Origin: Tissierellales bacterium
GTDB taxonomy: Bacteria; Bacillota; Clostridia; Tissierellales; Sedimentibacteraceae
Assembly (NCBI GenBank): GCA_018433765.1
Contig: JAHDQO010000001.1
Coordinates: 248,001 to 312,000 of the forward strand
DNA: 64,000 nucleotides
Direction of reading: 5' to 3'
Positions 1-64,000 of this stretch are shown piece after piece; position 1 is the stretch's first letter, and each line of letters opens with the position of its first letter. A model generated the notes under the pieces. That model was not told the DNA's origin. It did not search any database and saw only the letters and a list, made by a program, of their open reading frames with translations. The translations under genes were made by a program, and so were the position numbers.

Positions 1-447
1 CAAAATGTTGGAATAATTGCATTAACAAAGTGTGTAAATAAATTTACTGTTGGTGTAGGTATAGTATTTTTGCTGATATTATCATTTATACCAAAATTAG
101 CAGCCGTATTTTCAATAATGCCTTCTAGTGTTTTAGGTGGAGCTTTAATAGTTATATTTGCATTGATAACAGTTACAGGTATTAGAATGATTATTAATAC
201 AGATTTAACAGGTAGAAACGCTATCATATTAGCAGTTGCTTTAGGTATTGGTATTGGATTGACATCTGCTATTGGAGCGAATAAAGAAGCATTTGTAAAT
301 TATCCTAAAGTATTTAACTTTATTTTTCAAGATAAAATTTTTGCTACAGGTTTGATTGCTTTTGTATTGAATATGTTATTACCAAAGGATGAAGTTGAAT
401 CAGAAGTAAGAGCTGAACCATATGAAAAATTAAATAAAACATTATAA
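1..447 (+). CDS. Uracil/xanthine permease (NCS2 family), C-terminal part
   Basis: The reading frame is already open at base 1 (QNVGIIALTK...), so this is the last 148 residues of a longer protein that starts before the window. The fragment is very hydrophobic, with about four membrane segments. It begins with the QNVGIIALTK stretch and continues with a PSSVLGGA segment, both typical of NCS2 nucleobase:cation symporters (uracil, xanthine and urate permeases). The charged tail (KDEVESEVRAEPYEKLNK) is cytoplasmic. A strong hairpin follows the stop. With purine catabolic genes downstream, xanthine or urate is the likelier substrate, but that is inference. Confidence 0.85.
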   Translation, partial: QNVGIIALTKCVNKFTVGVGIVFLLILSFIPKLAAVFSIMPSSVLGGALIVIFALITVTGIRMIINTDLTGRNAIILAVALGIGIGLTSAIGANKEAFVNYPKVFNFIFQDKIFATGLIAFVLNMLLPKDEVESEVRAEPYEKLNKTL

Positions 448-453
448 ACAGAC

Positions 454-505
454 AAGATCCTTCGACTCTCTTTGCTCACAGCAAAGCGGAGTTGAAGATT
501 CTTTT
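454..505 (+). terminator. Hairpin after the permease gene
   Basis: Nested inverted repeat: AAGATCCTTCGACTC at 454-468 pairs imperfectly with 489-503, and TTTGCT (471-476) pairs with AGCAAA (480-485). A TTTT run follows. It also belongs to a dispersed repeat module (CCTTCGACTC), whose other copy lies in inverse orientation at 27465-27500. Confidence 0.6.
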
Positions 506-731
506 ATAAGATAGAAAGTGTAAGATAAATAATTGATAGTTGATAATGTATAATTGATAATTAATGGTTAATTTATTTGTTTTACAATAGTAAGACTTCT
601 ATAGTTTTTAACTTTTAACTTTCAACTCTTAAATTTTAAAGGAAGGAGAGTGATATTAACAAAGAAAACGACCTCTATAGATATTGACTTAAATTATTAA
701 ATTTAGAAATATAATTTAAGGAGGAAAAACA
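506..731. repeat. AT-rich mosaic repeat in the permease-permease gap
   Basis: Holds module copies of the GATAATTGATAGTTGATAAT type (about 527-570) and an AACTTTTAACTTTCAACTC type (about 605-632), both also found near 27.3-27.6 kb and 47.0-47.2 kb. I looked for a purine riboswitch before the next gene and saw none. Confidence 0.45.
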
Positions 732-2054
732 ATGGAATTATCAAAAGACAGAAAAATTGAAAAGTTTTTTAAACTTAAGGAACACAATACTACAGTTAAA
801 ACTGAAATTGTAGCTGGAATTACTACTTTTATGACTATGGCATACATACTTATAGTCAATCCACAAATATTGGGAGAAGCAGGTATGGATACTGGAGCAG
901 TATTTACTGCAACAGCTCTGTCAGCATTTATAGCAACATTAGTAATGGCGCTGTATGCTAAATTACCATTTGCTTTAGCACCGGGTATGGGATTGAATGC
1001 TTTCTTTGCACTAACTGTATGCATAGGAATGAACAAATCATGGGAATTTGCACTTACAGCAGTATTTTTAGAAGGTATAATATTTATAGTTTTGACATTT
1101 TTAAATGTGAGAGAAGCTATTATTAACAGTATTCCTATGAATCTTAAAAAAGCAATATCAGTTGGTATAGGATTATTTATAGCTATAATAGGCTTATCAA
1201 ATGCAGGTATTATAGTACATAAACCTGATTCAACAATACTTCAACTTGGAAATATAACTTCAGGTGGAGGATTAGTAGCATTAATAGGATTAATTATTAC
1301 AGGTATACTGCTTGCTAAAAAAGTAAAAGGTGCTTTACTAATTGGAATAATTGTAACAACAATTATAGGTATACCAATGGGAGTAACAACAGTATCTGAA
1401 GGTTTTACGTTTTTCAGTGCACCACCATCATTAGCACCTACTTTCTTTAAATTTAATTTTAGTGAAATATTTACATTTGATATGTTTGTAGTACTGTTTA
1501 CATTCTTATTTGTAGATATGTTTGATACTGTAGGAACATTGATAGGAGTTTCAACAAAAGCTGGAATGCTGAGTAAAGATGGAAAAGTACCAAATGCTAA
1601 GAAAGCACTTCTAGCTGATTCTATAGGAACAACAGTAGGAGCTATTTTTGGAACAAGCACAGTAACAACATATGTAGAAAGTTCATCAGGAGTAGCAGAA
1701 GGTGGTAGAACTGGACTTACATCTTTATCAACAGCAGTTATGTTTGGACTGGCTCTATTATTCTCAAATGTATTTTTATTAGTACCAAGTGCAGCGACAT
1801 CACCGGCATTAGTATTAGTTGGACTATTCATGATGTCACCTGTAAAAGAAATTGATTTTGAAGACTATACAGAAGCTGTGCCGGCATTTATTACAATCAT
1901 ATTCATGCCATTTGCATATAGTATTTCAGAAGGTATTGTATTTGGTATACTTTCTTATGTATTATTGAAAATATTTAATGGTAAATTAAAAGATATACAT
2001 CCACTTACATATATAATAGCAATTTTGTTTGTTATAAAAATTGTAGTTTCATAA
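732..2054 (+). CDS. Adenine/guanine/hypoxanthine permease (NCS2, AzgA-like)
   Basis: 440 residues with about 12 hydrophobic segments, the usual length for the AzgA/PbuG/AdeP branch of NCS2 purine:cation symporters. Seen in the sequence are the family motifs GMGLNAFFAL (about residues 84-93), DMFDTVGTLIGV (about 262-273) and the following SSSGVAEGGRTG loop. ATG at 732 is preceded by AAGGAGG with good spacing. It would import purine bases through the inner membrane for the deaminases and the xanthine dehydrogenase encoded downstream. It is followed by its own terminator, so it can be transcribed apart from adeC. Exact substrate preference cannot be read from the sequence. Confidence 0.93.
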   Translation: MELSKDRKIEKFFKLKEHNTTVKTEIVAGITTFMTMAYILIVNPQILGEAGMDTGAVFTATALSAFIATLVMALYAKLPFALAPGMGLNAFFALTVCIGMNKSWEFALTAVFLEGIIFIVLTFLNVREAIINSIPMNLKKAISVGIGLFIAIIGLSNAGIIVHKPDSTILQLGNITSGGGLVALIGLIITGILLAKKVKGALLIGIIVTTIIGIPMGVTTVSEGFTFFSAPPSLAPTFFKFNFSEIFTFDMFVVLFTFLFVDMFDTVGTLIGVSTKAGMLSKDGKVPNAKKALLADSIGTTVGAIFGTSTVTTYVESSSGVAEGGRTGLTSLSTAVMFGLALLFSNVFLLVPSAATSPALVLVGLFMMSPVKEIDFEDYTEAVPAFITIIFMPFAYSISEGIVFGILSYVLLKIFNGKLKDIHPLTYIIAILFVIKIVVS

Positions 2055-2065
2055 ATTTAGGTAGT

Positions 2066-2110
2066 AAAAGTCCGAATTTGTTGCTTGAAATATAATTCGG
2101 ACTTTTATTA
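2066..2110 (+). terminator. Rho-independent terminator after the purine permease
   Basis: Perfect 13-bp inverted repeat AAAAGTCCGAATT (2066-2078) / AATTCGGACTTTT (2094-2106), ending in a T-rich run. Confidence 0.85.
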
Positions 2111-2154
2111 TAAATTTAATGTTATTATAACTATAAAATAGAGGAGGTATTGAA

Positions 2155-3882
2155 GTGAAATCTAGTAAAACAAAAAAATTAATTGACGTTGCTACTGGAA
2201 GAAAAAAAGCAGATTTAGTTATTCAAAACTGTAATGTAATCAATGTTTTTTCACAGGAAATTATCAATGGTAAGTTAGCTATAAGTGACGGTGTTTTTAT
2301 AGGTATCGGTGATTATGAAGGAAAAGAAGTAATAGATGGTGAAGGAAAATATATAGTTCCTGGTTTAATTGATTCTCATGTACATATAGAATCGTCTATG
2401 GGTACACCATACCAATTTGCTAGAGCAGTATTACCTAGAGGAACAACTACTGTTATTTCAGACTGTCATGAAATAGCAAATGTTAAAGGCATAGAGGGAA
2501 TAAATTATATGCTTAAGTCTAGTGAAAATTTACCTCTTGACGTTTATTTTATGCTTCCATCTTGTGTTCCATCTACTCCATTTGAAACATCTGGTGCTAG
2601 ATTGGAGTCAGAAGATTTAACAGAACTTATGCAGCATGAGAGAGTTTTAGGCTTAGGAGAATTAATGAATTATCCAGGAGTTGTTTTTACTGAAGAAGGC
2701 ATTATGAGAAAACTTGAACTGACAGATAAATATGACAAAATTGTAGATGGTCACGGACCTGTAATTAAAGAAAAAGAATTAAATGCTTATTCTTTAGCTG
2801 GCGTAAAAACTGACCATGAATGTACTAATTATAAAGAGGCATTGGATAGACTTAGAAATGGTATTTATGTTGCAATAAGAGAAGGATCAGCAGCAAAAAA
2901 TTTATTAAATTTAGTTGGTACTGTCAATCCCTTTAATGAGCGGAGATGTACTTTCTGTACAGATGACAGACATCCTAAAGATGTTCTATATGAAGGACAT
3001 ATAGATAATAATGTTAGGCTTGCTATTAGAGGTGGCGTAAATCCTATAACTGCAATTAGAATGGCAACATTGAATTCAGCAGAATGTTATGGATTAAAAA
3101 ATCTTGGAGCAATTGCACCGGGATATATAGCAGACTTTATAATAGTTGATAATTTAACAGATTTTAATGTTCTTAAGACGTTTAAGGAAGGTAAACAGAT
3201 AAAAGACGATTGGTATAAATTGGTTAAGGAAGATAAGAAACTATTAGAAACTGTTTCTAATAGTGTAGTTATAAAGGACTTTACAGAAGATGATTTAAAA
3301 ATTAAATTAACAACTAATAATGCAAAAGTTATTAAGATTATAGAACACAGTCTTAATACAGATGAATTAATTCGAGAAGTTGATTTAGATAGCGAAGGAT
3401 TCTTTAAATACAATAAGAATGCTGATATTCTTCCTATTTATGTTTTTGAAAGGCATAAGAATACTGGTAATATCGGTAAGGCTTTGATTGAAGGTTATGG
3501 ATTAAAAAATGGAGCTATTGCTTCTACAATAGCTCATGACTCTCATAACTTAGTTGTTATAGGTGATACTCCTCATAATGTCAAGATAGCTGTTCAAAAG
3601 ATAATTGAAATTGGAGGAGGCTTAGCTGTTGTTAAAAATGGTGAGGTTAAAGGATGTCTTCCACTGGATATTGGTGGTATCATGTCGAGTCAAGATTTAG
3701 AAATTGTATCAAAAAGTCATGAAGAACTTAATAAAATCGCAGTGAATGAACTAAAGGTTAATAAGAATATTAATGCTTTTATGACGTTAGCATTTATGTC
3801 TCTGCCGGTTATTCCAAAGATAAAAATTACTGATCAAGGATTGTTTGATGTTATAAAATTTGAGCATACAAGTTTATCATAG
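2155..3882 (+). CDS. adeC: Adenine deaminase
   Basis: 575 residues, the standard size for the bacterial adenine deaminase (Ade/AdeC) of the amidohydrolase superfamily, which converts adenine to hypoxanthine and ammonia. Visible metal-site motifs are HxH at residues 75-77 (DSHVHIESSMG), the TTTVISDCHEIANV segment (about 96-109) and FCTDDRHP (about 268-275). The C-terminal adenine deaminase domain includes IAHDSHNL and GGGLAVV. Translation starts with GTG at 2155, chosen because GAGGAGGT lies just upstream. Cytosolic. Placed between a purine permease and xanthine-oxidising genes, it feeds hypoxanthine into that pathway. Confidence 0.96.
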   Translation: MKSSKTKKLIDVATGRKKADLVIQNCNVINVFSQEIINGKLAISDGVFIGIGDYEGKEVIDGEGKYIVPGLIDSHVHIESSMGTPYQFARAVLPRGTTTVISDCHEIANVKGIEGINYMLKSSENLPLDVYFMLPSCVPSTPFETSGARLESEDLTELMQHERVLGLGELMNYPGVVFTEEGIMRKLELTDKYDKIVDGHGPVIKEKELNAYSLAGVKTDHECTNYKEALDRLRNGIYVAIREGSAAKNLLNLVGTVNPFNERRCTFCTDDRHPKDVLYEGHIDNNVRLAIRGGVNPITAIRMATLNSAECYGLKNLGAIAPGYIADFIIVDNLTDFNVLKTFKEGKQIKDDWYKLVKEDKKLLETVSNSVVIKDFTEDDLKIKLTTNNAKVIKIIEHSLNTDELIREVDLDSEGFFKYNKNADILPIYVFERHKNTGNIGKALIEGYGLKNGAIASTIAHDSHNLVVIGDTPHNVKIAVQKIIEIGGGLAVVKNGEVKGCLPLDIGGIMSSQDLEIVSKSHEELNKIAVNELKVNKNINAFMTLAFMSLPVIPKIKITDQGLFDVIKFEHTSLS

Positions 3883-3981
3883 TAATTGCTTAAATTTGAA
3901 TCATTTCAAGCATTACAATTTAAGATAAATAAATGTTCTTAAAAAAATTTTGTAAAAATAAAATTTTTTTGCAAAAATAAA

Positions 3982-4010
3982 TTGATTTATGTATTTTGAG
4001 ATGCTATACT
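3982..4010 (+). promoter_or_regulatory. Sigma-A promoter of the dpaL-ygeW operon
   Basis: TTGATT (3982-3987), 17-nt spacer, TATACT (4005-4010). The start site would fall near 4017, about 27 nt before the dpaL ATG, with GGAGG at 4032-4036. The spacer region upstream also has an inverted repeat CTTAAATT...AATTTAAG near 3888-3925. Confidence 0.7.
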
Positions 4011-4043
4011 ATAATCAATGATAATAATTATGGAGGATTCGAG

Positions 4044-5255
4044 ATGAATAATATTAAATGGGTAGGTAATAAAATGCCTAAAACAGAAGATAATAATTTA
4101 AAAATTATGGCATTATCTGAAGTTGAAAAGGCACGAAATTTCCATAAAAGTTTTCCGCAGTATTGTGAAACACCACTAGTTAATCTTAAAGAAATGTCAA
4201 AATTCTTGGGATTAAAAGATATTTTTATAAAAGATGAATCTTATAGATTTGGATTAAATGCCTTTAAGGTAATTGGTGCATCATATGCAATGGCTAATTA
4301 TATAGCAGAGGAAACTGGTAAGGATGTTTCAGAATTGGATTATGAAACTTTAACGTCTGAAAAATTGCGTAAAGAATTTGGACAAGCTACATTCTTTACT
4401 GCTACAGATGGAAACCATGGAAGAGGAGTTGCTTGGGCAGCTAATAAACTTAATCAAAAGGCTGTAGTACGTATGCCTAAAGGAACTACACAAACTAGAC
4501 TTGAAAACATTCGCAAAGAAGGTGCAGCTGTAACTATTGAAGAAGTAAATTATGATGAGTGTGTACGTATGGTGGCAGATGAGGCATCAAAAGTAGACAA
4601 TGGCATTGTAGTACAAGATACAGCATGGGAAGGTTATGAAAAAATTCCAGCATGGATTATGCAGGGTTATGGAACAATGGCTATGGAAGCAGGAGAACAA
4701 ATAAAAGCAAGTGGATGTAAACGTCCAACTCATATTTTTGTTCAAGCTGGAGTTGGTTCATTAGCTGGAGCAGTGCAGGGATATTTCACAAATCTGTATC
4801 CAGACAATTGTCCAATAACTGTAATTGTTGAAACTAATAAAGCAGATTGTATATATCGTTCTGCTGCTGCTGGAGATGGAAATATTCGCATAGTTGATGG
4901 AGATATTTTAACTATAATGGCTGGATTAGCATGTGGAGAACCAAATATTACATCATGGGATATATTAAAAAACCACAGTTCATATTTTGTATCATGCCCA
5001 GATTGGGTATCTGCAAAAGGTATGCGTATGTTAGGAGCACCGATTAAAGGTGATTCACAAGTTGTATCAGGTGAGTCAGGAGCAGTATCTATGGGACTTA
5101 TAGCTTCTATCATGAAATCAGATGATCTTAAAGATTTAAGAGAAGAACTTAAACTTGATGAAAATTCTGTAGTACTTATGTTTTCAACAGAGGGTGACAC
5201 AGACCCTGATAATTACCGCAGAATAGTTTGGAACGGTGATTATTCATCAATATAA
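4044..5255 (+). CDS. dpaL: Diaminopropionate ammonia-lyase
   Basis: 403 residues from the ATG at 4044, chosen over the in-frame ATG 48 nt upstream because TGGAGGATT lies just before it and the promoter -10 lies upstream of it. PLP fold-type II enzyme (YgeX/DpaL) that converts 2,3-diaminopropionate to pyruvate and two ammonia. The PLP lysine is in GLNAFKVIGAS (Lys75), with the substrate loop DGNHGRGVAW near 117-126 and the FSTEGDTDPDNYR C-terminal signature. In enterobacteria ygeX sits beside ygeY and ygeW in the same selenium/purine-linked cluster, as here. First gene of a four-gene operon. Confidence 0.95.
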   Translation: MNNIKWVGNKMPKTEDNNLKIMALSEVEKARNFHKSFPQYCETPLVNLKEMSKFLGLKDIFIKDESYRFGLNAFKVIGASYAMANYIAEETGKDVSELDYETLTSEKLRKEFGQATFFTATDGNHGRGVAWAANKLNQKAVVRMPKGTTQTRLENIRKEGAAVTIEEVNYDECVRMVADEASKVDNGIVVQDTAWEGYEKIPAWIMQGYGTMAMEAGEQIKASGCKRPTHIFVQAGVGSLAGAVQGYFTNLYPDNCPITVIVETNKADCIYRSAAAGDGNIRIVDGDILTIMAGLACGEPNITSWDILKNHSSYFVSCPDWVSAKGMRMLGAPIKGDSQVVSGESGAVSMGLIASIMKSDDLKDLREELKLDENSVVLMFSTEGDTDPDNYRRIVWNGDYSSI

Positions 5256-5261
5256 AAAGAT

Positions 5262-5345
5262 AAAAGTGTAAAGTGAAAAGTTAAGGAAGTTTTACTACGT
5301 AAAACATCAATGTTTCTAGTTTCTAATTACTAGTAACTAGTATAT
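5262..5345. repeat. Mosaic palindromic repeat inside the dpaL-ygeY operon
   Basis: Contains the 20-nt core GAAGTTTTACTACGTAAAAC at 5286-5305, identical to the cores at 15814-15833 and 47071-47090. It is flanked by an AAAGTGAAAAGTTAAGG left module and a right module of CTAGTTTCTAATTACTAG type. It lies between two co-directional genes of one operon, so it is transcribed. Confidence 0.7.
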
Positions 5346-5370
5346 AAAACGAAAGGAAGGTATATTAAAA

Positions 5371-6564
5371 ATGAATTATGATATGGTAAAAAAACAAGCT
5401 GAAAACTATGAAAAACAAATGACTAAATTTTTACGTGATTTAATTGCAATTCCAGGTGAAAGCTGTGGAGAAGAAAAAGTTATAAAAAGAATAGTTAAAG
5501 AGATGGAAGCAGTAGGATTTGACAAAGTAGAAGTAGATAAAATGGGTAACGTTTTAGGTTATATGGGAACAGGAGAAACATTGATAGCCTATGATGCACA
5601 TATAGACACTGTAGGTCTTGGAGAGCTGAGCAATTGGACTTTTGATCCATATAAAGGATATGAAAATGATGAAGAAATTGGTGGCCGTGGTGCTTCTGAT
5701 CAGTTAGGTGGTATCGTTTCTAGTGTTTATGGTGCTAAGATTATGAAAGATTTAAACCTTTTAAGTGATAAATATACTGTATTGGTTACTGGAACAGTGC
5801 AAGAAGAAGACTGTGACGGACTTTGCTGGCAGTATATAATAAATGAAGATAAAGTAAAACCAAAATTTGTTGTTATTACAGAACCTACTAATGGAAACAT
5901 ATATAGAGGACAGCGTGGACGTATGGAAATACGTGTAGAAGTTAAAGGTGTATCATGCCATGGTTCAGCTCCTGAAAGAGGAGACAATGCAATATACAAA
6001 ATGTCTGATATATTACAAGAAGTTAGAGGTCTTAATGATAAATTACATTATGATCCATTTTTAGGGAAAGGTACTCTTGCAGTTTCAGAAATTTTCTTTA
6101 ATTCACCATCACGCTGTGCAGTAGCTGACATGTGTGCAATTTCTATTGACAGGCGTTTAACAGATGGAGAAACTTATCAAAAAGCTTTAGAAGAAATACG
6201 TCAACTTCCATCAGTAAAAAAATATGGTGCAGAAGTAACAATGTACAAATACAGTAGACCAAGCTGGACAAACTTAACATACCCAACAGATTGCTATTTC
6301 CCAACATGGGTTATTCCAGAAGATAATGATGAAACAAAAGCTATAGTTGAAGCTTATGAAGGAATGTATGGTAAACCTAAAGTTGACAAATGGACATTCT
6401 CAACAAATGGTGTTTCTATAATGGGTAGATATGGCATACCATGTATAGGATTTGGACCGGGAAAAGAAGAAGAAGCCCATGCACCTAATGAAAAAACTTG
6501 GAAGGCTGATTTAGTAAGATGTGCTGCAGTATATGCTGCTTTACCAACTGTATATTGTAAATAA
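5371..6564 (+). CDS. ygeY: YgeY family M20 hydrolase (selenium-metabolism linked)
   Basis: 397-residue member of the M20 metallopeptidase/amidohydrolase family. The first zinc motif is [12 protein letters not shown] (His77, Asp79), the catalytic glutamates are in [10 protein letters not shown], and the dimerisation/lid domain follows [21 protein letters not shown]. The closest match I recognise is the YgeY subgroup, annotated as a selenium metabolism hydrolase because it co-occurs with selenium-dependent molybdenum hydroxylases; its substrate is not established. AAAGGAAGG precedes the ATG. Cytosolic. Together with dpaL and ygeW it probably handles a nitrogen-rich intermediate such as an acylated diamino acid or ureido compound, which is inference. 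Confidence 0.88.
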
Positions 6565-6610
6565 GTAGTTATATTTATAATATTTTATAATATTATAAAA
6601 GGAGAATATT

Positions 6611-7969
6611 ATGAATAAATCTCTTCTTTTGAAGAATATCACATATCTTGTAACATGTGATGATGATGATAATATATTTGAAAATATAAATATGTATATT
6701 GAGAATGGAGAAATAAAATATATTGGAAATGAAATGAAACCAGCGGATGAAATTATAGATGGAACAGATATGATAGTTTATCCGGGTCTTATAAATACGC
6801 ATCATCATTTGTATCAGATGTTTAGTAGAAATATACCTCAGGTTCAAAACATGGAATTATTTCCATGGTTAAAATACTTATATGAAATTTGGAAAAATGT
6901 AAATAGTGATGTTGTGATGTATAGTTCACTTTGTGGAATGGGAGAACTTTTGAAAACAGGTTGTACAACCTGTTTTGACCATCACTATGTTTTTCCTAAT
7001 AACGAAAACGATTTAATTGAAACTCAGTTTGAAGCAGCGGAGAAACTTGGTATTAGAATGTATGCGTCACGAGGAAGTATGTCTTTAAGTAAAAAAGACG
7101 GAGGACTTCCACCGGATTCTGTAGTTCAGTCGATTGATAACATTTTAAAAGATAGTGAAAGGCTAATTTTAAAATTCCATGATAAAAGTCGTTTTTCAAT
7201 GAGGCAAGTTGCTATTGCTCCTTGTTCACCTTTCAGTGTTACTGGAGATTTAATGCGTGAATCAGCAAAACTTGCAAGAAAACTAGGAGTTCGACTTCAT
7301 ACGCATTTAGCAGAAACAAAAGATGAAGAAAATTTCACTTTAGAAAAATTTAATATGCGTCCTCTTGAATATATGGAAAGTTTAGGATGGATAGGTAGTG
7401 ATGTATGGTTTGCACATGGTATTCACTTTAATGATGAAGAATTGAAATTACTAGCTAACACAGGTACAGGTGTTGCCCACTGTCCTATATCCAACATGAA
7501 GTTATCATCTGGGATTGCTAAGATACCTGATATGCTAAAGCTAAATGTTCCTGTTGGTCTTGGTGTTGACGGAAGTGCAAGCAATGATGGATCAAATTTA
7601 CTTGAAGAATTAAGAGTTGGTTTTTTATTACATAGATTAAATTCCAGCAATGAAGCACCTACAGGATACGATATGCTCAAAATTGCTACAAAAGGCAGTG
7701 CTAGAGTATTAGGTCGTGATGATATAGGTGAATTATCTGTTGGAATGTCTGGTGACTTATTTATGATAAATATTAAAAAACTGGAACTAATAGGCTGTAA
7801 TCTTGACCCTAAATCATTACTTGGTACCATAGGTTATAAAGGTGCAGTGGATTATACTGTTGTAAACGGTCATGTTGTTGTAAAGAATGGTAGACTTATA
7901 AATATAGATGAGGAAAAAATTTATAATGAAAGTGAAAAGGTCTACAATAGATACATAAGAGAACGCTAA
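6611..7969 (+). CDS. 8-oxoguanine deaminase-like / SsnA-type amidohydrolase
   Basis: 452 residues, amidohydrolase superfamily. Metal ligands are visible in order: HHH at residues 64-66 (NTHHHLYQ), THLAETKDEE, FAHGIHF and GLGVDGSASNDG (catalytic Asp). The run after the first motif (MFSRNIPQVQNMELFPWLK) matches the 8-oxoguanine deaminase / hydroxydechloroatrazine ethylaminohydrolase branch better than guanine deaminase. The SsnA proteins of selenium-xanthine dehydrogenase clusters belong to the same broad group. It would hydrolyse an exocyclic amine from a purine-like ring and release ammonia. It lies 46 bases after ygeY and 39 before ygeW, so it is in the same operon. Confidence 0.85.
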   Translation: MNKSLLLKNITYLVTCDDDDNIFENINMYIENGEIKYIGNEMKPADEIIDGTDMIVYPGLINTHHHLYQMFSRNIPQVQNMELFPWLKYLYEIWKNVNSDVVMYSSLCGMGELLKTGCTTCFDHHYVFPNNENDLIETQFEAAEKLGIRMYASRGSMSLSKKDGGLPPDSVVQSIDNILKDSERLILKFHDKSRFSMRQVAIAPCSPFSVTGDLMRESAKLARKLGVRLHTHLAETKDEENFTLEKFNMRPLEYMESLGWIGSDVWFAHGIHFNDEELKLLANTGTGVAHCPISNMKLSSGIAKIPDMLKLNVPVGLGVDGSASNDGSNLLEELRVGFLLHRLNSSNEAPTGYDMLKIATKGSARVLGRDDIGELSVGMSGDLFMINIKKLELIGCNLDPKSLLGTIGYKGAVDYTVVNGHVVVKNGRLINIDEEKIYNESEKVYNRYIRER

Positions 7970-8008
7970 TTATAAAAAATAAAATAACTAATGGGGAGAA
8001 AACTAAAT

Positions 8009-9202
8009 ATGATCAATATTAATAAATTTACAGAAAAACTTGATAAATTAAATTTTCAAAATATGTATAATAATGATTTTATATTAACATGGGAAAAAAC
8101 TAGAGATGAGTTAGACGCAGTATTTACTGTTGCAGATGCGCTTAGACATTTAAGAGAAGAAAATGTATCTACTCGCATATTTGACAGCGGATTAGGAATT
8201 TCATTATTTAGGGATAACTCTACTAGAACTAGATTTAGTTTCACATCAGCTTGCAACTTATTAGGATTGGAAGTACAAGATCTTGATGAAGGTAAATCTC
8301 AAATAGCTCATGGAGAAACAGTTCGTGAAACAGCAAATATGATTTCTTTTATGGCTGATGTTGTAGGCATACGTGATGATATGTATATAGGTAAAGGTAA
8401 TAAATACATGCGTAATTTTTCTGATTATGTAAAACAAGGTAATGAAGATGGTATTCTTGAGCAGAAACCTGCATTAGTAAATCTTCAATGCGATATAGAT
8501 CATCCAACTCAAACTATGGCAGACACTCTTCACCTTATTAATCACTTTGGTGGTGTTGAAAACTTAAAGGGTAAAAAAGTAGCTATGACTTGGGCATATT
8601 CACCATCTTATGGTAAACCACTTTCTGTACCTCAAGGTATAATAGGGCTTATGACTCGTTTTGGTATGGATGTAGTATTAGCACATCCTGAAGGATACGA
8701 AGTTATGTCAGATGTAGAAAAAGTTGCTGCAAAGAATGCTGCTGAGTCAGGTGGAACATTTACAAAAACTAATTCTATGGAAGAAGCTTTCAAAGGTGCT
8801 GATATAGTTTATCCAAAAAGCTGGGCACCATTTGTTGCAATGGAAAAAAGAACAAATCTTTATGGAAATGGTGATACAGAAGGTATAGCAAAATTAGAAA
8901 ATGAGTTATTAGAGCATAATAAACAGCATATGGATTGGCAGTGTACAGAGGAAATGATGAAATTAACAAAAGATGAAAAAGCACTTTATTTGCATTGCTT
9001 ACCTGCTGACATTACTGGTGTAAGTTGTGATGTAGGAGAAGTTGATGGTTCAGTATTTGATCGCTATCGTATTCCATTATATAAACAAGCAAGCTATAAA
9101 CCATATATAATTGCTTCTATGATTTTACTCAGCAAAGTAAAAAATCCACAAGAATTATTCCATGCTTTGATTAAGCGCAATTTAAATAGAAAATTTAGAT
9201 AG
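8009..9202 (+). CDS. ygeW: YgeW, knotted carbamoyltransferase paralogue
   Basis: 397 residues from ATG 8009. An in-frame ATG at 7991 overlaps the GGGGAG ribosome site (7993-7998) and is therefore unlikely. The aspartate/ornithine carbamoyltransferase fold is evident: carbamoyl-phosphate motif STRTR at 71-75, DIDHPTQTMADTLHL in the middle, and LHCLPAD near the C-terminus. The family is the YgeW-type transcarbamylase, whose substrate is unknown; E. coli YgeW has neither OTCase nor ATCase activity as far as I recall. In this operon it could phosphorolyse a carbamoylated (ureido) intermediate. No carbamate kinase gene lies in the window. A strong terminator follows. Confidence 0.93.
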   Translation: MININKFTEKLDKLNFQNMYNNDFILTWEKTRDELDAVFTVADALRHLREENVSTRIFDSGLGISLFRDNSTRTRFSFTSACNLLGLEVQDLDEGKSQIAHGETVRETANMISFMADVVGIRDDMYIGKGNKYMRNFSDYVKQGNEDGILEQKPALVNLQCDIDHPTQTMADTLHLINHFGGVENLKGKKVAMTWAYSPSYGKPLSVPQGIIGLMTRFGMDVVLAHPEGYEVMSDVEKVAAKNAAESGGTFTKTNSMEEAFKGADIVYPKSWAPFVAMEKRTNLYGNGDTEGIAKLENELLEHNKQHMDWQCTEEMMKLTKDEKALYLHCLPADITGVSCDVGEVDGSVFDRYRIPLYKQASYKPYIIASMILLSKVKNPQELFHALIKRNLNRKFR

Positions 9203-9235
9203 TATTAGTTAAATCTATATAGTTGAATAAAAAAG

Positions 9236-9278
9236 AGTAATATATTAGAATAGTTACATAATAATATATTACTTTTAT
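9236..9278 (+). terminator. Terminator after ygeW
   Basis: Perfect 12-bp stem AGTAATATATTA (9236-9247) / TAATATATTACT (9262-9273), then TTTATT. It closes the dpaL-ygeW operon. Confidence 0.85.
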
Positions 9279-9319
9279 TCAAAATAATATAGTTTTAACA
9301 ATTATTGAAAGGAAGCAAA

Positions 9320-9988
9320 ATGGAAAATAATTCGAATTTAGATTTTTTAAAAAGATTAGCTAAAGGTATCGCGCAGCATTTTGGAAATGATTGTGAAGTA
9401 GTTATACATGATTTAAAGGCAGAAAGTTTACAAAAAACAATTATTTCTATAGAAAATGGTCATGTAACAAATAGAAAGATTGGTGATGGAGCATCACATA
9501 TAGTTCTAGATTCATTAAGTGATGAAAAGGATGAGTTAACCGATTCTTTATGTTACTTAACAAAGACACATGATGGACGCGTGTTAAAATCTAGCAGCAT
9601 TTATATAAGGGATGAGAATAATGAACCGATTGGAATTTTCTGTATAAATTTCGATGTTACACAATTAACTATAGCCGAGAACTCTATAAAATCATTGTTG
9701 AATCATCAAGAAATCAATGAAGCTGAAGAAATACCTCAAAATGTAAATGGTTTACTAGATATACTAATAGAACAGTCCGTTAATGTAATTGGTAAACCTG
9801 TTGCACTGATGAATAAAAAAGATAAAATAAAAGCTATACAGTATTTAAATGAAGCTGGAGCTTTTCTTATAACAAAATCTGGAGATAAAGTATCCAAGTA
9901 TTTTGGAATTTCAAAATACAGCATATATAACTATATAGATGTAAAAAAAACTAAAGATAATGATAAATCAGATAAAAACGAGAAATAA
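9320..9988 (+). CDS. YheO/DauR-type helix-turn-helix transcriptional regulator
   Basis: 222 residues from ATG 9320; the longer TTG start at 9305 is rejected because AAAGGAAG (9308-9315) lies within it. The N-terminal ~115 residues form a YheO-like PAS domain (FGNDCEVVIHDLK, GHVTNRKIGDGAS, IYIRDENNEPIGIFCINFDVT). The C-terminal part (about 150-205) is a DauR-type helix-turn-helix (KDKIKAIQYLNEAGAF...VSKYFGISKYSIYNYI). Such regulators often control amino acid or purine catabolism. Standing between the two catabolic operons, it probably controls one or both and senses a pathway metabolite through the PAS domain; that is inference. Confidence 0.88.
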   Translation: MENNSNLDFLKRLAKGIAQHFGNDCEVVIHDLKAESLQKTIISIENGHVTNRKIGDGASHIVLDSLSDEKDELTDSLCYLTKTHDGRVLKSSSIYIRDENNEPIGIFCINFDVTQLTIAENSIKSLLNHQEINEAEEIPQNVNGLLDILIEQSVNVIGKPVALMNKKDKIKAIQYLNEAGAFLITKSGDKVSKYFGISKYSIYNYIDVKKTKDNDKSDKNEK

Positions 9989-10160
9989 GAAACTAGTAAT
10001 TCTGAAAAAACGAGAAATGAGAAACTAGAAACTAGTAATATGGTTGTTTTACATATGTAAAACAGATTTGTTTTTTATTTAAAATAAATGAATAAATTTT
10101 TATTAAGAAAATTTAAACCATGTTACTCGTTACTAACTACTAGTTTCTCGTTATTAATAA
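9989..10160. repeat. Mosaic palindromic repeat upstream of xdhA
   Basis: Left arm modules AACGAGAAATGAGAAACTAG and ACTAGTAATATGG (about 10010-10043) face right arm modules CCATGTTACTCGTTACTAAC and TACTAGTTTCTCGTTA (about 10119-10156). The centre has a GTTTTACATATGTAAAAC palindrome (about 10045-10062). The whole block could fold into one long imperfect hairpin just upstream of the xdhA ribosome site. Confidence 0.65.
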
Positions 10161-10173
10161 AGGAGGTATTAAA

Positions 10174-12450
10174 ATGAGTATTGGAAAAAGTATTAAAAGA
10201 GTTGATGCTTTCGAAAAAGTAACTGGGCGTGCTAAATATACTAATGATTACCAGATAAACAATGCTTATGTTGCTAGAATACTTCATAGTACTATAGCTA
10301 ATGGAATAGTTAAAAGTATAGATATTTCAGAAGCTGTAAAACTTGAAGGTGTTGTAAAAGTTGTAACTTGTTTTGACGTTCCTGATATTACATTCCCAAC
10401 AGCTGGTCATCCGTTTTCTCTTGATCCAAAACATATGGATATTGCTGATAGAAAACTACTTAATCAAAGAGTTAGGTATTACGGTGATGATGTAGCTGCA
10501 GTAGTTGCTAAAGATGAAATAACCGCTGCTAGAGCAGTTAATCTTATAAAAGTAGAATATGAAGAATATGAACCAATTTTATCTATTGAGGATGCTTTGA
10601 AAGAAGGAGTAAAACCTATTCATGATGATTATCCAGATAATATTCTTGCTCATTCGAGCTATGAAATTGGTGATTACGAAAATGCTATAAAAGAAGAAGG
10701 ACTGATAGCATTTGAAGGTGAATATGAAACTCCTACTGTAAAGCACTGCTATATTGAAAGTGCTGTATCATATGCTTATGAAGAGAAAGGAAGAACAGTT
10801 GTTGTTACATCAACTCAAATTCCTCATATTGTAAGGCGTGTAGTAGGGCAGGCTTTAGGTATTGGTTGGGGTAAAGTAAGAGTTATTAAACCATATATAG
10901 GCGGCGGATTTGGCGGAAAGCAAGATGTTTTGTATGAGCCGCTAAATGCATATTTATCTAAAATAGTTGGCGGAAGATGTGTTAAACTCAATATACCTAG
11001 AGAAGAGAATTTTGTAAGCACTCGTGTACGTACTGCCATGAAATTCAAAATTAAAAGTTATGTAAGACCTGATGGACGGTTTGTTGCAAGAAAGATTGAA
11101 TTATATGGAAATAAAGGTGCTTATGCTTCCCATGGACATAGTATGGTAGCTAAAGCTTGCAATGCATTTAAACAAATATATCAAGATGAAATTGCAACAA
11201 AAGGAGATGCTTATACAATATTTACAAATATGCCTACTTCAGGTGCAATGCGTGCTTACGGTATACCACAGATTACTTTTGCTGTAGAATCTCATGTAGA
11301 TGAAATTGCAAAAGCTCTTAAATTAGATCCTATAGAAATTAGAAAACTTAATATGATGAAATTAGGATTTGTTGACAACGGAATTAAATGCTACTGCAAT
11401 GGTTTAGAAGAATGTATTGAAAAAGGTAAAAAGTATATTGATTGGGATAATAAGATTATAGAATATAAAAATCAAACAGGTCCTATTAGGAAAGGTGTTG
11501 GAATGGCTATTTTTAGCTATGCAACAGGTGTTTATCCAATTTCACTAGAAACAGCATCTTGCAGAATTATATTGAATCAAGATGGTTCTGTTCAAGTTCA
11601 AATGGGTGCTACTGAAATAGGACAGGGAGCAGATACTGTTTTTGCACAAATGGTATCAGAAGTTCTTGATATACCTATAGAAAACGTACACATGGTATCG
11701 ACTCAGGATACAGATATTACACCGTATGATAGTGGTGCTTATGCTTCTAGACAATCATATGTGTCAGGTATGGCTGCTAAAAAAGCAGCATTAAAACTAA
11801 AAGAAGAAATAATAGCACATGCAAACTTTATGTTAAAACTTCCTTTAGGCAATATTGACCTTGAAAGAAATTGTATTGTGAATAAAAAAACTGGTGAAGT
11901 GCTGTGTTCACTTGAAGAAGTTGCTATGCATGCACTATATAATAAAGAGAAATCAGTTCATATAAGAGCTGATATTACAAATCAATGCAAATCTAATTCA
12001 TTTTCTCTTGGTGTATGTTTTGTGGATATAGAAGTGGATATACCTTTAGGTAAAATTAAAGTTAATAAAGTAATTAATGTACATGATTGTGGAAAGGTTC
12101 TTAATCCAGAACTTGCAGCAGCACAGGTGCATGGTGGTATGAGTATGAGTTTAGGTTTTGCTTTAAGCGAACATCTTATATTTGATAAAAAAACTGGCAG
12201 ACCTTTAAATAACAATTTACTTGATTATAAACTACCAACTGTAATGGATACACCTCATTTGGAAGCACAATTTGCAGATACGTATGATATTTCAGGTCCT
12301 TTTGGCAACAAAGCTTTGGGAGAGCCCCCTACAATTCCAGTTGCACCTGCAATTAGGAATGCTATATTAAATGCAACCGGAGTTTCATTCAATACTGCAC
12401 CATTTACGCCGCAAAGACTTGTTGAAAAGTTTAAAGAAAATAATTTATAA
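10174..12450 (+). CDS. xdhA: Xanthine dehydrogenase, molybdenum-binding subunit
   Basis: 758 residues, same length class as E. coli XdhA. Visible are the a/b hammerhead domain (SIGKSIKRVDAFEKVTGRAK onward), GGGFGGKQD (about 243-251), QMGATEIGQGADTVFAQ (about 475-491) and the catalytic glutamate in KALGEPPTIPVAP (about 713-725). It carries the molybdopterin cofactor and oxidises hypoxanthine or xanthine. Together with xdhB and xdhC it forms the alpha-beta-gamma enzyme in the cytosol. The YqeB/YqeC accessory genes downstream suggest a cofactor with labile selenium, not selenocysteine; no in-frame UGA was seen. GGAGGT precedes the start. The name follows the E. coli scheme. Confidence 0.95.
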   Translation: MSIGKSIKRVDAFEKVTGRAKYTNDYQINNAYVARILHSTIANGIVKSIDISEAVKLEGVVKVVTCFDVPDITFPTAGHPFSLDPKHMDIADRKLLNQRVRYYGDDVAAVVAKDEITAARAVNLIKVEYEEYEPILSIEDALKEGVKPIHDDYPDNILAHSSYEIGDYENAIKEEGLIAFEGEYETPTVKHCYIESAVSYAYEEKGRTVVVTSTQIPHIVRRVVGQALGIGWGKVRVIKPYIGGGFGGKQDVLYEPLNAYLSKIVGGRCVKLNIPREENFVSTRVRTAMKFKIKSYVRPDGRFVARKIELYGNKGAYASHGHSMVAKACNAFKQIYQDEIATKGDAYTIFTNMPTSGAMRAYGIPQITFAVESHVDEIAKALKLDPIEIRKLNMMKLGFVDNGIKCYCNGLEECIEKGKKYIDWDNKIIEYKNQTGPIRKGVGMAIFSYATGVYPISLETASCRIILNQDGSVQVQMGATEIGQGADTVFAQMVSEVLDIPIENVHMVSTQDTDITPYDSGAYASRQSYVSGMAAKKAALKLKEEIIAHANFMLKLPLGNIDLERNCIVNKKTGEVLCSLEEVAMHALYNKEKSVHIRADITNQCKSNSFSLGVCFVDIEVDIPLGKIKVNKVINVHDCGKVLNPELAAAQVHGGMSMSLGFALSEHLIFDKKTGRPLNNNLLDYKLPTVMDTPHLEAQFADTYDISGPFGNKALGEPPTIPVAPAIRNAILNATGVSFNTAPFTPQRLVEKFKENNL

Positions 12451-12472
12451 ATATAAAGTAGGTGAAAAGGCG

Positions 12473-13360
12473 ATGTATGATATTAAAAAAATATATAAGG
12501 CTACCTCAGTACAAGATGCTATAAAACATCTTGTAGATGACCCTAATGCTTTGATTATAGCAGGTGGAAGTGATATACTAATTAAAATTCATAAAGGTAA
12601 ACTTGCTGGCTGTTCTCTTGTAAGTATTCATGATATAGATGAATTAAGAGGAGTGTCTATGCAAGATAACGGTGATATAAAAATAGGTCCTCTTACAAGT
12701 TTTTCCAATTTATCGAAAGATCATATTATAAAACGATATATCCCAGTTTTGGGTGAAGCAGTTGATCAAGTAGGGGGTCCACAAATAAGAAATATTGGTA
12801 CCATTGGAGGAAACATCTCAAATGGTGTTACAAGTGCTGACAGTGCATCTACTCTTTTTGCTCTTAATGCTATGCTTGAGATAACAGGTCCAAATAATTC
12901 TAGAATAATTCCTATTTCAGAGTATTATTTAGGTCCTGGAAAAGTTGACCTTAAAAATGGTGAAGTACTAACAGCTATAATTATTACAAAAGAGAATTAT
13001 GAAGATTTTACAGGTCACTATATTAAATATGCTATGCGTGAGGCAATGGATATTGCTACATTGGGATGCTGCGTAACTTGTAAATTAAATGATCAAAAAG
13101 ATACTATTAAAGATGTACATCTTGCTTATGGTGTTGCAGGACCTATTCCGATGAGATGTCCAAGGGCAGAAAAATCTATAATAGGTATGAAAATTTCAGA
13201 TGAAATGTTTAATACATTGGGTAAAATAGCTTTAACAGAAGTTAAGCCTCGTACCTCTTGGCGTGCATCTAAAGAATTTCGTCTTCAATTAGTTGAAGAA
13301 TTATGTAAACGTTCTTTGAAAGAAGCAATAAAAAAATCAGGGGGTGTTATAAATGGCTAA
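12473..13360 (+). CDS. xdhB: Xanthine dehydrogenase, FAD-binding subunit
   Basis: 295 residues from ATG 12473. An upstream ATG would overlap xdhA by about 80 nt and has no supporting ribosome site. FAD-binding PCMH-type fold: IAGGSDILIK (29-38) and RNIGTIGGNISNG (106-118) bind the flavin, and the CO dehydrogenase flavoprotein C-terminal domain follows (YGVAGPIPMRCPRAE). It takes electrons from the Fe-S subunit and passes them to NAD or another acceptor. It begins 22 bases after xdhA, and its 3' end overlaps xdhC by 8 bases, so the three genes are translationally linked. Confidence 0.94.
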   Translation: MYDIKKIYKATSVQDAIKHLVDDPNALIIAGGSDILIKIHKGKLAGCSLVSIHDIDELRGVSMQDNGDIKIGPLTSFSNLSKDHIIKRYIPVLGEAVDQVGGPQIRNIGTIGGNISNGVTSADSASTLFALNAMLEITGPNNSRIIPISEYYLGPGKVDLKNGEVLTAIIITKENYEDFTGHYIKYAMREAMDIATLGCCVTCKLNDQKDTIKDVHLAYGVAGPIPMRCPRAEKSIIGMKISDEMFNTLGKIALTEVKPRTSWRASKEFRLQLVEELCKRSLKEAIKKSGGVING

Positions 13361-13838
13361 GGTTGTTTTAAGCTGTACAGTCAATAGTGAGCCTCAACAG
13401 ATTATAATAGATGATAGGGATTCACTTGCTGATGTTTTAAGAGATAAACTTCATTTAACAAGTGTAAAAAAAGGATGCGAAGTTGGAGAATGTGGTGCTT
13501 GTACTGTCCTTATTAACGATGAAGCATTTGATTCATGCATTTATCTTGCAATTTGGGCGGAAGGTAAAGAAATTCGTACTGTTGAAGGTTTAATGGATGC
13601 TGATGGAGAAATTTCTGATATTCAACAGGCATTTATAGATGAAGCTGCTGTTCAATGTGGTTTTTGTACATGTGGATTTATTATGTCCTCTATGCCCATA
13701 CTAGAAAGTGATGAAGAATATACTAGAGATGAAATAAGAAAACAAATTGCAGGTAATTTCTGCCGATGTACTGGATATGAAAATATTGCTAATGCCGTAG
13801 AAAAAGTTAAAGAAGATCGTATGAACAATAAAAAATAA
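13353..13838 (+). CDS. xdhC: Xanthine dehydrogenase, 2Fe-2S subunit
   Basis: 161 residues. The N-terminal plant-type ferredoxin site is Cys42, Cys47, Cys50 and Cys62 (GCEVGECGAC...SC). The C-terminal all-helical 2Fe-2S site is Cys102, Cys105, Cys137 and Cys139 (QCGFC...FCRCTGY). All eight cluster ligands are present. It passes electrons from the molybdenum centre to the flavin subunit. The start overlaps xdhB by 8 nt, with GGGGGTG upstream. Not to be confused with the XdhC/CoxI maturation protein at 17339. Confidence 0.95.
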   Translation: MAKVVLSCTVNSEPQQIIIDDRDSLADVLRDKLHLTSVKKGCEVGECGACTVLINDEAFDSCIYLAIWAEGKEIRTVEGLMDADGEISDIQQAFIDEAAVQCGFCTCGFIMSSMPILESDEEYTRDEIRKQIAGNFCRCTGYENIANAVEKVKEDRMNNKK

Positions 13839-13866
13839 AAAATTCATATAAACTATTAATGTTATT

Positions 13867-13907
13867 TAATCATAGGTGCTTTACAGTATCTATGATTAGT
13901 TTTTTAT
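13867..13907 (+). terminator. Terminator after the xdh structural genes
   Basis: TAATCATAG (13867-13875) and CTATGATTA (13890-13898) form a perfect 9-bp stem with a 14-nt loop, followed by a T run. It separates the xdh structural genes from the accessory operon. Confidence 0.75.
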
Positions 13908-13956
13908 ATCAGAAATAAAAAATTTTTCCATCGTTATTGTTTGATTAATATAAGGG

Positions 13957-13985
13957 TGTACAAGGAAAGTAAAATGTACTATAAT
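13957..13985 (+). promoter_or_regulatory. Promoter of the Mo-hydroxylase accessory operon
   Basis: TGTACA (13957-13962), 17-nt spacer, TATAAT (13980-13985). TGTAC recurs at 13975-13979, so this 5-mer appears on both sides of the spacer and could be part of an operator. The next ATG (14008) has GGAGGTG upstream. Confidence 0.6.
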
Positions 13986-14007
13986 ATTCTATGGAGGTGA
14001 AACATCA

Positions 14008-14616
14008 ATGAATAAGCATATGTTTTTACAAGGAGAAATAGGAGTAGGTAAATCAACAATTATTAAAAATTCTATTTCATCTCATATGCATGATATTGGA
14101 GGGTTTTATTCTCAACGAATATATATTGGAGAAAAATATGTAGGTTTTGCTTTGAAATGTGTCCAAGAGGAAGAAGAATATAAAATAAATAGATATGTTA
14201 ATAGTTTAAATGAAGTTGATAATATTTTTCTTTACAGTGATGATAATGGCAGATGGAAAATTAATAATGATGTTTTTTTAAATTACGGGATTTCATTATT
14301 AAAAAAAGGATATACTTCAAAAAAACTTATTCTTATGGATGAACTAGGTGGAGTTGAGCTTAAATGCATACCATTTATGAGAGAAATATTTAATTTATTA
14401 GATGGTAATATTCCTGTTTTAGGAGTACTAAAGACAGAGAGCAGCATAACAAAACTCCAAAACAAACTTTCAAACAGTTTAAACAAAGATAGTCCTAGTG
14501 AATTTTATGAACGTATATTAAATCATAGTAATGTAAAAATAGTAAATATAAGCCGTGAAAATTATATTGAAGCAAATAATAATGTTACTAAATTTGTTGA
14601 AGATTTATTTAGATAA
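14008..14616 (+). CDS. P-loop nucleoside-triphosphatase (NTPase_1/THEP1-like)
   Basis: 202 residues with a Walker A loop GEIGVGKST at 9-17 and a Walker B region KLILMDELGGVELKC at about 104-118. This layout is that of the small THEP1-like NTPases (nucleoside-triphosphatase family). It is the first gene of the accessory operon and its 3' end is close to the IscU-like gene. The family often occurs beside selenium-molybdenum hydroxylase genes, so a role in cofactor insertion or metal/selenium handling is plausible, but its exact reaction there is unknown. Cytosolic; no membrane segment. Confidence 0.8.
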   Translation: MNKHMFLQGEIGVGKSTIIKNSISSHMHDIGGFYSQRIYIGEKYVGFALKCVQEEEEYKINRYVNSLNEVDNIFLYSDDNGRWKINNDVFLNYGISLLKKGYTSKKLILMDELGGVELKCIPFMREIFNLLDGNIPVLGVLKTESSITKLQNKLSNSLNKDSPSEFYERILNHSNVKIVNISRENYIEANNNVTKFVEDLFR

Positions 14617-14647
14617 TTTTAAAGAAAAGAGAGGACAAATAATTATT

Positions 14648-15025
14648 ATGTATACAGACATTACTTTAGATCATTTTAAAAGTCCAAGAAATGTTGGCAT
14701 TATAGAAGACGCCGATGGAGTAGGTTCAGCAGGTGATCCAAACTGTGGTGATTATTTAATAATATATATTAAAGTAGAGAATGGCTTTGTTAGTGATATA
14801 AAATTTCAAGTTCATGGATGCTGCGGTGCTATAGCATCAAGCAGTATGACAACAGTACTGGCAAAGGGAAAACCTCTTATGGCTGCATATACTATATCTA
14901 ATAAAGATATAATGGAAGCGCTTGGAGGACTGCCTGAAGAAAAAGAACACTGCTCGCTTTTAGGTGCCGTAGCATTAAAAAAAGCTATTGCAAACTATGC
15001 TAGTAAATTAAAAAAATCACAATAA
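14648..15025 (+). CDS. IscU/NifU-like iron-sulfur (or selenium) scaffold protein
   Basis: 125 residues from ATG 14648, which has GAGAGG upstream; an earlier in-frame start at 14555 would overlap the NTPase gene. NifU N-terminal domain with the three scaffold cysteines in place: Cys33 (DPNCGDY), Cys58/59 (HGCCGAIASSSM) and Cys102 (EHCSLLG). The Asp next to the first Cys (GDY) is also conserved. IscU-like proteins assemble Fe-S clusters from a cysteine desulfurase. None is encoded here, so it may serve the xanthine dehydrogenase clusters or take part in sulfur/selenium delivery to the molybdenum cofactor (inference). Confidence 0.85.
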   Translation: MYTDITLDHFKSPRNVGIIEDADGVGSAGDPNCGDYLIIYIKVENGFVSDIKFQVHGCCGAIASSSMTTVLAKGKPLMAAYTISNKDIMEALGGLPEEKEHCSLLGAVALKKAIANYASKLKKSQ

Positions 15026-15042
15026 AATAAGTAGGTAGGTTT

Positions 15043-15846
15043 ATGAAGTTATACAATATGTTTGATATATCTCTTAATGAAAATGAGAACATATCTATTA
15101 TAGGAGCAGGTGGTAAAACTACTACTTTATTTGAGCTTTCAAAGGAACTAAGAAAAGAAGGAAATAAAGTACTAGTAACTACTACTACAGCTATCTTTTA
15201 TCCAGAAAAAGAAGATTATGATAATATATTTATTGATTCTAGCAGTAAAATAATAGACAAATTAGTAAATATTAAAAAAGGTTCTGTAACAATAATAGGT
15301 AGAGAAGTTTCAAAAGAAAATAAACTATTAGGAATAAAAAAAGAATTTATTGAGCAAATTTATGACTTAAATATGTTTGACTACATAATAGTGGAAGCTG
15401 ATGGAGCAAAAAGAAAATCAATCAAATGTCCAGCTGACCACGAGCCTGTGATACCAGATAATACAACTAAAACTATTGGAGTCATAGGATTAGATGCGTT
15501 GGGTTTAAAAATTAATAATAAAAATGTTCATAGACCAGAATTATTTTGTAATGTAACAGATAGTAAAATGGAAGATATAATAGATGAATATACTATGTTT
15601 AAATTAATTAGCAATAAAAAAGGTCTATTTAAAAGTGTACCTAAACTATCTAAAAAATATGTTTTACTCAATAAGATAGATGACGATGAAAAAAGAAAAA
15701 AAAGTTCCCTTCTTATAGCAGATTTATTATCTAAAAGCAGCTTTAAAATAGATGGTTTGATTGCAGGAAGCACAATTGAAACGAAAAACGAGCAACGAGA
15801 AACTAGTAATATTGAAGTTTTACTACGTAAAACAAGAAAGTTGTAA
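15043..15846 (+). CDS. yqeC: YqeC, selenium-dependent hydroxylase accessory protein
   Basis: 267 residues. An N-terminal P-loop (IIGAGGKTTTLFEL, Lys25) is followed by YIIVEADGAKRKSIKCPADHEPVIP, the most conserved YqeC signature. The family is tied by genome context to selenium-dependent molybdenum hydroxylases; the biochemical step is not firmly known. Preceded by GTAGGTAGG. Odd feature: the last ~23 codons (ETKNEQRETSNIEVLLRKTR and the end) are encoded by a dispersed intergenic repeat that runs on past the stop, so the natural C-terminus has probably been replaced or extended. Confidence 0.9.
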   Translation: MKLYNMFDISLNENENISIIGAGGKTTTLFELSKELRKEGNKVLVTTTTAIFYPEKEDYDNIFIDSSSKIIDKLVNIKKGSVTIIGREVSKENKLLGIKKEFIEQIYDLNMFDYIIVEADGAKRKSIKCPADHEPVIPDNTTKTIGVIGLDALGLKINNKNVHRPELFCNVTDSKMEDIIDEYTMFKLISNKKGLFKSVPKLSKKYVLLNKIDDDEKRKKSSLLIADLLSKSSFKIDGLIAGSTIETKNEQRETSNIEVLLRKTRKL

Positions 15847-15945
15847 GTCAGTGTTTTCCTGTGGTAGTTAAAAAAATTTACGAAGTATGAGTAAATCAAC
15901 ATTGTTACTAGTTTTTTGTTACTAGTTAATAGTTTATATTATTTG
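15780..15945. repeat. Mosaic palindromic repeat overlapping the yqeC 3' end
   Basis: Left arm AACGAGCAACGAGAAACTAG (about 15786-15805), 20-nt core GAAGTTTTACTACGTAAAAC at 15814-15833, and a second core TTTACGAAGTATGAGTAAAT (about 15877-15896) also found near 47101-47120. The right arm is CATTGTTACTAGTTTTTTGT (about 15899-15918). The first ~65 bases are read as yqeC codons. Confidence 0.75.
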
Positions 15946-15957
15946 GAGTTGAAATAA

Positions 15958-16527
15958 ATGATTACTGGAATAATTATGGCGTGTGGGTTTTCTAAAAGAA
16001 TGAATAGGAATAAATTAATGTTAAATATTGATGGAGAACCTATTATTGAAAAGGTTATAAGGGCTGCTAAAAATTCTAGTATTGATAAAATATTATTAAT
16101 ATATAGAGAAGAACAAATAAAAGAAGTAGGAAATAAATATGGTGTAGAAACAGTATTTAATCCTAATGCACAATGTGGTCAAAGTGAATCTATGAAATTA
16201 GGAATTATTCATTCACCTGTAGAAACTAGTGGATATATGTTTTTTGTCGGAGACCAGCCATTTATAGATCCAAATACAATTAATACATTAATAGAATCAT
16301 ATAAAGACGATGACTGCTTAATAGCAGTACCTAGGTATAACGGTAAAAATGGAAATCCCACAATTTTCTCAGTTAGTTTAAAAGAGAAGCTTCTAAGTAT
16401 TAACGGTGACGAGGGTGGTAAAAGTGTAATAAAAAATAATATTGAAAATGTTAAATATGTTAATATTGATAATAATGTTATAGGAAATGACATAGATACA
16501 TGGGAAGAATATATAAAATGGAGATGA
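15958..16527 (+). CDS. mocA: Molybdenum cofactor cytidylyltransferase
   Basis: 189 residues, MobA-like nucleotidyltransferase. The nucleotide-binding start is IIMACGFSKRMNRNKLML (5-22), a variant of the LAAGxSxRMGxxK motif, and the metal site is FVGDQPFIDP (about 94-103). GNPTIFS and EGGKSVIK are also typical of MocA. It attaches CMP to molybdopterin, giving the MCD form used by xanthine dehydrogenase family enzymes. It ends four bases before yqeB, so the two are coupled. The first Gly of the motif is replaced by Cys, a mild variation within the family. Confidence 0.9.
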   Translation: MITGIIMACGFSKRMNRNKLMLNIDGEPIIEKVIRAAKNSSIDKILLIYREEQIKEVGNKYGVETVFNPNAQCGQSESMKLGIIHSPVETSGYMFFVGDQPFIDPNTINTLIESYKDDDCLIAVPRYNGKNGNPTIFSVSLKEKLLSINGDEGGKSVIKNNIENVKYVNIDNNVIGNDIDTWEEYIKWR

Positions 16528-16531
16528 TAAA

Positions 16532-17332
16532 ATGTTTAATGATGTAGTAATTTTAAGAGGTGGCGGAGATATTGCAACAGGTATAGCTCATAGACTTCAT
16601 AGAAGTGGATTTAAGGTACTAATTCTTGATATAGAAAAACCAACTATGGTAAGAAGAACAGTATCATTTGCAACTGCTATATTTGAAGGACAATATACTG
16701 TTGATGGAGTTAAAGCTGTTTTTGTTAATAATTCAAATGAAATATATAAAGTATGGGAAGAAAAAGGTATCCCTGTAATAGTAGACAACGATTTAAGTAT
16801 ATTGGATGAAATTAAAGCTGATATATTAGTTGATGCAATACTAGCAAAGAAAAATTTAGGTACAACAAAGGATATGGCACCTATAACTATTGGCGTTGGA
16901 CCGGGATTTAGTGCAGGTAAGGATGTTAATTTAGTAGTGGAAACATGCAGAGGACACGAATTAGGAAAAGTTATTCACAGCGGAAAAGCTATAGCTAATA
17001 CAGGTATACCGGGCATAATTGCAGGCTATGGCAAGGAAAGAGTATTGAGAGCACCTTGTGATGGTACAATAGAAAACATATTAAAAATAGGAGCTGTAGT
17101 TAAAAAGGAAGATATAGTTGCAAATGTTGACGGTCAACCTGTAAAGGCTACTTTAGATGGCGTTCTGAGAGGTTTAATAATGAATGGTTTGCATGTTGAA
17201 AAATCATTAAAAATAGGTGATATAGACCCAAGAGGAAATGTGGATCATTGTTTTAGTATATCTGATAAAGCTAGAGCAGTGGGCGGAGGAGTTTTAGAAG
17301 CAATATTATATATGAAAAACAATGAGAGGTAG
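16532..17332 (+). CDS. yqeB: YqeB (EF2563 family) selenium-dependent molybdenum hydroxylase protein
   Basis: 266 residues. It begins with a Rossmann-like RGGGDIATGIAHRLHRSGF (9-27), continues with EKPTMVRRTVSFATAIFEG, and ends with a biotinyl-like small beta domain (APCDGTIENI...VDGQPVKATLDGVLRGLI). This is the EF2563/YqeB family found wherever selenium-dependent molybdenum hydroxylases occur. It probably acts in making or inserting the selenium ligand. Spacing to mocA (4 bases) and to the XdhC-like gene (6 bases) shows one operon. Confidence 0.92.
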   Translation: MFNDVVILRGGGDIATGIAHRLHRSGFKVLILDIEKPTMVRRTVSFATAIFEGQYTVDGVKAVFVNNSNEIYKVWEEKGIPVIVDNDLSILDEIKADILVDAILAKKNLGTTKDMAPITIGVGPGFSAGKDVNLVVETCRGHELGKVIHSGKAIANTGIPGIIAGYGKERVLRAPCDGTIENILKIGAVVKKEDIVANVDGQPVKATLDGVLRGLIMNGLHVEKSLKIGDIDPRGNVDHCFSISDKARAVGGGVLEAILYMKNNER

Positions 17333-17338
17333 AATAAA

Positions 17339-18148
17339 ATGGATAATAAGGTTTTAGACTTTATACTAAATGAAGTGAAATTTAATCGTAAAGTATCATT
17401 AGCAACTATTACAAGAGTAGAGGGTTCAACTCCGGCTAAAGAAGGCTCTATTATGGCTGTAAAAGAAGATGGTTCAATAGTAGGTACAATTGGTGGGGGA
17501 AATTTAGAACATAATGTTATTAAAGAAGCAAAAAAATGTATGGAAAATTCAATTAGTAAAATGTTTAAATTCAAGTTAACCAACGATGAAGGAAGTCTGC
17601 ATATGCAGTGCGGTGGTGATGCAGATGTTTTTATAAAAGCTTTCATTCCTAAAGATAAAATGCTTTTAGTTGGAGGAGGACATGTTTCTTTAAAATTGTA
17701 CGAGCTTTCGAAAATGATGGGATTTTACACTGTAATATTTGATGATAGAGAAGAGTTCTGCAATAAAGATAGATTTCCAAAATCAGATGAATTAATTTAC
17801 GGAGATATAAATGAAAAATTATCAGAGTATAACATAGATGAAAACTGTTATATTGTAATAGTTACTAGAGGTCACGAATATGATGAAATAGCATTAAAAG
17901 ATGTTTTGGACAGCGGAGCAAAATATATTGGCATGATAGGGAGTAAAAATAAGACTAAGCATATAATGGAAAAACTATTGAGTGAAGGATATGATAAAGA
18001 AAAATTAAGTAAAGTGTATGCACCAATAGGTATAGGCTTAGGAGGACAAAAACCTGAAGAAGTGGCTTTTAGTATACTGAGTGAAATATTGCTTATAAAA
18101 AATAACGGTAAATTGTCTCATATGAAAGATATAATGAAATGGTATTAA
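17339..18148 (+). CDS. XdhC/CoxI family molybdenum hydroxylase maturation protein
   Basis: 269 residues. The N-terminal XdhC_CoxI domain has RVEGSTPAKEGSIMAV (26-41) and the MQCGGDADVFI segment with Cys91. The C-terminal Rossmann domain has LLVGGGHVSLKLYEL (109-123) and VTRGHEYD. XdhC proteins bind the molybdenum cofactor and insert it, in its sulfurated (here possibly selenated) form, into xanthine dehydrogenase. Last gene of the accessory operon; a bidirectional terminator follows at 18167. Confidence 0.92.
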   Translation: MDNKVLDFILNEVKFNRKVSLATITRVEGSTPAKEGSIMAVKEDGSIVGTIGGGNLEHNVIKEAKKCMENSISKMFKFKLTNDEGSLHMQCGGDADVFIKAFIPKDKMLLVGGGHVSLKLYELSKMMGFYTVIFDDREEFCNKDRFPKSDELIYGDINEKLSEYNIDENCYIVIVTRGHEYDEIALKDVLDSGAKYIGMIGSKNKTKHIMEKLLSEGYDKEKLSKVYAPIGIGLGGQKPEEVAFSILSEILLIKNNGKLSHMKDIMKWY

Positions 18149-18166
18149 TCATTTTATTACATATTA

Positions 18167-18203
18167 AAAATAAACTAGATATTATTTTCTAGTTTATTTT
18201 TAT
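18167..18203. terminator. Bidirectional terminator between convergent operons
   Basis: Perfect 13-bp stem AAAATAAACTAGA (18167-18179) / TCTAGTTTATTTT (18188-18200), with A-rich and T-rich flanks on opposite sides, so it serves both the accessory operon (+) and nagB (-). Confidence 0.85.
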
Positions 18204-18212
18204 ATATAATAT

Positions 18213-18965
18213 TTAATTAATAATCAATTTTGCTGCTTTTTTATCTAAAAGTATTGTGACATTATTGTGCAGCTGCAAGATTGAGGCAGGTAAATTTGGA
18301 GTGACTTTTCCAAATATCATATCATGAATAATCTTAGCTTTTCCTTCACCGCTTGCCATTAAAATTATTTTCTTTGACTGCATAATATTCTGAATGCCCA
18401 TACTTACAGCAAATTTTGGTACATCATCAATGTTAGCAAAAAATCTTGCATTTGCTTCAATAGTTTTATCATCAAGTTTAACTAAATGCGTCGTTAGCTC
18501 AAAATCTACATCTGGTTCGTTAAATCCTATATGACCGTTGTTTCCAATTCCTAATATCTGCAAATCAATTCCACCTACATCATAAATCATCTGGTCATAT
18601 TCTTTGCACATTTTATCTACATTTTCTGTCTTTCCATTTGGTATAAATGTTTTATCTTTATCTATATTAACATGATTAAATAAATGACTATTCATGTAAT
18701 AGGCATAACTATTTTTATTATCTTTGTTAATAGGATAATATTCATCTAAATTAAAACTAGTAATATTATCAAAATTGACTTTTTTATTTAAATATAATTG
18801 AATTAACTCTTTGTACATACCTTCTGGTGTTGAACCTGTCGCTAATCCTAGTACACTGTTAGGTTTATTAGCAATCTGATGAGATACTATCTCTGCTGAT
18901 TTTTTACTCATTGATAAATAATAATCTTCAACAAAAATTGTAATACCTTTTATATTTAATTTCAT
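18213..18965 (-). CDS. nagB: Glucosamine-6-phosphate deaminase
   Basis: 250 residues, typical for Gram-positive NagB. It converts glucosamine-6-phosphate to fructose-6-phosphate and ammonia. Motifs seen: GLATGSTPEGMYKEL (40-54), FNLDEYYPI with Asp74 (71-79), and GIGNNGHIGFNEP (139-151) with the catalytic His145 and Glu150. Preceded by GGAGGAATTA. Last gene of the minus-strand opp operon, which implies that the imported ligand contains or yields an amino sugar. No nagA (deacetylase) gene is present in the window. Confidence 0.96.
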   Translation of the reverse strand: MKLNIKGITIFVEDYYLSMSKKSAEIVSHQIANKPNSVLGLATGSTPEGMYKELIQLYLNKKVNFDNITSFNLDEYYPINKDNKNSYAYYMNSHLFNHVNIDKDKTFIPNGKTENVDKMCKEYDQMIYDVGGIDLQILGIGNNGHIGFNEPDVDFELTTHLVKLDDKTIEANARFFANIDDVPKFAVSMGIQNIMQSKKIILMASGEGKAKIIHDMIFGKVTPNLPASILQLHNNVTILLDKKAAKLIIN

Positions 18966-18998
18966 AACTTAATTCCTCCAGCTGTCTATACTAATAAG

Positions 18999-19964
18999 CT
19001 ATTTTACAAAATGACATGCTACATAATGTCCTTTTTCTACTTCAACAAATTCAGGACTTTTTTCTCTGCATATAGTGTCAGCTTTTGCACATCTTGATGA
19101 AAATTTACAGCCTTCTTTTACGTTAATTGGACTTGGCAAACTTCCCTCTAAAATAATACGGTGCCTTGTTTTTTCAATTTTAGGATTAGGTATTGGTATA
19201 GCAGATAGTAGAGCTTGTGTATATGGATGTAAAGGCTTCTTAAACAATTCTTTACTAGTAGTAAGTTCTACAAGATTACCTAAATACATAACTCCTATCC
19301 TATTACTTATATGTTTAACCATAGATAAGTCATGTGCAATAAACATATAAGTTAATCCTCTTTTGTTTTGAAGATCTTTAAGTAAGTTAATTATTTGAGC
19401 TTGTATTGATACATCAAGTGCAGATATTGGTTCGTCACAAATTATGAATTCTGGATTAACTGCAAGTGCTCTTGCTATGCCTATACGCTGTCTTTGACCG
19501 CCAGAAAATTCATGAGGGAATCTATTAGTGTGTTCTTCTTGCAATCCTACAGTATTTAGTAGATCAACTACTGTTTGAGCACGGTCTTGACTGTTCTTTG
19601 ATAATCCGTGAGCATCTATTCCTTCAGCTACTATGTCCATAACTTTCATTCTTTGATTAAGTGAAGCATAGGGGTCTTGGAAAATCATCTGTATTCGTTT
19701 TGTCAAATCACGGTTTTCTTTTGATGTCGTTTTCTTAGTTAAATCAATACCATCATATTCTATGCTGCCTTCTGTTGCATTATAAAGACCTATTATAGTT
19801 CTTCCTAAAGTAGATTTTCCACATCCTGATTCTCCTACTACTCCAAAAGTTTCTCCACGATAAATATCAAAGGATACCCCATCTACAGCTTTTAGTATTT
19901 GATTTTTACCTACGTTAAAATGCTTTTTTAAATTTTTTATTTTAAGGAGAATTTCTCTTTCCAT
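18999..19964 (-). CDS. oppF: Oligopeptide-type ABC transporter ATPase (OppF/DppF-like)
   Basis: 321 residues. Walker A GESGCGKST (44-52), Q-loop IFQDPYASL, signature SGGQRQR (154-160), Walker B IICDEPISALD, then the C-terminal oligopeptide/dipeptide transporter domain with the Cys-containing GCKFSSRCAKADTICRE. Powers uptake together with the OppD-like ATPase encoded next to it. The gene order of the operon in transcription direction is oppA, oppB, oppC, oppD, oppF, nagB. Confidence 0.94.
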   Translation of the reverse strand: MEREILLKIKNLKKHFNVGKNQILKAVDGVSFDIYRGETFGVVGESGCGKSTLGRTIIGLYNATEGSIEYDGIDLTKKTTSKENRDLTKRIQMIFQDPYASLNQRMKVMDIVAEGIDAHGLSKNSQDRAQTVVDLLNTVGLQEEHTNRFPHEFSGGQRQRIGIARALAVNPEFIICDEPISALDVSIQAQIINLLKDLQNKRGLTYMFIAHDLSMVKHISNRIGVMYLGNLVELTTSKELFKKPLHPYTQALLSAIPIPNPKIEKTRHRIILEGSLPSPINVKEGCKFSSRCAKADTICREKSPEFVEVEKGHYVACHFVK

Positions 19965-19974
19965 TGATTTCCAC

Positions 19975-20967
19975 CTAACTTTCTATACTAATATGTTTTG
20001 CTCTTTCATCTAAAAGCCAACAAGCTGATAAATGATCTTTTGATATTTTATAATATTCTGGCATACTTTCTTCACAAACTTTCAAAGTATGTTTACATCT
20101 AGCTGCAAAAGGACATCCTTTAGGCGGCATCATTAAATCAGGAGGAGTTCCCGGTATTGAAATAAGTTCTTGTTCATCTTCATCAAGTTTAGGTATTGAA
20201 GCTAAAAGTCCTTTAGTATAAGGATGTTTAGGATTATCAAATAATTCATCAGCTGAAGCCGTTTCTACCAGTTTTCCTCCGTACATTACAGCTACTCTGT
20301 CAGCAATATTAGCAACTACTCCTAAATTATGAGTTATTAAAATTATAGAAGTATCCATTTTTTCTACCAAAGATTTCATAAGGTCTAATATTTGCGCTTG
20401 TATAGTTACATCAAGAGCTGTTGTGGGTTCATCTGCAATCAATATCTTAGGGTCGCAGGCCAAAGCTATTGCTATTATAACTCTCTGCCTCATACCTCCA
20501 GACAATTGATGAGGATACTGCTTATATCTTTTATCAGGACTTGATATACCAACTAACTCAAGTATTTCTAAAGCACGTGCTTTCATTTCCTCTTTTGTCA
20601 TATTTGTATGCTTCTTTAAAACTTCATTAATTTGTTTACCTATTGTCATAGTTGGATTAAGAGAAGTCATAGGGTCTTGAAATATCATAGATATATCTGA
20701 ACCTCTGATGTTTTGCATTTTCCTATCAGAAAATTTACTTATATCGTCACCTTCAAATGTAATAGAACCCTTAGAAATTCTGCCATTGTTTGGTAATAAC
20801 TGCATAATACTTTTAACTGATATTGATTTACCAGAACCAGATTCTCCAACTATTGCTAAAGTTTCTTTTTTATTAAGATTAAATGATATACCTCTAACAG
20901 CCTTAACATCACCGAATTGAGTACGTATATCAACATTTAAATTTTCAACTTTTAAAACCTCATTCAT
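19975..20967 (-). CDS. oppD: Oligopeptide-type ABC transporter ATPase (OppD/DppD-like)
   Basis: About 330 residues. The start is uncertain: an ATG at 20979 lies directly against AAAGGA with no spacing, so the ATG 12 nt further (20967, [10 protein letters not shown]) is preferred. Walker A GESGSGKS (about 41-48), [11 protein letters not shown], signature LSGGMRQRV, Walker [13 protein letters not shown], and the C-terminal [15 protein letters not shown]. Paired with the OppF-like subunit to energise import through the two permeases. Confidence 0.93.
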
Positions 20968-20984
20968 ATTAACATGCATTCCTT

Positions 20985-21098
20985 TCGATCTTGCATTTAA
21001 AGTTCTATCTAAAAATTTTGGATTCTGTTTAATTTCGAATTTTGCATTTAAAATTTTAAATTCTAAATTTACTATTAATTTTGAATTTTGAATTTATA
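20985..21098. repeat. Low-complexity palindromic repeat between oppD and oppC
   Basis: Successive GCATTTAAA, AATTTTGCATTTAAAATTTT and TTGAATTTTGAATTT modules form partly self-complementary AT-rich DNA within the opp operon. It looks like a fourth module type of the mosaic repeats seen elsewhere in the window. Confidence 0.4.
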
Positions 21099-22025
21099 TT
21101 ATTTTCTCATTCTTGGATCAAAGGCATCTCTCAGTCCATCACCCAATATACTAAAACAAACCATTATGAGTATAATGACTACAGCAGGGAATATAAGTAA
21201 ATATGGATAATTGTGAAGAACTTGATATCCATTGTTTATAAGAACTCCTAGTGAAGCTGCAGGCTCTTGCAATCCTATACCTATAAAACTTAAAAATGCT
21301 TCTGTAAATATAGCTGATGGAATTGTAAACATAGCATTTATAACTATTACTCCAACAGTATTTGGGATTAAATGTTTTTTAATTATTTCTTTGTTACTTG
21401 TTCCTAACACTCTTGCTGCTAGTACAAATTCTTGATTTTTGAGTTTTAATATTTGTGCCCGTACAAGTCGGGCCATATTAACCCATCCTGTAATTGCAAG
21501 CGCAACAACAATAGTAATTATTCCTGCTGGAAGAACCATCATAAGCAGTATTACTATAATTAGATGAGGAATTCCAATTAATACTTCAATTATCCTCTGC
21601 ATGACAGTATCTGTTTTTCCACCTATTAGAGCAGATACAGATCCATATGTTACTCCTACGAATAAATCTAAAAATGCCGCAGCAAATCCTATAATAAGTG
21701 AAATTCTTGCACCATACCATATTCTAGCCCATAAATCTCTTCCAAATTGGTCAGTTCCAAACCAATGATCTGGACTTGGACTGTTAAATGTAATTAAATA
21801 ATCTGTTTCGTAATATTTGTATTTGCTAAAAACAGGTGCAAAACATGATAATAATATGATTATTATTAAGATAAATAAACAACATATAGCTGCTTTATTC
21901 TTTTTAAGTCTAATCCACCCATCTTGCAGTGCTGTAAGTTTAGGTCTTACAATTTTATCTTTTTCATCTTCTTTTACTTTAGCTTTTATAAATAAATCCT
22001 TTGATATATTATCTTTTTTCATCAT
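21099..22025 (-). CDS. oppC: Oligopeptide-type ABC transporter permease (OppC-like)
   Basis: 308 residues: a charged cytoplasmic N-terminus of about 40 residues, then six hydrophobic segments. The OppC extracellular motif HWFGTDQFGRDLWARIWYGA lies after the first membrane segment. The EAA loop is near AARVLGTSNKEIIKKHLIPN, and the family-typical GDGLRDAFDPRMRK forms the C-terminus. GGCGGAG precedes the start, which lies 3 bases after the oppB stop. Confidence 0.94.
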   Translation of the reverse strand: MMKKDNISKDLFIKAKVKEDEKDKIVRPKLTALQDGWIRLKKNKAAICCLFILIIIILLSCFAPVFSKYKYYETDYLITFNSPSPDHWFGTDQFGRDLWARIWYGARISLIIGFAAAFLDLFVGVTYGSVSALIGGKTDTVMQRIIEVLIGIPHLIIVILLMMVLPAGIITIVVALAITGWVNMARLVRAQILKLKNQEFVLAARVLGTSNKEIIKKHLIPNTVGVIVINAMFTIPSAIFTEAFLSFIGIGLQEPAASLGVLINNGYQVLHNYPYLLIFPAVVIILIMVCFSILGDGLRDAFDPRMRK

Positions 22026-22028
22026 TCT

Positions 22029-22967
22029 TTACTCCGCCCTATTTGATATTAGTCGAATTCTTGGATCAATAAGTGAATATAAAACATCTGTAACAAGTAT
22101 TACTAATATGTAAAAAGCACTATAACATATACAAATTGCCATTATAGTGGAATAATCATTCATTTTTATTGAATCAACAAAAAGACTACCTATTCCCGGT
22201 ATACTGTAGATATTTTCTACTGCTAATGATCCAGTGAAGATATTAACTATGATTGGTCCCAATATAGTTATAACTGGTATTATTGAATTACGTACTGCAT
22301 GATTCATGAGTACCTTTAATTTGCTTAGGCCCTTTGCCTTAGCAGTAATTATATAATCCTGCTGTAAAACATCAAGCATTTCAGTTCTGATAAATCTTGC
22401 AATCATTGCAATAACAGAAACAGATAAAGCAATAGAAGGTAATATAGAACTAGACCAGCTTTCCCAGAATGCTACTGGAAGAATTCCCCATTTAAGTCCT
22501 ATGAAGTACTGTAATAATGCTGCAAGAACAAAGTTTGGGACAGATACACCGAGTACTGCTACTATCATAGTAAAATAATCTATACCAGTATTATGTTTCC
22601 ATGCAGCTAATATTCCTAGAATTAATCCTACAGTTAGTCCAAGTAATACAGCCTGTGCACCTACTAGAACAGATGGACCTATTCTATGCGTTAAGACATC
22701 ACTTACATCTTGTCCTGCATAAACATATGATTCTCCAAATTTTCCTTTAAGAATGTTTTGTACGTATTTTAAATATTGAATATATACTGGTTCATTAAGA
22801 CCGTATTGTTCTAGGACTAAAGCTTGGTCTTCCGGAGGGAGCATACTAAACCTTTCATCGTCAAAAGGTGTACCTGGGAGTTTATTCATTAAAAAAAATG
22901 TTGCTGTTAGTATTACAAACAACGTAAGAACAATGTATAAAAGTCTTTTGCAAATATATTTAAACAT
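22029..22967 (-). CDS. oppB: Oligopeptide-type ABC transporter permease (OppB-like)
   Basis: 312 residues with six membrane segments. Typical OppB start MFKYICKRLLYIVLTLFVIL and LMNKLPGTPFDDE. The EAA loop is TAKAKGLSKLKVLMNHAVRN, followed by YSIPGIGSLFVDSI, and the C-terminus is DVLYSLIDPRIRL. Forms the membrane channel with OppC. A hairpin upstream (22996-23050) separates it from oppA. Confidence 0.94.
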   Translation of the reverse strand: MFKYICKRLLYIVLTLFVILTATFFLMNKLPGTPFDDERFSMLPPEDQALVLEQYGLNEPVYIQYLKYVQNILKGKFGESYVYAGQDVSDVLTHRIGPSVLVGAQAVLLGLTVGLILGILAAWKHNTGIDYFTMIVAVLGVSVPNFVLAALLQYFIGLKWGILPVAFWESWSSSILPSIALSVSVIAMIARFIRTEMLDVLQQDYIITAKAKGLSKLKVLMNHAVRNSIIPVITILGPIIVNIFTGSLAVENIYSIPGIGSLFVDSIKMNDYSTIMAICICYSAFYILVILVTDVLYSLIDPRIRLISNRAE

Positions 22968-22995
22968 TTCATCTTACTCCTCACATGTTTTTAAT

Positions 22996-23050
22996 AAAGG
23001 TGTCCCAATACATATTCTTATAACAAAAGAATATATTTCAGAACACCCTT
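22996..23050 (-). terminator. Intercistronic stem-loop between oppA and oppB
   Basis: On the minus strand, AAGGGTGTTC pairs with GGGACACCTT, and inside them ATATATTCTT pairs with AAGAATATGT. Only a weak T run follows, so it is likely an attenuator or mRNA stabiliser that lets the binding protein be made in excess over the permeases. Confidence 0.55.
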
Positions 23051-23072
23051 AATATACTGTTAAAATATTATT

Positions 23073-24692
23073 TTATTTGAAATTTGCATATTTAAATTCT
23101 ATAGGTGGTCCAAATGAATGAACTGTTAAATTTTCAATATTAGGTTTTTGTAAATAAGCAAAACCTCTATAATATAGTGGAGCTGCAACCATATCTTCAG
23201 AACATAGTATTTTTTCAGCTTGTAACAATAATTCTGTACGAGTCTGATTATCTGTTTCTTGTTTAGCTTGTGCTACAAGTGAATTATACTCATCACTAAC
23301 ATAATTTCCTCTATATGGAGTTCCGTTTGTCCATAAATCAAGGTAAGTCATTGCATCATCATAGTCAGCACCCCAAGCTGTTATAGCCATATCATAAGTA
23401 ACTCCAGAAACTTTGCCATCCATGATTTCATTTCTAGCTTTCAAAGTTTTAGAATCTATTTTAACATCTATGTCTAAATTAGCTTTAAATTGACTTTGAA
23501 CAAAAGTTGCTATTGTTTTAACTACATTTTCATCACTAACTAAAATAGTTAATTCAGGAGTATATCCAAGTTCTTCAACGCCTTCTGCCCATAATTGTTT
23601 TGCTTTTTCAGCATCAAATGTGTTAATATCTCCATTAAGTTCACGGAAAGTTTTTTTACCATCACCATTCATACCATAAGGGATCATTCCAACTCCAGTT
23701 CCTGAACCATCAGCAAGGATAACATCAACTAAAACATTTCTATCTATAGCATAAGATAATGCTTGTCTAATTTTAACATTAGATAGTTTTTCATTAGTAG
23801 TATTAAACTGAATATAGTCAGTTCTAAAATTACTTCCTGAATGGAATTCTTCACTATCTTTATAAGCTGGAACATCTGTTGATTGAAGAGTTACTTTAGA
23901 TATTTGACCTGCGTTGTATGCGTTTAAGGCAGCGCCGCAATCTTTTATAACACGTACATTTATATCATTAATTGCAACATTATCAGTATCCCAGTACTTA
24001 TCATTTTTAGCTAAATTACAGCCTGATGCTATATCATAGTTTTTTATTACATAAGGACCTGAATAAATCATAGCATCTGCTGAAAGTCCATAATTGTCTC
24101 CTTGTGAAGTAACAAATTCTTCATTTAATGGGAAGAACATAGGTAAAACTGTCAGCCTTTGAAAATATGGTGTAGGCTGTATTAGAGTAACTTCAAAAGT
24201 TTTTTCGTCAATAGCTTTAACACCTACTTCTTCTGCTGAAATATCTTCTGAAAAGTATTCGTTACCACCTACAATATAATCATTCATAATAAATGAATAA
24301 CCATTAGTAGCTTCCTTGCTCATTTGCTTTAACCATGCATAAACAAAGTCATTTGCAGTTATCTCAGTTCCATTACTCCATTTAATATTGTCTTTTAAAT
24401 AGAAAGTGTATGTAAGTCCATCTTCAGAAACCTTATAATCTTTAGCTAATGCTGGTTGTGGTTGGCTATTTGTATCTAAGCGATACAATCCCTCAAAAGC
24501 ATTATTTAAAATTGTAAATGAAGTATCATTAGATGACGCCCACTGAATTAAAGTATTTATTTCTGTGCTGACATACACATTTAGAGCATCTTGTTTAGTA
24601 TTATCTGTATTTGTATTTGTATTAGAATTACATGCAACAAGTGAAAATACTAACATGAAAATTAAAATAAAACTTAATGCAGATTTTTTCAT
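23073..24692 (-). CDS. oppA: Oligopeptide/oligosaccharide-binding lipoprotein (OppA-like)
   Basis: 539 residues. Lipoprotein signal peptide with lipobox LVACNSN (Cys21). The family SBP_bac_5 core is present (LNNAFEGLYRLD, YTFYLKDNIKWSNG, QALSYAIDRNVLVD). It would capture the ligand outside the membrane and hand it to OppBC. Some proteins of this family bind peptides and some bind chito-oligosaccharides. The neighbouring nagB, ROK regulator and ROK kinase favour an amino-sugar oligomer or muropeptide, which is inference. First gene after the promoter at 24768-24796. Confidence 0.92.
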   Translation of the reverse strand: MKKSALSFILIFMLVFSLVACNSNTNTNTDNTKQDALNVYVSTEINTLIQWASSNDTSFTILNNAFEGLYRLDTNSQPQPALAKDYKVSEDGLTYTFYLKDNIKWSNGTEITANDFVYAWLKQMSKEATNGYSFIMNDYIVGGNEYFSEDISAEEVGVKAIDEKTFEVTLIQPTPYFQRLTVLPMFFPLNEEFVTSQGDNYGLSADAMIYSGPYVIKNYDIASGCNLAKNDKYWDTDNVAINDINVRVIKDCGAALNAYNAGQISKVTLQSTDVPAYKDSEEFHSGSNFRTDYIQFNTTNEKLSNVKIRQALSYAIDRNVLVDVILADGSGTGVGMIPYGMNGDGKKTFRELNGDINTFDAEKAKQLWAEGVEELGYTPELTILVSDENVVKTIATFVQSQFKANLDIDVKIDSKTLKARNEIMDGKVSGVTYDMAITAWGADYDDAMTYLDLWTNGTPYRGNYVSDEYNSLVAQAKQETDNQTRTELLLQAEKILCSEDMVAAPLYYRGFAYLQKPNIENLTVHSFGPPIEFKYANFK

Positions 24693-24733
24693 TTTTAAAC
24701 CCTCTCTTTTCTAAGTATTTTGAACACCTTTTC

Positions 24734-24756
24734 ATTAATAACGGTATGTTATTAAT
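24734..24756. promoter_or_regulatory. Candidate operator at the opp promoter
   Basis: Perfect 9-bp inverted repeat ATTAATAAC (24734-24742) / GTTATTAAT (24748-24756) with a 5-nt centre, just downstream of the opp -10 box, so near the start site. It is a good candidate site for the ROK repressor encoded next door. Confidence 0.5.
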
Positions 24757-24767
24757 TTTATAAAATA

Positions 24768-24796
24768 ATATTATCACACCATGTAAATAATGTCAA
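24768..24796 (-). promoter_or_regulatory. Promoter of the opp-nagB operon
   Basis: On the minus strand: TTGACA (24796-24791), 17-nt spacer, TAATAT (24773-24768). It lies between the ROK regulator gene and oppA, so the operon can be transcribed independently of the regulator. Confidence 0.65.
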
Positions 24797-24846
24797 TAAA
24801 TAATATATTTTGCCACATTTAGACTAAATTATATATTTATTTGACA

Positions 24847-26022
24847 TTAAGTAAATATTTTATTTAATACATACTTCTGAGCTAAAATAGCTCCTCCTAT
24901 TAAGTTAGCTCTGCCTTTTGTTTCTGATTCAACGACAATATTTAATATATCATTAAAAGGACGGTATTCTACAGCATATATTGAATTTTGTGCAATAGTT
25001 AAAAATTCAGGAAATTTATAGATTAATTCACCGCCGATAATTATTAATGTTGGATTGTAGGAGCATGCTATGTTATTTATTGCAATACAAAAATATTTGC
25101 AAATTTTATCAACTATTTCTTCAGCCCAAGGTTGTTTTCTATAATAGTTATATATAATATCTCTTATTGAATTAATTGATTTGTCATACTTTTTAGCACT
25201 ATTTATCATAGAATTTATATTAAGAATAGTATTAAGACATCCTTTCCTGCCGCATTCACACATTATTCCATCAACATCAACTATGGTGTGTCCGATTTCA
25301 CCTGCACTATTGTTTTCACCTCTAAATATTTTCCCTTTATTGGATACAGCAGCTCCAACCCCAGAACCAATTGTTAAATAAACTATATTTTCATTCTTAA
25401 ACTTGTTGTTTACTTGTATTTCACATTGAATAGCAGCTTTAACATCGTTTTCGACTAAAACATCTAATTTAAATTTATCTGAAGCATAATTTTGTATATT
25501 TATATCCTTCCATTTCATTTGTGCTGAAAAGGTTATTATACCTTTGTTATTATCAATAATACCAGCACAAACAATAGTTATGCATTTTATTTGCTCAAAC
25601 TCAATATTACTATTTTCAATGAGTTTTTTATATGACTCATATGATGTGTCAACTGCTTCCTCCATAGAAATATTACGGTTAATATCAATTAAAGTTTGTA
25701 GTATTATTTTATTAGCTAAATTAACAACTGCCAAAGAAATGTGATTAATGTCTATGTTGATAGTTAAGGTATAAAAAGCATTAGGATTTATATGCAGATA
25801 TACAGCTCTTCTACCAACATTACCCTTTGAAGTTTCTCCTTGGTAAACCAAATTTTCATTTATCAACTGAGTTACAATTCTTGTTATACTCATAGAACTC
25901 ATTTTAGATATTTTTGCAATTTCTGTTCTTGAAATGCCTTTGTTTAATTTGATTATGTCAAATATAAGATTGATATTATGTATTTTGACATCCATGTAGT
26001 CTTGAGAATCTAAATAATTCAT
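24847..26022 (-). CDS. ROK family transcriptional regulator (NagC/XylR-like)
   Basis: 391 residues from ATG 26022, which has GGGTGA upstream; a longer start 45 bases upstream has no ribosome site. Winged helix-turn-helix at 29-60 (GISRTEIAKISKMSSMSITRIV), then a ROK domain with NNSAGEIGHTIVDV and the zinc site Cys255, Cys257, Cys262 (CECGRKGC). The sugar-kinase fold serves as sensor domain. Its position next to the opp-nagB operon and divergent to a ROK kinase makes it the likely repressor of both, released by an amino sugar or sugar phosphate. Confidence 0.9.
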   Translation of the reverse strand: MNYLDSQDYMDVKIHNINLIFDIIKLNKGISRTEIAKISKMSSMSITRIVTQLINENLVYQGETSKGNVGRRAVYLHINPNAFYTLTINIDINHISLAVVNLANKIILQTLIDINRNISMEEAVDTSYESYKKLIENSNIEFEQIKCITIVCAGIIDNNKGIITFSAQMKWKDINIQNYASDKFKLDVLVENDVKAAIQCEIQVNNKFKNENIVYLTIGSGVGAAVSNKGKIFRGENNSAGEIGHTIVDVDGIMCECGRKGCLNTILNINSMINSAKKYDKSINSIRDIIYNYYRKQPWAEEIVDKICKYFCIAINNIACSYNPTLIIIGGELIYKFPEFLTIAQNSIYAVEYRPFNDILNIVVESETKGRANLIGGAILAQKYVLNKIFT

Positions 26023-26125
26023 TTTAATCACCCGAGAAAAAATTTTTTGACTTAAACTTTGTAACATAATGTTATTATTTCAATATTTATTATAATATAA
26101 AATAATTAAAAAACAAAGTACTATT

Positions 26126-26143
26126 ATTTTTCATATGAAAAAT
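26126..26143. promoter_or_regulatory. 18-bp palindrome in the divergent ROK promoter region
   Basis: Perfect palindrome ATTTTTCATATGAAAAAT, immediately upstream of the kinase promoter -35 box and in the middle of the region shared with the divergent ROK regulator gene. It could be a regulator site. It differs in sequence from the palindrome at 24734. Confidence 0.45.
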
Positions 26144-26145
26144 CA

Positions 26146-26174
26146 TTGTAATATTTGGTAAAAAAGTATACAAT
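26146..26174 (+). promoter_or_regulatory. Promoter of the ROK kinase gene
   Basis: TTGTAA (26146-26151), 17-nt spacer, TACAAT (26169-26174). The start site would be near 26181, about 70 nt before the ATG. Confidence 0.55.
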
Positions 26175-26251
26175 AAGTCCAATAAATGCATATTATTTCT
26201 ATAGCATTTTTTATTTTTAGTAATCATAAATTATATTTAGGAGTTTTTAAT

Positions 26252-27205
26252 ATGAACATAGGAATTGATTTAGGCGGAACAAATATAGTTGCAGCATTAG
26301 TAGATTTAGAAGGTACTATAAAAAGTAAAAAATCAATATTAACATTAAGAGAACGAAGTTCTAATCAGATCATGGATGATATGGTAGATTTAGTAGATAA
26401 TTTGCTTGCTGATGCAAATTTTTCAAAAAATGAAATTATCTCTATAGGTATAGGAAGTCCAGGAACATGTGATTCAGAAAAAGGCATTATAGAATATGTT
26501 AGTAATTTAAACTTTAGAGATGTAAATATTGTAGACTATATATCAAAAAAGACAGGAATACCTGTATACCTTGCAAATGATGCAAATGCAGCTGCTGTTG
26601 GTGAATATCAAGTTGGGGCAGGGGAAGGTTATACAGATTTAGTTGCCATAACTTTAGGAACAGGTGTTGGATCAGGAATAATAATTGATAATAAAATAGT
26701 TACAGGAAAATTTAACGGTGGCGGTGAATTTGGACATACTGTAATTGAGCTTGATGGTAAACAATGTAATTGCGGCAGAAAAGGCTGCTGGGAACAGTAT
26801 TCTTCAGCAACTGCTCTTATAAATGTTACTAAACAAGCTGCTGTAAAGCATAAAGAAAGTATAATTAATAAACTTGTTAATAATGATATAGATAAAATAA
26901 CTGCAAAAACACCTTTTGACGCTGCTCAAATGGGAGATAATGTTGCTATAGATATAATTGATAGCTATATAAAATCATTAGCTGTAGGGATAGGAAACAT
27001 TATAGCAGTAATTCAACCTGATGTAATAGTAATCGGTGGTGGAATATCTGCTCAAAAAGATAATCTGCTTATTCCTCTCAACAATTATGTTGAAAATGAA
27101 ATAATCGGCGGTAAAAATATGCTAAAAACAGATATTAAAATAGCCGAACTTGGAAACGATGCAGGAATAATAGGAGCTTCAATGCTTTATAAGCTGTTAA
27201 GATGA
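26252..27205 (+). CDS. ROK family sugar kinase (glucokinase-like)
   Basis: 317 residues from ATG 26252 (AGGAG upstream). ATP-binding DLGGTN at 6-11, catalytic Asp in YLANDANAAAVGEY, GGEFGHTVIELDG and the ROK zinc motif Cys172, Cys174, Cys179 (CNCGRKGCWEQY). It phosphorylates a hexose on C6; glucose, N-acetylglucosamine or N-acetylmannosamine are all possible for ROK kinases. With nagB and the Opp-type importer nearby, an amino-sugar substrate is reasonable (inference). Divergent from the ROK regulator gene. Confidence 0.9.
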   Translation: MNIGIDLGGTNIVAALVDLEGTIKSKKSILTLRERSSNQIMDDMVDLVDNLLADANFSKNEIISIGIGSPGTCDSEKGIIEYVSNLNFRDVNIVDYISKKTGIPVYLANDANAAAVGEYQVGAGEGYTDLVAITLGTGVGSGIIIDNKIVTGKFNGGGEFGHTVIELDGKQCNCGRKGCWEQYSSATALINVTKQAAVKHKESIINKLVNNDIDKITAKTPFDAAQMGDNVAIDIIDSYIKSLAVGIGNIIAVIQPDVIVIGGGISAQKDNLLIPLNNYVENEIIGGKNMLKTDIKIAELGNDAGIIGASMLYKLLR

Positions 27206-27804
27206 ACGAGAGATGAGAAACGAGAAACTAGTAACATGGATAGTTTTTAAAAAAAACGAGAAACGAAGAATGAGAAACGAGTAACATGGAAGCTTTTAAT
27301 GAATTAAAAACTTGAATTATGATTATATAAATTAGATTTATGAAGGATGAATAAATCATCATTTAATTATCAACTATACATTATCAACTATCAACTAATT
27401 ATAGTCATCATTGTTACTAGTTACTATTTACTCATCATTCGTTTTTACTTATCAACTGATTATGGTCATCCTGAGCGAGCAAAGCGAGTCGAAGGATCTT
27501 GTATATAAAAAAACAGAGAACCTTATATAAGATAAAAGTTAAGAGTTAAAAGTGAAAAGTTAAGGAAGTTTTACTGACGTAAAACAGTAAAAAAACGAGG
27601 AACGAAGAATTAGAAACGAGTAACATGGATAGTTAAAAAAAACGAGGAATTAGAAACGAGAAACTAGTAACATGGAAGTTTTTAATGAATTAAAAACTAA
27701 AATTATAATTAAAAAAATTAGATTTATGAAGTATGAATAAATTTTCATTGTTACTCGTTACTAGTTACTCATCATTCGTTTAATTAAATGAGGAGACAAA
27801 AATT
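27206..27804. repeat. 600-bp compound block of mosaic palindromic repeats
   Basis: No gene is seen. The block is built from repeated modules: AACGAGAAACTAGTAACATG types (near 27220-27290 and 27640-27670), TTATCAACTATACATTATCA types (about 27365-27395), GTTACTAGTTACTATTTACT (27411 onward), AAAAGTGAAAAGTTAAGG (about 27548-27566), a variant core GTTTTACTGACGTAAAAC (27567-27584), and the GTCATCCTGAGCGAG...GAAGGATCTT module at 27465-27500. Left-type and right-type arms are inverted relative to each other, so several nested hairpins are possible. The region looks like two or three elements inserted into one another. Confidence 0.75.
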
Positions 27805-28566
27805 ATGAGTTATATTTTAGAAGTATGTGTTGGGTCTGTTGAATCGGCCATAGCTGCTAAACAGGGTGGTGCAAACAGATTAGAGTTATGCAGTAATTTA
27901 ATAATTGGGGGAACAACACCTGATATAAATTTATTTAATTTAATAAAAGAAAATGTAGATATAGATATAAATGTTTTAATTCGTCCAAGATTTGGAGATT
28001 TCCTTTATTCAGATTATGAATTTGAAATAATGAAGCGAGACATTGAAATGTTTAAAAAAGCAGGAGCAAATGGAGTCGTTATTGGTATATTAAAAAATGA
28101 TGGAAGTCTTAATATACCTCAAATGAAAACTTTAATTGACATTGCAGATGGAATGGACGTAACATTCCACAGAGCATTTGATGTATGTAATAATCCTATG
28201 AAAGCTTTAGAAGAAGCAAAGTCTTTAGGAATAAATACGATTTTAACTTCTGGACAGCAAAACAACTGTATTTTAGGTAAAGAATTAATAAAACAATTAG
28301 TAGAAAAATCAGAAAATAAAATAGATATATTAGTAGGAAGCGGCGTTAATTCTAACAATATATCTGAAATAATAAATTATACAAAATCTACTTCATTTCA
28401 TCTATCAGGTAAAAAAATAATTGACAGTAATATGAAGTATAGAAAAAAAGATGTGTCTATGGGACTTTCATCTATAAGTGAGTATGATATTGTTAGAACT
28501 GATTCATCAGAAATTAAAAAAGTAAGACAAGCTATTGAAAAATATATGACAGAAAGGAAAATTTAG
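27805..28566 (+). CDS. cutC: CutC family protein
   Basis: 253 residues, the usual CutC length, TIM-barrel fold. Diagnostic stretches: VCVGSVESAIAAKQGGANRL, ELCSNLIIGGTTPD, IRPRFGDFLYSD and VTFHRAFDVCNNPMKALEE. CutC was named for copper homeostasis in E. coli, but its real role is doubtful. It often sits with sugar and amino-sugar genes, as here. AGGAGA precedes the start. The transglutaminase-like gene begins 3 bases after its stop, so the two are coupled. Confidence 0.93.
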   Translation: MSYILEVCVGSVESAIAAKQGGANRLELCSNLIIGGTTPDINLFNLIKENVDIDINVLIRPRFGDFLYSDYEFEIMKRDIEMFKKAGANGVVIGILKNDGSLNIPQMKTLIDIADGMDVTFHRAFDVCNNPMKALEEAKSLGINTILTSGQQNNCILGKELIKQLVEKSENKIDILVGSGVNSNNISEIINYTKSTSFHLSGKKIIDSNMKYRKKDVSMGLSSISEYDIVRTDSSEIKKVRQAIEKYMTERKI

Positions 28567-28569
28567 TAA

Positions 28570-31086
28570 ATGATAAATTTAAATGAAAATGCTGTAGGTA
28601 AAATAAATCAAAACTTTGAAAACACCTTACAACTAGTTGAGTATAAAAGAGATGAAATACTGTCAAAACTTGAAAAATGTACAGATGATGAAAAAACTTG
28701 CTTAAAGTTTTTATATTCTACAATGGGCATAAGCGATATAACAGATTGTGAATTTGATTTATTTTTAAGTTATGTTACTCACAGCCTTTTTTTGCGTGCA
28801 AACATTGATTGGTGTAAAAACTTGCCCACAGATATATTTTTAACTTACGTACTTTATCCTCGTATACATAATGAAAATTTAGAAGATGTAAGAAAATTAT
28901 TTTATGAAGAAGTTATTAATAGAATTAAAAATATGACTGTAGAAGAAGCGGTTCTAGAAGTAAATTATTGGTGTTTAGAAAATGTTACTTATAGAGCTAC
29001 AGATAACAGAACATCTTCACCATTGACAGTGTTCAAAAGAGCATATGGAAGATGCGGTGAAGAATCAACATTTACAGTCTGTGTTCTTAGAAGTGTAGGA
29101 ATTCCAGCAAGGCAGGTATATGTACCTAGATGGAGTCACTGTGATGATAATCACGCTTGGGTAGAAGTTTATGTAAACGGAGAGTGGAAATTTATAGGTG
29201 CATGTGAACCTGAACCAATACTAAACAAGGGATGGTTTAACGGAGCAGCGTCAAGAGCAATGTTAGTTCAGAGCAAATCTTACGGAAACTACGGTGATAA
29301 AGAAGATACTATAAGGCATAAAGGAAGTATAACAATTATAAACAGTCTTGATACATATACAAAGACAAAAATCTTAAAAATAAAAGTTGTTGATTCAAAT
29401 GGTAACCCTAAAGAAAATATAAAGGTAATGTTTGAAGTGCTAAATTTCTCAGAATTTTTTCCTATCTATGAAAGAGATACAGATAGTAATGGTATAGTTA
29501 CTTTAACAACAGGTCTTGGCAGTATGCATATACATATCACTGACGGTAAGCGATTTATGCATAAATTAGTAAATACAAATATAGAAAATTATGTTGAGTT
29601 TAATTTTGATAACAGCATATTAAATGAAATAGAAATGACAGATTTTGATTTTATACCACCAAAGGATAATATAGATAACAGCAGTAATATTAATCAACAA
29701 AAGCAAAATAAACATTTACAAAAATTCAATGAGTCTAACAATAAAAGATTAGCAAAAGAAAAGACGTTTTACGGTAAACAAAATGGAATTATATATATAG
29801 ATTTTCCAAAATATAAAAATGAAATAAACAATATATTATCAATTTCAAAATATAATTATAAAGCAATATACAATTTTTTATCTAATGATGAATACTTTGA
29901 TTATAAAGTGAAATTATTATTAACACTTAGAGAGAAAGACTATACAGATGTATCTATTAGTGCATTAGAAGAACATTTAATGTATTCAATGAGGTATAAA
30001 AATGACCCAGATTTTGAAAAGTATATATTATGTCCTAGAATAAGCTTTGAACCAATAACTAAATACAGAAAAGGAATATTAGAATTTTTCAATAATGAGC
30101 AAAAAGCTGAATTTACTGCTAATCCACAGAAAATATGGGAATACATTCAAAACAATATAATTTATCATTATGATAGAGATGTAGATACTATTATAACATC
30201 ACCTCTTGGTGTTTTAAAAAGTAACATAGGTAATAATAAATCAAAGAAAATTCTATTTGTAGCAATAGCAAGAACTTTGGGTATACCTTCACAAATTAAC
30301 GAAATAGATGGAAATATACAGTATAAAGATGGAGGAACATTTGTTAATGTAGAAAAAGTAATTAAAGAAAAATTATTCAACTTAACAATAAATAAAGATA
30401 AAGATATTAAATGGATTTATTATCAAAATTGGACTATTGCTAAATTAGATAATGGAGTATATCAAACATTAGATTATTCTAATGAATCTATAGACACTAA
30501 TGTTTTAAAGCTTCCTAAAGCAAATTATAAAATCATAACTAGCAATAGAATGCCAAATGGAACCGTATACGGTAAAGAATACTACTTTAGAATTCCTGAA
30601 ACTAATACAATAAGTATAGAACTTAGGAAAAGTAATTTAAAAGATATGCTGTCAAATATAGAACTTCAAGATTTCACAGTATATGATAATAATTCTAAAC
30701 CAGTTTTAGCAAGTTCTATAACAAAAAATAATAAGAACATAATAGCATTTATAGAAGAAAACAAAGAACCAACTGAACATTTACTAAATGAATTGATGGA
30801 AATGAAAGAATATTATAATAAAACAGAATCTAATATAATATTCATATTGAGAGATAAATCAGCATTGGAAAATGAAACTTTATCTAACACAGTATCATTA
30901 ATTCCAAATATTAAGGTATATTATGATAAGTCTAATAATGCTTCAGTTCTTGCAAGAAGAATGTATGTAGATCCTGAAAAACTGCCTTTAACAGTTATTA
31001 CAGCTAATGACTTAACAGCAATCTACGCATTTAGTGGATACAATGTAGGTGTTGCAGATTTGATCATGAAGATATTGGAAATATAG
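28570..31086 (+). CDS. Multi-domain transglutaminase-like protein, cytosolic
   Basis: 838 residues, no signal peptide. A helical N-terminal part is followed by a transglutaminase-like core with Cys162 (GRCGEESTF), His195 (NHAWVEV) and GACEPEP, where Glu213 stands at the position of the usual third-residue Asp. An Ig-like beta domain follows (about 265-345; VDSNGNPKENIKV). A second, degraded core lies near 515-600 without the Cys (IIYHYDRDVDTI). The thioredoxin-like C-terminal domain ends in YNVGVADLIMKILE. I know this architecture from a conserved family in anaerobes whose substrate is unknown. Next to nagB, ROK kinase and Opp genes, trimming of imported glycopeptides or muropeptides is possible. 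Confidence 0.8.
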   Translation: MINLNENAVGKINQNFENTLQLVEYKRDEILSKLEKCTDDEKTCLKFLYSTMGISDITDCEFDLFLSYVTHSLFLRANIDWCKNLPTDIFLTYVLYPRIHNENLEDVRKLFYEEVINRIKNMTVEEAVLEVNYWCLENVTYRATDNRTSSPLTVFKRAYGRCGEESTFTVCVLRSVGIPARQVYVPRWSHCDDNHAWVEVYVNGEWKFIGACEPEPILNKGWFNGAASRAMLVQSKSYGNYGDKEDTIRHKGSITIINSLDTYTKTKILKIKVVDSNGNPKENIKVMFEVLNFSEFFPIYERDTDSNGIVTLTTGLGSMHIHITDGKRFMHKLVNTNIENYVEFNFDNSILNEIEMTDFDFIPPKDNIDNSSNINQQKQNKHLQKFNESNNKRLAKEKTFYGKQNGIIYIDFPKYKNEINNILSISKYNYKAIYNFLSNDEYFDYKVKLLLTLREKDYTDVSISALEEHLMYSMRYKNDPDFEKYILCPRISFEPITKYRKGILEFFNNEQKAEFTANPQKIWEYIQNNIIYHYDRDVDTIITSPLGVLKSNIGNNKSKKILFVAIARTLGIPSQINEIDGNIQYKDGGTFVNVEKVIKEKLFNLTINKDKDIKWIYYQNWTIAKLDNGVYQTLDYSNESIDTNVLKLPKANYKIITSNRMPNGTVYGKEYYFRIPETNTISIELRKSNLKDMLSNIELQDFTVYDNNSKPVLASSITKNNKNIIAFIEENKEPTEHLLNELMEMKEYYNKTESNIIFILRDKSALENETLSNTVSLIPNIKVYYDKSNNASVLARRMYVDPEKLPLTVITANDLTAIYAFSGYNVGVADLIMKILEI

Positions 31087-31212
31087 AATTAGGTAAAAAA
31101 ATTGGTGATATTAGAGGAATTAACTCGGATTCCTTAATGCCTAGCAATTAAATAGAAGGTGTAAAGGAGATAAAAATTCCCATAGTGAATTTTGTCATAT
31201 ATCATTAATTAT

Positions 31213-31268
31213 AACTATATTTAACTTAAAAAATAATACAAAACAAGATATAATTGGTAAATAGACAG
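31213..31268 (+). repeat. 56-bp direct repeat, copy 1
   Basis: Nearly identical to 33363-33419, with only a handful of differences (shared TATATTTAACTT and AATAATACAAAA stretches). It contains GATATAATTGGTAAA, a possible -10 box. The second copy lies just after two broken gene fragments. Confidence 0.75.
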
Positions 31269-31308
31269 TAGATTTGAATTTTATAATAAATATATAAGTT
31301 TACGTAGT

Positions 31309-31347
31309 AAAAGCAGAGGATAGTAATTATAATTATCTGCTTTTTTT
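31309..31347 (+). terminator. Terminator upstream of the first solute-binding protein gene
   Basis: AAAAGCAGA (31309-31317) pairs with TCTGCTTTT (31336-31344) in a stem that continues into a TTTTTTT run. It insulates the next promoter from the transglutaminase operon. Confidence 0.75.
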
Positions 31348-31379
31348 AATTAAAAATTATAAAGCATAAAAGTAAATAG

Positions 31380-31429
31380 TTGACAATATATGACTATCAT
31401 GGTAATTTACAATTAACTACTACAATAGT
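31380..31429 (+). promoter_or_regulatory. Promoter with double ACTAY operator (lipoprotein 1)
   Basis: -35 TTGACA at 31380-31385. Operator half-sites: ACTATCATGGTAAT (31393-31406) inside the spacer and -10 zone, and ACTACTACAATAGT (31416-31429) 23 bp further. The same arrangement occurs at 41990-42039 and 45210-45260. Confidence 0.7.
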
Positions 31430-31474
31430 AAAATTTAATATTAGGTAATTATTTAAAATAGGAAGGAAAATTAC

Positions 31475-32860
31475 ATGAAAAGATTTTGTATATTAATATC
31501 AATAATACTATGTATAAACCTAACAGCTTGTTCAAATTCAACATATAATAGTAGAAAAACTGAAGCTAGTAATAATAATATATTAACAATTGCAACTTTT
31601 GTAAACTCAAATAATGTTTATTTAGAAAAAGTTGCTCAAAGATTTCAGGAGCTTAATCCAGATATAAAAGTAGAAATAAAAGTTTACGGTAAAGAAATAG
31701 TGAATGAAGTGAAATTAGCAGATGGTGGAATTTATACTACAATAGAAATAAGTAACCAAGAAATTGAGAAGTACAGGTCTATTATTAATACTGAGCTTAT
31801 TAGTGGAATAGCCCCTGATATTATTGATATAGACGAATTAGCCTACAAGAAATATATTGACAGTGGTATGTTTGTAAATATGAGCAAATTAATGAAGGAA
31901 GATACAAGTTTTGATATTAACAATTACAATACAAAAATATTTGAAGCTTTGAAATATAAAGACGGATTATACACTATACCATTAAGTTATTTTATATATT
32001 TAATAACTGGTAACTATAATTTAGAAATTGATGATTCTTATTGGAATTGGCAGGATTTCTTTTCTTCTGCACAAGAAGTGTTAAGTAATGAAGAAAAAAA
32101 TATAAATGCTGAATATATACTCTCTGTAACAGATAAGAAACTATTTGAAAAAATGTTTCAAAGCGAATATGAGAACTTTGTTAATGAAGAAGATAACACT
32201 GCTAATTTTACATCAAAAGAATTCATCAATACAATAAAATACTGTAAGTATTTAGCTGATAATAACATTATCTATAAAACTAGTGAAGATTTATATAGGT
32301 GTACACATAAATTTGAATTAAGTTATATTGATTCAGTTTGGTTGATGGCTTTCGAAGGTACTGATTCATACGCAATAGACAATGCAACAAGATATTATTA
32401 TAAAATGCCATCTAATACTATAAGTAGCGGTGCTATATTTAATTCTTTTAATATGTATGCTATAAATAGTAATTCAAGTAATGAGAAATTGGCTTGGGAA
32501 TTTCTAAAATTTCTGCTTAATGATGAAATGCAGTCATTACCTGAATTATATAATTTTCCTGTTAACAATATATCCTTTAATAAAAAAATTGAAGAAGATT
32601 CAAATATGTATATTGATTATGTTAAATGTTCTAATGAGATTGAGATACCTTTAGAAAAAGCTAATGAAATATTAAAAAATTATACTGAACAAATCAAAGA
32701 ATTTACTTTAAATATAACTACTTGGAAAAATCAAAATCCTGAAATATATAGTATAGTTGACAATTGTGTTGATATGTATTTCTCAGGAGAAAAAACAGCA
32801 GAAGAAATAGCGCAAATTATACAAGATAAAGTATCAATATATCTAAATGAACAAAGTTAG
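31475..32860 (+). CDS. Extracellular solute-binding lipoprotein 1 (family 1 type)
   Basis: 461 residues. Lipoprotein signal MKRFCILISIILCINLTACS with lipobox Cys19, followed by a Ser/Asn-rich linker. The body is a family 1 (sugar-type) ABC solute-binding protein: ILTIATF, FQELNPDIKVEIKVYGKE, IINTELISGIAPDIIDID, KYIDSGMFVNMSKLM, KDGLYTIPLSY, then a C-terminal helix region AEEIAQIIQDKVSIYLNE. A clear paralogue lies at 42127. No permease genes are adjacent; those at 45322 and 46193 share its operator. The ligand is unknown and, given the peptide-modification genes in between, may be a peptide and not a sugar. Confidence 0.88.
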   Translation: MKRFCILISIILCINLTACSNSTYNSRKTEASNNNILTIATFVNSNNVYLEKVAQRFQELNPDIKVEIKVYGKEIVNEVKLADGGIYTTIEISNQEIEKYRSIINTELISGIAPDIIDIDELAYKKYIDSGMFVNMSKLMKEDTSFDINNYNTKIFEALKYKDGLYTIPLSYFIYLITGNYNLEIDDSYWNWQDFFSSAQEVLSNEEKNINAEYILSVTDKKLFEKMFQSEYENFVNEEDNTANFTSKEFINTIKYCKYLADNNIIYKTSEDLYRCTHKFELSYIDSVWLMAFEGTDSYAIDNATRYYYKMPSNTISSGAIFNSFNMYAINSNSSNEKLAWEFLKFLLNDEMQSLPELYNFPVNNISFNKKIEEDSNMYIDYVKCSNEIEIPLEKANEILKNYTEQIKEFTLNITTWKNQNPEIYSIVDNCVDMYFSGEKTAEEIAQIIQDKVSIYLNEQS

Positions 32861-32906
32861 TAGAATTATTAAGTTGTTTAAATTTCATAAATAAATATCT
32901 TATTAA

Positions 32907-33066
32907 AAATAATAGTTTATGGAAGTTCAATAGAGGGTGAAGATAAAGTTGAAAAGTATAGATCTACAATTAATATTGAACTCATGAGTAGAAAAGCACT
33001 AGATATTATTGATTTGAAAGATATCCCTTATAAAAAATATATAGATAGCGGTATGTTAGTTAACAT
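32907..33066 (+). pseudogene. Fragment of solute-binding protein 2 gene
   Basis: Aligns with 42326-42485 (the 42127 gene) with only about five differences in 160 bases; for example AATAGTTTATGGAAGTTCAA and GATATCCC blocks are shared. It lacks the start, signal peptide and most of the body, so it cannot give a functional protein. The high identity means the copying event is recent or that gene conversion has acted. Confidence 0.85.
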
Positions 33067-33078
33067 AATTAAAGTAAT

Positions 33079-33250
33079 TATATTCTACAATGGGTATTAG
33101 TGATATAACAGATTGTTAATCTGATTTATTTTTAAGTTATGTTACTAACAGTCTTTTTTTGCGTCAAACATTGATTGGTGTAAAAACCTACTTACAGATA
33201 TATTTTTAACTTATGTGTTATATACTCGTTTACATAATGAAAATTTAGAA
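33079..33250 (+). pseudogene. Fragment of the transglutaminase-like gene
   Basis: Aligns with about 28710-28885, which encodes residues near 48-106 of the 28570 protein. Shared blocks include ATATTCTACAATGGG and TTTTTAAGTTATGTTACT. It has an in-frame stop (GATTGTTAAT) and a one-base deletion (TTGCGTCAAAC against TTGCGTGCAAAC), so it is decayed. It abuts the preceding solute-binding fragment, although the parent genes lie on either side of the locus. Confidence 0.85.
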
Positions 33251-33284
33251 AGCGGAATATTCATGAGGAATGTTCCGCTTTTGC
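33250..33284 (+). terminator. Terminator after the pseudogene fragments
   Basis: GCGGAATATTC (33252-33262) / GAATGTTCCGC (33268-33278) with a 5-nt loop, flanking A and T pairs and a TTTTGC tail. Confidence 0.8.
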
Positions 33285-33362
33285 TTTATAAAATAGAATG
33301 TGATAATGCTATTACAAAATACCGAAAAATTCCAAAAAAATTTGATATATTTTACAACAAAT

Positions 33363-33419
33363 GACTATATTTAACTTGTAAAATAATACAAAATAAGATA
33401 TAATTAGTAAATAAAACAG
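33363..33419 (+). repeat. 56-bp direct repeat, copy 2
   Basis: Second copy of the 31213-31268 segment. Its position after a transglutaminase fragment mirrors copy 1, which follows the intact transglutaminase gene. This suggests the whole stretch is the residue of a duplicated transglutaminase/solute-binding unit. Confidence 0.75.
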
Positions 33420-33571
33420 AAAATATTACAAAAACAACCAAAAAATACATTATTATACATATCGAAATACAATTACAAATATATATATTTTTTTTAAGTA
33501 GTTCTTATTATATATAATTGTTCACCATAATACAAAGCAGAAAAATTTTGTTGTTATAAGGGAGGGATAAT

Positions 33572-34306
33572 ATGAAATACAAAATTTTAATTTGTGATGA
33601 TCAACCTGAACATTTAGATATTTTAGAAAGACATATAATGAACTATTTTAGTACAATTGAAATAAAATACATTTGTAAAAGAGCATTATTAGGAGAGGAA
33701 GCGGTAAAAAAATCCAAACAATATGTTTTTGATATTGCATTCTTAGATATAGAAATGCCTGACATTAAAGGTATAGAAATATCTAAACAATTAAAAATCA
33801 TAAATGAATCTATACTAATTGTATTTGTAACAAGTTATTCAAACTATAGAAAAGAAGCTTTTGATCAATTTGCGTTTAATTATATAGATAAGCCTATAGT
33901 TCCTGATAAATTCTACAGAGTAATTAATAAAGCTCTGAAAAAAGTGAATGAAGAAAGATTTTGGAATGTTAATACAAAGGTTTATAATACTACAATAAAA
34001 GGTGGTATGGTAAGTATAAAATACTATGACATTCTATATTTTGAAAAAAAAGTAAACAATATTTACATCATAACAATTGACAATATATATAAAATACGTA
34101 AAAGTTTTAAAAAATTAGAGCAAGAAATAAATATGGATTATTTTATTAGATGTCACAAAGGATTTATAATAAACAAAAGTAGAATTGAATATAATGCTGG
34201 AAATAATATAATTTTGCATGGAACTAAGAATATAATACCTATTGGAATTACATATAAAGATAAAGTGTTAACAAAGATATCTGAAATGATTAGAGAAAGA
34301 GCATAA
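33572..34306 (+). CDS. LytTR response regulator 1 (AgrA-like)
   Basis: 244 residues. CheY-like receiver with the acidic pair in LICDDQP (Asp9, Asp10), phospho-acceptor Asp59 (AFLDIEMPD), switch Thr in FVTSYSN and Lys in YIDKPI. The LytTR DNA-binding domain follows at about 140-240 (YFIRCHKGFIINKSRIE, NIIPIGITYKDK). GGGAGGG precedes the ATG. It is coupled to the kinase gene, which starts one base after its stop. It is paralogous to the 50125 protein over the whole length. Probable target: the RiPP operon downstream; no AgrD-type signal gene was recognised nearby. Confidence 0.92.
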   Translation: MKYKILICDDQPEHLDILERHIMNYFSTIEIKYICKRALLGEEAVKKSKQYVFDIAFLDIEMPDIKGIEISKQLKIINESILIVFVTSYSNYRKEAFDQFAFNYIDKPIVPDKFYRVINKALKKVNEERFWNVNTKVYNTTIKGGMVSIKYYDILYFEKKVNNIYIITIDNIYKIRKSFKKLEQEINMDYFIRCHKGFIINKSRIEYNAGNNIILHGTKNIIPIGITYKDKVLTKISEMIRERA

Positions 34307-34307
34307 T

Positions 34308-35603
34308 ATGTTTTATGAATTTGTTGAGATATTTGCAAACTTAGTTGATGTAAGTGGTATATATATTGTAGTAAATTCTATTTATATAAAAAAAGAAAAT
34401 TATTCAAAAAAAATTTTTGTAATTTTAATAATTATACAAAGTATTATATTAAGGTATTCAAATGTTATATGGGGGAATGTCAGTATTAAAGTATTTTTAT
34501 TAATATTAATACTAACTTTAGTTATATGTAAAATGTTTTATAAAATCGCAATTTTAAAATTAGTAAAAACAGTAATTTTATATATTATTTCTATGTTTAT
34601 AATAGAAGTAATTATATTTTTTATATTAACATTATTATTTAATTTATCTAGCGGTATTCTATTAGAACAACGAAGCTTATATAGAATTGTTGGAATATTC
34701 ATATCAAAAACTATAGTATTTTTTATGGTAGTAGCAGTAGCAAGATATTTGCAAACAAGAAAAGTAAAAGTTGAGCCATATAGTATATTAGCTCTAATAA
34801 TGATGCTGCTAAGTCTATCAGTATTTTTTATTTCAGCAGACATATATTCATTAACAGATAATGACAATAAAGTAATGTATATAATGATAATAACATCTGT
34901 ATTAGCTATTATAAATATTATTACTTTAATAATAATAAGAAAAGTAATTGAAATCTCAGAAAAAGAAACTACATGGAAATTGACTAAGAAAGAATATCAA
35001 AATCTTGTTGCATATTTAGATAAATATCAAAATCTTCATAATGAAATAAAAGCCTTAAAACATGATTTTACGAATCATATTATAAGTATAAGGGAGATTG
35101 CAGAGAAAGAAAATAATAAAAGTATTATTAAATATACTAAAGAATTATTATATTTAGAAAATGAAATAAGTAAGATTATAGATATAGATAATAAAGTAGT
35201 TTCTGCACTTATTAATTATAAAAATAATTATATTAAAGAAAGAAATATTAAATTTAATTTTAATATTAATATACCAAAAAATACCAATATTGAACATCTA
35301 GACTTAGCTATTATATTAGGAAATTTATTAGACAATGCTATTGAAGCTTGCAGTATTGTACAAGAAAATAAAAGATATATAAATCTAAATATTAAATATA
35401 AGTTTGGCAAAACTAGTATAATAATGGAAAATTCAATGTTAGGAAATATAAAAATGGACAATAATAAAATAATTACTAGCAAAAAAGATAAAGAAAATCA
35501 TGGATATGGATTATTAAATATACGAAGAACTGTTGAAAAATACGAAGGCATAATGAAACTAAAAGATGAAAAGGATAAATTTACTATAGAAATATTAATT
35601 TGA
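34308..35603 (+). CDS. GHKL sensor histidine kinase 1 (AgrC-like)
   Basis: 431 residues. About six membrane segments in the first 210 residues, then a cytoplasmic part with the phospho-acceptor His252 (LKHDFTNHI) and a GHKL ATPase domain (LGNLLDNAIEAC, GYGLLNIRRTVEKY). The layout is that of AgrC-type peptide-sensing kinases. Gene spacing of 1 base to the response regulator shows a single transcript. A short stem AGACC-TAAA-GGTCT with a T run directly after the stop probably ends it. Confidence 0.9.
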   Translation: MFYEFVEIFANLVDVSGIYIVVNSIYIKKENYSKKIFVILIIIQSIILRYSNVIWGNVSIKVFLLILILTLVICKMFYKIAILKLVKTVILYIISMFIIEVIIFFILTLLFNLSSGILLEQRSLYRIVGIFISKTIVFFMVVAVARYLQTRKVKVEPYSILALIMMLLSLSVFFISADIYSLTDNDNKVMYIMIITSVLAIINIITLIIIRKVIEISEKETTWKLTKKEYQNLVAYLDKYQNLHNEIKALKHDFTNHIISIREIAEKENNKSIIKYTKELLYLENEISKIIDIDNKVVSALINYKNNYIKERNIKFNFNINIPKNTNIEHLDLAIILGNLLDNAIEACSIVQENKRYINLNIKYKFGKTSIIMENSMLGNIKMDNNKIITSKKDKENHGYGLLNIRRTVEKYEGIMKLKDEKDKFTIEILI

Positions 35604-35623
35604 GACCTAAAGGTCTTTTTTTA
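35601..35623 (+). terminator. Short terminator after kinase 1
   Basis: AGACC (35603-35607), loop TAAA, GGTCT (35612-35616), then a run of seven T. Short stem, so termination may be partial. Confidence 0.5.
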
Positions 35624-35659
35624 TTTATCACGGTTTCTATGCTATTCGTCACACCCCTA

Positions 35660-35710
35660 TTGACTTGAGAAAATTATATGATAATTTAAACATATAAGTA
35701 TTAAATTATC
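35660..35710 (+). promoter_or_regulatory. Candidate promoter/operator of the RiPP operon
   Basis: TTGACT (35660-35665) with TAATTT 16 nt downstream (35682-35687), a weak -10. A perfect 10-bp inverted repeat GATAATTTAA (35680-35689) / TTAAATTATC (35701-35710) overlaps the -10 box and is a likely regulator site. The sequence upstream (35627-35655) is less AT-rich than its surroundings and could hold an activator site. Confidence 0.45.
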
Positions 35711-35795
35711 ACAATAACTCTAGTACATGTAGTCTATTATTTTTCTATCAATTACAGAAAAATACATAAAAAGCTAAATGCAAGGTGGTGACGAT

Positions 35796-37490
35796 TTGAA
35801 TTATAAAAAAATGTTTTCTTATGCCATTAAACTGGCAAAACCATTTAAATTATTAATAGTTTTATCTATGTTAATGACTATTATAACAATGGGGCTTTAT
35901 GCAGCTATTCCACTTGTAGAAAGAAAAATAGTTGATGAAGGACTTTTAGCAAAAGATTATTATCTTCTTTTACGTTTAGTCATATTTGCTCTGATACTTA
36001 ATATTATTGGGATGATTATTACTTATATACAGTCTAAGATACAAGTTAAAATAGATCTTTCGTGTAAGAGTAAATTAAAATTTGATGTTTTTAGTCACTC
36101 AATAAGATTAAAAATAGGGTATTTAAATAAACATGGCTTGTATAAAATTATAAATGATGCTAATTATGATGCTCAAATTATATGTAGACTTGTTAGTAAC
36201 GAGTTTTTGGGGATAATTATTGAATTTTTGAAAATAGTAGGCTATTTTATAGGTCTTCTGTATATTAATTGGAAGCTTACAATTTTTGTTGTCTTGTTTA
36301 TTCCATTGAAAATTATAATTACAAATGTTTCAGGTAAAATAAGAGAAAAAAAATGTGAAGAATCGTTAGAAATACAAAAAAATTTACATAGATGGCAAGG
36401 CAATACTTTTGATGGTATATATGAAGTTAAATTATGGAATATGTATGAAATAAAAGAAAGAGAATATAGTGAATTATTAAAGAAAAATAATAAAGTTATT
36501 GCTAGTATTTATAGAATAGATGAGTTAGACAGGTTATTTAGTTCAGTAACACAGAAATTATTGTTTAGCTTACTGTATATTATAGCAGGTGCTTTAATTT
36601 GGAAAAATGGACTAACCATTGGTGGATTGTTTGCATTTATAGCATATGCTGGAAACGTATTTTACCCGATAGATTTAGTATCAAGACTTAAATTAATAAG
36701 TGCTGAAATTATACCTTCATTACGAAGCTACGAAGACTTTCTTAAAATGGATGAAGAAGATTTTTCTCTGAACAATAGTTTTAAGTTTTCACCAGAATTT
36801 CCTAAAAGAATTGAATTTAAAGATGTAACAATAGGATATGAGGGAAAAGAAGTTTTAAAAAATATTAATTTATCTTTAGATGAAAATGAAAAAATAGCAT
36901 TAGTTGGAGCAAATGGCAGCGGCAAAACAACATTAATTAATATGTTATTAAGATTTTACACTCCTGAAAAAGGAAAAATACTTATGGATGGAATTGATAT
37001 AAATGAAATACCACTAAAGAACTATAGGGATTTATTTGCAGTAGTGAGTCAATCAGTATATTTATTTAAAGGCAGTATCTGGGAAAATATTACAATGTTT
37101 GAAACTAATAAACCTACAAGTGAAAAAAATTTTAAATTTATTAAAGATAAATTGCTGCATTTTACAAAGAAATTGGAAAATGGATATGATACCCATGTTG
37201 GTATAAATGGTAGATGTGTATCTGGAGGTGAAAAACAAAAAATTGCTTTAGCGAGAGCACTATTAAAAAAGCATGCAAAGATATTAATTTTAGATGAAGC
37301 AACATCAAATTGTGATGTTTTATCTGAGAAAGAAATAGTAAAAATGCTAGAAGAGAATAATTATGATTTCACAATATGTATTACACATAATGTCAATTTG
37401 TTAAAAAACTTTGACAAGATAATATTTATTGATAAAGGACAGGTTATTACAGATAGAAAATATTATGATGGAGTTCTAGAAAATTCATAA
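35796..37490 (+). CDS. ABC exporter (fused membrane and ATPase domains) of the RiPP operon
   Basis: 564 residues from TTG 35796. The upstream ATG at 35778 is rejected because the strong AAGGTGGTGA ribosome site (35782-35791) lies inside that extension. Six membrane segments (about 15-300), then an ATPase domain with Walker A LVGANGSGKTTLIN, signature VSGGEKQKIALARAL and Walker B ILILDEATSN. No C39 peptidase domain is present, so leader removal must be done by another protein, plausibly the S8 peptidase at 40732. Most likely exports the modified Cys-rich peptide. First gene of the operon. Confidence 0.88.
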   Translation: MNYKKMFSYAIKLAKPFKLLIVLSMLMTIITMGLYAAIPLVERKIVDEGLLAKDYYLLLRLVIFALILNIIGMIITYIQSKIQVKIDLSCKSKLKFDVFSHSIRLKIGYLNKHGLYKIINDANYDAQIICRLVSNEFLGIIIEFLKIVGYFIGLLYINWKLTIFVVLFIPLKIIITNVSGKIREKKCEESLEIQKNLHRWQGNTFDGIYEVKLWNMYEIKEREYSELLKKNNKVIASIYRIDELDRLFSSVTQKLLFSLLYIIAGALIWKNGLTIGGLFAFIAYAGNVFYPIDLVSRLKLISAEIIPSLRSYEDFLKMDEEDFSLNNSFKFSPEFPKRIEFKDVTIGYEGKEVLKNINLSLDENEKIALVGANGSGKTTLINMLLRFYTPEKGKILMDGIDINEIPLKNYRDLFAVVSQSVYLFKGSIWENITMFETNKPTSEKNFKFIKDKLLHFTKKLENGYDTHVGINGRCVSGGEKQKIALARALLKKHAKILILDEATSNCDVLSEKEIVKMLEENNYDFTICITHNVNLLKNFDKIIFIDKGQVITDRKYYDGVLENS

Positions 37491-37504
37491 GGAGGAAAAG
37501 AGTA

Positions 37505-38899
37505 ATGATTATTTATAAAACATTTAAAACACCTTTGGCATTTTATGTATATGATAGAAATACTAATACGATTTTAAGAATTAATCAGGAAGAATATAAT
37601 AACTTGAAAAAAGCAGAAAATAATTCAAATGACATACAACCTAAGTTATTGGAAAAATTTCAAGTAAAAGGTTATTTAAAAGAAGATGTTGTAGAAAAAA
37701 TAGAACACCCTCAATTACCAATTTTAGAACATTATTTGAATCATAGAATATCTCAATTAGTTCTTCAAGTAACTCAAAAATGTAATTTGCGCTGTAGTTA
37801 TTGCGTTTATTCAGGAACCTATGAAAACAGGGTGCATTCTAATGCAGAAATGGATTTTGAAACAGCAAAAAGAGCAATTGATTTTCATCATGAACATTCA
37901 GATGAGCTTGATGAAGTTACAGTTGGATTCTATGGTGGTGAACCCCTGTTGCGTTTGGATTTAATTAAAGACTGTGTTAACTATATATCCAACAAAATAG
38001 AGGGTAAAAAAATATCATATTCTATAACTACTAATGGGACGTTATTAGATTATGATACAATGAAATTTTTAATAGATAATAATTTTAATGTATTAGTTAG
38101 TCTTGATGGACCAAAAAAGGAACATGATGAAAATAGAAAATTTGCGAATGGAAAAGGATCCTTTGATACTATAATGAATAATATATCACGGATAAAACAA
38201 TATAATCCTGATTTTATAAAAAAAATTAGTTTTAATACTGTTATTAATCCAAAACACAATTATACGTGTATAAAAAATTACTTTGAAACAGATGAGGTTA
38301 TTTCTGATGTTGATGTTGCTATGAATGTAGTTGAGACCTTGAAGTCTAAAGAAAATATTGTTTTTCAGGATATGTTTTATATTGCTAGAGCATATGACTA
38401 TTTTAAATTACTTTTAGCATTGATAAAGAAAATTGATATGAAATATGTTACAAAATTACTTCGTGTACAGCAGGTTAGTATTAATGAGAGATATAAAAAC
38501 TTAAAGGATACTACAAGTATAGGGAAAGTAGTTCATCACGGTGGTCCATGTATTCCAGGCTCTAGAAAACTTTTCGTATCAGCAACAGGAGAATTCTATC
38601 CGTGTGAGAGAGTTTCTGAAAGTTCCAAAATCATGAATATTGGAGATATTGATAGAGGTATTGATCTAGTAAAATCTAGAAAAATATTGAATATTGGCGA
38701 ATTAACAAAAGATAATTGTAGAAAATGCTGGGCACTTCCAAATTGTATGATGTGTGTTGCTATGGCAGATGGAGGGAACATGCTATCTAAGAAAAAAAAG
38801 CTTTTTCATTGCAGAGAGTCTATCAGTGAAGTCCTTTACAATTTAAAAGAACTCTGTATGCTACAAGAATTTGGTTATAATTTTATAGAGGAGGTGTAG
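37505..38899 (+). CDS. SPASM radical SAM peptide maturase (CLI_3235/CcpM-like)
   Basis: 464 residues. The radical SAM cluster motif CxxxCxxC is at Cys93, Cys97, Cys100 (QKCNLRCSYC), followed by FYGGEPLLR and SITTNGTLL. The C-terminal SPASM/twitch region holds many cysteines (GGPCIPG, FYPCERV, NCRKCWALPNCMMC, HCRES) for auxiliary 4Fe-4S clusters. The first ~75 residues look like a small peptide-recognition domain. It resembles the Cys-rich peptide maturases of the CLI_3235 class from Clostridium (recalled family). Expected to install carbon-sulfur (thioether) links on the cysteines of the precursor at 40419. AGGAGG precedes the ATG. Confidence 0.9.
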   Translation: MIIYKTFKTPLAFYVYDRNTNTILRINQEEYNNLKKAENNSNDIQPKLLEKFQVKGYLKEDVVEKIEHPQLPILEHYLNHRISQLVLQVTQKCNLRCSYCVYSGTYENRVHSNAEMDFETAKRAIDFHHEHSDELDEVTVGFYGGEPLLRLDLIKDCVNYISNKIEGKKISYSITTNGTLLDYDTMKFLIDNNFNVLVSLDGPKKEHDENRKFANGKGSFDTIMNNISRIKQYNPDFIKKISFNTVINPKHNYTCIKNYFETDEVISDVDVAMNVVETLKSKENIVFQDMFYIARAYDYFKLLLALIKKIDMKYVTKLLRVQQVSINERYKNLKDTTSIGKVVHHGGPCIPGSRKLFVSATGEFYPCERVSESSKIMNIGDIDRGIDLVKSRKILNIGELTKDNCRKCWALPNCMMCVAMADGGNMLSKKKKLFHCRESISEVLYNLKELCMLQEFGYNFIEEV

Positions 38900-39985
38900 A
38901 TGATGGAAAAAATATTAATATTTCCTTTTAATTATGAAAATTATTATTTTGCAACACATAAACATTTATTACAGGATTTTGAACTCAAAAGTTTCATATG
39001 TGTTAAGAATTCTCCGTTTTTAGGAAAAGATGCTGGGTTCATTGTGGACAAGCAAACCAATATAATAATTTCTGATGATTATGATAAAGAAATTAAAGTA
39101 TGTGATATAGTCTTATTGCTTGACGGTTTAGAGAATGATTTTCTTAACTTATATATAGATAAAATTAAAACTGCTAAACGTTTTAACAAGAAGATTATTG
39201 TTACAAGAAGTATTTATAATAAATTGCTAGATAATGGTTCTTTACATGATGATATAGAGGTTATGGGTAATGAAGACATTGTTAAAGAAGATATTAGGGA
39301 TGAAGGAGTTAATTTGTTTGATATTGATATTCCTGTGGTTAGTGTTATGTCATTAGGTGATAGATGTAATAAATTTGATTTACAGCTTGATATAGGACAA
39401 GTATTTAAAAACAATAAGTTTAATGCTTTACAAATTGGTACCAAAGAATTTTGTCAGCTTTTTGGATTATATCAACTACCTCTGTTTCTATATTCACATG
39501 ATATTTCACTAGTTGATAAAATAGTAAAATTAAATCATTTTATTTATAGATTGTTAGAAAAAGAAAATTATGATGTAATAATTGTTGGAGCTAGTGGAGG
39601 AATAATGCCTTACAATAAATATGTATATAATTATTTCAGCGAAATTCCGTATATTATTTCACAAGCATTAAAAATAGATATTAATATACTAAGTTTATAT
39701 TTTAATAAAGATTTAAACAAAGAATTTCTTCAAGAATTAAGAGTATACTGCAAAAATAAATTCAACTGCATAACAGATTATTTTAATATATCAAATATTA
39801 AATTAAAGTATGATTACGAATTAAATCATGAACAATTTTTTTATTTAACAAAACCATATGTTCTAGACAATTTTCCAAATATAGCAGAGGATAATTTATA
39901 TACATTTAATCAAGTATACAATGTAAATTCATCAATTTTAAATAGTATAGTAAGTGAGTTATATACTAATTTAGATGCTGTTTAA
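38900..39985 (+). CDS. Peptide maturation system protein, TIGR04066-like
   Basis: 361 residues, cytosolic, no cofactor motif that I can name. The N-terminal half starts MEKILIFPFNYENYYFATH, and the C-terminal half has a Rossmann-like strand YDVIIVGASGGIMPYN. The order radical SAM, this gene, acyl-carrier-like protein and Cys-rich peptide matches the clostridial system whose protein is called TIGR04066 (recalled, not checked). Function unknown. Tandem ATGs at 38900 and 38903; the second is 8 nt from AGGAGG and may be the real start. It begins directly after the maturase stop, so expression is coupled. Confidence 0.8.
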   Translation: MMEKILIFPFNYENYYFATHKHLLQDFELKSFICVKNSPFLGKDAGFIVDKQTNIIISDDYDKEIKVCDIVLLLDGLENDFLNLYIDKIKTAKRFNKKIIVTRSIYNKLLDNGSLHDDIEVMGNEDIVKEDIRDEGVNLFDIDIPVVSVMSLGDRCNKFDLQLDIGQVFKNNKFNALQIGTKEFCQLFGLYQLPLFLYSHDISLVDKIVKLNHFIYRLLEKENYDVIIVGASGGIMPYNKYVYNYFSEIPYIISQALKIDINILSLYFNKDLNKEFLQELRVYCKNKFNCITDYFNISNIKLKYDYELNHEQFFYLTKPYVLDNFPNIAEDNLYTFNQVYNVNSSILNSIVSELYTNLDAV

Positions 39986-40032
39986 TATTTTCATATAAGT
40001 ATAATTATAGTTGCAAAACATTATAAAAAGGT

Positions 40033-40078
40033 GAAAGGTGGTGTAAATTACATGACTTGTTAAGGTTACAAGATCATG
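40033..40078 (+). promoter_or_regulatory. Hairpin and displaced ribosome site upstream of the carrier-protein gene
   Basis: GAAAGGTGGTG (40033-40043) is a strong ribosome site but is followed only by a 3-codon frame (ATGACTTGTTAA, 40051-40062). That frame lies in a hairpin: CATGACTTGT (40050-40059) pairs with ACAAGATCATG (40068-40078), one A bulged. The carrier-protein ATG at 40088 has no clear ribosome site of its own, so its translation may depend on coupling to the mini-frame or on refolding. Confidence 0.5.
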
Positions 40079-40087
40079 TAGCAATTT

Positions 40088-40348
40088 ATGAATAAAAGTG
40101 AAATTGAAAAGATTATTATTGAAGGTATTAAGGAGATATCAGATATAAATATTGAGAATAAAGATTTAAACTTATTTTCTCGTTCTTGTGGTATTTCACC
40201 AATAGATCTTATTTATATAAAAGATTATATTGAAAAGAAAATAAATAAAGATATTTCTAAAATATTCGTTAGCTATGATTATAATGTTTTAACTGTCCAT
40301 AATTTAACTGATGCAATTATTTCTTGTAAAAATAGTTTAACAGCTTAA
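40088..40348 (+). CDS. Acyl-carrier-related protein of the peptide maturation system
   Basis: 86 residues, acidic and helical, resembling acyl carrier proteins (IEKIIIEGIKEISDINIENK...SRSCGISPIDLIYIKDYIEKK...TVHNLTDAI). The carrier motif is altered: GISPIDLIYI stands where DSL/DSI is usual, and the Ser followed by Pro-Ile-Asp-Leu may or may not accept phosphopantetheine. Such carrier-related proteins occur in the CLI_3235-class clusters (TIGR04069-type, recalled). It lies directly before the precursor gene. It may shuttle an acyl group or simply act as a scaffold; unknown. Confidence 0.78.
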   Translation: MNKSEIEKIIIEGIKEISDINIENKDLNLFSRSCGISPIDLIYIKDYIEKKINKDISKIFVSYDYNVLTVHNLTDAIISCKNSLTA

Positions 40349-40418
40349 AAGTATGTATAAATTTGCAAAGTGTTACAATATTGCAATTTTATAAATGTTA
40401 ATGAAAGGGGGAAGTATA

Positions 40419-40604
40419 ATGAAAAAACTTTTTAAAAGAAACGAAGTAGTTAATAATACTATAGAAGCCTTTGAAGCAAAAGCATATTGTTTTTGTGAAT
40501 GTGTTTGTAAGTGTGGATGCGATGCTACTCCAAAAGCTACATATGGTGCAAATGGAAGCGCTTCTTACTATAGTAGTAAACATTCAAAAGTAGAGAATAG
40601 TTAA
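40419..40604 (+). CDS. RiPP precursor peptide with six alternating cysteines
   Basis: 61 residues from ATG 40419, which has AAAGGGGGAAG upstream. The leader-like part (1-23, KKLFKRNEVVNNTIEAFEAK) is followed by YCFCECVCKCGCD with cysteines at 24, 26, 28, 30, 32 and 34, every second residue, then a Gly/Ser/Tyr/Lys-rich tail (35-61). A strict CxCxCxCxCxC array next to a SPASM radical SAM enzyme marks a substrate for thioether cross-linking. It resembles CLI_3235 (Clo7bot) Cys-rich peptides. A strong hairpin follows the stop, which should make this message abundant relative to the peptidase gene. Confidence 0.9.
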   Translation: MKKLFKRNEVVNNTIEAFEAKAYCFCECVCKCGCDATPKATYGANGSASYYSSKHSKVENS

Positions 40605-40619
40605 CTGCGAAAAGATGTG

Positions 40620-40660
40620 GAACATAGTTTATTTAATAAACTATGTTCTAACATTTTTTT
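40620..40660 (+). terminator. Attenuator between precursor and S8 peptidase genes
   Basis: Near-perfect 29-nt palindrome with 14-nt arms GAACATAGTTTATT (40620-40633) and AATAAACTATGTTC (40635-40648) and one central base, followed by TAACATTTTTTTATTT. Likely a partial terminator that gives high precursor and lower peptidase expression. Confidence 0.8.
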
Positions 40661-40731
40661 ATTTAGATAAAATGTTATCTATTGATTTTTTTACTATTTT
40701 TTCAATATATATTAAAGGAATGAATATTAAT

Positions 40732-41937
40732 ATGAATAAAACAAAAGTTATTATAATAGATGATGGTATTAATTTAACTAGCATTAGCAAGTATGTAAAA
40801 AAAGTAGATACATATGAAGTTAAAGAAAAAAAAGTAATAAAATATAACTCAGAAGAGACACTTATAACACATGGGTCAAAGTGTGCGGCTATATTTACTT
40901 CTTATGCAAAGCAATTTGAACTTATAAGTTTAAAAGTTATGGATAATAAAGCAAAGACAAATATAAACTACTTGATAATAGCACTTGAATGGTGTCTAAA
41001 CAATGATATTAAACTAATAAGCTTAAGTATTGGTTCTAGTTTTTTTCTAGATTATGATAAATTGAAACCTATTGTAGATAAACTTATTAAAAAAGGAGTT
41101 ATAATTGTTGCAGCAAACAACAATAATAATAAATTAACTTATCCTGCTGCAATTAGTGGAGTTATTGGTGTTAGATGTGATAATAGTAATAAACTAAAGT
41201 GTAAAGAATACAGTTATAATAAAGATGATATGTTTGGAATAGAAGTAACAGCAGCAAGTTTTTCGGAAGAATTCAAAGATTTAAATATTAAAAATCATAA
41301 TAGTTATATAACACCATATATAGCAGCCTTAGTTTGTAATTACATTGGTGAAGGTATAGATAAACTAGAAGAAATTCATAAAGAATTACAAAAAGGATCT
41401 AAGAAAGATTATATTTATACATTTTCTATACAAAAACCTATGAAAATTCTAGATGATTTTAAAAATGATATTTACATATCAAATGAATTCAGTATTTGTA
41501 ATAAATATAGTGATATTGAACCTTTGAACATATCTGTAACGGGTAGTGTTGATGACATAATAAATAATGAATTTGTTATACAGTTAGTAGAAATTTTCAG
41601 GAAAGAAGGTTTTAATGCAATTGTTATAACAGATTGTAAATTGTATAATGAAATTTATTGCTTTACTTTAGATAACAACAAGAATAATTGTGAAACAAAT
41701 GAAAATTTTGTTGGCAAGTATAAATTAATTCAAGAAGTAACAAATCCAGATATAGTTTTTTTAATTTTTAATAACTATAATATAACTTCATCCTTTAATA
41801 TCCAAATTGATTGTTTTCTAAAAATAAATAAAGAAACTAATTATAAAATACAGCTTCAAACTACTGAAAGTAAAGTTAATTATAAGCTTGAAGATGTTAA
41901 GGAATTGTACAATAAAATATTAAAAGAATATTCATAA
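40732..41937 (+). CDS. S8 (subtilisin-like) peptidase of the RiPP operon
   Basis: About 401 residues from ATG 40732 (AAAGGA 12 nt upstream; an ATG at 40720 abuts it too closely). The S8 triad is present: Asp10 (IIIDDGI), His47 (THGSKCA) and Ser191 (HNSYITPYIAAL, in place of GTSMAxPHVAA), with the oxyanion Asn in VAANNN (about 129). No signal peptide is visible, so it acts in the cytosol or is exported by another route. After residue ~210 comes a 190-residue C-terminal domain of unknown type (SVTGSVDDIINN...FVIQLVEIFRKEGF). Probably cleaves the leader of the Cys-rich peptide. Confidence 0.85.
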   Translation: MNKTKVIIIDDGINLTSISKYVKKVDTYEVKEKKVIKYNSEETLITHGSKCAAIFTSYAKQFELISLKVMDNKAKTNINYLIIALEWCLNNDIKLISLSIGSSFFLDYDKLKPIVDKLIKKGVIIVAANNNNNKLTYPAAISGVIGVRCDNSNKLKCKEYSYNKDDMFGIEVTAASFSEEFKDLNIKNHNSYITPYIAALVCNYIGEGIDKLEEIHKELQKGSKKDYIYTFSIQKPMKILDDFKNDIYISNEFSICNKYSDIEPLNISVTGSVDDIINNEFVIQLVEIFRKEGFNAIVITDCKLYNEIYCFTLDNNKNNCETNENFVGKYKLIQEVTNPDIVFLIFNNYNITSSFNIQIDCFLKINKETNYKIQLQTTESKVNYKLEDVKELYNKILKEYS

Positions 41938-41989
41938 TATCTTTATAATAAGAGTTACTCAATTATTGTAAAATTTAAAAAGTAAATTC

Positions 41990-42039
41990 TTGACAATAAA
42001 TAACTACTATGATAGTATATAAATGACTACTGTAGTAGT
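41990..42039 (+). promoter_or_regulatory. Promoter with double ACTAY operator (lipoprotein 2)
   Basis: TTGACA (41990-41995), 17-nt spacer, TAGTAT (42013-42018). Operators ACTACTATGATAGT (42003-42016, covering the -10) and ACTACTGTAGTAGT (42026-42039, a near-perfect palindrome at the start site), 23 bp apart as at 31393/31416. Confidence 0.78.
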
Positions 42040-42126
42040 AAAAGCTTTTTGATCATATTTATTATATAAGTAGCTTAATCTACTTAGTTTTGTAGTTATA
42101 TAAAAATAAAAGGAGATTAATCAGTA

Positions 42127-43440
42127 ATGAAAAAATTATGTATATTTATATCATTAATACTATGTATAAACCTTACAGCTTGTTTTGATTCTACAAATAA
42201 AAGTAAAGAAACTCAATCAAGTAGTAGTAATATATTAACCATTGCTACGTTTGAAGATTTACATAATTATTATTTAGAGGAAGCAGTTAAAAAATATAAT
42301 GAAAATAATCCAGATACAAAAGTAGAAATAATAGTTTATGGAAGTTCAATAGAGGGTGAAGATAAAGTTGAAAAGTATAGATCTACAATTAATACTGAAC
42401 TCATGAGTGGAAAAGCACCAGATATTATTGATTTGAAAGATATCCCATATAAAAAATATATAGATAGCGGTATGTTAGTTAATATAAGTGAATTGATGAA
42501 GGAAGACGATAGTTTTAATATTAATAATTATAATACTAATATATTTGAAGCGTTAAAGTATAAAGATGGATTATATACTATACCATTGGGTTATATAATA
42601 CGGCTAATAACAGGTAACTGTGATTTAAAAATCAATAATGATAAGTATAGTTGGCAAAACTTTATTGATTCTATTATTAGAGAATCGAATATTAAAGAAT
42701 ATGTATTTTGCGAAACGGATATTAACCTTTTTAATCGAATTTTTCGTAGTGAATATAAATATTTTGTTAACGAAGAAGACAAAACTTCTAGTTTTACATC
42801 AAAAGATTTTATTAATATATTAGAATATTGTAAAAAATTGTCTAATGAAAAAATTATCTATAAAACTGGAGAAGATTTGGATAATGCTGCATCAACATTT
42901 CAATTTTTCGGTACAAACTCATTTAAATTTATACCTTTATTAGCAAGTGATACATATGCTCAAGAAAATAAAATAAGACATTATTACAAATTTCCTTCAA
43001 ACTATGCAGATAGTAGTGCTTCGTGTAGTTTTTTTAATATGTATGCTATAAATAACAACTCAAATAATAAAGAGATGGCTTGGAAATTTATTAAATTTAT
43101 GCTCTCTGATGAAATGCAAGCATCACCTAATTTATTATCCTTTCCTGTAAACAATGCAGGTTTTGAAAAAAAGATTGAAAGTGAATCACAAGATTACATT
43201 AATGATATTAAAGAAACTAATAAAATTTCTTTAGATAAAGCTAATGAACTATTAGCAGATTATACAGAACAATTTAAACAAATTGCTTCAAGTATGACTA
43301 ATTGTACTGATATAGATATAGAGATACTTAATATAGTTATGGAATATGCAGAAATGTTTTTTACAGAACAAAAAACAGCAGAAGAAACTGCACAAATCAT
43401 ACAGAATAAAGTTTCAATATATTTGAATGAACAACTATAA
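42127..43440 (+). CDS. Extracellular solute-binding lipoprotein 2
   Basis: 437 residues, paralogue of the 31475 protein. Signal peptide MKKLCIFISLILCINLTACF with lipobox Cys19. The family 1 solute-binding body shares whole blocks with the paralogue (ILTIATF, KYIDSGMLVNISELMKED, FEALKYKDGLYTIPLGY, FNMYAINNNS, QIIQNKVSIYLNEQ). A fragment of this gene is copied at 32907-33066. It may work with the permeases at 45322 and 46193, with which it shares an operator, although agcS separates them. Confidence 0.88.
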   Translation: MKKLCIFISLILCINLTACFDSTNKSKETQSSSSNILTIATFEDLHNYYLEEAVKKYNENNPDTKVEIIVYGSSIEGEDKVEKYRSTINTELMSGKAPDIIDLKDIPYKKYIDSGMLVNISELMKEDDSFNINNYNTNIFEALKYKDGLYTIPLGYIIRLITGNCDLKINNDKYSWQNFIDSIIRESNIKEYVFCETDINLFNRIFRSEYKYFVNEEDKTSSFTSKDFINILEYCKKLSNEKIIYKTGEDLDNAASTFQFFGTNSFKFIPLLASDTYAQENKIRHYYKFPSNYADSSASCSFFNMYAINNNSNNKEMAWKFIKFMLSDEMQASPNLLSFPVNNAGFEKKIESESQDYINDIKETNKISLDKANELLADYTEQFKQIASSMTNCTDIDIEILNIVMEYAEMFFTEQKTAEETAQIIQNKVSIYLNEQL

Positions 43441-43501
43441 TTAATTATATTTTAATTAAATAAGCAAAAACAAAAAATTGTAATATATACAGCTATTTAT
43501 C

Positions 43502-44875
43502 TCATTTTTTTGATTTGATATTGTATTCGTTAACCGTTTTTGTAACGAGATTAGCTAATCCTACTAATGCGATTAAATTAGGAATAACCATTATAGCGTT
43601 GAAGAAGTCGGCACAACTCCAAACTAAATTTACATCAGTAAATAAGGGTCCTATAGTAATGCAAATCAAAGCTATGATTTGATAATATTTAACATGTTTA
43701 TTACCAAAGAGGTATCTTATGTTTTGTTCACCGTAAAAATACCAACTTATAATAGTTGAAAATGCAAAACAGAAAAGACAAATTGCAATAAACAAAGAAC
43801 CAGAGCCGCTGCTAATATTACTAAATCCAATTTCAAATCCAGCTTGAGTTAATTCTATGCCTGTTGAGTTAGTACCTAGTTGCCCAGTTGTTAAAATGAC
43901 TAAAGCAGTTAAAGTACATACAATACCAGTATCTACAATAACGCCAATCATAGCAACTAGTCCTTGATCAACAGGATGTTTGACTTTAGCAATAGCATGA
44001 GCGTGAGGGGAAGAACCCATACCAGCTTCATTTGAGAAAATACCTCTTGCAATACCATAGCGGAAAGTTTCTTTGAAGGTAGCACCAATTAGGCCACCGG
44101 TTGCAGCACGAGGATTAAAAGCACCGTGGAAAATCATTTTGAAAGCTGGACCTATCATATCAGCATTAAATATACAAATAATAATGCTACCAATTATATA
44201 TAGTGCAGCCATAAGAGGAACGACTTTTTCTGTAAAAGAGCCTATACGAGTAATTCCACCAAATAATATCATAGATGATAATATCGCAAGAATTATTCCT
44301 ATAGCTATTGGTGGAATAGATGGTACGACTGTTAAAATAGCTTTTGAAATAGAGTTTGATTGAACTATATTGCCCATAAAACCAAGGGCAAAAACAATAG
44401 AAACAGCAAAAAATCCTGCTAAAAATTTACTGTTAAGACCTTTACTTATGTAATATGCTGGTCCGCCAATGATTTTACCGTTTTTGGATTCTTTAAAAAG
44501 CTGTGCTAGAACTGCTTCAGCACATATAGTACCCATTCCAAAGAAACCACTTAACCACATCCAGAAGATAGCTCCCGGACCTCCAGAGGCTATAGCAGTT
44601 GCAACACCAGCTAAATTTCCAGTACCAACCTGAGCAGCGATAGCAGTGGTTAAAGATTGTAAAGGACTTAAACCAACCTCACTTTGAGAGTCATCACTTT
44701 TAGCAAAGATTTGTTTAAAGGCTAGTTTTAGCTTAGTAACTTGTATACCTTTTAATTTAATTGTAAATAAAATCCCTGTACCTAATAACAAAACTAACAT
44801 AATAGGTCCCCACAATATATTGTTAGATATTCCTAAAAATCGAACAAGTATAATTTTTAATTGTTCAGTATTCAT
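43502..44875 (-). CDS. AgcS family alanine/glycine:cation symporter
   Basis: 457 residues from ATG 44875, with AAAGGAGG upstream; a longer frame to 44938 has no ribosome site. About 11 membrane segments. Family motifs: QVGTGNLAGVATAIASGGPGA (starting near residue 84), FSNEAGMGSSPHAHA and GGPAYYISKGL. Imports alanine or glycine with sodium. The only minus-strand gene between 31 and 54 kb, with its own consensus promoter, so it looks like an insertion into, or a leftover within, the peptide locus and need not be part of it. Confidence 0.93.
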   Translation of the reverse strand: MNTEQLKIILVRFLGISNNILWGPIMLVLLLGTGILFTIKLKGIQVTKLKLAFKQIFAKSDDSQSEVGLSPLQSLTTAIAAQVGTGNLAGVATAIASGGPGAIFWMWLSGFFGMGTICAEAVLAQLFKESKNGKIIGGPAYYISKGLNSKFLAGFFAVSIVFALGFMGNIVQSNSISKAILTVVPSIPPIAIGIILAILSSMILFGGITRIGSFTEKVVPLMAALYIIGSIIICIFNADMIGPAFKMIFHGAFNPRAATGGLIGATFKETFRYGIARGIFSNEAGMGSSPHAHAIAKVKHPVDQGLVAMIGVIVDTGIVCTLTALVILTTGQLGTNSTGIELTQAGFEIGFSNISSGSGSLFIAICLFCFAFSTIISWYFYGEQNIRYLFGNKHVKYYQIIALICITIGPLFTDVNLVWSCADFFNAIMVIPNLIALVGLANLVTKTVNEYNIKSKK

Positions 44876-45023
44876 GATAAATCCTCCTTTAAATTGTACT
44901 TGATTAAAAAAGTGGATAAATAATAAATTAGTATTCATTTATTTTTAAAGATTTTATCAAAATATAAGGTACAATTCTAGATAAAATAACAGAAATATAA
45001 AATGTTATTTATTTAACAAAGTT

Positions 45024-45052
45024 ATTATACAGTCATAATTAGTAAAAATCAA
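45024..45052 (-). promoter_or_regulatory. Promoter of agcS
   Basis: Minus strand: TTGATT (45052-45047), 17-nt spacer, TATAAT (45029-45024), a full-consensus -10. Confidence 0.75.
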
Positions 45053-45053
45053 G

Positions 45054-45079
45054 TATTTATGTAATATATTACATAAATA
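45054..45079. promoter_or_regulatory. 26-bp perfect palindrome upstream of the agcS promoter
   Basis: Two 13-nt arms, TATTTATGTAATA and TATTACATAAATA, with no spacer, ending 1 base from the agcS -35 box. The inner TGTAATATATTACA has the dyad look of a dimeric regulator site. An activator or dual-regulator site is more likely than a terminator, because no gene ends here. Confidence 0.6.
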
Positions 45080-45209
45080 AATTTGAAAGGTAGTTTTAAT
45101 AAAAAAATACTTAAAAGTATTGGTATTCAACTGATTAAAGTAAAATAAATTAAAAAAATTACTTGGTTGAATAAATAGAATAAATAATAAGAATTTAAAA
45201 AGTAATTTC

Positions 45210-45260
45210 TTGACAATAAACGACTATTGTGATAGTGTAATTAATGACTATTAAAGTAGT
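45210..45260 (+). promoter_or_regulatory. Promoter with double ACTAY operator (permease operon)
   Basis: TTGACA (45210-45215), 17-nt spacer, TAGTGT (45233-45238). Operators ACTATTGTGATAGT (45223-45236) and ACTATTAAAGTAGT (45247-45260), 24 bp apart. About 20 nt upstream of the -35 also matches the lipoprotein 2 promoter (TTTAAAAAGTAA), so the whole block appears duplicated. Confidence 0.75.
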
Positions 45261-45321
45261 AGAAAAATCTTTTGCATAATCTATATGTTTTTATACTGGA
45301 GTAAGAGAAAGGATTAGCTTT

Positions 45322-46176
45322 ATGAAAATCAAAAAACAAACCATAATATTTCTATTACCAAGCTTAATAGGCTTCTCAATATTTTTTCTGATACCTTTTG
45401 TTGGTGGGATTTATTATGCTTTATTTGATAGTTCTGTTAATGGACATTTTGTAGGATTAGGAAATTTTGCTGATCTTTTGTCTAACAGTGCATTTTTAAA
45501 AGCAGCTTCAAATACATTTATTTTTATGATAATATGTGTTCCTTTAAATATGATTTTTTCTCTAGGTATCGCTCTCTTAATAAATAAAGCGGCACATAAA
45601 AATAATATGTTTCGTTCTTTTTTAATTTCTCCTTATGTTGTTCCTGTAGCCTCTATAGCTTTTTTTTGGCAGCTAGTTTTTGATTCTAATGGTCCAGCAA
45701 ACCATATTTTAAGCTTATTAAATCTTCAGTCTGTAGATTGGATGAACACTAACTTAGCAATGATAGTAATTATTATTATATATCTTTGGAAAAACATGGG
45801 ATACAATGTAGTTCTATTTCTTACAGCATTAAACAATATTCCTAAAGTATATTATGAATCTGCAAGTATTGAGGGAGCAAATAAAGTACAGCAGTTTTTT
45901 AGAATAACACTGGTGTATTTAACTCCAATGACTTTTTTTATCTTTATAATATCAATAATAAATTCATTTAAAATATTCAGAGAGGTATATCTAATATCAG
46001 GAGGATATCCTCATGAAAGTATATATATGATTCAGCATTTTATGAACAACATGTTTAGATCTCTTAATTATCCAAAACTGACGACAGCTGCATATATACT
46101 AGCTTGTATTATAATTTTATTAGTACTCATTCTGTTTGTATTTGAAAGAAAAATAAGTTCAAATTTAACACAATAG
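45322..46176 (+). CDS. Sugar-type ABC transporter permease (MalF/UgpA-like)
   Basis: 284 residues, six membrane segments. The N-terminus IIFLLPSLIGFSIFFLIP and the EAA loop SIEGANKVQQFFRITLVYL are typical of CUT1 permeases. It pairs with the next gene. No ATPase is encoded with it; CUT1 systems often borrow a shared MsmX-type ATPase. The shared operator links it to both solute-binding lipoproteins, so the functional unit is probably lipoprotein 1 or 2 plus these permeases. The ligand is unknown. Confidence 0.88.
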   Translation: MKIKKQTIIFLLPSLIGFSIFFLIPFVGGIYYALFDSSVNGHFVGLGNFADLLSNSAFLKAASNTFIFMIICVPLNMIFSLGIALLINKAAHKNNMFRSFLISPYVVPVASIAFFWQLVFDSNGPANHILSLLNLQSVDWMNTNLAMIVIIIIYLWKNMGYNVVLFLTALNNIPKVYYESASIEGANKVQQFFRITLVYLTPMTFFIFIISIINSFKIFREVYLISGGYPHESIYMIQHFMNNMFRSLNYPKLTTAAYILACIIILLVLILFVFERKISSNLTQ

Positions 46177-46192
46177 AAAGGGAGTTAACCTA

Positions 46193-47026
46193 ATGCTAAA
46201 AAAAACACTAACAACAGTATTATTATGTATATTAGTATGTATATTTATATATCCGATGGTTTTCACTATTTGCAACTCATTCATGACAGAAACAGAAATA
46301 ACAGAAAATTACGATACAAAAGATAAAGAATATATAGATATGAAGTTGATACCAGAGCAAGTAACTATTAAGCAGTATTACAGAATATTAATAAAGAATC
46401 CACAATACCTGTTTATGTTTTGGAATTCTGTAATATTAGTAGTTCCAATAACAGTAGGACAGATAATCGTTGCACTAATGGCAGCATACTTTTTCACTAT
46501 AAGTAAAAGTAAATGGAAAGAACCACTGTTTTTTATCTATATAATAGTGATGCTTATGCCCTATCAAGTAACATTGGTTCCTAACTACATAATAGCAGAA
46601 AAATTTAAATTAATAGGCAGTTATTTATCAATAATACTACCGGGAATATTCAACACATTTGGTGTTTTTTTACTTAGACAGTATATGAAAAACATACCTA
46701 CTACATATATAGAAGCAGCTAAAATAGATGGAGCAAGTTCATGGCAGATATTTAGAAAAATAATACTACCACTGTCAAAATCAGGAGTAGCAGCACTAGC
46801 CATACTAACATTCATAGACAACTGGAACATGGTAGAGCAGCCCCTTATATTCTTAAATGACCCAATAAAAGAACCATTATCCATATATTTATCAAATATC
46901 AATGCAAATGCAAAAGGAATATCATTTGCAGCATCAGTACTATACATGCTGCCAATGCTTCTAGTATTCATGTACTGGGAAAACTATCTAGTAGAAGGAA
47001 TACAGCATTCGGGAATAAAAGGATGA
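46193..47026 (+). CDS. Sugar-type ABC transporter permease (MalG/UgpE-like)
   Basis: 277 residues, six membrane segments, EAA loop AKIDGASSWQIFRKIILPL in the expected place, and the C-terminal typical YWENYLVEGIQHSGIKG. The start lies 16 bases after the first permease gene, with GGGAG upstream. The unusual insert ENYDTKDKEYIDMKLIPEQV after the first membrane segment is the periplasmic P2-like loop. Codon use becomes more A-rich from here into the adaptor genes. Confidence 0.88.
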   Translation: MLKKTLTTVLLCILVCIFIYPMVFTICNSFMTETEITENYDTKDKEYIDMKLIPEQVTIKQYYRILIKNPQYLFMFWNSVILVVPITVGQIIVALMAAYFFTISKSKWKEPLFFIYIIVMLMPYQVTLVPNYIIAEKFKLIGSYLSIILPGIFNTFGVFLLRQYMKNIPTTYIEAAKIDGASSWQIFRKIILPLSKSGVAALAILTFIDNWNMVEQPLIFLNDPIKEPLSIYLSNINANAKGISFAASVLYMLPMLLVFMYWENYLVEGIQHSGIKG

Positions 47027-47165
47027 TATAATGCAATTGATAGTTTACAGTTGATAATTGATAGTTAATGGAAGTTTTACTACGTAAAACGACAAATAAG
47101 ATTTACGAAGAATGAGTAAATTATCCATTAATTATCAACTATACATTATCAACTATCAACTATTT
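47027..47165. repeat. Mosaic palindromic repeat before the adaptor gene
   Basis: Left arm TTGATAATTGATAGTTAATG (47051-47070), core GAAGTTTTACTACGTAAAAC (47071-47090), inner module TTTACGAAGAATGAGTAAAT (47101-47120), right arm CCATTAATTATCAACTATAC (from about 47123) and CATTATCAACTATCAACT (to about 47161). The arms are inverted, so a long hairpin can form around the core. Confidence 0.8.
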
Positions 47166-47187
47166 AATAAAAGGAGATAATTATTTT

Positions 47188-48453
47188 ATGAGCAATGTAG
47201 AAAATGCAGTGAATAAGAAGCATATTAAAAAAACAATAAAGATATTTGTTATAACAATAATATTTTTAACCTTTTTTTCTAATACCATAAATAACTTTAT
47301 GCTGCCTCAAGTAGAAACAATATATGTTAATAGTGGAAATTTAGTAAAAACAGTAGATGGTAAAGGTATTGTAGAAGCAAAACAAACTTATGAATTCTAT
47401 ATTAAATCATCTATTAAAGTACTTGAAATAAACACAGAAGCAGGAGAGTTTGTAAAAAAAGGTCAGACAATTATGACACTAGATAAAACAGAATTACAAA
47501 GCCAGCTTGAAGACTCTTTAATAATATTAGAACAGAAAAAAATTTCTCTTAAAAAACTAGAAAATGCAAGCAGTGAGCTAAAACAAAAATATAAGGTAAA
47601 CATAGAAAATGCAGAAAAAGAAACTGCTAAATGTCAGGAAGACTTAAATATAGCAAAAAAACTTTATGAAGAACATATAGTAACAAAAGAAGAAATGCAG
47701 AAGTCAGAAGAAAAATTAGAAACAGCAAATAAAAATTACAGCGATCTACAATTACAAAAAGAAATAGATATAAAAAACAATGAATTAGATATTAAAAATA
47801 CAAAACTTGATATACAGTTAAAACAAAATGACATTGATTCTATAAAAGAAGAATTAAATACTATAAATAAAATCACAGCACCAACAGATGGTATAATAAA
47901 AGAAATAAACTTTGCAAAAGGTTCAATAGCCAATTCATCAAAACCATTATTTAAGATGACAGATATAAACAGTGGTTTTGAGTTAAAAATCACTGTAGAT
48001 AAAAGTAAATCTTTTTACATAGCAGTAGGTGATAAAGCAAAAGTAAATATAACATCACTAGGAGGAAAGGAACTAGAAGGTACAATTACAAATATCACAG
48101 ATAATAAGGAGAACATTGAAGATAAAAAAGAGATATATATAAATCTTCAATCAGAAGATTTAAAAGGAGGAGAACAGGCAAAACTTCATATACAAAAAGA
48201 ATCACAAAGATATGATATGCTCGTTCCAAATGAAGGTATAAGAAAAGATAGCAATGGCTATTATGCACTTATATTAAAAGAAAAAGATGGAGTATTCGGA
48301 AAAGAATATTACGTTGAAAAATCAATGATATATTGTGATGGATCTGACAATAAAAATACAGCAGTCACAAATGGATTATTCCCCCTAGATAAAGTAGTAA
48401 TAAAAAGCAGTAAACCAATATCACCAGGCTGCAGAGTAAAGCTGATGGATTAA
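47188..48453 (+). CDS. HlyD/RND-type adaptor protein (MacA/YknX-like)
   Basis: 421 residues. A single N-terminal membrane segment (about 15-34), then a lipoyl half (VNSGNLVKTVDGKGIVEAKQ...INTEAGEFVKKGQTIMTLD), a long coiled-coil hairpin (about 100-225), the second lipoyl half (ITAPTDGIIKEINFAKGS) and beta-barrel domains. MacA/YknX-like adaptors work with MacB-type ABC permeases. In Bacillus subtilis YknWXYZ protects against the SDP toxin, so an immunity or export role next to the RiPP genes is a fair inference. GGAGATAA precedes the start. Confidence 0.87.
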   Translation: MSNVENAVNKKHIKKTIKIFVITIIFLTFFSNTINNFMLPQVETIYVNSGNLVKTVDGKGIVEAKQTYEFYIKSSIKVLEINTEAGEFVKKGQTIMTLDKTELQSQLEDSLIILEQKKISLKKLENASSELKQKYKVNIENAEKETAKCQEDLNIAKKLYEEHIVTKEEMQKSEEKLETANKNYSDLQLQKEIDIKNNELDIKNTKLDIQLKQNDIDSIKEELNTINKITAPTDGIIKEINFAKGSIANSSKPLFKMTDINSGFELKITVDKSKSFYIAVGDKAKVNITSLGGKELEGTITNITDNKENIEDKKEIYINLQSEDLKGGEQAKLHIQKESQRYDMLVPNEGIRKDSNGYYALILKEKDGVFGKEYYVEKSMIYCDGSDNKNTAVTNGLFPLDKVVIKSSKPISPGCRVKLMD

Positions 48454-48469
48454 TAATGGAGATTAAAAT

Positions 48470-49861
48470 ATGAAAAAAAATAATTGTTCATCATGGATAT
48501 TAATAATAATTAGCGTCTTTCTAATAACATCAAGTATAATATTAAATAATTCACTTATATTAAAATCACAGAATATAAACAAAATACAAACAACTAATAA
48601 AATAAGTGTAAAAATAAAAAGTTATGCACAATTAAATGACAATAGTGTATTTACTTATGATGATATAGAAAAGCTACAAGATATATTACAAAGCGATATT
48701 ACATATACAGCAAATACAGAAACAGTAATAAAAGACAGCATAAAAAGTATTAATGCAGACATTGTAGGAACAAACTATAGATTCATAGATTTTTATACAA
48801 TAAATTTTAGAGATGGATACTTCTTTACAGAAGCAGACGAAGAAGAAAATGAATATAGAGCAGTAATAGATGAAAAATTAGCATGGGAACTATTTGGTAA
48901 TCTACAAGTAGCAGGAAATACAATTAAGATATTAGGAAGAGAATTTACGATAGCAGGAGTAATATCAAAGGACAACACAATAATAGGTAAGATTTCATCA
49001 TCAGATGATAAAAATATATATATTCCATTTAAAATTTTAAATGGATTAGATAAAGAAGCAAAAATATCATCTATACAAATAAAAATGCCAGAAGCACAAA
49101 TTATAGAAAACAATGCTATTACAATAAAAAAAGCACTTAGCACCATAGAAAAATTACCAGAAAATTATGACATCATAGACTACAGCATAAAGAACACATT
49201 AATAGAGCAAAAACTTCTAATAACAACATTTATTTTAGGTTTAATATGTATAATAATTATAATAAAACATTTAATAAAAACAGCAAAACAAACATATAAC
49301 TTCATAAAAATTCAGACAAAAAAAGATTACTTAACAAACATACTAAAAAATAGCTATAAAACAATACTAAAAATAATGGTTAAGATAATAGCTTTGATAA
49401 TGTGTATATATATACTGTTTAAGATAATAAAGTTTAATATATACATACCAACAGATAGAATACCTAAGGAATTAATAGACATAAATTTCTTTGGAGAATT
49501 AATAAAAAAAAGTATACTAAACTCAACTTCAAACACATCATATGCATTAAAGATATGGGAAATACAGCAAAACATAATAGAAAGATTCGTAAACATACTC
49601 TTTTATATATTAATATTAGCAATACCGTTGATGTATTTAGGATTAAATCAATTAAGGATGAAAAAAGTTTCATATGATAAAGTGGTTACAAAAATAAGCA
49701 TAGCATTTATACTATCAATAATCATATCAACATTATTTATAATATTGACAAATATGCCTCTACAATTAAATACACTTAGTTTATTTATTTTGTATTTATT
49801 TTTTATGTTAAATACAATTGCAGTTTTAGAAAAATGTGAAGAAAAAATTATTGTAGTATAA
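48470..49861 (+). CDS. MacB-core permease-like membrane protein
   Basis: 463 residues. One membrane segment near 10-28, an extracellular domain (about 30-245) with MacB periplasmic-core features (RAVIDEKLAWELFG, NTIKILGREFTIAGVI, YDIIDYSIKN), then about four or five C-terminal membrane segments. The layout is close to MacB/FtsX permeases but without an ATPase domain, and the four-helix FtsX part is divergent. It probably pairs with the adaptor gene 16 bases upstream. The ATPase (a MacB/YknY type) is not encoded nearby. Very A-rich codons. Confidence 0.75.
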   Translation: MKKNNCSSWILIIISVFLITSSIILNNSLILKSQNINKIQTTNKISVKIKSYAQLNDNSVFTYDDIEKLQDILQSDITYTANTETVIKDSIKSINADIVGTNYRFIDFYTINFRDGYFFTEADEEENEYRAVIDEKLAWELFGNLQVAGNTIKILGREFTIAGVISKDNTIIGKISSSDDKNIYIPFKILNGLDKEAKISSIQIKMPEAQIIENNAITIKKALSTIEKLPENYDIIDYSIKNTLIEQKLLITTFILGLICIIIIIKHLIKTAKQTYNFIKIQTKKDYLTNILKNSYKTILKIMVKIIALIMCIYILFKIIKFNIYIPTDRIPKELIDINFFGELIKKSILNSTSNTSYALKIWEIQQNIIERFVNILFYILILAIPLMYLGLNQLRMKKVSYDKVVTKISIAFILSIIISTLFIILTNMPLQLNTLSLFILYLFFMLNTIAVLEKCEEKIIVV

Positions 49862-49940
49862 AAAATATATATATGAGTATTATTATATTTAATAATAGAA
49901 AGTGTTAATAAATATATATAAATGTTATCCTTATATAAGA

Positions 49941-49976
49941 TATCATTACTTTTATGGTTGTAATGATACTTTTTTT
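49941..49976 (+). terminator. Terminator after the permease/adaptor operon
   Basis: TATCATTAC (49941-49949) / GTAATGATA (49960-49968), 10-nt loop, then CTTTTTTTATTT. Confidence 0.85.
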
Positions 49977-50124
49977 ATTTAAAATATAATTATGTATTTT
50001 AAATAAATATTTAATAAAATCATAATTGATTCTGTAAAAGTAAAATTAATGCAAAATATAACAAATAATGATATAATAATTATTATATTACAATAAATAC
50101 ATTTTTTATAATCGAGGTGTCGAA

Positions 50125-50850
50125 ATGGAATATAAGTTTTTAATTTGTGATGATCAGCCTTTACATTTAGACATTTTAGAAAGAAATTTAGGAAATTATT
50201 TAAATGCAAAAAATATTAATTATATGTGTAAGAGAGCAGAAACAGGAAAAGAAGTAATAAAACAATTTAAACAGTATGAATTTAATATTATATTTTTAGA
50301 TATAGGATTGCCTGACATGAAAGGTACAGATATATCTAAGAAATTAAGAAATATAAATAAAGATGTACTGATAATATTTGTAACAAGCTATGATAACTAT
50401 AAAACAGAAGCTTTCAAACAGTTTGCATTTAATTATATTGACAAACCTATAAATGTAGATGAGTTTAATGAAATAATGGACAAAGCTTTAGAAAAGATTA
50501 ATATGAGAAATTATTATATAAATGAACATAAAAAAATAAAATTAGAAACAACAGACAAAGTAATAGAACTATACTTTAAAGATATATTATACTTTGAATC
50601 AAAAGGTAAGAATTCACTAGCATATACTTATGATAATAAAAAATATCTTGTTAAGCTATTGTTTAAGGAATTAGAGAATGTTTTAGATAATAGTAATTTC
50701 TTAAAATGCCATAGAAGTTATATTATTAATATAAATAAAGTAGCTTGCTTCAATACTACAACTATAAAATTAATAAATTTAGAAAGAGAAATTCCTATAG
50801 GCAGAAAATTTAAAGAAAACGTATTTAGTATAATAGATAAAAAGATATAG
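50125..50850 (+). CDS. LytTR response regulator 2 (AgrA-like)
   Basis: 241 residues, full-length paralogue of the 33572 protein. Acidic pair Asp9/Asp10 (LICDDQP), phospho-acceptor Asp59 (IFLDIGLPD), FVTSYDN, YIDKPI, then a LytTR domain (NFLKCHRSYIININKVACF, EIPIGRKFKENVF). GAGGTG precedes the start. It probably binds the 21-bp direct repeat at 52155-52188 upstream of the secreted-protein gene; that target is inferred from spacing typical of LytTR sites. Confidence 0.92.
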   Translation: MEYKFLICDDQPLHLDILERNLGNYLNAKNINYMCKRAETGKEVIKQFKQYEFNIIFLDIGLPDMKGTDISKKLRNINKDVLIIFVTSYDNYKTEAFKQFAFNYIDKPINVDEFNEIMDKALEKINMRNYYINEHKKIKLETTDKVIELYFKDILYFESKGKNSLAYTYDNKKYLVKLLFKELENVLDNSNFLKCHRSYIININKVACFNTTTIKLINLEREIPIGRKFKENVFSIIDKKI

Positions 50851-50861
50851 AGAACATTTAC

Positions 50862-52148
50862 ATGTATAACGTATTTAAAATATTAGCTAATGTTGTAGAT
50901 ATTGGGGCTGTATATTACATAAATAATAAATTTTTTAATAAGAAAGATACGTATAAATTCGAATATATAGTAGTACTTACAATAATACAAAGCAAAATGA
51001 TGATATATATAAATATATTTGAAGGTTGTACAGGTTTATTAAATTTTATGTTTATAATTGTGACTAGTTTTGTAGTAAGTTATATATTTTATGATATAAA
51101 AATTAGAAAGTTTTTTATATTAATTTTTTCATATATATTAATATTACTCATATTGGATGTAAGTACAACTGTATTTTTAATAGAAGTATTTAAACTTCCT
51201 AAAGACTATTTACTATTAAGCAATGTATATAAAGTAATTACAATTATTATAATTAAATTTCTACAGATAATTATTATATTAGGTATGATAGCATTCTACA
51301 AGAAAAAAGAAATTAAAAATAAGTTATATGCTTATCAAATTATTTTCATACTTGTAATAAATATTCTAATACTATTATTTATTTTAAAGATACTTTCTAT
51401 CAAAATTTACAGCATACAAAATGAAGAAATATTTATTGCAGTAATAATAATAGTTATTAGTTTTATATCAATAATTATAATAAGAAAGATAATAGATTAT
51501 TCAACCAAAGAATTTTACTGGAAACTAACAGAAAAAGAATATAAAAATCAAATTAAATATTACAAAAATTATATATGTATGTTAAATGAACTAAGAGTTT
51601 TAAAACATGATTTCAATAATCACATAATCAATTTAAAAGAGTACATGTCCAATAAAGAATACAGCAAAGCATTATTATATACGGACAATTTAATATCGGA
51701 AGTTAAGAAAGCTGATAAAATAATTAAAATAGATAATGAAACTTTCTCGGTACTCATAAATTACAAATATTGTATAATGAATAAGAATAAAATTAAATTT
51801 GATTATTATATAAATGTTCTACAAGATATCCATATAAAAGCTACAGATATGACTATTATATTAGGAAACGCTCTAGATAATGCAATAGAGGCATGTAAAA
51901 AAGTTTCAATTAATAAGAGATTTATATATATGAAAGCTAATTACGGTATGGGTAAGTTAAAAATAGTGATTAAAAATTCTAAGGTTAATAAATTAAAATA
52001 CAAAAATGGAAAAATAATCACATCTAAAAATAATAAAATAGAGCACGGACTTGGTATTGATAACATATATAGAGTAGTTAATAAATATTATGGACAAGTA
52101 ACTATAAATGAAATAGAAGATGTATTTACAATAAAAATAATTATTTAA
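50862..52148 (+). CDS. GHKL sensor histidine kinase 2 (AgrC-like)
   Basis: 428 residues, paralogue of the 34308 kinase. About six membrane segments to residue ~210, phospho-acceptor His249 (LKHDFNNHI), and a GHKL ATPase domain (LGNALDNAIEACKK, GLGIDNIYRVVNKYYG). It starts 11 bases after the response regulator. The ligand is unknown. The membrane domains of the two kinases are more diverged than their catalytic parts, as expected if they sense different signals. Confidence 0.9.
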   Translation: MYNVFKILANVVDIGAVYYINNKFFNKKDTYKFEYIVVLTIIQSKMMIYINIFEGCTGLLNFMFIIVTSFVVSYIFYDIKIRKFFILIFSYILILLILDVSTTVFLIEVFKLPKDYLLLSNVYKVITIIIIKFLQIIIILGMIAFYKKKEIKNKLYAYQIIFILVINILILLFILKILSIKIYSIQNEEIFIAVIIIVISFISIIIIRKIIDYSTKEFYWKLTEKEYKNQIKYYKNYICMLNELRVLKHDFNNHIINLKEYMSNKEYSKALLYTDNLISEVKKADKIIKIDNETFSVLINYKYCIMNKNKIKFDYYINVLQDIHIKATDMTIILGNALDNAIEACKKVSINKRFIYMKANYGMGKLKIVIKNSKVNKLKYKNGKIITSKNNKIEHGLGIDNIYRVVNKYYGQVTINEIEDVFTIKIII

Positions 52149-52457
52149 CAAAAACTATGTTGTTTATTCCAAAAACCATGTTGTCTGTTCCAAAGGGGTT
52201 GTATTTAAAGATAAATGTGGTATATTGATGTCAATAAGATGTATATTATAGAAAATATAACAAAATATAGCATTAAAAATACTATTGCATTATACATCTT
52301 AATTATTAACTAAAGAGGGTGGTACAAATGGAGAGAGAAATAAGGTACTTTCATTACTATTACTATTAGTTGTTAATGTACAATCAATTGAAAGTATCTG
52401 GATATAAGTAAATATAAATGATTTTAAAATAATTTACAATTAGAAGGAGGTTTTACA
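52149..52457 (+). promoter_or_regulatory. Regulated promoter and structured leader of the secreted-protein gene
   Basis: Two direct repeats (ACTATGTTGT at 52155-52164 and ACCATGTTGT at 52176-52185, period 21 bp) precede a promoter TTGTAT (52200-52205), 16-nt spacer, TATATT (52222-52227). The transcript would begin near 52234, right before a stem AAGATGTATA (52237-52246) / TATACATCTT (52291-52300). A 13-codon frame (52328-52369) and a second stem GGTACTTTCA (52344-52353) / TGAAAGTATC (about 52389-52398) follow before the gene. Confidence 0.55.
52328..52369 (+). CDS. Possible 13-residue leader peptide, Tyr-rich
   Basis: MEREIRYFHYYYY, 13 codons plus stop, with a well placed AGAGGGTGGT ribosome site. 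Five of its last seven residues are Tyr, with one Phe and one His. The aromatic codons overlap a stem (52344-52353). It could be a translated regulatory leader, a signalling peptide or chance; nothing beyond the ribosome site supports it as a gene. Confidence 0.35.
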   Translation: MEREIRYFHYYYY

Positions 52458-53504
52458 ATGAAAAAATTAATAAGTTTTATACTAGTGTTTAGCTTAATTA
52501 TAACTGTACCAGTTTTTGCAAAAGAATCAACAAAATTAAATTTAGATGAAAGAAATTTAAAAGAAAATATTAAAACATTGCAGGATATAGATGTATATTT
52601 AACAGAAGCAAATGATACTTTTTTAGAAAAAGTAACAACTACTAAAATTGAAGAACTTAATAAAGTCTTACCAAAGTATAATTTAGAAAATAAAAATATT
52701 TATAACGGTATAAATAACATAATAAAATTAGAATCTAAACAAAAACAAACTTTAATTAATAAAAGAATACTTGATAATACCATTGAGCAAATAGAAGTTT
52801 TACAGGAAAAAAATATTAAAGTTAAATCAGTTAATGTAATTTTACCTGTAGATAGTAGTGAAAATATTTTACAAAGTAAAAGTAGTGAAGATGATTTTTA
52901 TAATATTTCTAAACCATGGGGATACAGTGATGGATTCAATTTTAGATATTTTTATACAAGTATTGAAGTTGAAAGTGGAGAGGTTGATTTAGTTGATAAA
53001 TATGGTACGAATGCTGTAAGTATTCTTGGAAGAAATCTAGTAGAATTTGCTGTATCAGAAATAATAGGGAGTGCATTGGGTGATTTGGCTACATATTTAG
53101 ACTTGCTATCTAATATATTTAGTGATTTTAGTAATTTAAATGTTACAATTGATACAGCAAATGAGGAAAAATTATGCTATAATTTTGATGGTGTTATAAA
53201 TTATAAAAATATTGTAATTGAAGATATTGATAATAAAATTGATGGGTATACTTATTATCCATGGGGTTTTATCTCAAAAATTAATGGAAACCAAAATTAT
53301 AGACATGTATATAATGTTGAAGAGCCAGGAGGATCTTTAAAGAGAAAAACTGAATATACTGAAGGTGAAGATGTAGATGAGAAAACAAGTGGATTTAGTG
53401 ATGCCTTTAATGTTTTTGATAATACTATTGAATATTATAATTATTTAGGATACCATCAATATATTGAAGAAATTAATTATAAAATTAATTTTAAAAAAGA
53501 TTAA
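52458..53504 (+). CDS. Secreted protein of unknown family (paralogue A)
   Basis: 348 residues. A cleavable signal peptide MKKLISFILVFSLIITVPVFA precedes a Lys/Glu-rich helical region (25-120). A beta-rich C-terminal part follows (PWGYSDGFNFRYFYTSIEVE; KIDGYTYYPWGFISKINGNQ; NVEEPGGSLKRKTEYTEG). AGAAGGAGG precedes the ATG. It shares its C-terminal half with the next gene. I do not recognise the family. Expression from a promoter with LytTR-like repeats next to TCS 2 suggests it is an output of that system, perhaps an effector or immunity factor. Confidence 0.75.
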   Translation: MKKLISFILVFSLIITVPVFAKESTKLNLDERNLKENIKTLQDIDVYLTEANDTFLEKVTTTKIEELNKVLPKYNLENKNIYNGINNIIKLESKQKQTLINKRILDNTIEQIEVLQEKNIKVKSVNVILPVDSSENILQSKSSEDDFYNISKPWGYSDGFNFRYFYTSIEVESGEVDLVDKYGTNAVSILGRNLVEFAVSEIIGSALGDLATYLDLLSNIFSDFSNLNVTIDTANEEKLCYNFDGVINYKNIVIEDIDNKIDGYTYYPWGFISKINGNQNYRHVYNVEEPGGSLKRKTEYTEGEDVDEKTSGFSDAFNVFDNTIEYYNYLGYHQYIEEINYKINFKKD

Positions 53505-53515
53505 ATAAGTGATTA

Positions 53516-53555
53516 AAAACATACAAATACATAACTATGTATTTGTATGTTTTAT
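53516..53555 (+). terminator. Strong hairpin between the two secreted-protein genes
   Basis: Perfect 18-bp inverted repeat AAAACATACAAATACATA (53516-53533) / 53536-53553, ending in TTTT. Ends or attenuates transcription after paralogue A. Confidence 0.85.
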
Positions 53556-53601
53556 AACAAGTTAGTTTTTTCAATATTATAAATTTTAAGGATGTAATAA
53601 A

Positions 53602-54531
53602 ATGAAAAACAAAACAAAGATTATTTTAGTTGTATTGATAATATTAATATTTTTAATAGTATTAATGAATAGTTTAGGCAACGATAAAATCTGGTACAGG
53701 CAAAAGAATATATCAGATAAAACGTCAGATTTATTGATAATAATCAATATACCTATAAAAATATATAATACAAATGAATCGGAATATAATTTATCTTTTA
53801 AAGAAACTATTAAATTGTATAATAATACAGTAATTTTAGATAGTTCATTGGAAAATATAAAAAGATTATTAAGATACGGATATAAAATAAATAATGTTAG
53901 AATTATAATTCCAGAAGTTTCATATAAATATTTACTCACTCAATATGAAGATAAAGATTACTATAATAAAATGAGTAAATCAGTTTATAGCAATATTGGT
54001 AATTTTAAATATTATAGTACACAAATTTCAATTTCAATTGATAGCATTGATTTAACAAAAGATTACAATGAAAATAAAACAATAAGATACATAAAAAATC
54101 TGTTTAAAATTGATGACAAAATGAATAATATTAAGAATTTATTAAAAATCGACAATAATGTAACTATAAAAAAAGCTAAAGAAACTATAGTTAAATTTGA
54201 ATACTCAGGTTTTTTAAATTTAAAAAATTTCATAATACTAGATGAAAAAAATAAAGTGAATAATTATAAATATTATCCTTATGGCTGGTCTGAAGCTATT
54301 GAAGGTATTGAAACATATAAAAATGTATACAACACTAAAGATTATAATGGAGCTAATAAAAGAGAAATTAAGATAACAGAAGAATATGTAGATGTAAAAT
54401 CAGAAACCTATAATATTTCAGAAAATTTATATGATTTAATATACAATAAATACAAGGAAAATGGCTTTAGCTTTTTTATAGATAGAGTAAAAATTAATGA
54501 TTTAATTATTGAAAAAAACATTGAGCATTAG
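53602..54531 (+). CDS. Membrane-anchored paralogue of the preceding secreted protein
   Basis: 309 residues. An N-terminal membrane anchor (KIILVVLIILIFLIVLM, about 6-22) without a clear cleavage site replaces the cleavable signal of paralogue A. The outer domain keeps the shared features: ESTQ-free helical part, then TQISISIDSIDLTKDYNEN, YKYYPYGWSEAIEGIE, YKNVYNTKDYNGANKREIKI. A secreted form plus an anchored form of one family side by side suggests a partner or immunity relation, but function is unknown. AAGGATG precedes the start. Confidence 0.7.
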   Translation: MKNKTKIILVVLIILIFLIVLMNSLGNDKIWYRQKNISDKTSDLLIIINIPIKIYNTNESEYNLSFKETIKLYNNTVILDSSLENIKRLLRYGYKINNVRIIIPEVSYKYLLTQYEDKDYYNKMSKSVYSNIGNFKYYSTQISISIDSIDLTKDYNENKTIRYIKNLFKIDDKMNNIKNLLKIDNNVTIKKAKETIVKFEYSGFLNLKNFIILDEKNKVNNYKYYPYGWSEAIEGIETYKNVYNTKDYNGANKREIKITEEYVDVKSETYNISENLYDLIYNKYKENGFSFFIDRVKINDLIIEKNIEH

Positions 54532-54620
54532 GAAGCAGTCTGTTTTTATAAATAAATAAGTAAATATTTCATTTAATTATTTTAAATTTATAAAATATAA
54601 TAAATAAATGATGTAGAACA

Positions 54621-54941
54621 ATGGAATTTAGGATAATACGTTTTAGAATTATTTATCTTCTTATTTTGTTTTCAGTTATAGCTTTATTTATGGATGAAAT
54701 AGTAGGTACAAATAAAACATATTTTATTTTAAATATATTAAAGCCATTAATATTGTTATTTATTAGTATTCGATATATTAAGCAGTCCTTAAATGATTTT
54801 TCTATATTAAAAAAAGATGAAAGTTTTTGTGATGATAAAGACATAATGAATTTTTTACTTAGCAATTATACAAGAAAATTACTACAGCTAACTTTTGTAA
54901 ATTATGCATTTTATTTTATTATTGGAGCTATATGTAAATAA
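54621..54941 (+). CDS. Small membrane protein, unknown
   Basis: 106 residues with three hydrophobic segments (about 8-25, 35-52 and 88-104) and a charged loop (KKDESFCDDKDIMNF). No family recognised. No clear ribosome site, which lowers confidence in the start. It follows the tandem unknown genes in the same direction, so it may belong with them; small membrane proteins in bacteriocin loci are often immunity proteins (inference only). Confidence 0.5.
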   Translation: MEFRIIRFRIIYLLILFSVIALFMDEIVGTNKTYFILNILKPLILLFISIRYIKQSLNDFSILKKDESFCDDKDIMNFLLSNYTRKLLQLTFVNYAFYFIIGAICK

Positions 54942-55019
54942 TTTACATTTTTTATAATTTATAAATTGTTTATAAATATTTTTAATCACAATAAAAATAT
55001 TAAATTAATAGAAGCGTCT

Positions 55020-55144
55020 AATTAATGCCTCATCTATTATTTAATTCTTTCTATTTTCTTGAATATCAAGGTTTTTATATGTCAAATAACTAAAGCCTTC
55101 TATTATTTCATCACAAGTATAGCCTTCTAGCTTTTTAGCTATAA
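55020..55144 (-). pseudogene. Possible short coding remnant after the DUF4177 gene
   Basis: On the minus strand, a shifted frame directly after the DUF4177 stop reads NVVIAKKLEGYTCDEIIEGF and SYLTYKNLDIQENRKN before a stop, with no start codon. It could be a frameshifted tail or the remains of a neighbour. Weak evidence. Confidence 0.25.
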
Positions 55145-55345
55145 CTACATTTCTTCTTTCTTACAAGTATAAATAATTTTTCTTGTATAACCATTACCTT
55201 GTGTAGTAGTAAAACTACTAATAACTTCCCAGCCTTTTTTACCTAATTCATTAAGTTGGTTTTCTATCATTTGTCTATCAACTTTACCTCCCATAAAAGA
55301 CGATTTAGTATCAAATTCTACTACTTTATAATTCCATTTTTTCAT
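55145..55345 (-). CDS. DUF4177 domain small protein
   Basis: 66 residues: MKKWNYKVVEFD, then IENQLNELGKKGWEVISSFTT and a Lys-rich end. The pattern KxxYKVV...LNxLGxxGWElvs is characteristic of DUF4177 (small alpha/beta proteins of unknown role). AGGAGGAAAAA lies upstream of the ATG. No recognised partners. Confidence 0.75.
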   Translation of the reverse strand: MKKWNYKVVEFDTKSSFMGGKVDRQMIENQLNELGKKGWEVISSFTTTQGNGYTRKIIYTCKKEEM

Positions 55346-55873
55346 AAATTTTTCCTCCTATTATTTAAAAATTATAATTTAATTAAAAGTATCATATACG
55401 GTAAAAAATTTCAACATAAAATGAGAATAGGGGTTGAGAATAGGGGTCAGGCTTGACAAATTGACAAATAGTTTCTATTGATATAGTCAAATAATAAAGG
55501 GACTGAGTTAGTTTCTAGCATTACAAATTTTTTCCATTGTAGGTTTTTACAGATATTAATATAACATATTTTTTTAAATATGAACATTTTTCGTTCCAAT
55601 ATATTATTTTTTTGATAATATATGATATATTAAGCTATGAAGAAAAAAATAATATAAAAGATATAGAGTCTCTTAAAAACTTAAAAAATCTTAAAACATT
55701 AATCTTAAAAGAAAATCCAATTGCTTTAAATCAAGTAAAGAGCATAGAAAAAGAATTAAGATTGAGAAATTTTATATAAATAGTACTTGTATGATAGTTT
55801 TATAGTTGAAGTTATATTAGAATAGAGATATAAAAGAGAACTATATAATAATAAAAAAAGGAAGGTAAGAATA
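55346..55873. other. Gap with repeat-like and leucine-rich-repeat remnants
   Basis: No intact gene. At about 55429-55470 the GAATAGGGGTCAGGCTTGAC run followed by TTGACAAA copies resembles sequences I have seen at the ends of IS200/RAYT-type elements, but no transposase gene is present. At 55630-55779 an open frame without start encodes a leucine-rich-repeat-like tail. A promoter for the next gene was not identified. Confidence 0.45.
55630..55779 (+). pseudogene. C-terminal remnant of a leucine-rich-repeat protein
   Basis: Reads DIESLKNLKNLKTLILKENP then IALNQVKSIEKELRLRNFI and a stop: one LRR unit plus a capping end. There is no start codon or upstream repeats (frame closed at 55540), so it is a decayed end fragment. 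Confidence 0.5.
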
Positions 55874-56218
55874 ATGGCAATAGTTGTAAAAAATAAAGAG
55901 AATAATAGAAAATACATATTATTGGGAACTGGTTTTGGGGCATATAAAGCAGTGAGGCCAAGTTTTTTTGGAGGAAATTTATTACCTCATGAAGAAGAAG
56001 GTACGATTACAATTGTAGCGGTTTGCAATTATAAAGGCGATATAATTTGGATTGAATCTGATAAATTGCAAGTTATTGAAGTGGACGGTATAAAAATTTC
56101 AGAATTAGATATTTACAATGAAGATAAAAATAATGAAGAATTAAGATGCCCAGCTTGTGGGTCAAAAGTTAATAAAAAACAAATATACTGCTCTGCATGT
56201 GGACTAAGACTTTCTTAA
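55874..56218 (+). CDS. Small protein with C-terminal zinc ribbon
   Basis: 114 residues. An N-terminal beta-rich part (KYILLGTGFGAYKAVRPSFF, IVAVCNYKGDIIWIESDKLQ) is followed by a C-terminal zinc ribbon with two CxxC pairs (CPACGSK about 95-101, CSACGLRL about 107-114). AAGGAAGG precedes the start. The zinc ribbon is of the common double-CxxC kind; the N-terminal domain is not recognised. Role unknown. Confidence 0.7.
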   Translation: MAIVVKNKENNRKYILLGTGFGAYKAVRPSFFGGNLLPHEEEGTITIVAVCNYKGDIIWIESDKLQVIEVDGIKISELDIYNEDKNNEELRCPACGSKVNKKQIYCSACGLRLS

Positions 56219-56272
56219 TTTTGCTTGCTCAAAATGTTGGGTAGTGAAAATGAATAAAGCAAAATAATTTTA

Positions 56273-56320
56273 CTGCAATAATAAATATTAGTTAAAAATA
56301 CCTAATATTTATTATTGCAG
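56273..56320. terminator. Bidirectional 19-bp hairpin between convergent genes
   Basis: Perfect 19-bp inverted repeat: CTGCAATAATAAATATTAG (56273-56291) and its complement at 56302-56320, 10-nt loop. It lies between the zinc-ribbon gene (+) and the flavoprotein gene (-). Confidence 0.8.
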
Positions 56321-56323
56321 CAG

Positions 56324-57568
56324 TTATATATCATATTTTTCATTAATGTATTTTTCAATTGTATTTGCTGCTATTTTAGCAGATGCAACAGCTTCTACTA
56401 CTGTTTTAGCTCCAGTTACCACATCACCAGAAGCAAAGACACCTTCTTTAGTGGTTTTTCCTGTTTCATCAATAACTACTAAACCCAATTTATTAAGTTT
56501 AATTCCTTTTGTAGAATTTACTATATTTGATTTAGGACCTTGACTTATAGATATTATTATCGAGTCAGCGGCATAACAGTAATCAGAATCTTCAACTTCT
56601 ATTAGTTTCTCTGTTCCATCTTCGGAAATTACCTCTTTAGTGGTAATAAAATTAACACAGCCATCTTTTATTTCTTTAGGTGCTTTATTAAATTCAAAAT
56701 TTACTCCATCAAATTTGGCATAATTTATCTCATTCTTACTAGAAGGCATATCTTTTTCACCTCTTCTATAAAAAATAGTAACTTCTGAAGATCCACTTCT
56801 GATTGCAGTACGTGCTGAATCAATAGCTACATTTCCCCCACCTATAACGCAAACTTTTTTCCCAATATTGTGCATACTTGGATTTCGTAAATAATCTATA
56901 GCATAGTATACATTTCCTAGACTTTCACCTTTGATATTTAATTTTCTAGGTTTCCATGTGCCAGTAGCAACAAAAATAGCTTTATAACCATCTCTAAACA
57001 AATCATCTAAAGTTAGCACTGGACCTATTAATGTATTAGGTCTAATTTTAACACCCATATTAATGAGTATTTTATAATATTTGTCTAGAATAGATTTGGG
57101 TAAACGAAATTCAGGTATACCATATCTTAATACTCCACCTATTTTATCATGAGATTCAAAAATGGTAATATCATATCCCTTTCTTGCAAGTATAATCGAT
57201 ACTGTAAGACCAGCAGGTCCAGAACCAATTACAGCAACTTTTCTATCAGGATTTATTTCAGGTTTAAAATCAATGTTGTTTAAATAATAATCAGAAACAT
57301 AGTTTTCAATAGAACCATATTGTATTGGATTACCCTTTTTATTTAAAATGCAATGACCTTCGCAATACTCTTCATGAGGACATATTAGTCCTGTAATTAC
57401 AGAAAGAGGATTGTTTTCGAATAGTAATTTACCAGCATCATTAATTTTGTTTTCTTTTAATAATCTTATAGTTTCTTTAATAGGAGTATTAACTGGACAT
57501 CCTTTTTCACAAAAAGGATTTTTGCACTGTAAGCATCTATTGTTTTCTTCATAAATATGTTTAATCAT
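56324..57568 (-). CDS. PreT/GltD-like FAD-dependent pyridine-nucleotide oxidoreductase
   Basis: 414 residues, the length of PreT (NAD-dependent dihydropyrimidine dehydrogenase subunit). N-terminal Fe-S cysteines in CLQCKNPFCEKGCPVNTPI and CPHEEYCEGHC. FAD site VAVIGSGPAGLTVSIILA (about 109-126), NAD(P)H site KVCVIGGGNVAIDSARTA (about 242-259), and C-terminal GVFASGDVVTGAKTVVEA. PreT normally partners PreA, and GltD partners GltB; neither is in the window. It could be an orphan that reduces a flavoprotein or Fe-S enzyme elsewhere. The ATG has GAGGAGATT upstream. Confidence 0.87.
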   Translation of the reverse strand: MIKHIYEENNRCLQCKNPFCEKGCPVNTPIKETIRLLKENKINDAGKLLFENNPLSVITGLICPHEEYCEGHCILNKKGNPIQYGSIENYVSDYYLNNIDFKPEINPDRKVAVIGSGPAGLTVSIILARKGYDITIFESHDKIGGVLRYGIPEFRLPKSILDKYYKILINMGVKIRPNTLIGPVLTLDDLFRDGYKAIFVATGTWKPRKLNIKGESLGNVYYAIDYLRNPSMHNIGKKVCVIGGGNVAIDSARTAIRSGSSEVTIFYRRGEKDMPSSKNEINYAKFDGVNFEFNKAPKEIKDGCVNFITTKEVISEDGTEKLIEVEDSDYCYAADSIIISISQGPKSNIVNSTKGIKLNKLGLVVIDETGKTTKEGVFASGDVVTGAKTVVEAVASAKIAANTIEKYINEKYDI

Positions 57569-58131
57569 AATAAAAAATCTCCTCTTAATTCAAGATACTA
57601 CATTATACATTAGTGGGATATAATGTCAAGGGGTATAAATCAAATTTTCTCAATATATTGAGCCACTGATTACTCTTTTTGTATATATACACAATAATGC
57701 ACTTTTTCAAATAAGTTGTATTTTTTCACGAAATATAGTATATTAAGTTAAAATTAGTAATTTTATGTATGCAGATATATTAACATAAAAAGATAGAAAG
57801 CGCTTTACGGTAATTGCAGCTGCAATAAATTTTTATAATTAGTAAGGAGAAACTTAATTTTAAAGATGTTTTACTAATTTTGTTAAGAGTAATAATAATT
57901 TTTATTGCTGTAAGCGTTAAAAGAGGAGTTTGTGGTTTTACTGGTATTAAGCTAATACTTTTGGCATAAATTTTACTTTATTTGGAGGAATGATAGCCAT
58001 TGACTCTAATTCAGATCTTGGGGGTATTGAATATTTGATTGGATTTATAGGTTTAGTCATTTCTGTTGTTGGTGTAGTTAAAAAAGATAATGTATAGTAT
58101 TCAAATTACAAATTATTAATAAAGTGAGGTA
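57569..58131. other. Gap with a frameshifted small membrane gene
   Basis: The first part (57569-57840) is the AT-rich leader of the flavoprotein gene on the minus strand plus unassigned sequence. The second part carries the broken gene at 57844-58097. No RNA gene or repeat was recognised. Confidence 0.5.
57844..58097 (+). pseudogene. Frameshifted two-helix membrane protein
   Basis: The first frame encodes KEKLNFKDVLLILLRVIIIF, continuing to GFTGIKLILLA and a stop. The next frame then continues in register with NTFGINFTLFGGMIAIDSNS and a hydrophobic end EYLIGFIGLVISVVGVV. A shift near 57948-57960 breaks one ~85-residue protein with two membrane segments. Alternatively the downstream part (ATG 57990, 35 residues, GGAGG just before it) is translated alone. 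Confidence 0.45.
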
Positions 58132-58137
58132 ATGACT

Positions 58138-58599
58138 ATGAAACAATTTTATTTTGATATGAAACAGGCTGACGACTATTTAAAAAAGTGGCAGGGAGTT
58201 TTAAGATTAAAAGATTGGGATATTAAGCTTTATGAAGTAAAGCAGGAATGGAGAAAGACAGGAGATATTAAGATAGACTTAACAGATGGAAAAGCAATAC
58301 TTATGCTAAACAATTTTAATCCAAAGAGTACTAATTTAGAAGAAGTTATTATTCACGAGTTATTACATTTAAGACTTTGGAATATGGATCAAATGATAGA
58401 AGAACTTATAGGTAAAGTTTTTGGTGAAGATGTTAATGAACCTAAGTACCAATTTGCATATGATAAATTTATGGAAGTATTAGAAACAACCGTGGAGAAT
58501 CTAACAAAAGGTTATTTATCACTATCGGGCGATGATAAAGAAATATCATATGGACGAGTACAGAAACAAGTAGATAATGAGTTAGGAATTAATTATTAG
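58138..58599 (+). CDS. SprT-like HELLH zinc metalloprotein
   Basis: 153 residues from ATG 58138; an ATG at 58132 is only 2 nt from the GTGAGGT ribosome site. The single catalytic motif is HELLH in EVIIHELLHLRLWNMDQMIEEL (near residue 70), a short gluzincin/SprT-like arrangement with a possible third ligand further on. The N-terminal part MKQADDYLKKWQGVLRLKDWDI is seen in phage- and mobile-element-associated homologues. Substrate unknown; cytosolic. Confidence 0.7.
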   Translation: MKQFYFDMKQADDYLKKWQGVLRLKDWDIKLYEVKQEWRKTGDIKIDLTDGKAILMLNNFNPKSTNLEEVIIHELLHLRLWNMDQMIEELIGKVFGEDVNEPKYQFAYDKFMEVLETTVENLTKGYLSLSGDDKEISYGRVQKQVDNELGINY

Positions 58600-58663
58600 A
58601 GCTAATATATATTTTCCAAGAAATAACTTATAAATTTAATAAAAAAGGTCAAAATAAAATAGT

Positions 58664-58720
58664 AGTAAATACTAAAAAGAATATATTTTAGAATATACTC
58701 TAATTGGTATTTACTATTTT
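58664..58720 (+). terminator. Terminator after the HELLH gene
   Basis: AGTAAATAC (58664-58672) / GTATTTACT (58707-58715) with a 34-nt structured loop and an ATTTTT tail. It precedes the ABC-2 exporter operon. Confidence 0.6.
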
Positions 58721-58766
58721 TAAAATAAACAGTTATATATTAGTACTATTAATTAAAGGAGTAGCT

Positions 58767-59639
58767 ATGAATGTAATTGAAATTAATAATTTAACAAAGT
58801 ACTATGGGAAGAGTAGAGGAATAATTAATGTATCATTTAATATAAGTGAAGGTGAAATTTTTGGTTTCATAGGTCCAAATGGAGCAGGTAAATCAACAAC
58901 TATACGATTACTACTAGCTTTAATCTATCCAACTAAGGGAAATGCTAAAATTTTCGGTAAAGATTGTATTAAGTATGGTCCTGAGATAAGACAAGAAATT
59001 GGATATTTACCATCAGAAGTATTTTATTATGACAAAATGAAAGTTATTGACTTACTAAAATACTCTGCAAGCTTTTATAAAAAAGACTGCACAGAAAGAC
59101 TGCATGAATTAGCAGAAATTATGGAGCTTGATTTAAATAAAAGAATTGATGACCTTTCTTATGGTAACAAAAAAAAAGTAGGAATTGTGCAGGGACTTTT
59201 ACATAAACCAAAACTTATCATATTGGATGAGCCTACTAGTGGTCTTGATCCTCTTATGCAGCAAAAATTCTTTGATTTAATTAGACTAGAAAATCAAAAT
59301 GGTGCTACTGTTTTATTCTCATCTCACATACTTGGTGAAGTTCAAAAACTATGCACTAGAGTAGCTATAATTAAAGAAGGACAAATAATAACAGTAGAAG
59401 ATATTAAAACTCTCCAAGAAAACAATTACAAGAAAATCAAAGTTAAAGGTAAATATATTACAGAAGAACATTTTAATATGGATGGTGTAAGCAATTTGCA
59501 TAAAAACGAGGATGCAGTTAATTTCTTTTACAAAGGTAATATAAATCAAGTTCTTAAGATAATTAGTTCAAATTTAATATCAGATGTTTTAATAGAAGAA
59601 CCTACTTTAGAAGAAATTTTTATCCATTATTATAGGTAG
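58767..59639 (+). CDS. ABC-2 type exporter ATPase
   Basis: 290 residues from ATG 58767, which has AAAGGAG upstream. Walker A GPNGAGKST (36-44), signature region LSYGNKKKVGIVQGLL (an altered SGGQ: YGNKK), Walker B LIILDEPTSGLDPL, His switch LFSSHILGEV. The C-terminal extension (about 215-290) is typical of the NatA/YtrB-like group. It drives the two permeases that follow. The substrate (drug, lantibiotic-like peptide or ion) cannot be read from the sequence. Confidence 0.9.
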   Translation: MNVIEINNLTKYYGKSRGIINVSFNISEGEIFGFIGPNGAGKSTTIRLLLALIYPTKGNAKIFGKDCIKYGPEIRQEIGYLPSEVFYYDKMKVIDLLKYSASFYKKDCTERLHELAEIMELDLNKRIDDLSYGNKKKVGIVQGLLHKPKLIILDEPTSGLDPLMQQKFFDLIRLENQNGATVLFSSHILGEVQKLCTRVAIIKEGQIITVEDIKTLQENNYKKIKVKGKYITEEHFNMDGVSNLHKNEDAVNFFYKGNINQVLKIISSNLISDVLIEEPTLEEIFIHYYR

Positions 59640-59648
59640 GTGTAAAGA

Positions 59649-60452
59649 ATGAATATATATGTTTTTGAATTCAAGCAAAACTTAAAATCTACAGTTATTT
59701 GGTCTCTATCTGTTAGCGCATTAATACTAATGTTTATGTCAGTATATCAAGGATTTGCAGCAGATACAGAGATTTTAAATGAGCTGTTATTATCATATCC
59801 AGAAGAGTTTTTAAGAGCTTTTGGTATGAGTCGAGAAGTTAATATTGCAAGTGTTCTTGGGTTTGTTAGTATGTTATTTACATTTGTTCAAATTTGTTTA
59901 GCTGTTCAAGCGGCTAATTATGGGTTTTCATTGGTTTCTGTTGAAGAGAGAGAATTAACAGCTGATTTTTTATTGCCAAAACCTGTGAACAGAACTTCAA
60001 TTTTAACTAGTAAACTGTTTGCAGCTGTTACTTGTTTAATCATAACGAATCTAGTTGTGTGGATAAGTACTTTTACATTTATAAATATTTTTAAAGGAGA
60101 ACGTGATTATGATGTAAAAACTTTGATTTTATTGCTTTCAACTATAATATTCTTACAATTGTTTTTCCTCTGTGTTTCAATGTTAATTTCTTTGTTTTTT
60201 AAAAAAATAAAAAGTGTACTTACATTTTCTATGGGATTAGTTTTTGGATTATATATTATAAGTGCTTTTGGAGAAGTGATTGGTGATGCTAATTTTGGAT
60301 ATATTACTCCATTTAAGCATTTTGAAGCAAATTACATTGTAAGTAATAGTAGTTATAATACATCAATGTTTCTTATAGATATTTTTATAATATTAATTTC
60401 TATAATTCTTAGCTATATACTTTACAAAAAAAGAAATATTCAATCAATTTAA
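59649..60452 (+). CDS. ABC-2 type exporter permease A
   Basis: 267 residues with six membrane segments. N-terminus MNIYVFEFKQNLKSTVIWSL, an amphipathic elbow helix, and VEERELTADFLLPKPVNRTSILTSKL in the first cytoplasmic loop. Paralogue of the next gene (MNIFLREIKANLKALFIWS; EERDKTVEFSLTLPISRQKLITSK). Starts 9 bases after the ATPase gene. Together with permease B it forms a heterodimeric channel. Confidence 0.85.
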   Translation: MNIYVFEFKQNLKSTVIWSLSVSALILMFMSVYQGFAADTEILNELLLSYPEEFLRAFGMSREVNIASVLGFVSMLFTFVQICLAVQAANYGFSLVSVEERELTADFLLPKPVNRTSILTSKLFAAVTCLIITNLVVWISTFTFINIFKGERDYDVKTLILLLSTIIFLQLFFLCVSMLISLFFKKIKSVLTFSMGLVFGLYIISAFGEVIGDANFGYITPFKHFEANYIVSNSSYNTSMFLIDIFIILISIILSYILYKKRNIQSI

Positions 60453-60513
60453 TATAAAAATTAGGGTAGTTGATTAAACAAAAAAATTAACAAAATGGAA
60501 GGAATTGATGTAT

Positions 60514-61308
60514 ATGAATATATTTTTAAGAGAGATTAAAGCCAATTTAAAAGCTTTATTCATATGGAGCGGTGTCGTAGTTTTTTATATGATAGTAGGA
60601 TTGACTAAATTTTCTGGTTTTATGAATAACCCTGAGATGTTAGAAATTTTAGACAGTATGCCTCCTGCAATACTATCTGCTTTTAACATGAATGCATTTA
60701 ATCTAACTACATTAAATGGTTTTTATGGAGTAATATTCAGCTATATCACTTTAATTGTTACTATACATGCAGTATTTATAGGAAGTGGAATTATACTTAA
60801 AGAAGAACGTGATAAAACAGTTGAATTTTCTTTGACTTTGCCAATATCCAGACAAAAGCTGATAACTAGTAAAATTTTTGCAGCAGTATTTAATTGCATA
60901 GTATTACTTTTAGTAATACTAATCAGTAACTATTTAAGCGTTTTAAAATACGAACCTGATGAAATTTATTTTAAGTTTGTTGCAGTTTCAATGATTGCTT
61001 TGTTCTGCTTACAGATGATTTTTTTATCCATAGGAGTATTGCTAGCATGTGCAATGAAACAATATAAGAGAGCTAGTTCTGCAGCAGTAGCTATACTTTT
61101 GATAACTTATTTTATGTCTATAATTACTGATTTTACTGATAAATTAGAGTTTTTTAAATACATTTCTCCTTTTAAGTTCTTTAATCCTGTATCTATATTA
61201 AATGAACTAGCAGTAAATATAAATTATGTGCTTATTTCTCTAGGAATTGTTGTTGTTTGCTTAATAGGTGGTTATACTTCTTATTTAAAAAGAGATTTAT
61301 ATGTTTAA
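60514..61308 (+). CDS. ABC-2 type exporter permease B
   Basis: 264 residues from ATG 60514, chosen because it aligns with the start of permease A and lies 10 nt from AAGGA; ATG 60508 or TTG 60505 are possible. Six membrane segments. First loop GIILKEERDKTVEFSLTLPI, then SRQKLITSKIFAAVFN. Last gene of the three-gene exporter operon, closed by a terminator. Confidence 0.85.
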   Translation: MNIFLREIKANLKALFIWSGVVVFYMIVGLTKFSGFMNNPEMLEILDSMPPAILSAFNMNAFNLTTLNGFYGVIFSYITLIVTIHAVFIGSGIILKEERDKTVEFSLTLPISRQKLITSKIFAAVFNCIVLLLVILISNYLSVLKYEPDEIYFKFVAVSMIALFCLQMIFLSIGVLLACAMKQYKRASSAAVAILLITYFMSIITDFTDKLEFFKYISPFKFFNPVSILNELAVNINYVLISLGIVVVCLIGGYTSYLKRDLYV

Positions 61309-61325
61309 TTAAATTATTGAAGAAT

Positions 61326-61363
61326 AAAGTCATGAAGTCTACTTATTATTCATGGCTTTTTTT
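61326..61363 (+). terminator. Terminator of the ABC-2 exporter operon
   Basis: AAAGTCATGAA (61326-61336) / TTCATGGCTTT (61349-61359), 11 pairs with one G-T, 12-nt loop, then TTTT. Confidence 0.85.
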
Positions 61364-61587
61364 GCTGCCAATGTAGTTTATATAAAAGTACAAAATATAA
61401 CCTATTTTTATGTACTTTAATCCATACCAGATTTTTATTGTATACATTAAAATTAAATTGTAGTTTAGATTCAAAACATTTTTAAGTTTTATATTGCTTA
61501 GCCTTTAACCTTGAAAAAGCCAGTCTTTTCTTAGAAACAATCAGGTAAACGTTTTTTTACAAACTAAAAATTGAAAGGAGATAGATA

Positions 61588-63033
61588 ATGAAAAACTTTA
61601 TTAAATTTTCACCTATTATAATTCTTGGATTACTTTTAATAAATGGTGTGGATATTTTAAGCGCTGCTCCTATATCTGTTGTTCTAGCTATTATTATAGC
61701 AATGATAGTAGAAAAATTGAAATTTGATGACTTGCTAGAAAGTGGTGTTGAGCGTGTCCGTGGTGCATCAATGATATTCTTTGTGATAATGTTTGCATAT
61801 GCTCTTGCTGAGATATTCTTATCTACAGGTGTTGGAGCGTCTATCATCATTATATCTCTAAAACTTGGTGTTACAGGCAAAACTGTAGCTGTTGTGGCCT
61901 TTATAGTAACTTGTGTACTTGCAGTAGGAACAGGAACATCTTGGGGTACATTTGCAGCAGCAGCACCTATATTTCTATGGTTAACGTATATTGTTGGTGG
62001 TAATGTAGTGCTTACAGCATGTTCTGTCGCAGGAGGTTCTTGCTTTGGAGATAATATAGGACTAATTTCAGATACTACTGTATTAAGTTCAGGTATGCAA
62101 AAAGTCGAAGTTGTGGACAGAATACGACACCAAGGGGTTTGGTCTGGGCTGTGTGTTTTATTGGCATCTATATGTATAGTTATAACTAGCTTTATTATGG
62201 ATTTACCTAATACAATGGGTAACCCAGCTGATGCTATTGCAGCTATACCTACTGAAGCAATCACTGCATTAGCTCAAGAACGTGCTTCAGCTGTAGCTTT
62301 GTTAGAACAAGTTCAAGCTGGTGTACCAATATATATGACTATTCCTTTAATCATAGTTATAGGACTTGCAATAAAAGGCGTGCCTACTCTATTATGCTTA
62401 GGTTCTGGGATTTTAACAGGATCTATTTTTGGACTAGTATCAGGAACTGTGCCATCCATATCTTATATATTTAATTTAATAGAGACAGGTTTTGCAAGTG
62501 CAGGTAGTTGGGCTATGCTGATGATGATTTGGGTATCTGCTTTAGGTGGTATTATGAGTAGAATGAATGCATTTGCGCCAATTTCTAAATTTATAGTAAG
62601 AATATCATCAAAGGTTAGACATTTGATGGCAGCCAATTATTTATTATGTTTACTGGGGAATGCATGTTTTGGTGATGAAAACTCGACTATTGTTACAATA
62701 GGACCAATAACAAAAGAAGTAACAGATAATAATGTAGAAGCAAATGAAGAAGATATGTATAAACTTAGACTTAGAAATGCTTTATTTGCAGATGCAGGTG
62801 GAGTATACGGTTCTCAAATTATACCGTGGCATACGTTCATATTATTTTATGTAGCAATATGCAATGCTGTATATCCATTATATAAATTTATGCCATTTGA
62901 TATAATTAAATATAATTTTATGTCTCTAATAGCAGTATTCTCGTTATTTATTTTAACAATTACAGGTTGGGATAAATTCATACCATTATTTAAATTACCA
63001 TCAGAACCAGATGTCAAATTAAAAAAATTATAG
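61588..63033 (+). CDS. NhaC-type Na+/H+ antiporter family protein
   Basis: 481 residues with about 11-12 membrane segments. Motifs seen: GTGTSWGTFAAAAPIFL (about 113-129) and GGSCFGDNIGLISDTTVLSS (about 149-168), which match the NhaC/Na+:H+ antiporter family, including some members annotated as amino acid (lysine, malate-lactate) antiporters. A mirrored second half carries GNACFGDENSTIVTIGP. GAAAGGAG precedes the start. Next to a threonine dehydratase, it might exchange an amino or organic acid, but this is inference. Confidence 0.88.
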   Translation: MKNFIKFSPIIILGLLLINGVDILSAAPISVVLAIIIAMIVEKLKFDDLLESGVERVRGASMIFFVIMFAYALAEIFLSTGVGASIIIISLKLGVTGKTVAVVAFIVTCVLAVGTGTSWGTFAAAAPIFLWLTYIVGGNVVLTACSVAGGSCFGDNIGLISDTTVLSSGMQKVEVVDRIRHQGVWSGLCVLLASICIVITSFIMDLPNTMGNPADAIAAIPTEAITALAQERASAVALLEQVQAGVPIYMTIPLIIVIGLAIKGVPTLLCLGSGILTGSIFGLVSGTVPSISYIFNLIETGFASAGSWAMLMMIWVSALGGIMSRMNAFAPISKFIVRISSKVRHLMAANYLLCLLGNACFGDENSTIVTIGPITKEVTDNNVEANEEDMYKLRLRNALFADAGGVYGSQIIPWHTFILFYVAICNAVYPLYKFMPFDIIKYNFMSLIAVFSLFILTITGWDKFIPLFKLPSEPDVKLKKL

Positions 63034-63330
63034 AAACTTAAATTTTAACTGGTTTATTATTAATAAGGCAAATTAATAGAGTAAAACTAATTATTACTTA
63101 ATCTCCGGAGAAAAACTACCAATAATATAAAACTAAATATAATAATTTAAACTATAAAGATTGGATTAAATCAAGGAATTAGGCAAATATATAATATCAA
63201 AATGCTTCTGAATTAACTACTTTAAGTAGAGGGGAATATCAAAAATATATCATAAACTTATTATTAATAATTAAAAAATTTGATGCTATTTAGAGCATTA
63301 AGCAAATATCAATATTGAGGAGGCAGTTTA

Positions 63331-64000
63331 ATGTTAAAACTAACAGATTTTATATCTGCTTATAACAGAATCAAAAATAATATAAATCATACACCATTGG
63401 AAGAATCCCTCTATTTTAGTAATGCAGAACATACAGTATATTTAAAATTAGAAAATCAGCAAAAAACAAAGAGTTTTAAAATTAGAGGTGCATTAAATAA
63501 AATATCTATTTTAACAGATGAAGAAAAACAACGTGGTGTTTTAGCAGTATCTTCAGGAAATCACGGTATAGCTGTAAGTTATGCTGCAAAGCTTATGAAT
63601 ATAAAGAAAACTATAATATTTGTACCAAAAGTAACTCCAGAAGTTAAGATAAACAAAATTAAGGCTAATGGTGCTAAAGTAATAATAGCAGGTGATAATT
63701 ATGATGAAATGCAAGCAATTGGCATGAAATATTTAGCAGAGCATAATATGACTTTTGTAGATCCTTATAATAAAGATTACGATGTATATGCAGGTCAAGG
63801 AACTATATCATTAGAAATATTATTGGAGAATCCTAATATTGATACATTGCTTGTACCTGTAAGCGGTGGAGGACTAGTAACAGGAGTTGGTATAGCAGCA
63901 AAGCTTATGAAACCTGATATAAAGGTTATAGGTATTCAAACTTCTGCTTGCCCTGCTTTTGTAAAATCATTTCATGAAAATGTATTTTATCCTGAATATC
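63331..64000 (+). CDS. Threonine dehydratase (serine/threonine ammonia-lyase), N-terminal part
   Basis: The frame runs from ATG 63331 (GAGGAGG upstream) to the end of the window, at least 223 residues, without a stop. PLP fold-type II: the PLP lysine is Lys50 in KTKSFKIRGALNK, the substrate loop is SSGNHGIAVSYAAK (about 74-87), and the phosphate-binding loop is VPVSGGGLVTGVG. Converts threonine to 2-oxobutyrate and ammonia (or serine to pyruvate). The absence of the C-terminal end prevents a choice between the catabolic (short) and biosynthetic (regulatory-domain) form. A separate palindrome CTACTTTAAGTAG lies upstream near 63218-63230. Confidence 0.92.
   Translation, partial: MLKLTDFISAYNRIKNNINHTPLEESLYFSNAEHTVYLKLENQQKTKSFKIRGALNKISILTDEEKQRGVLAVSSGNHGIAVSYAAKLMNIKKTIIFVPKVTPEVKINKIKANGAKVIIAGDNYDEMQAIGMKYLAEHNMTFVDPYNKDYDVYAGQGTISLEILLENPNIDTLLVPVSGGGLVTGVGIAAKLMKPDIKVIGIQTSACPAFVKSFHENVFYPEY

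Follow-up and report, generated by a model that had tools for sequence, protein, structure and literature searches.

A CLI_3235/CcpM-family peptide operon with strictly alternating precursor cysteines in a Tissierellales bacterium

What kind of product is made from a small precursor peptide in which six cysteines occupy every second residue? The question is raised by an operon in a 64,000-nucleotide stretch of a Tissierellales bacterium genome (hereafter, the window; contig JAHDQO010000001.1, positions 248,001 to 312,000). We consider it highly probable that this operon makes a thioether-linked, bacteriocin-like RiPP of the CLI_3235/CcpM family.

Gene content and family membership

A preliminary description of this DNA had listed six RiPP genes on one strand, and the open reading frame coordinates and domain matches bear out that order, with all six genes on the + strand. 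The gene set for a small Cys-rich modified peptide is complete. The features are as follows.

33572..34306, + strand, LytTR-type response regulator (Pfam Response_reg and LytTR)
34308..35603, + strand, GHKL (AgrC-like) sensor histidine kinase (Pfam HATPase_c_5)
35602..35617, + strand, intrinsic terminator separating the two-component pair from the RiPP operon (terminator scan)
35778..37490, + strand, ABC exporter with membrane and ATPase domains (Pfam ABC_membrane and ABC_tran)
37505..38899, + strand, CcpM radical SAM/SPASM peptide maturase (TIGR04068, 611.2 bits)
38900..39985, + strand, TIGR04066 peptide maturation protein (TIGR04066, 285.8 bits)
40088..40348, + strand, acyl-carrier-related (carrier-like) protein, TIGR04069-like (ACP fold by profile and model)
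40419..40604, + strand, CLI_3235-family precursor peptide, 61 aa (TIGR04065, 35.7 bits)
40618..40657, + strand, terminator/attenuator hairpin 3' of the precursor gene (hairpin 40618-40650 plus T-run; terminator scan, folding energy)
40732..41937, + strand, probable start at 40720 or 40732, S8 (subtilisin-like) peptidase (Pfam Peptidase_S8, E 8e-10)

The precursor (40419-40604; MKKLFKRNEVVNNTIEAFEAKAYCFCECVCKCGCDATPKATYGANGSASYYSSKHSKVENS) follows a ribosome-binding site, AAAGGGGG, at 40404-40411, and is divided into a leader (~residues 1-20), a Cys block (24-34) and a tail (35-61). Its translation confirms Cys at positions 24, 26, 28, 30, 32 and 34, i.e., at every second residue of the block. 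The scores against the curated NCBIfam models were above the cut-offs for the precursor (TIGR04065, CLI_3235 family bacteriocin precursor; 35.7 bits, cut-off 26), the maturase (TIGR04068, CcpM; 611.2 bits, cut-off 500) and the protein at 38900-39985 (TIGR04066; 285.8 bits, cut-off 200). The CLI_3235 kinship proposed earlier is thereby borne out, and by sequence the peptide is a further member of this already recognised family. Clo7bot, also named as a candidate family, was ruled out by a maturase score of 62.8 against TIGR04334 (cut-off 600). The carrier-like protein reached 17.7 bits against TIGR04069, below the cut-off of 70, although an iterated profile links it to its relatives. This shortfall is a point against our explanation, and it would favor reading the operon as an inactive relic or a set of chance open reading frames. 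Such a reading is hardly credible, as the frames are all intact, the catalytic residues are kept, and curated family models are passed, which argues against chance; the operon is a well-formed and probably functional member of the CLI_3235/CcpM family.

The maturase has the radical SAM CxxxCxxC motif (Cys93/97/100) and seven Cys in the SPASM region (349, 367, 405, 408, 414, 417 and 436), all of which are invariant among 11 relatives. Outside its own family its best scores are to thioether-forming families, though these stay below the cut-offs of the PapB (NF047865; 206, cut-off 340) and SCIFF (TIGR03974; 142, cut-off 425) models, and its nearest solved structure is 5wgg, the thioether-forming SCIFF maturase CteB.

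For the TIGR04066 protein, an AlphaFold2 model (pLDDT 93, pTM 0.91) was compared with solved structures using Foldseek. The best matches were DUF1611 proteins (2g0t, E 4e-8, TM 0.61; 2obn), followed by DgcN and dethiobiotin synthetase. The predicted fold is DUF1611/dethiobiotin-synthetase-like, and its P-loop is degenerate. K158 is kept, and Phe follows it in place of Ser/Thr, so the 38900-39985 protein has no intact Walker A motif; among relatives, the Lys is found in 53 of 61 and Phe replaces Ser/Thr in 50 of 61. The H+-ATPase or immunity function guessed for SacE does not fit this predicted fold and P-loop. The carrier-like protein has an ACP fold by profile (E 1e-5) and model (pLDDT 90.7), with Pro in its GISPID site where the phosphopantetheine Ser is expected. 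The absence of this Ser speaks against carrier chemistry. The column is mostly non-Ser across 111 family members (44 Pro, 31 Ala and 16 Ser), and a binding or scaffold protein is therefore more likely than a carrier.

The S8 peptidase had been listed with a start at 40615, which we correct. The resulting 440-aa frame would read through the hairpin at 40618-40650, a strong terminator structure behind the precursor stop (-23.5 kcal/mol, z -8.75, with a T-run after it), and its subtilase homology starts only at about residue 40, so the probable start of translation is 40720 or 40732. A hairpin in this place may allow production of more precursor than peptidase. The Asp, His, Asn and Ser of the subtilase site are all present (Asp and His in 58 of 58 aligned relatives, Ser in 56 of 58), making it plausible that this peptidase removes the leader. 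A C39 leader peptidase domain was absent among the Pfam matches of the ABC exporter (35778..37490).

The two-component pair and the RiPP operon lie between genes for two solute-binding lipoproteins (31475-32860 and 42127-43440; 54% identical), an arrangement that suggests insertion between duplicated genes. Further downstream, HlyD-like and MacB-like (MacB_PCD) membrane proteins are encoded at 47188-49861, where the list of open reading frames shows no adjoining ATPase gene; they could be part of an immunity or export pump. The neighboring look-alike proteins at 52458-53504 and 53602-54531 match no Pfam family and have a signal or membrane segment at the N-terminus.

Cysteine spacing across the family

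Maturase searches in same-order, same-class and named genomes were used to build profiles, and these yielded 109 distinct precursors, the window's included. A single-sequence scan of genome contigs found no relatives; the alignment-based search recovered them. At least four Cys were present in 98 of the 109 precursors; the leader is conserved across the set and the core is hypervariable. Systems from Ruminiclostridium, Lachnospiraceae, Paenibacillus, Tissierella and others share the leader, maturase, TIGR04066 protein and carrier-like protein with the window; unlike the window's, their cores mostly mix CxC with longer spacings. Among 117 non-redundant maturase loci, many of which are truncated, 100 had the carrier-like protein and 107 the TIGR04066 protein.

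At least six alternating Cys (hereafter, a ladder) were detected in six of the 109 precursors, namely those of the window, L089, L090 (two), L100 and L136, and a second, hold-out sample added four ladders from two genomes (L249 and L250). The uniqueness implied by the preliminary description does not survive these four other main-set and two hold-out loci, nor the seven strictly alternating Cys of the SacP23 precursor. When the ladder label was placed on a tree of 111 maturases, five changes were needed, at least three of them forced by well-supported branches; ladder precursors, unusual but recurrent in the family, are scattered over the tree. The five nearest relatives of the window's maturase (~46% identity) have precursors with 12-13 of the first 18 residues in common, no ladder and unrelated Cys spacing. 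Conservation of the Cys in homologues, on which the earlier reading had been made to depend, thus holds for their abundance and fails for their spacing.

Of all Cys spacings, 60% were spacings of two (23% by permutation) and 0.4% were adjacent Cys, CC (31% by permutation). Dealing the family's spacings at random gave 3.8 expected ladders against the 6 observed (P 0.16), which speaks against the ladder as a specially selected type. It is an extreme of the CxC preference seen throughout the family, not a separate kind.

Several loci have more than one precursor. One CcpM maturase, at L059:5800-8800, is preceded by at least five short precursors in tandem, each with 3-4 Cys, and two or three different precursors lie in a row at L107:2932-3635, L158:2998-3620 and L090:12770-13245, which suggests that one CcpM maturase serves several cores. 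Distant CcpM-like maturases were detected in genomes of Aminicenantes, Syntrophobacteraceae and Anaerolineaceae (L160, L165 and L167), and no TIGR04066 or carrier-like gene was found in the flanking DNA examined there. The search for plasmid-borne copies gave no precursor match, and four plasmids carry only maturase relatives of 31-52% identity.

The window's own genome encodes a second CcpM-type system on contig C33 (L052:7720-9480; 39% identical), whose CLI_3235-like precursor has diverged (21.8 bits, cut-off 26). The same contig has a RiPP-like cluster with precursors of repeated GCGCxC units, e.g., MKILRNNQILHNVTKYAGGTGCGCDCEKGKGCGCTCRTGAGCGCSCANGVNCGCGCMT (L053:699-875, 6986-7213 and 7434-7571, - strand). 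Its maturase is closest to RumMC but scores 468 bits against a cut-off of 720, and the GCGCxC peptides matched no NCBIfam family.

SacP23, regulation and the role of the product

The closest studied member is SacP23, from a CLI_3235-family cluster of Paenibacillus polymyxa #23 (PMC10731318). Its precursor is given in table 2 of that paper as MRKLVKRSTNVGDTIEAFGCGCSCYCPCSCYCAGSLTRSSNTSRESDGSYRRDNGTGIGN, and the "sacti5" of strain Kp10 is the same precursor in a copy that ends in a final Y (PMC7343975). Residues 20-61 with this Y were recomputed to 4455.8 Da and pI 7.73, equal to the published values, which indicates that the sequence is the right one. The cloned cluster was expressed in B. subtilis; the product inhibits S. 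aureus including MRSA, B. cereus and vancomycin-resistant E. faecalis, its N-terminus is blocked, and an m/z of 3404 was reported (PMC10731318).

SacP23 resembles the window in its 61-aa precursor, KRSTNVGDTIEAF leader and strictly alternating Cys, and in having an ABC exporter, a TIGR04068 maturase, a TIGR04066 protein, a TIGR04069 protein (only TIGR04069-like in the window) and a subtilase. It differs in the number of Cys (seven instead of six), in its core, and in the position of its precursor gene, which is listed first (23sacA) and not near the operon end. Its cluster lists a sigma factor and sacG in place of a LytTR/GHKL pair, and the SacP23-related L100 maturase branches elsewhere in the tree than that of the window. 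Together with the family models, the likeness to SacP23 supports the earlier description of a RiPP operon with a SPASM maturase and a bacteriocin-like product, and antibacterial activity of the product is fairly likely.

The LytTR/GHKL pair (33572-35603) is directly upstream of the operon, with its own terminator in between, and probably switches the operon on. Related regulators were detected by profile near 26 of the 117 related maturases. No direct repeats for a LytTR site were found ahead of the operon. A second LytTR/GHKL pair is encoded at 50125-52148, its kinase being 37% identical to that upstream of the operon.

The AgrC/AgrA-like genes immediately upstream, and the presence of regulators close to roughly one in four related loci, could also mean that the operon makes a quorum signal for the adjoining pair to sense and not a bacteriocin. 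A signaling role fits the regulator genes as well as a bacteriocin role does. Given that the same pair architecture controls many bacteriocins, that most related loci have no adjoining pair in the flanking DNA examined, and that SacP23 is antibacterial, we regard a signal as rather unlikely.

Tail length and the destination of the cysteines

In the proposed mechanism, the precursor would be bound via its conserved leader (KKLxKR...NTIEAF), and CcpM would link the six Cys by thioethers to the Ser/Asn/Thr/Ala/Tyr-rich C-terminal tail, most likely with one acceptor per Cys, nested as in a hairpin. The TIGR04066 and Ser-less carrier-like proteins would assist maturation or act as scaffolds, the subtilase would cut off the leader, the ABC exporter would release the product, and the two-component pair probably turns the operon on. 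That the Cys are joined by thioethers at all is, in our view, very likely; for nested acceptors in the tail we put the chances at about even.

No linkage of any CcpM product was reported in the literature searched, which counts against this proposal. The tail offers a lead. Across the 109 precursors, the length of the tail behind the Cys block rises with the number of Cys (Spearman 0.83), by about four residues per Cys in precursors with at least three, and independent contrasts on the maturase tree retain the relation (r 0.715, p 3e-14; sign agreement 57 vs 11). With Cys number held, the span of the Cys block added nothing in this first set (partial 0.14, p 0.14). The hold-out sample contained 26 new precursors, of which 18 were non-redundant and dissimilar to the first set; two starts were corrected by hand, the profile match having run into upstream sequence. 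These 18 gave a correlation of 0.89, with an R2 of 0.58 for the frozen prediction and a slope of about three. The relation between tail length and Cys number is thus solid. Block span predicts tail length in the hold-out about as well as Cys number does, so simple size scaling stays a live alternative as its cause.

One tail acceptor per Cys, nested as in hairpin sactipeptides, would suit this relation. The sactipeptides thurincin H and subtilosin A likewise have a Cys half followed by an acceptor half, a SPASM radical SAM maturase and antibacterial activity; they differ in Cys spacings of at least three, in their maturase families, and in having no TIGR04066 or carrier-like protein. A more specific version, which we think quite unlikely, staples a Cys strand to tail acceptors about four residues apart, zipping an extended strand to a helical segment; here the pattern would be C34-A40, C32-A44, C30-A48, C28-S52, C26-S56 and C24-N60. 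Every second residue of a strand and every fourth of a helix both give a pitch of ~6-7 A, and we know of no such topology among sacti- or ranthipeptides. A weak period-4 signal in the tails (p about 0.03) was found post hoc and did not recur in the hold-out sample. The reported SacP23 mass matches none of the seven-Cys fragments that keep their C-terminus, allowing up to seven 2-Da losses, and several fragments fit when the mass is reinterpreted. The product is trimmed, then, or the 3404 peak is something else; the mass leaves the linkage unsettled and points to trimming, and either outcome sits badly with acceptors along the whole tail.

Each Cys could instead be linked locally to a neighboring or intervening residue, forming small rings along the strand, which is the ladder of cross-links that the preliminary description had in mind. 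The ranthipeptides freyrasin (PapB) and SCIFF/thermocellin (CteB) also combine a Cys-rich precursor with a SPASM radical SAM enzyme, their maturases are recognisable CcpM relatives, and the intervening residues here (F, E, V, K and G) could act as acceptors. Their Cys spacing differs from the window's, and the window's maturase is below their cut-offs. Sactipeptides are defined by thioethers from the Cys sulfur to an alpha-carbon, ranthipeptides by thioethers to a beta- or gamma-carbon. Most ladder-type cores have small or variable intervening residues with no conserved acceptor, and local rings need no scaling of the tail with Cys number, yet scaling is seen; we hold sacti- or ranthipeptide-like local links to be rather improbable. 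It is less probable still that the Cys are free, in disulfides or metal-bound, with CcpM making another modification (epimerisation, a C-C link or other). CxC is a metal-binding motif in metallothioneins, and no structure of a CcpM product was found; on the other side stand the near absence of CC, the blocked N-terminus of SacP23, and the conserved Cys richness together with a dedicated SPASM maturase that scores next-best to thioether-forming families.

Widespread among anaerobic Firmicutes, the CcpM family has at least one antibacterial product and no linkage map in the literature searched. The predicted DUF1611-like fold and the lost carrier Ser are the first handles on the two accessory proteins. 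With one and the same leader, CcpM evidently takes very different Cys spacings, a tolerance that would help in the production of cross-linked peptides. Because tail length follows Cys number, the destination of each Cys becomes directly testable, and the six-Cys ladder of this Tissierellales bacterium is a simple substrate for doing so.
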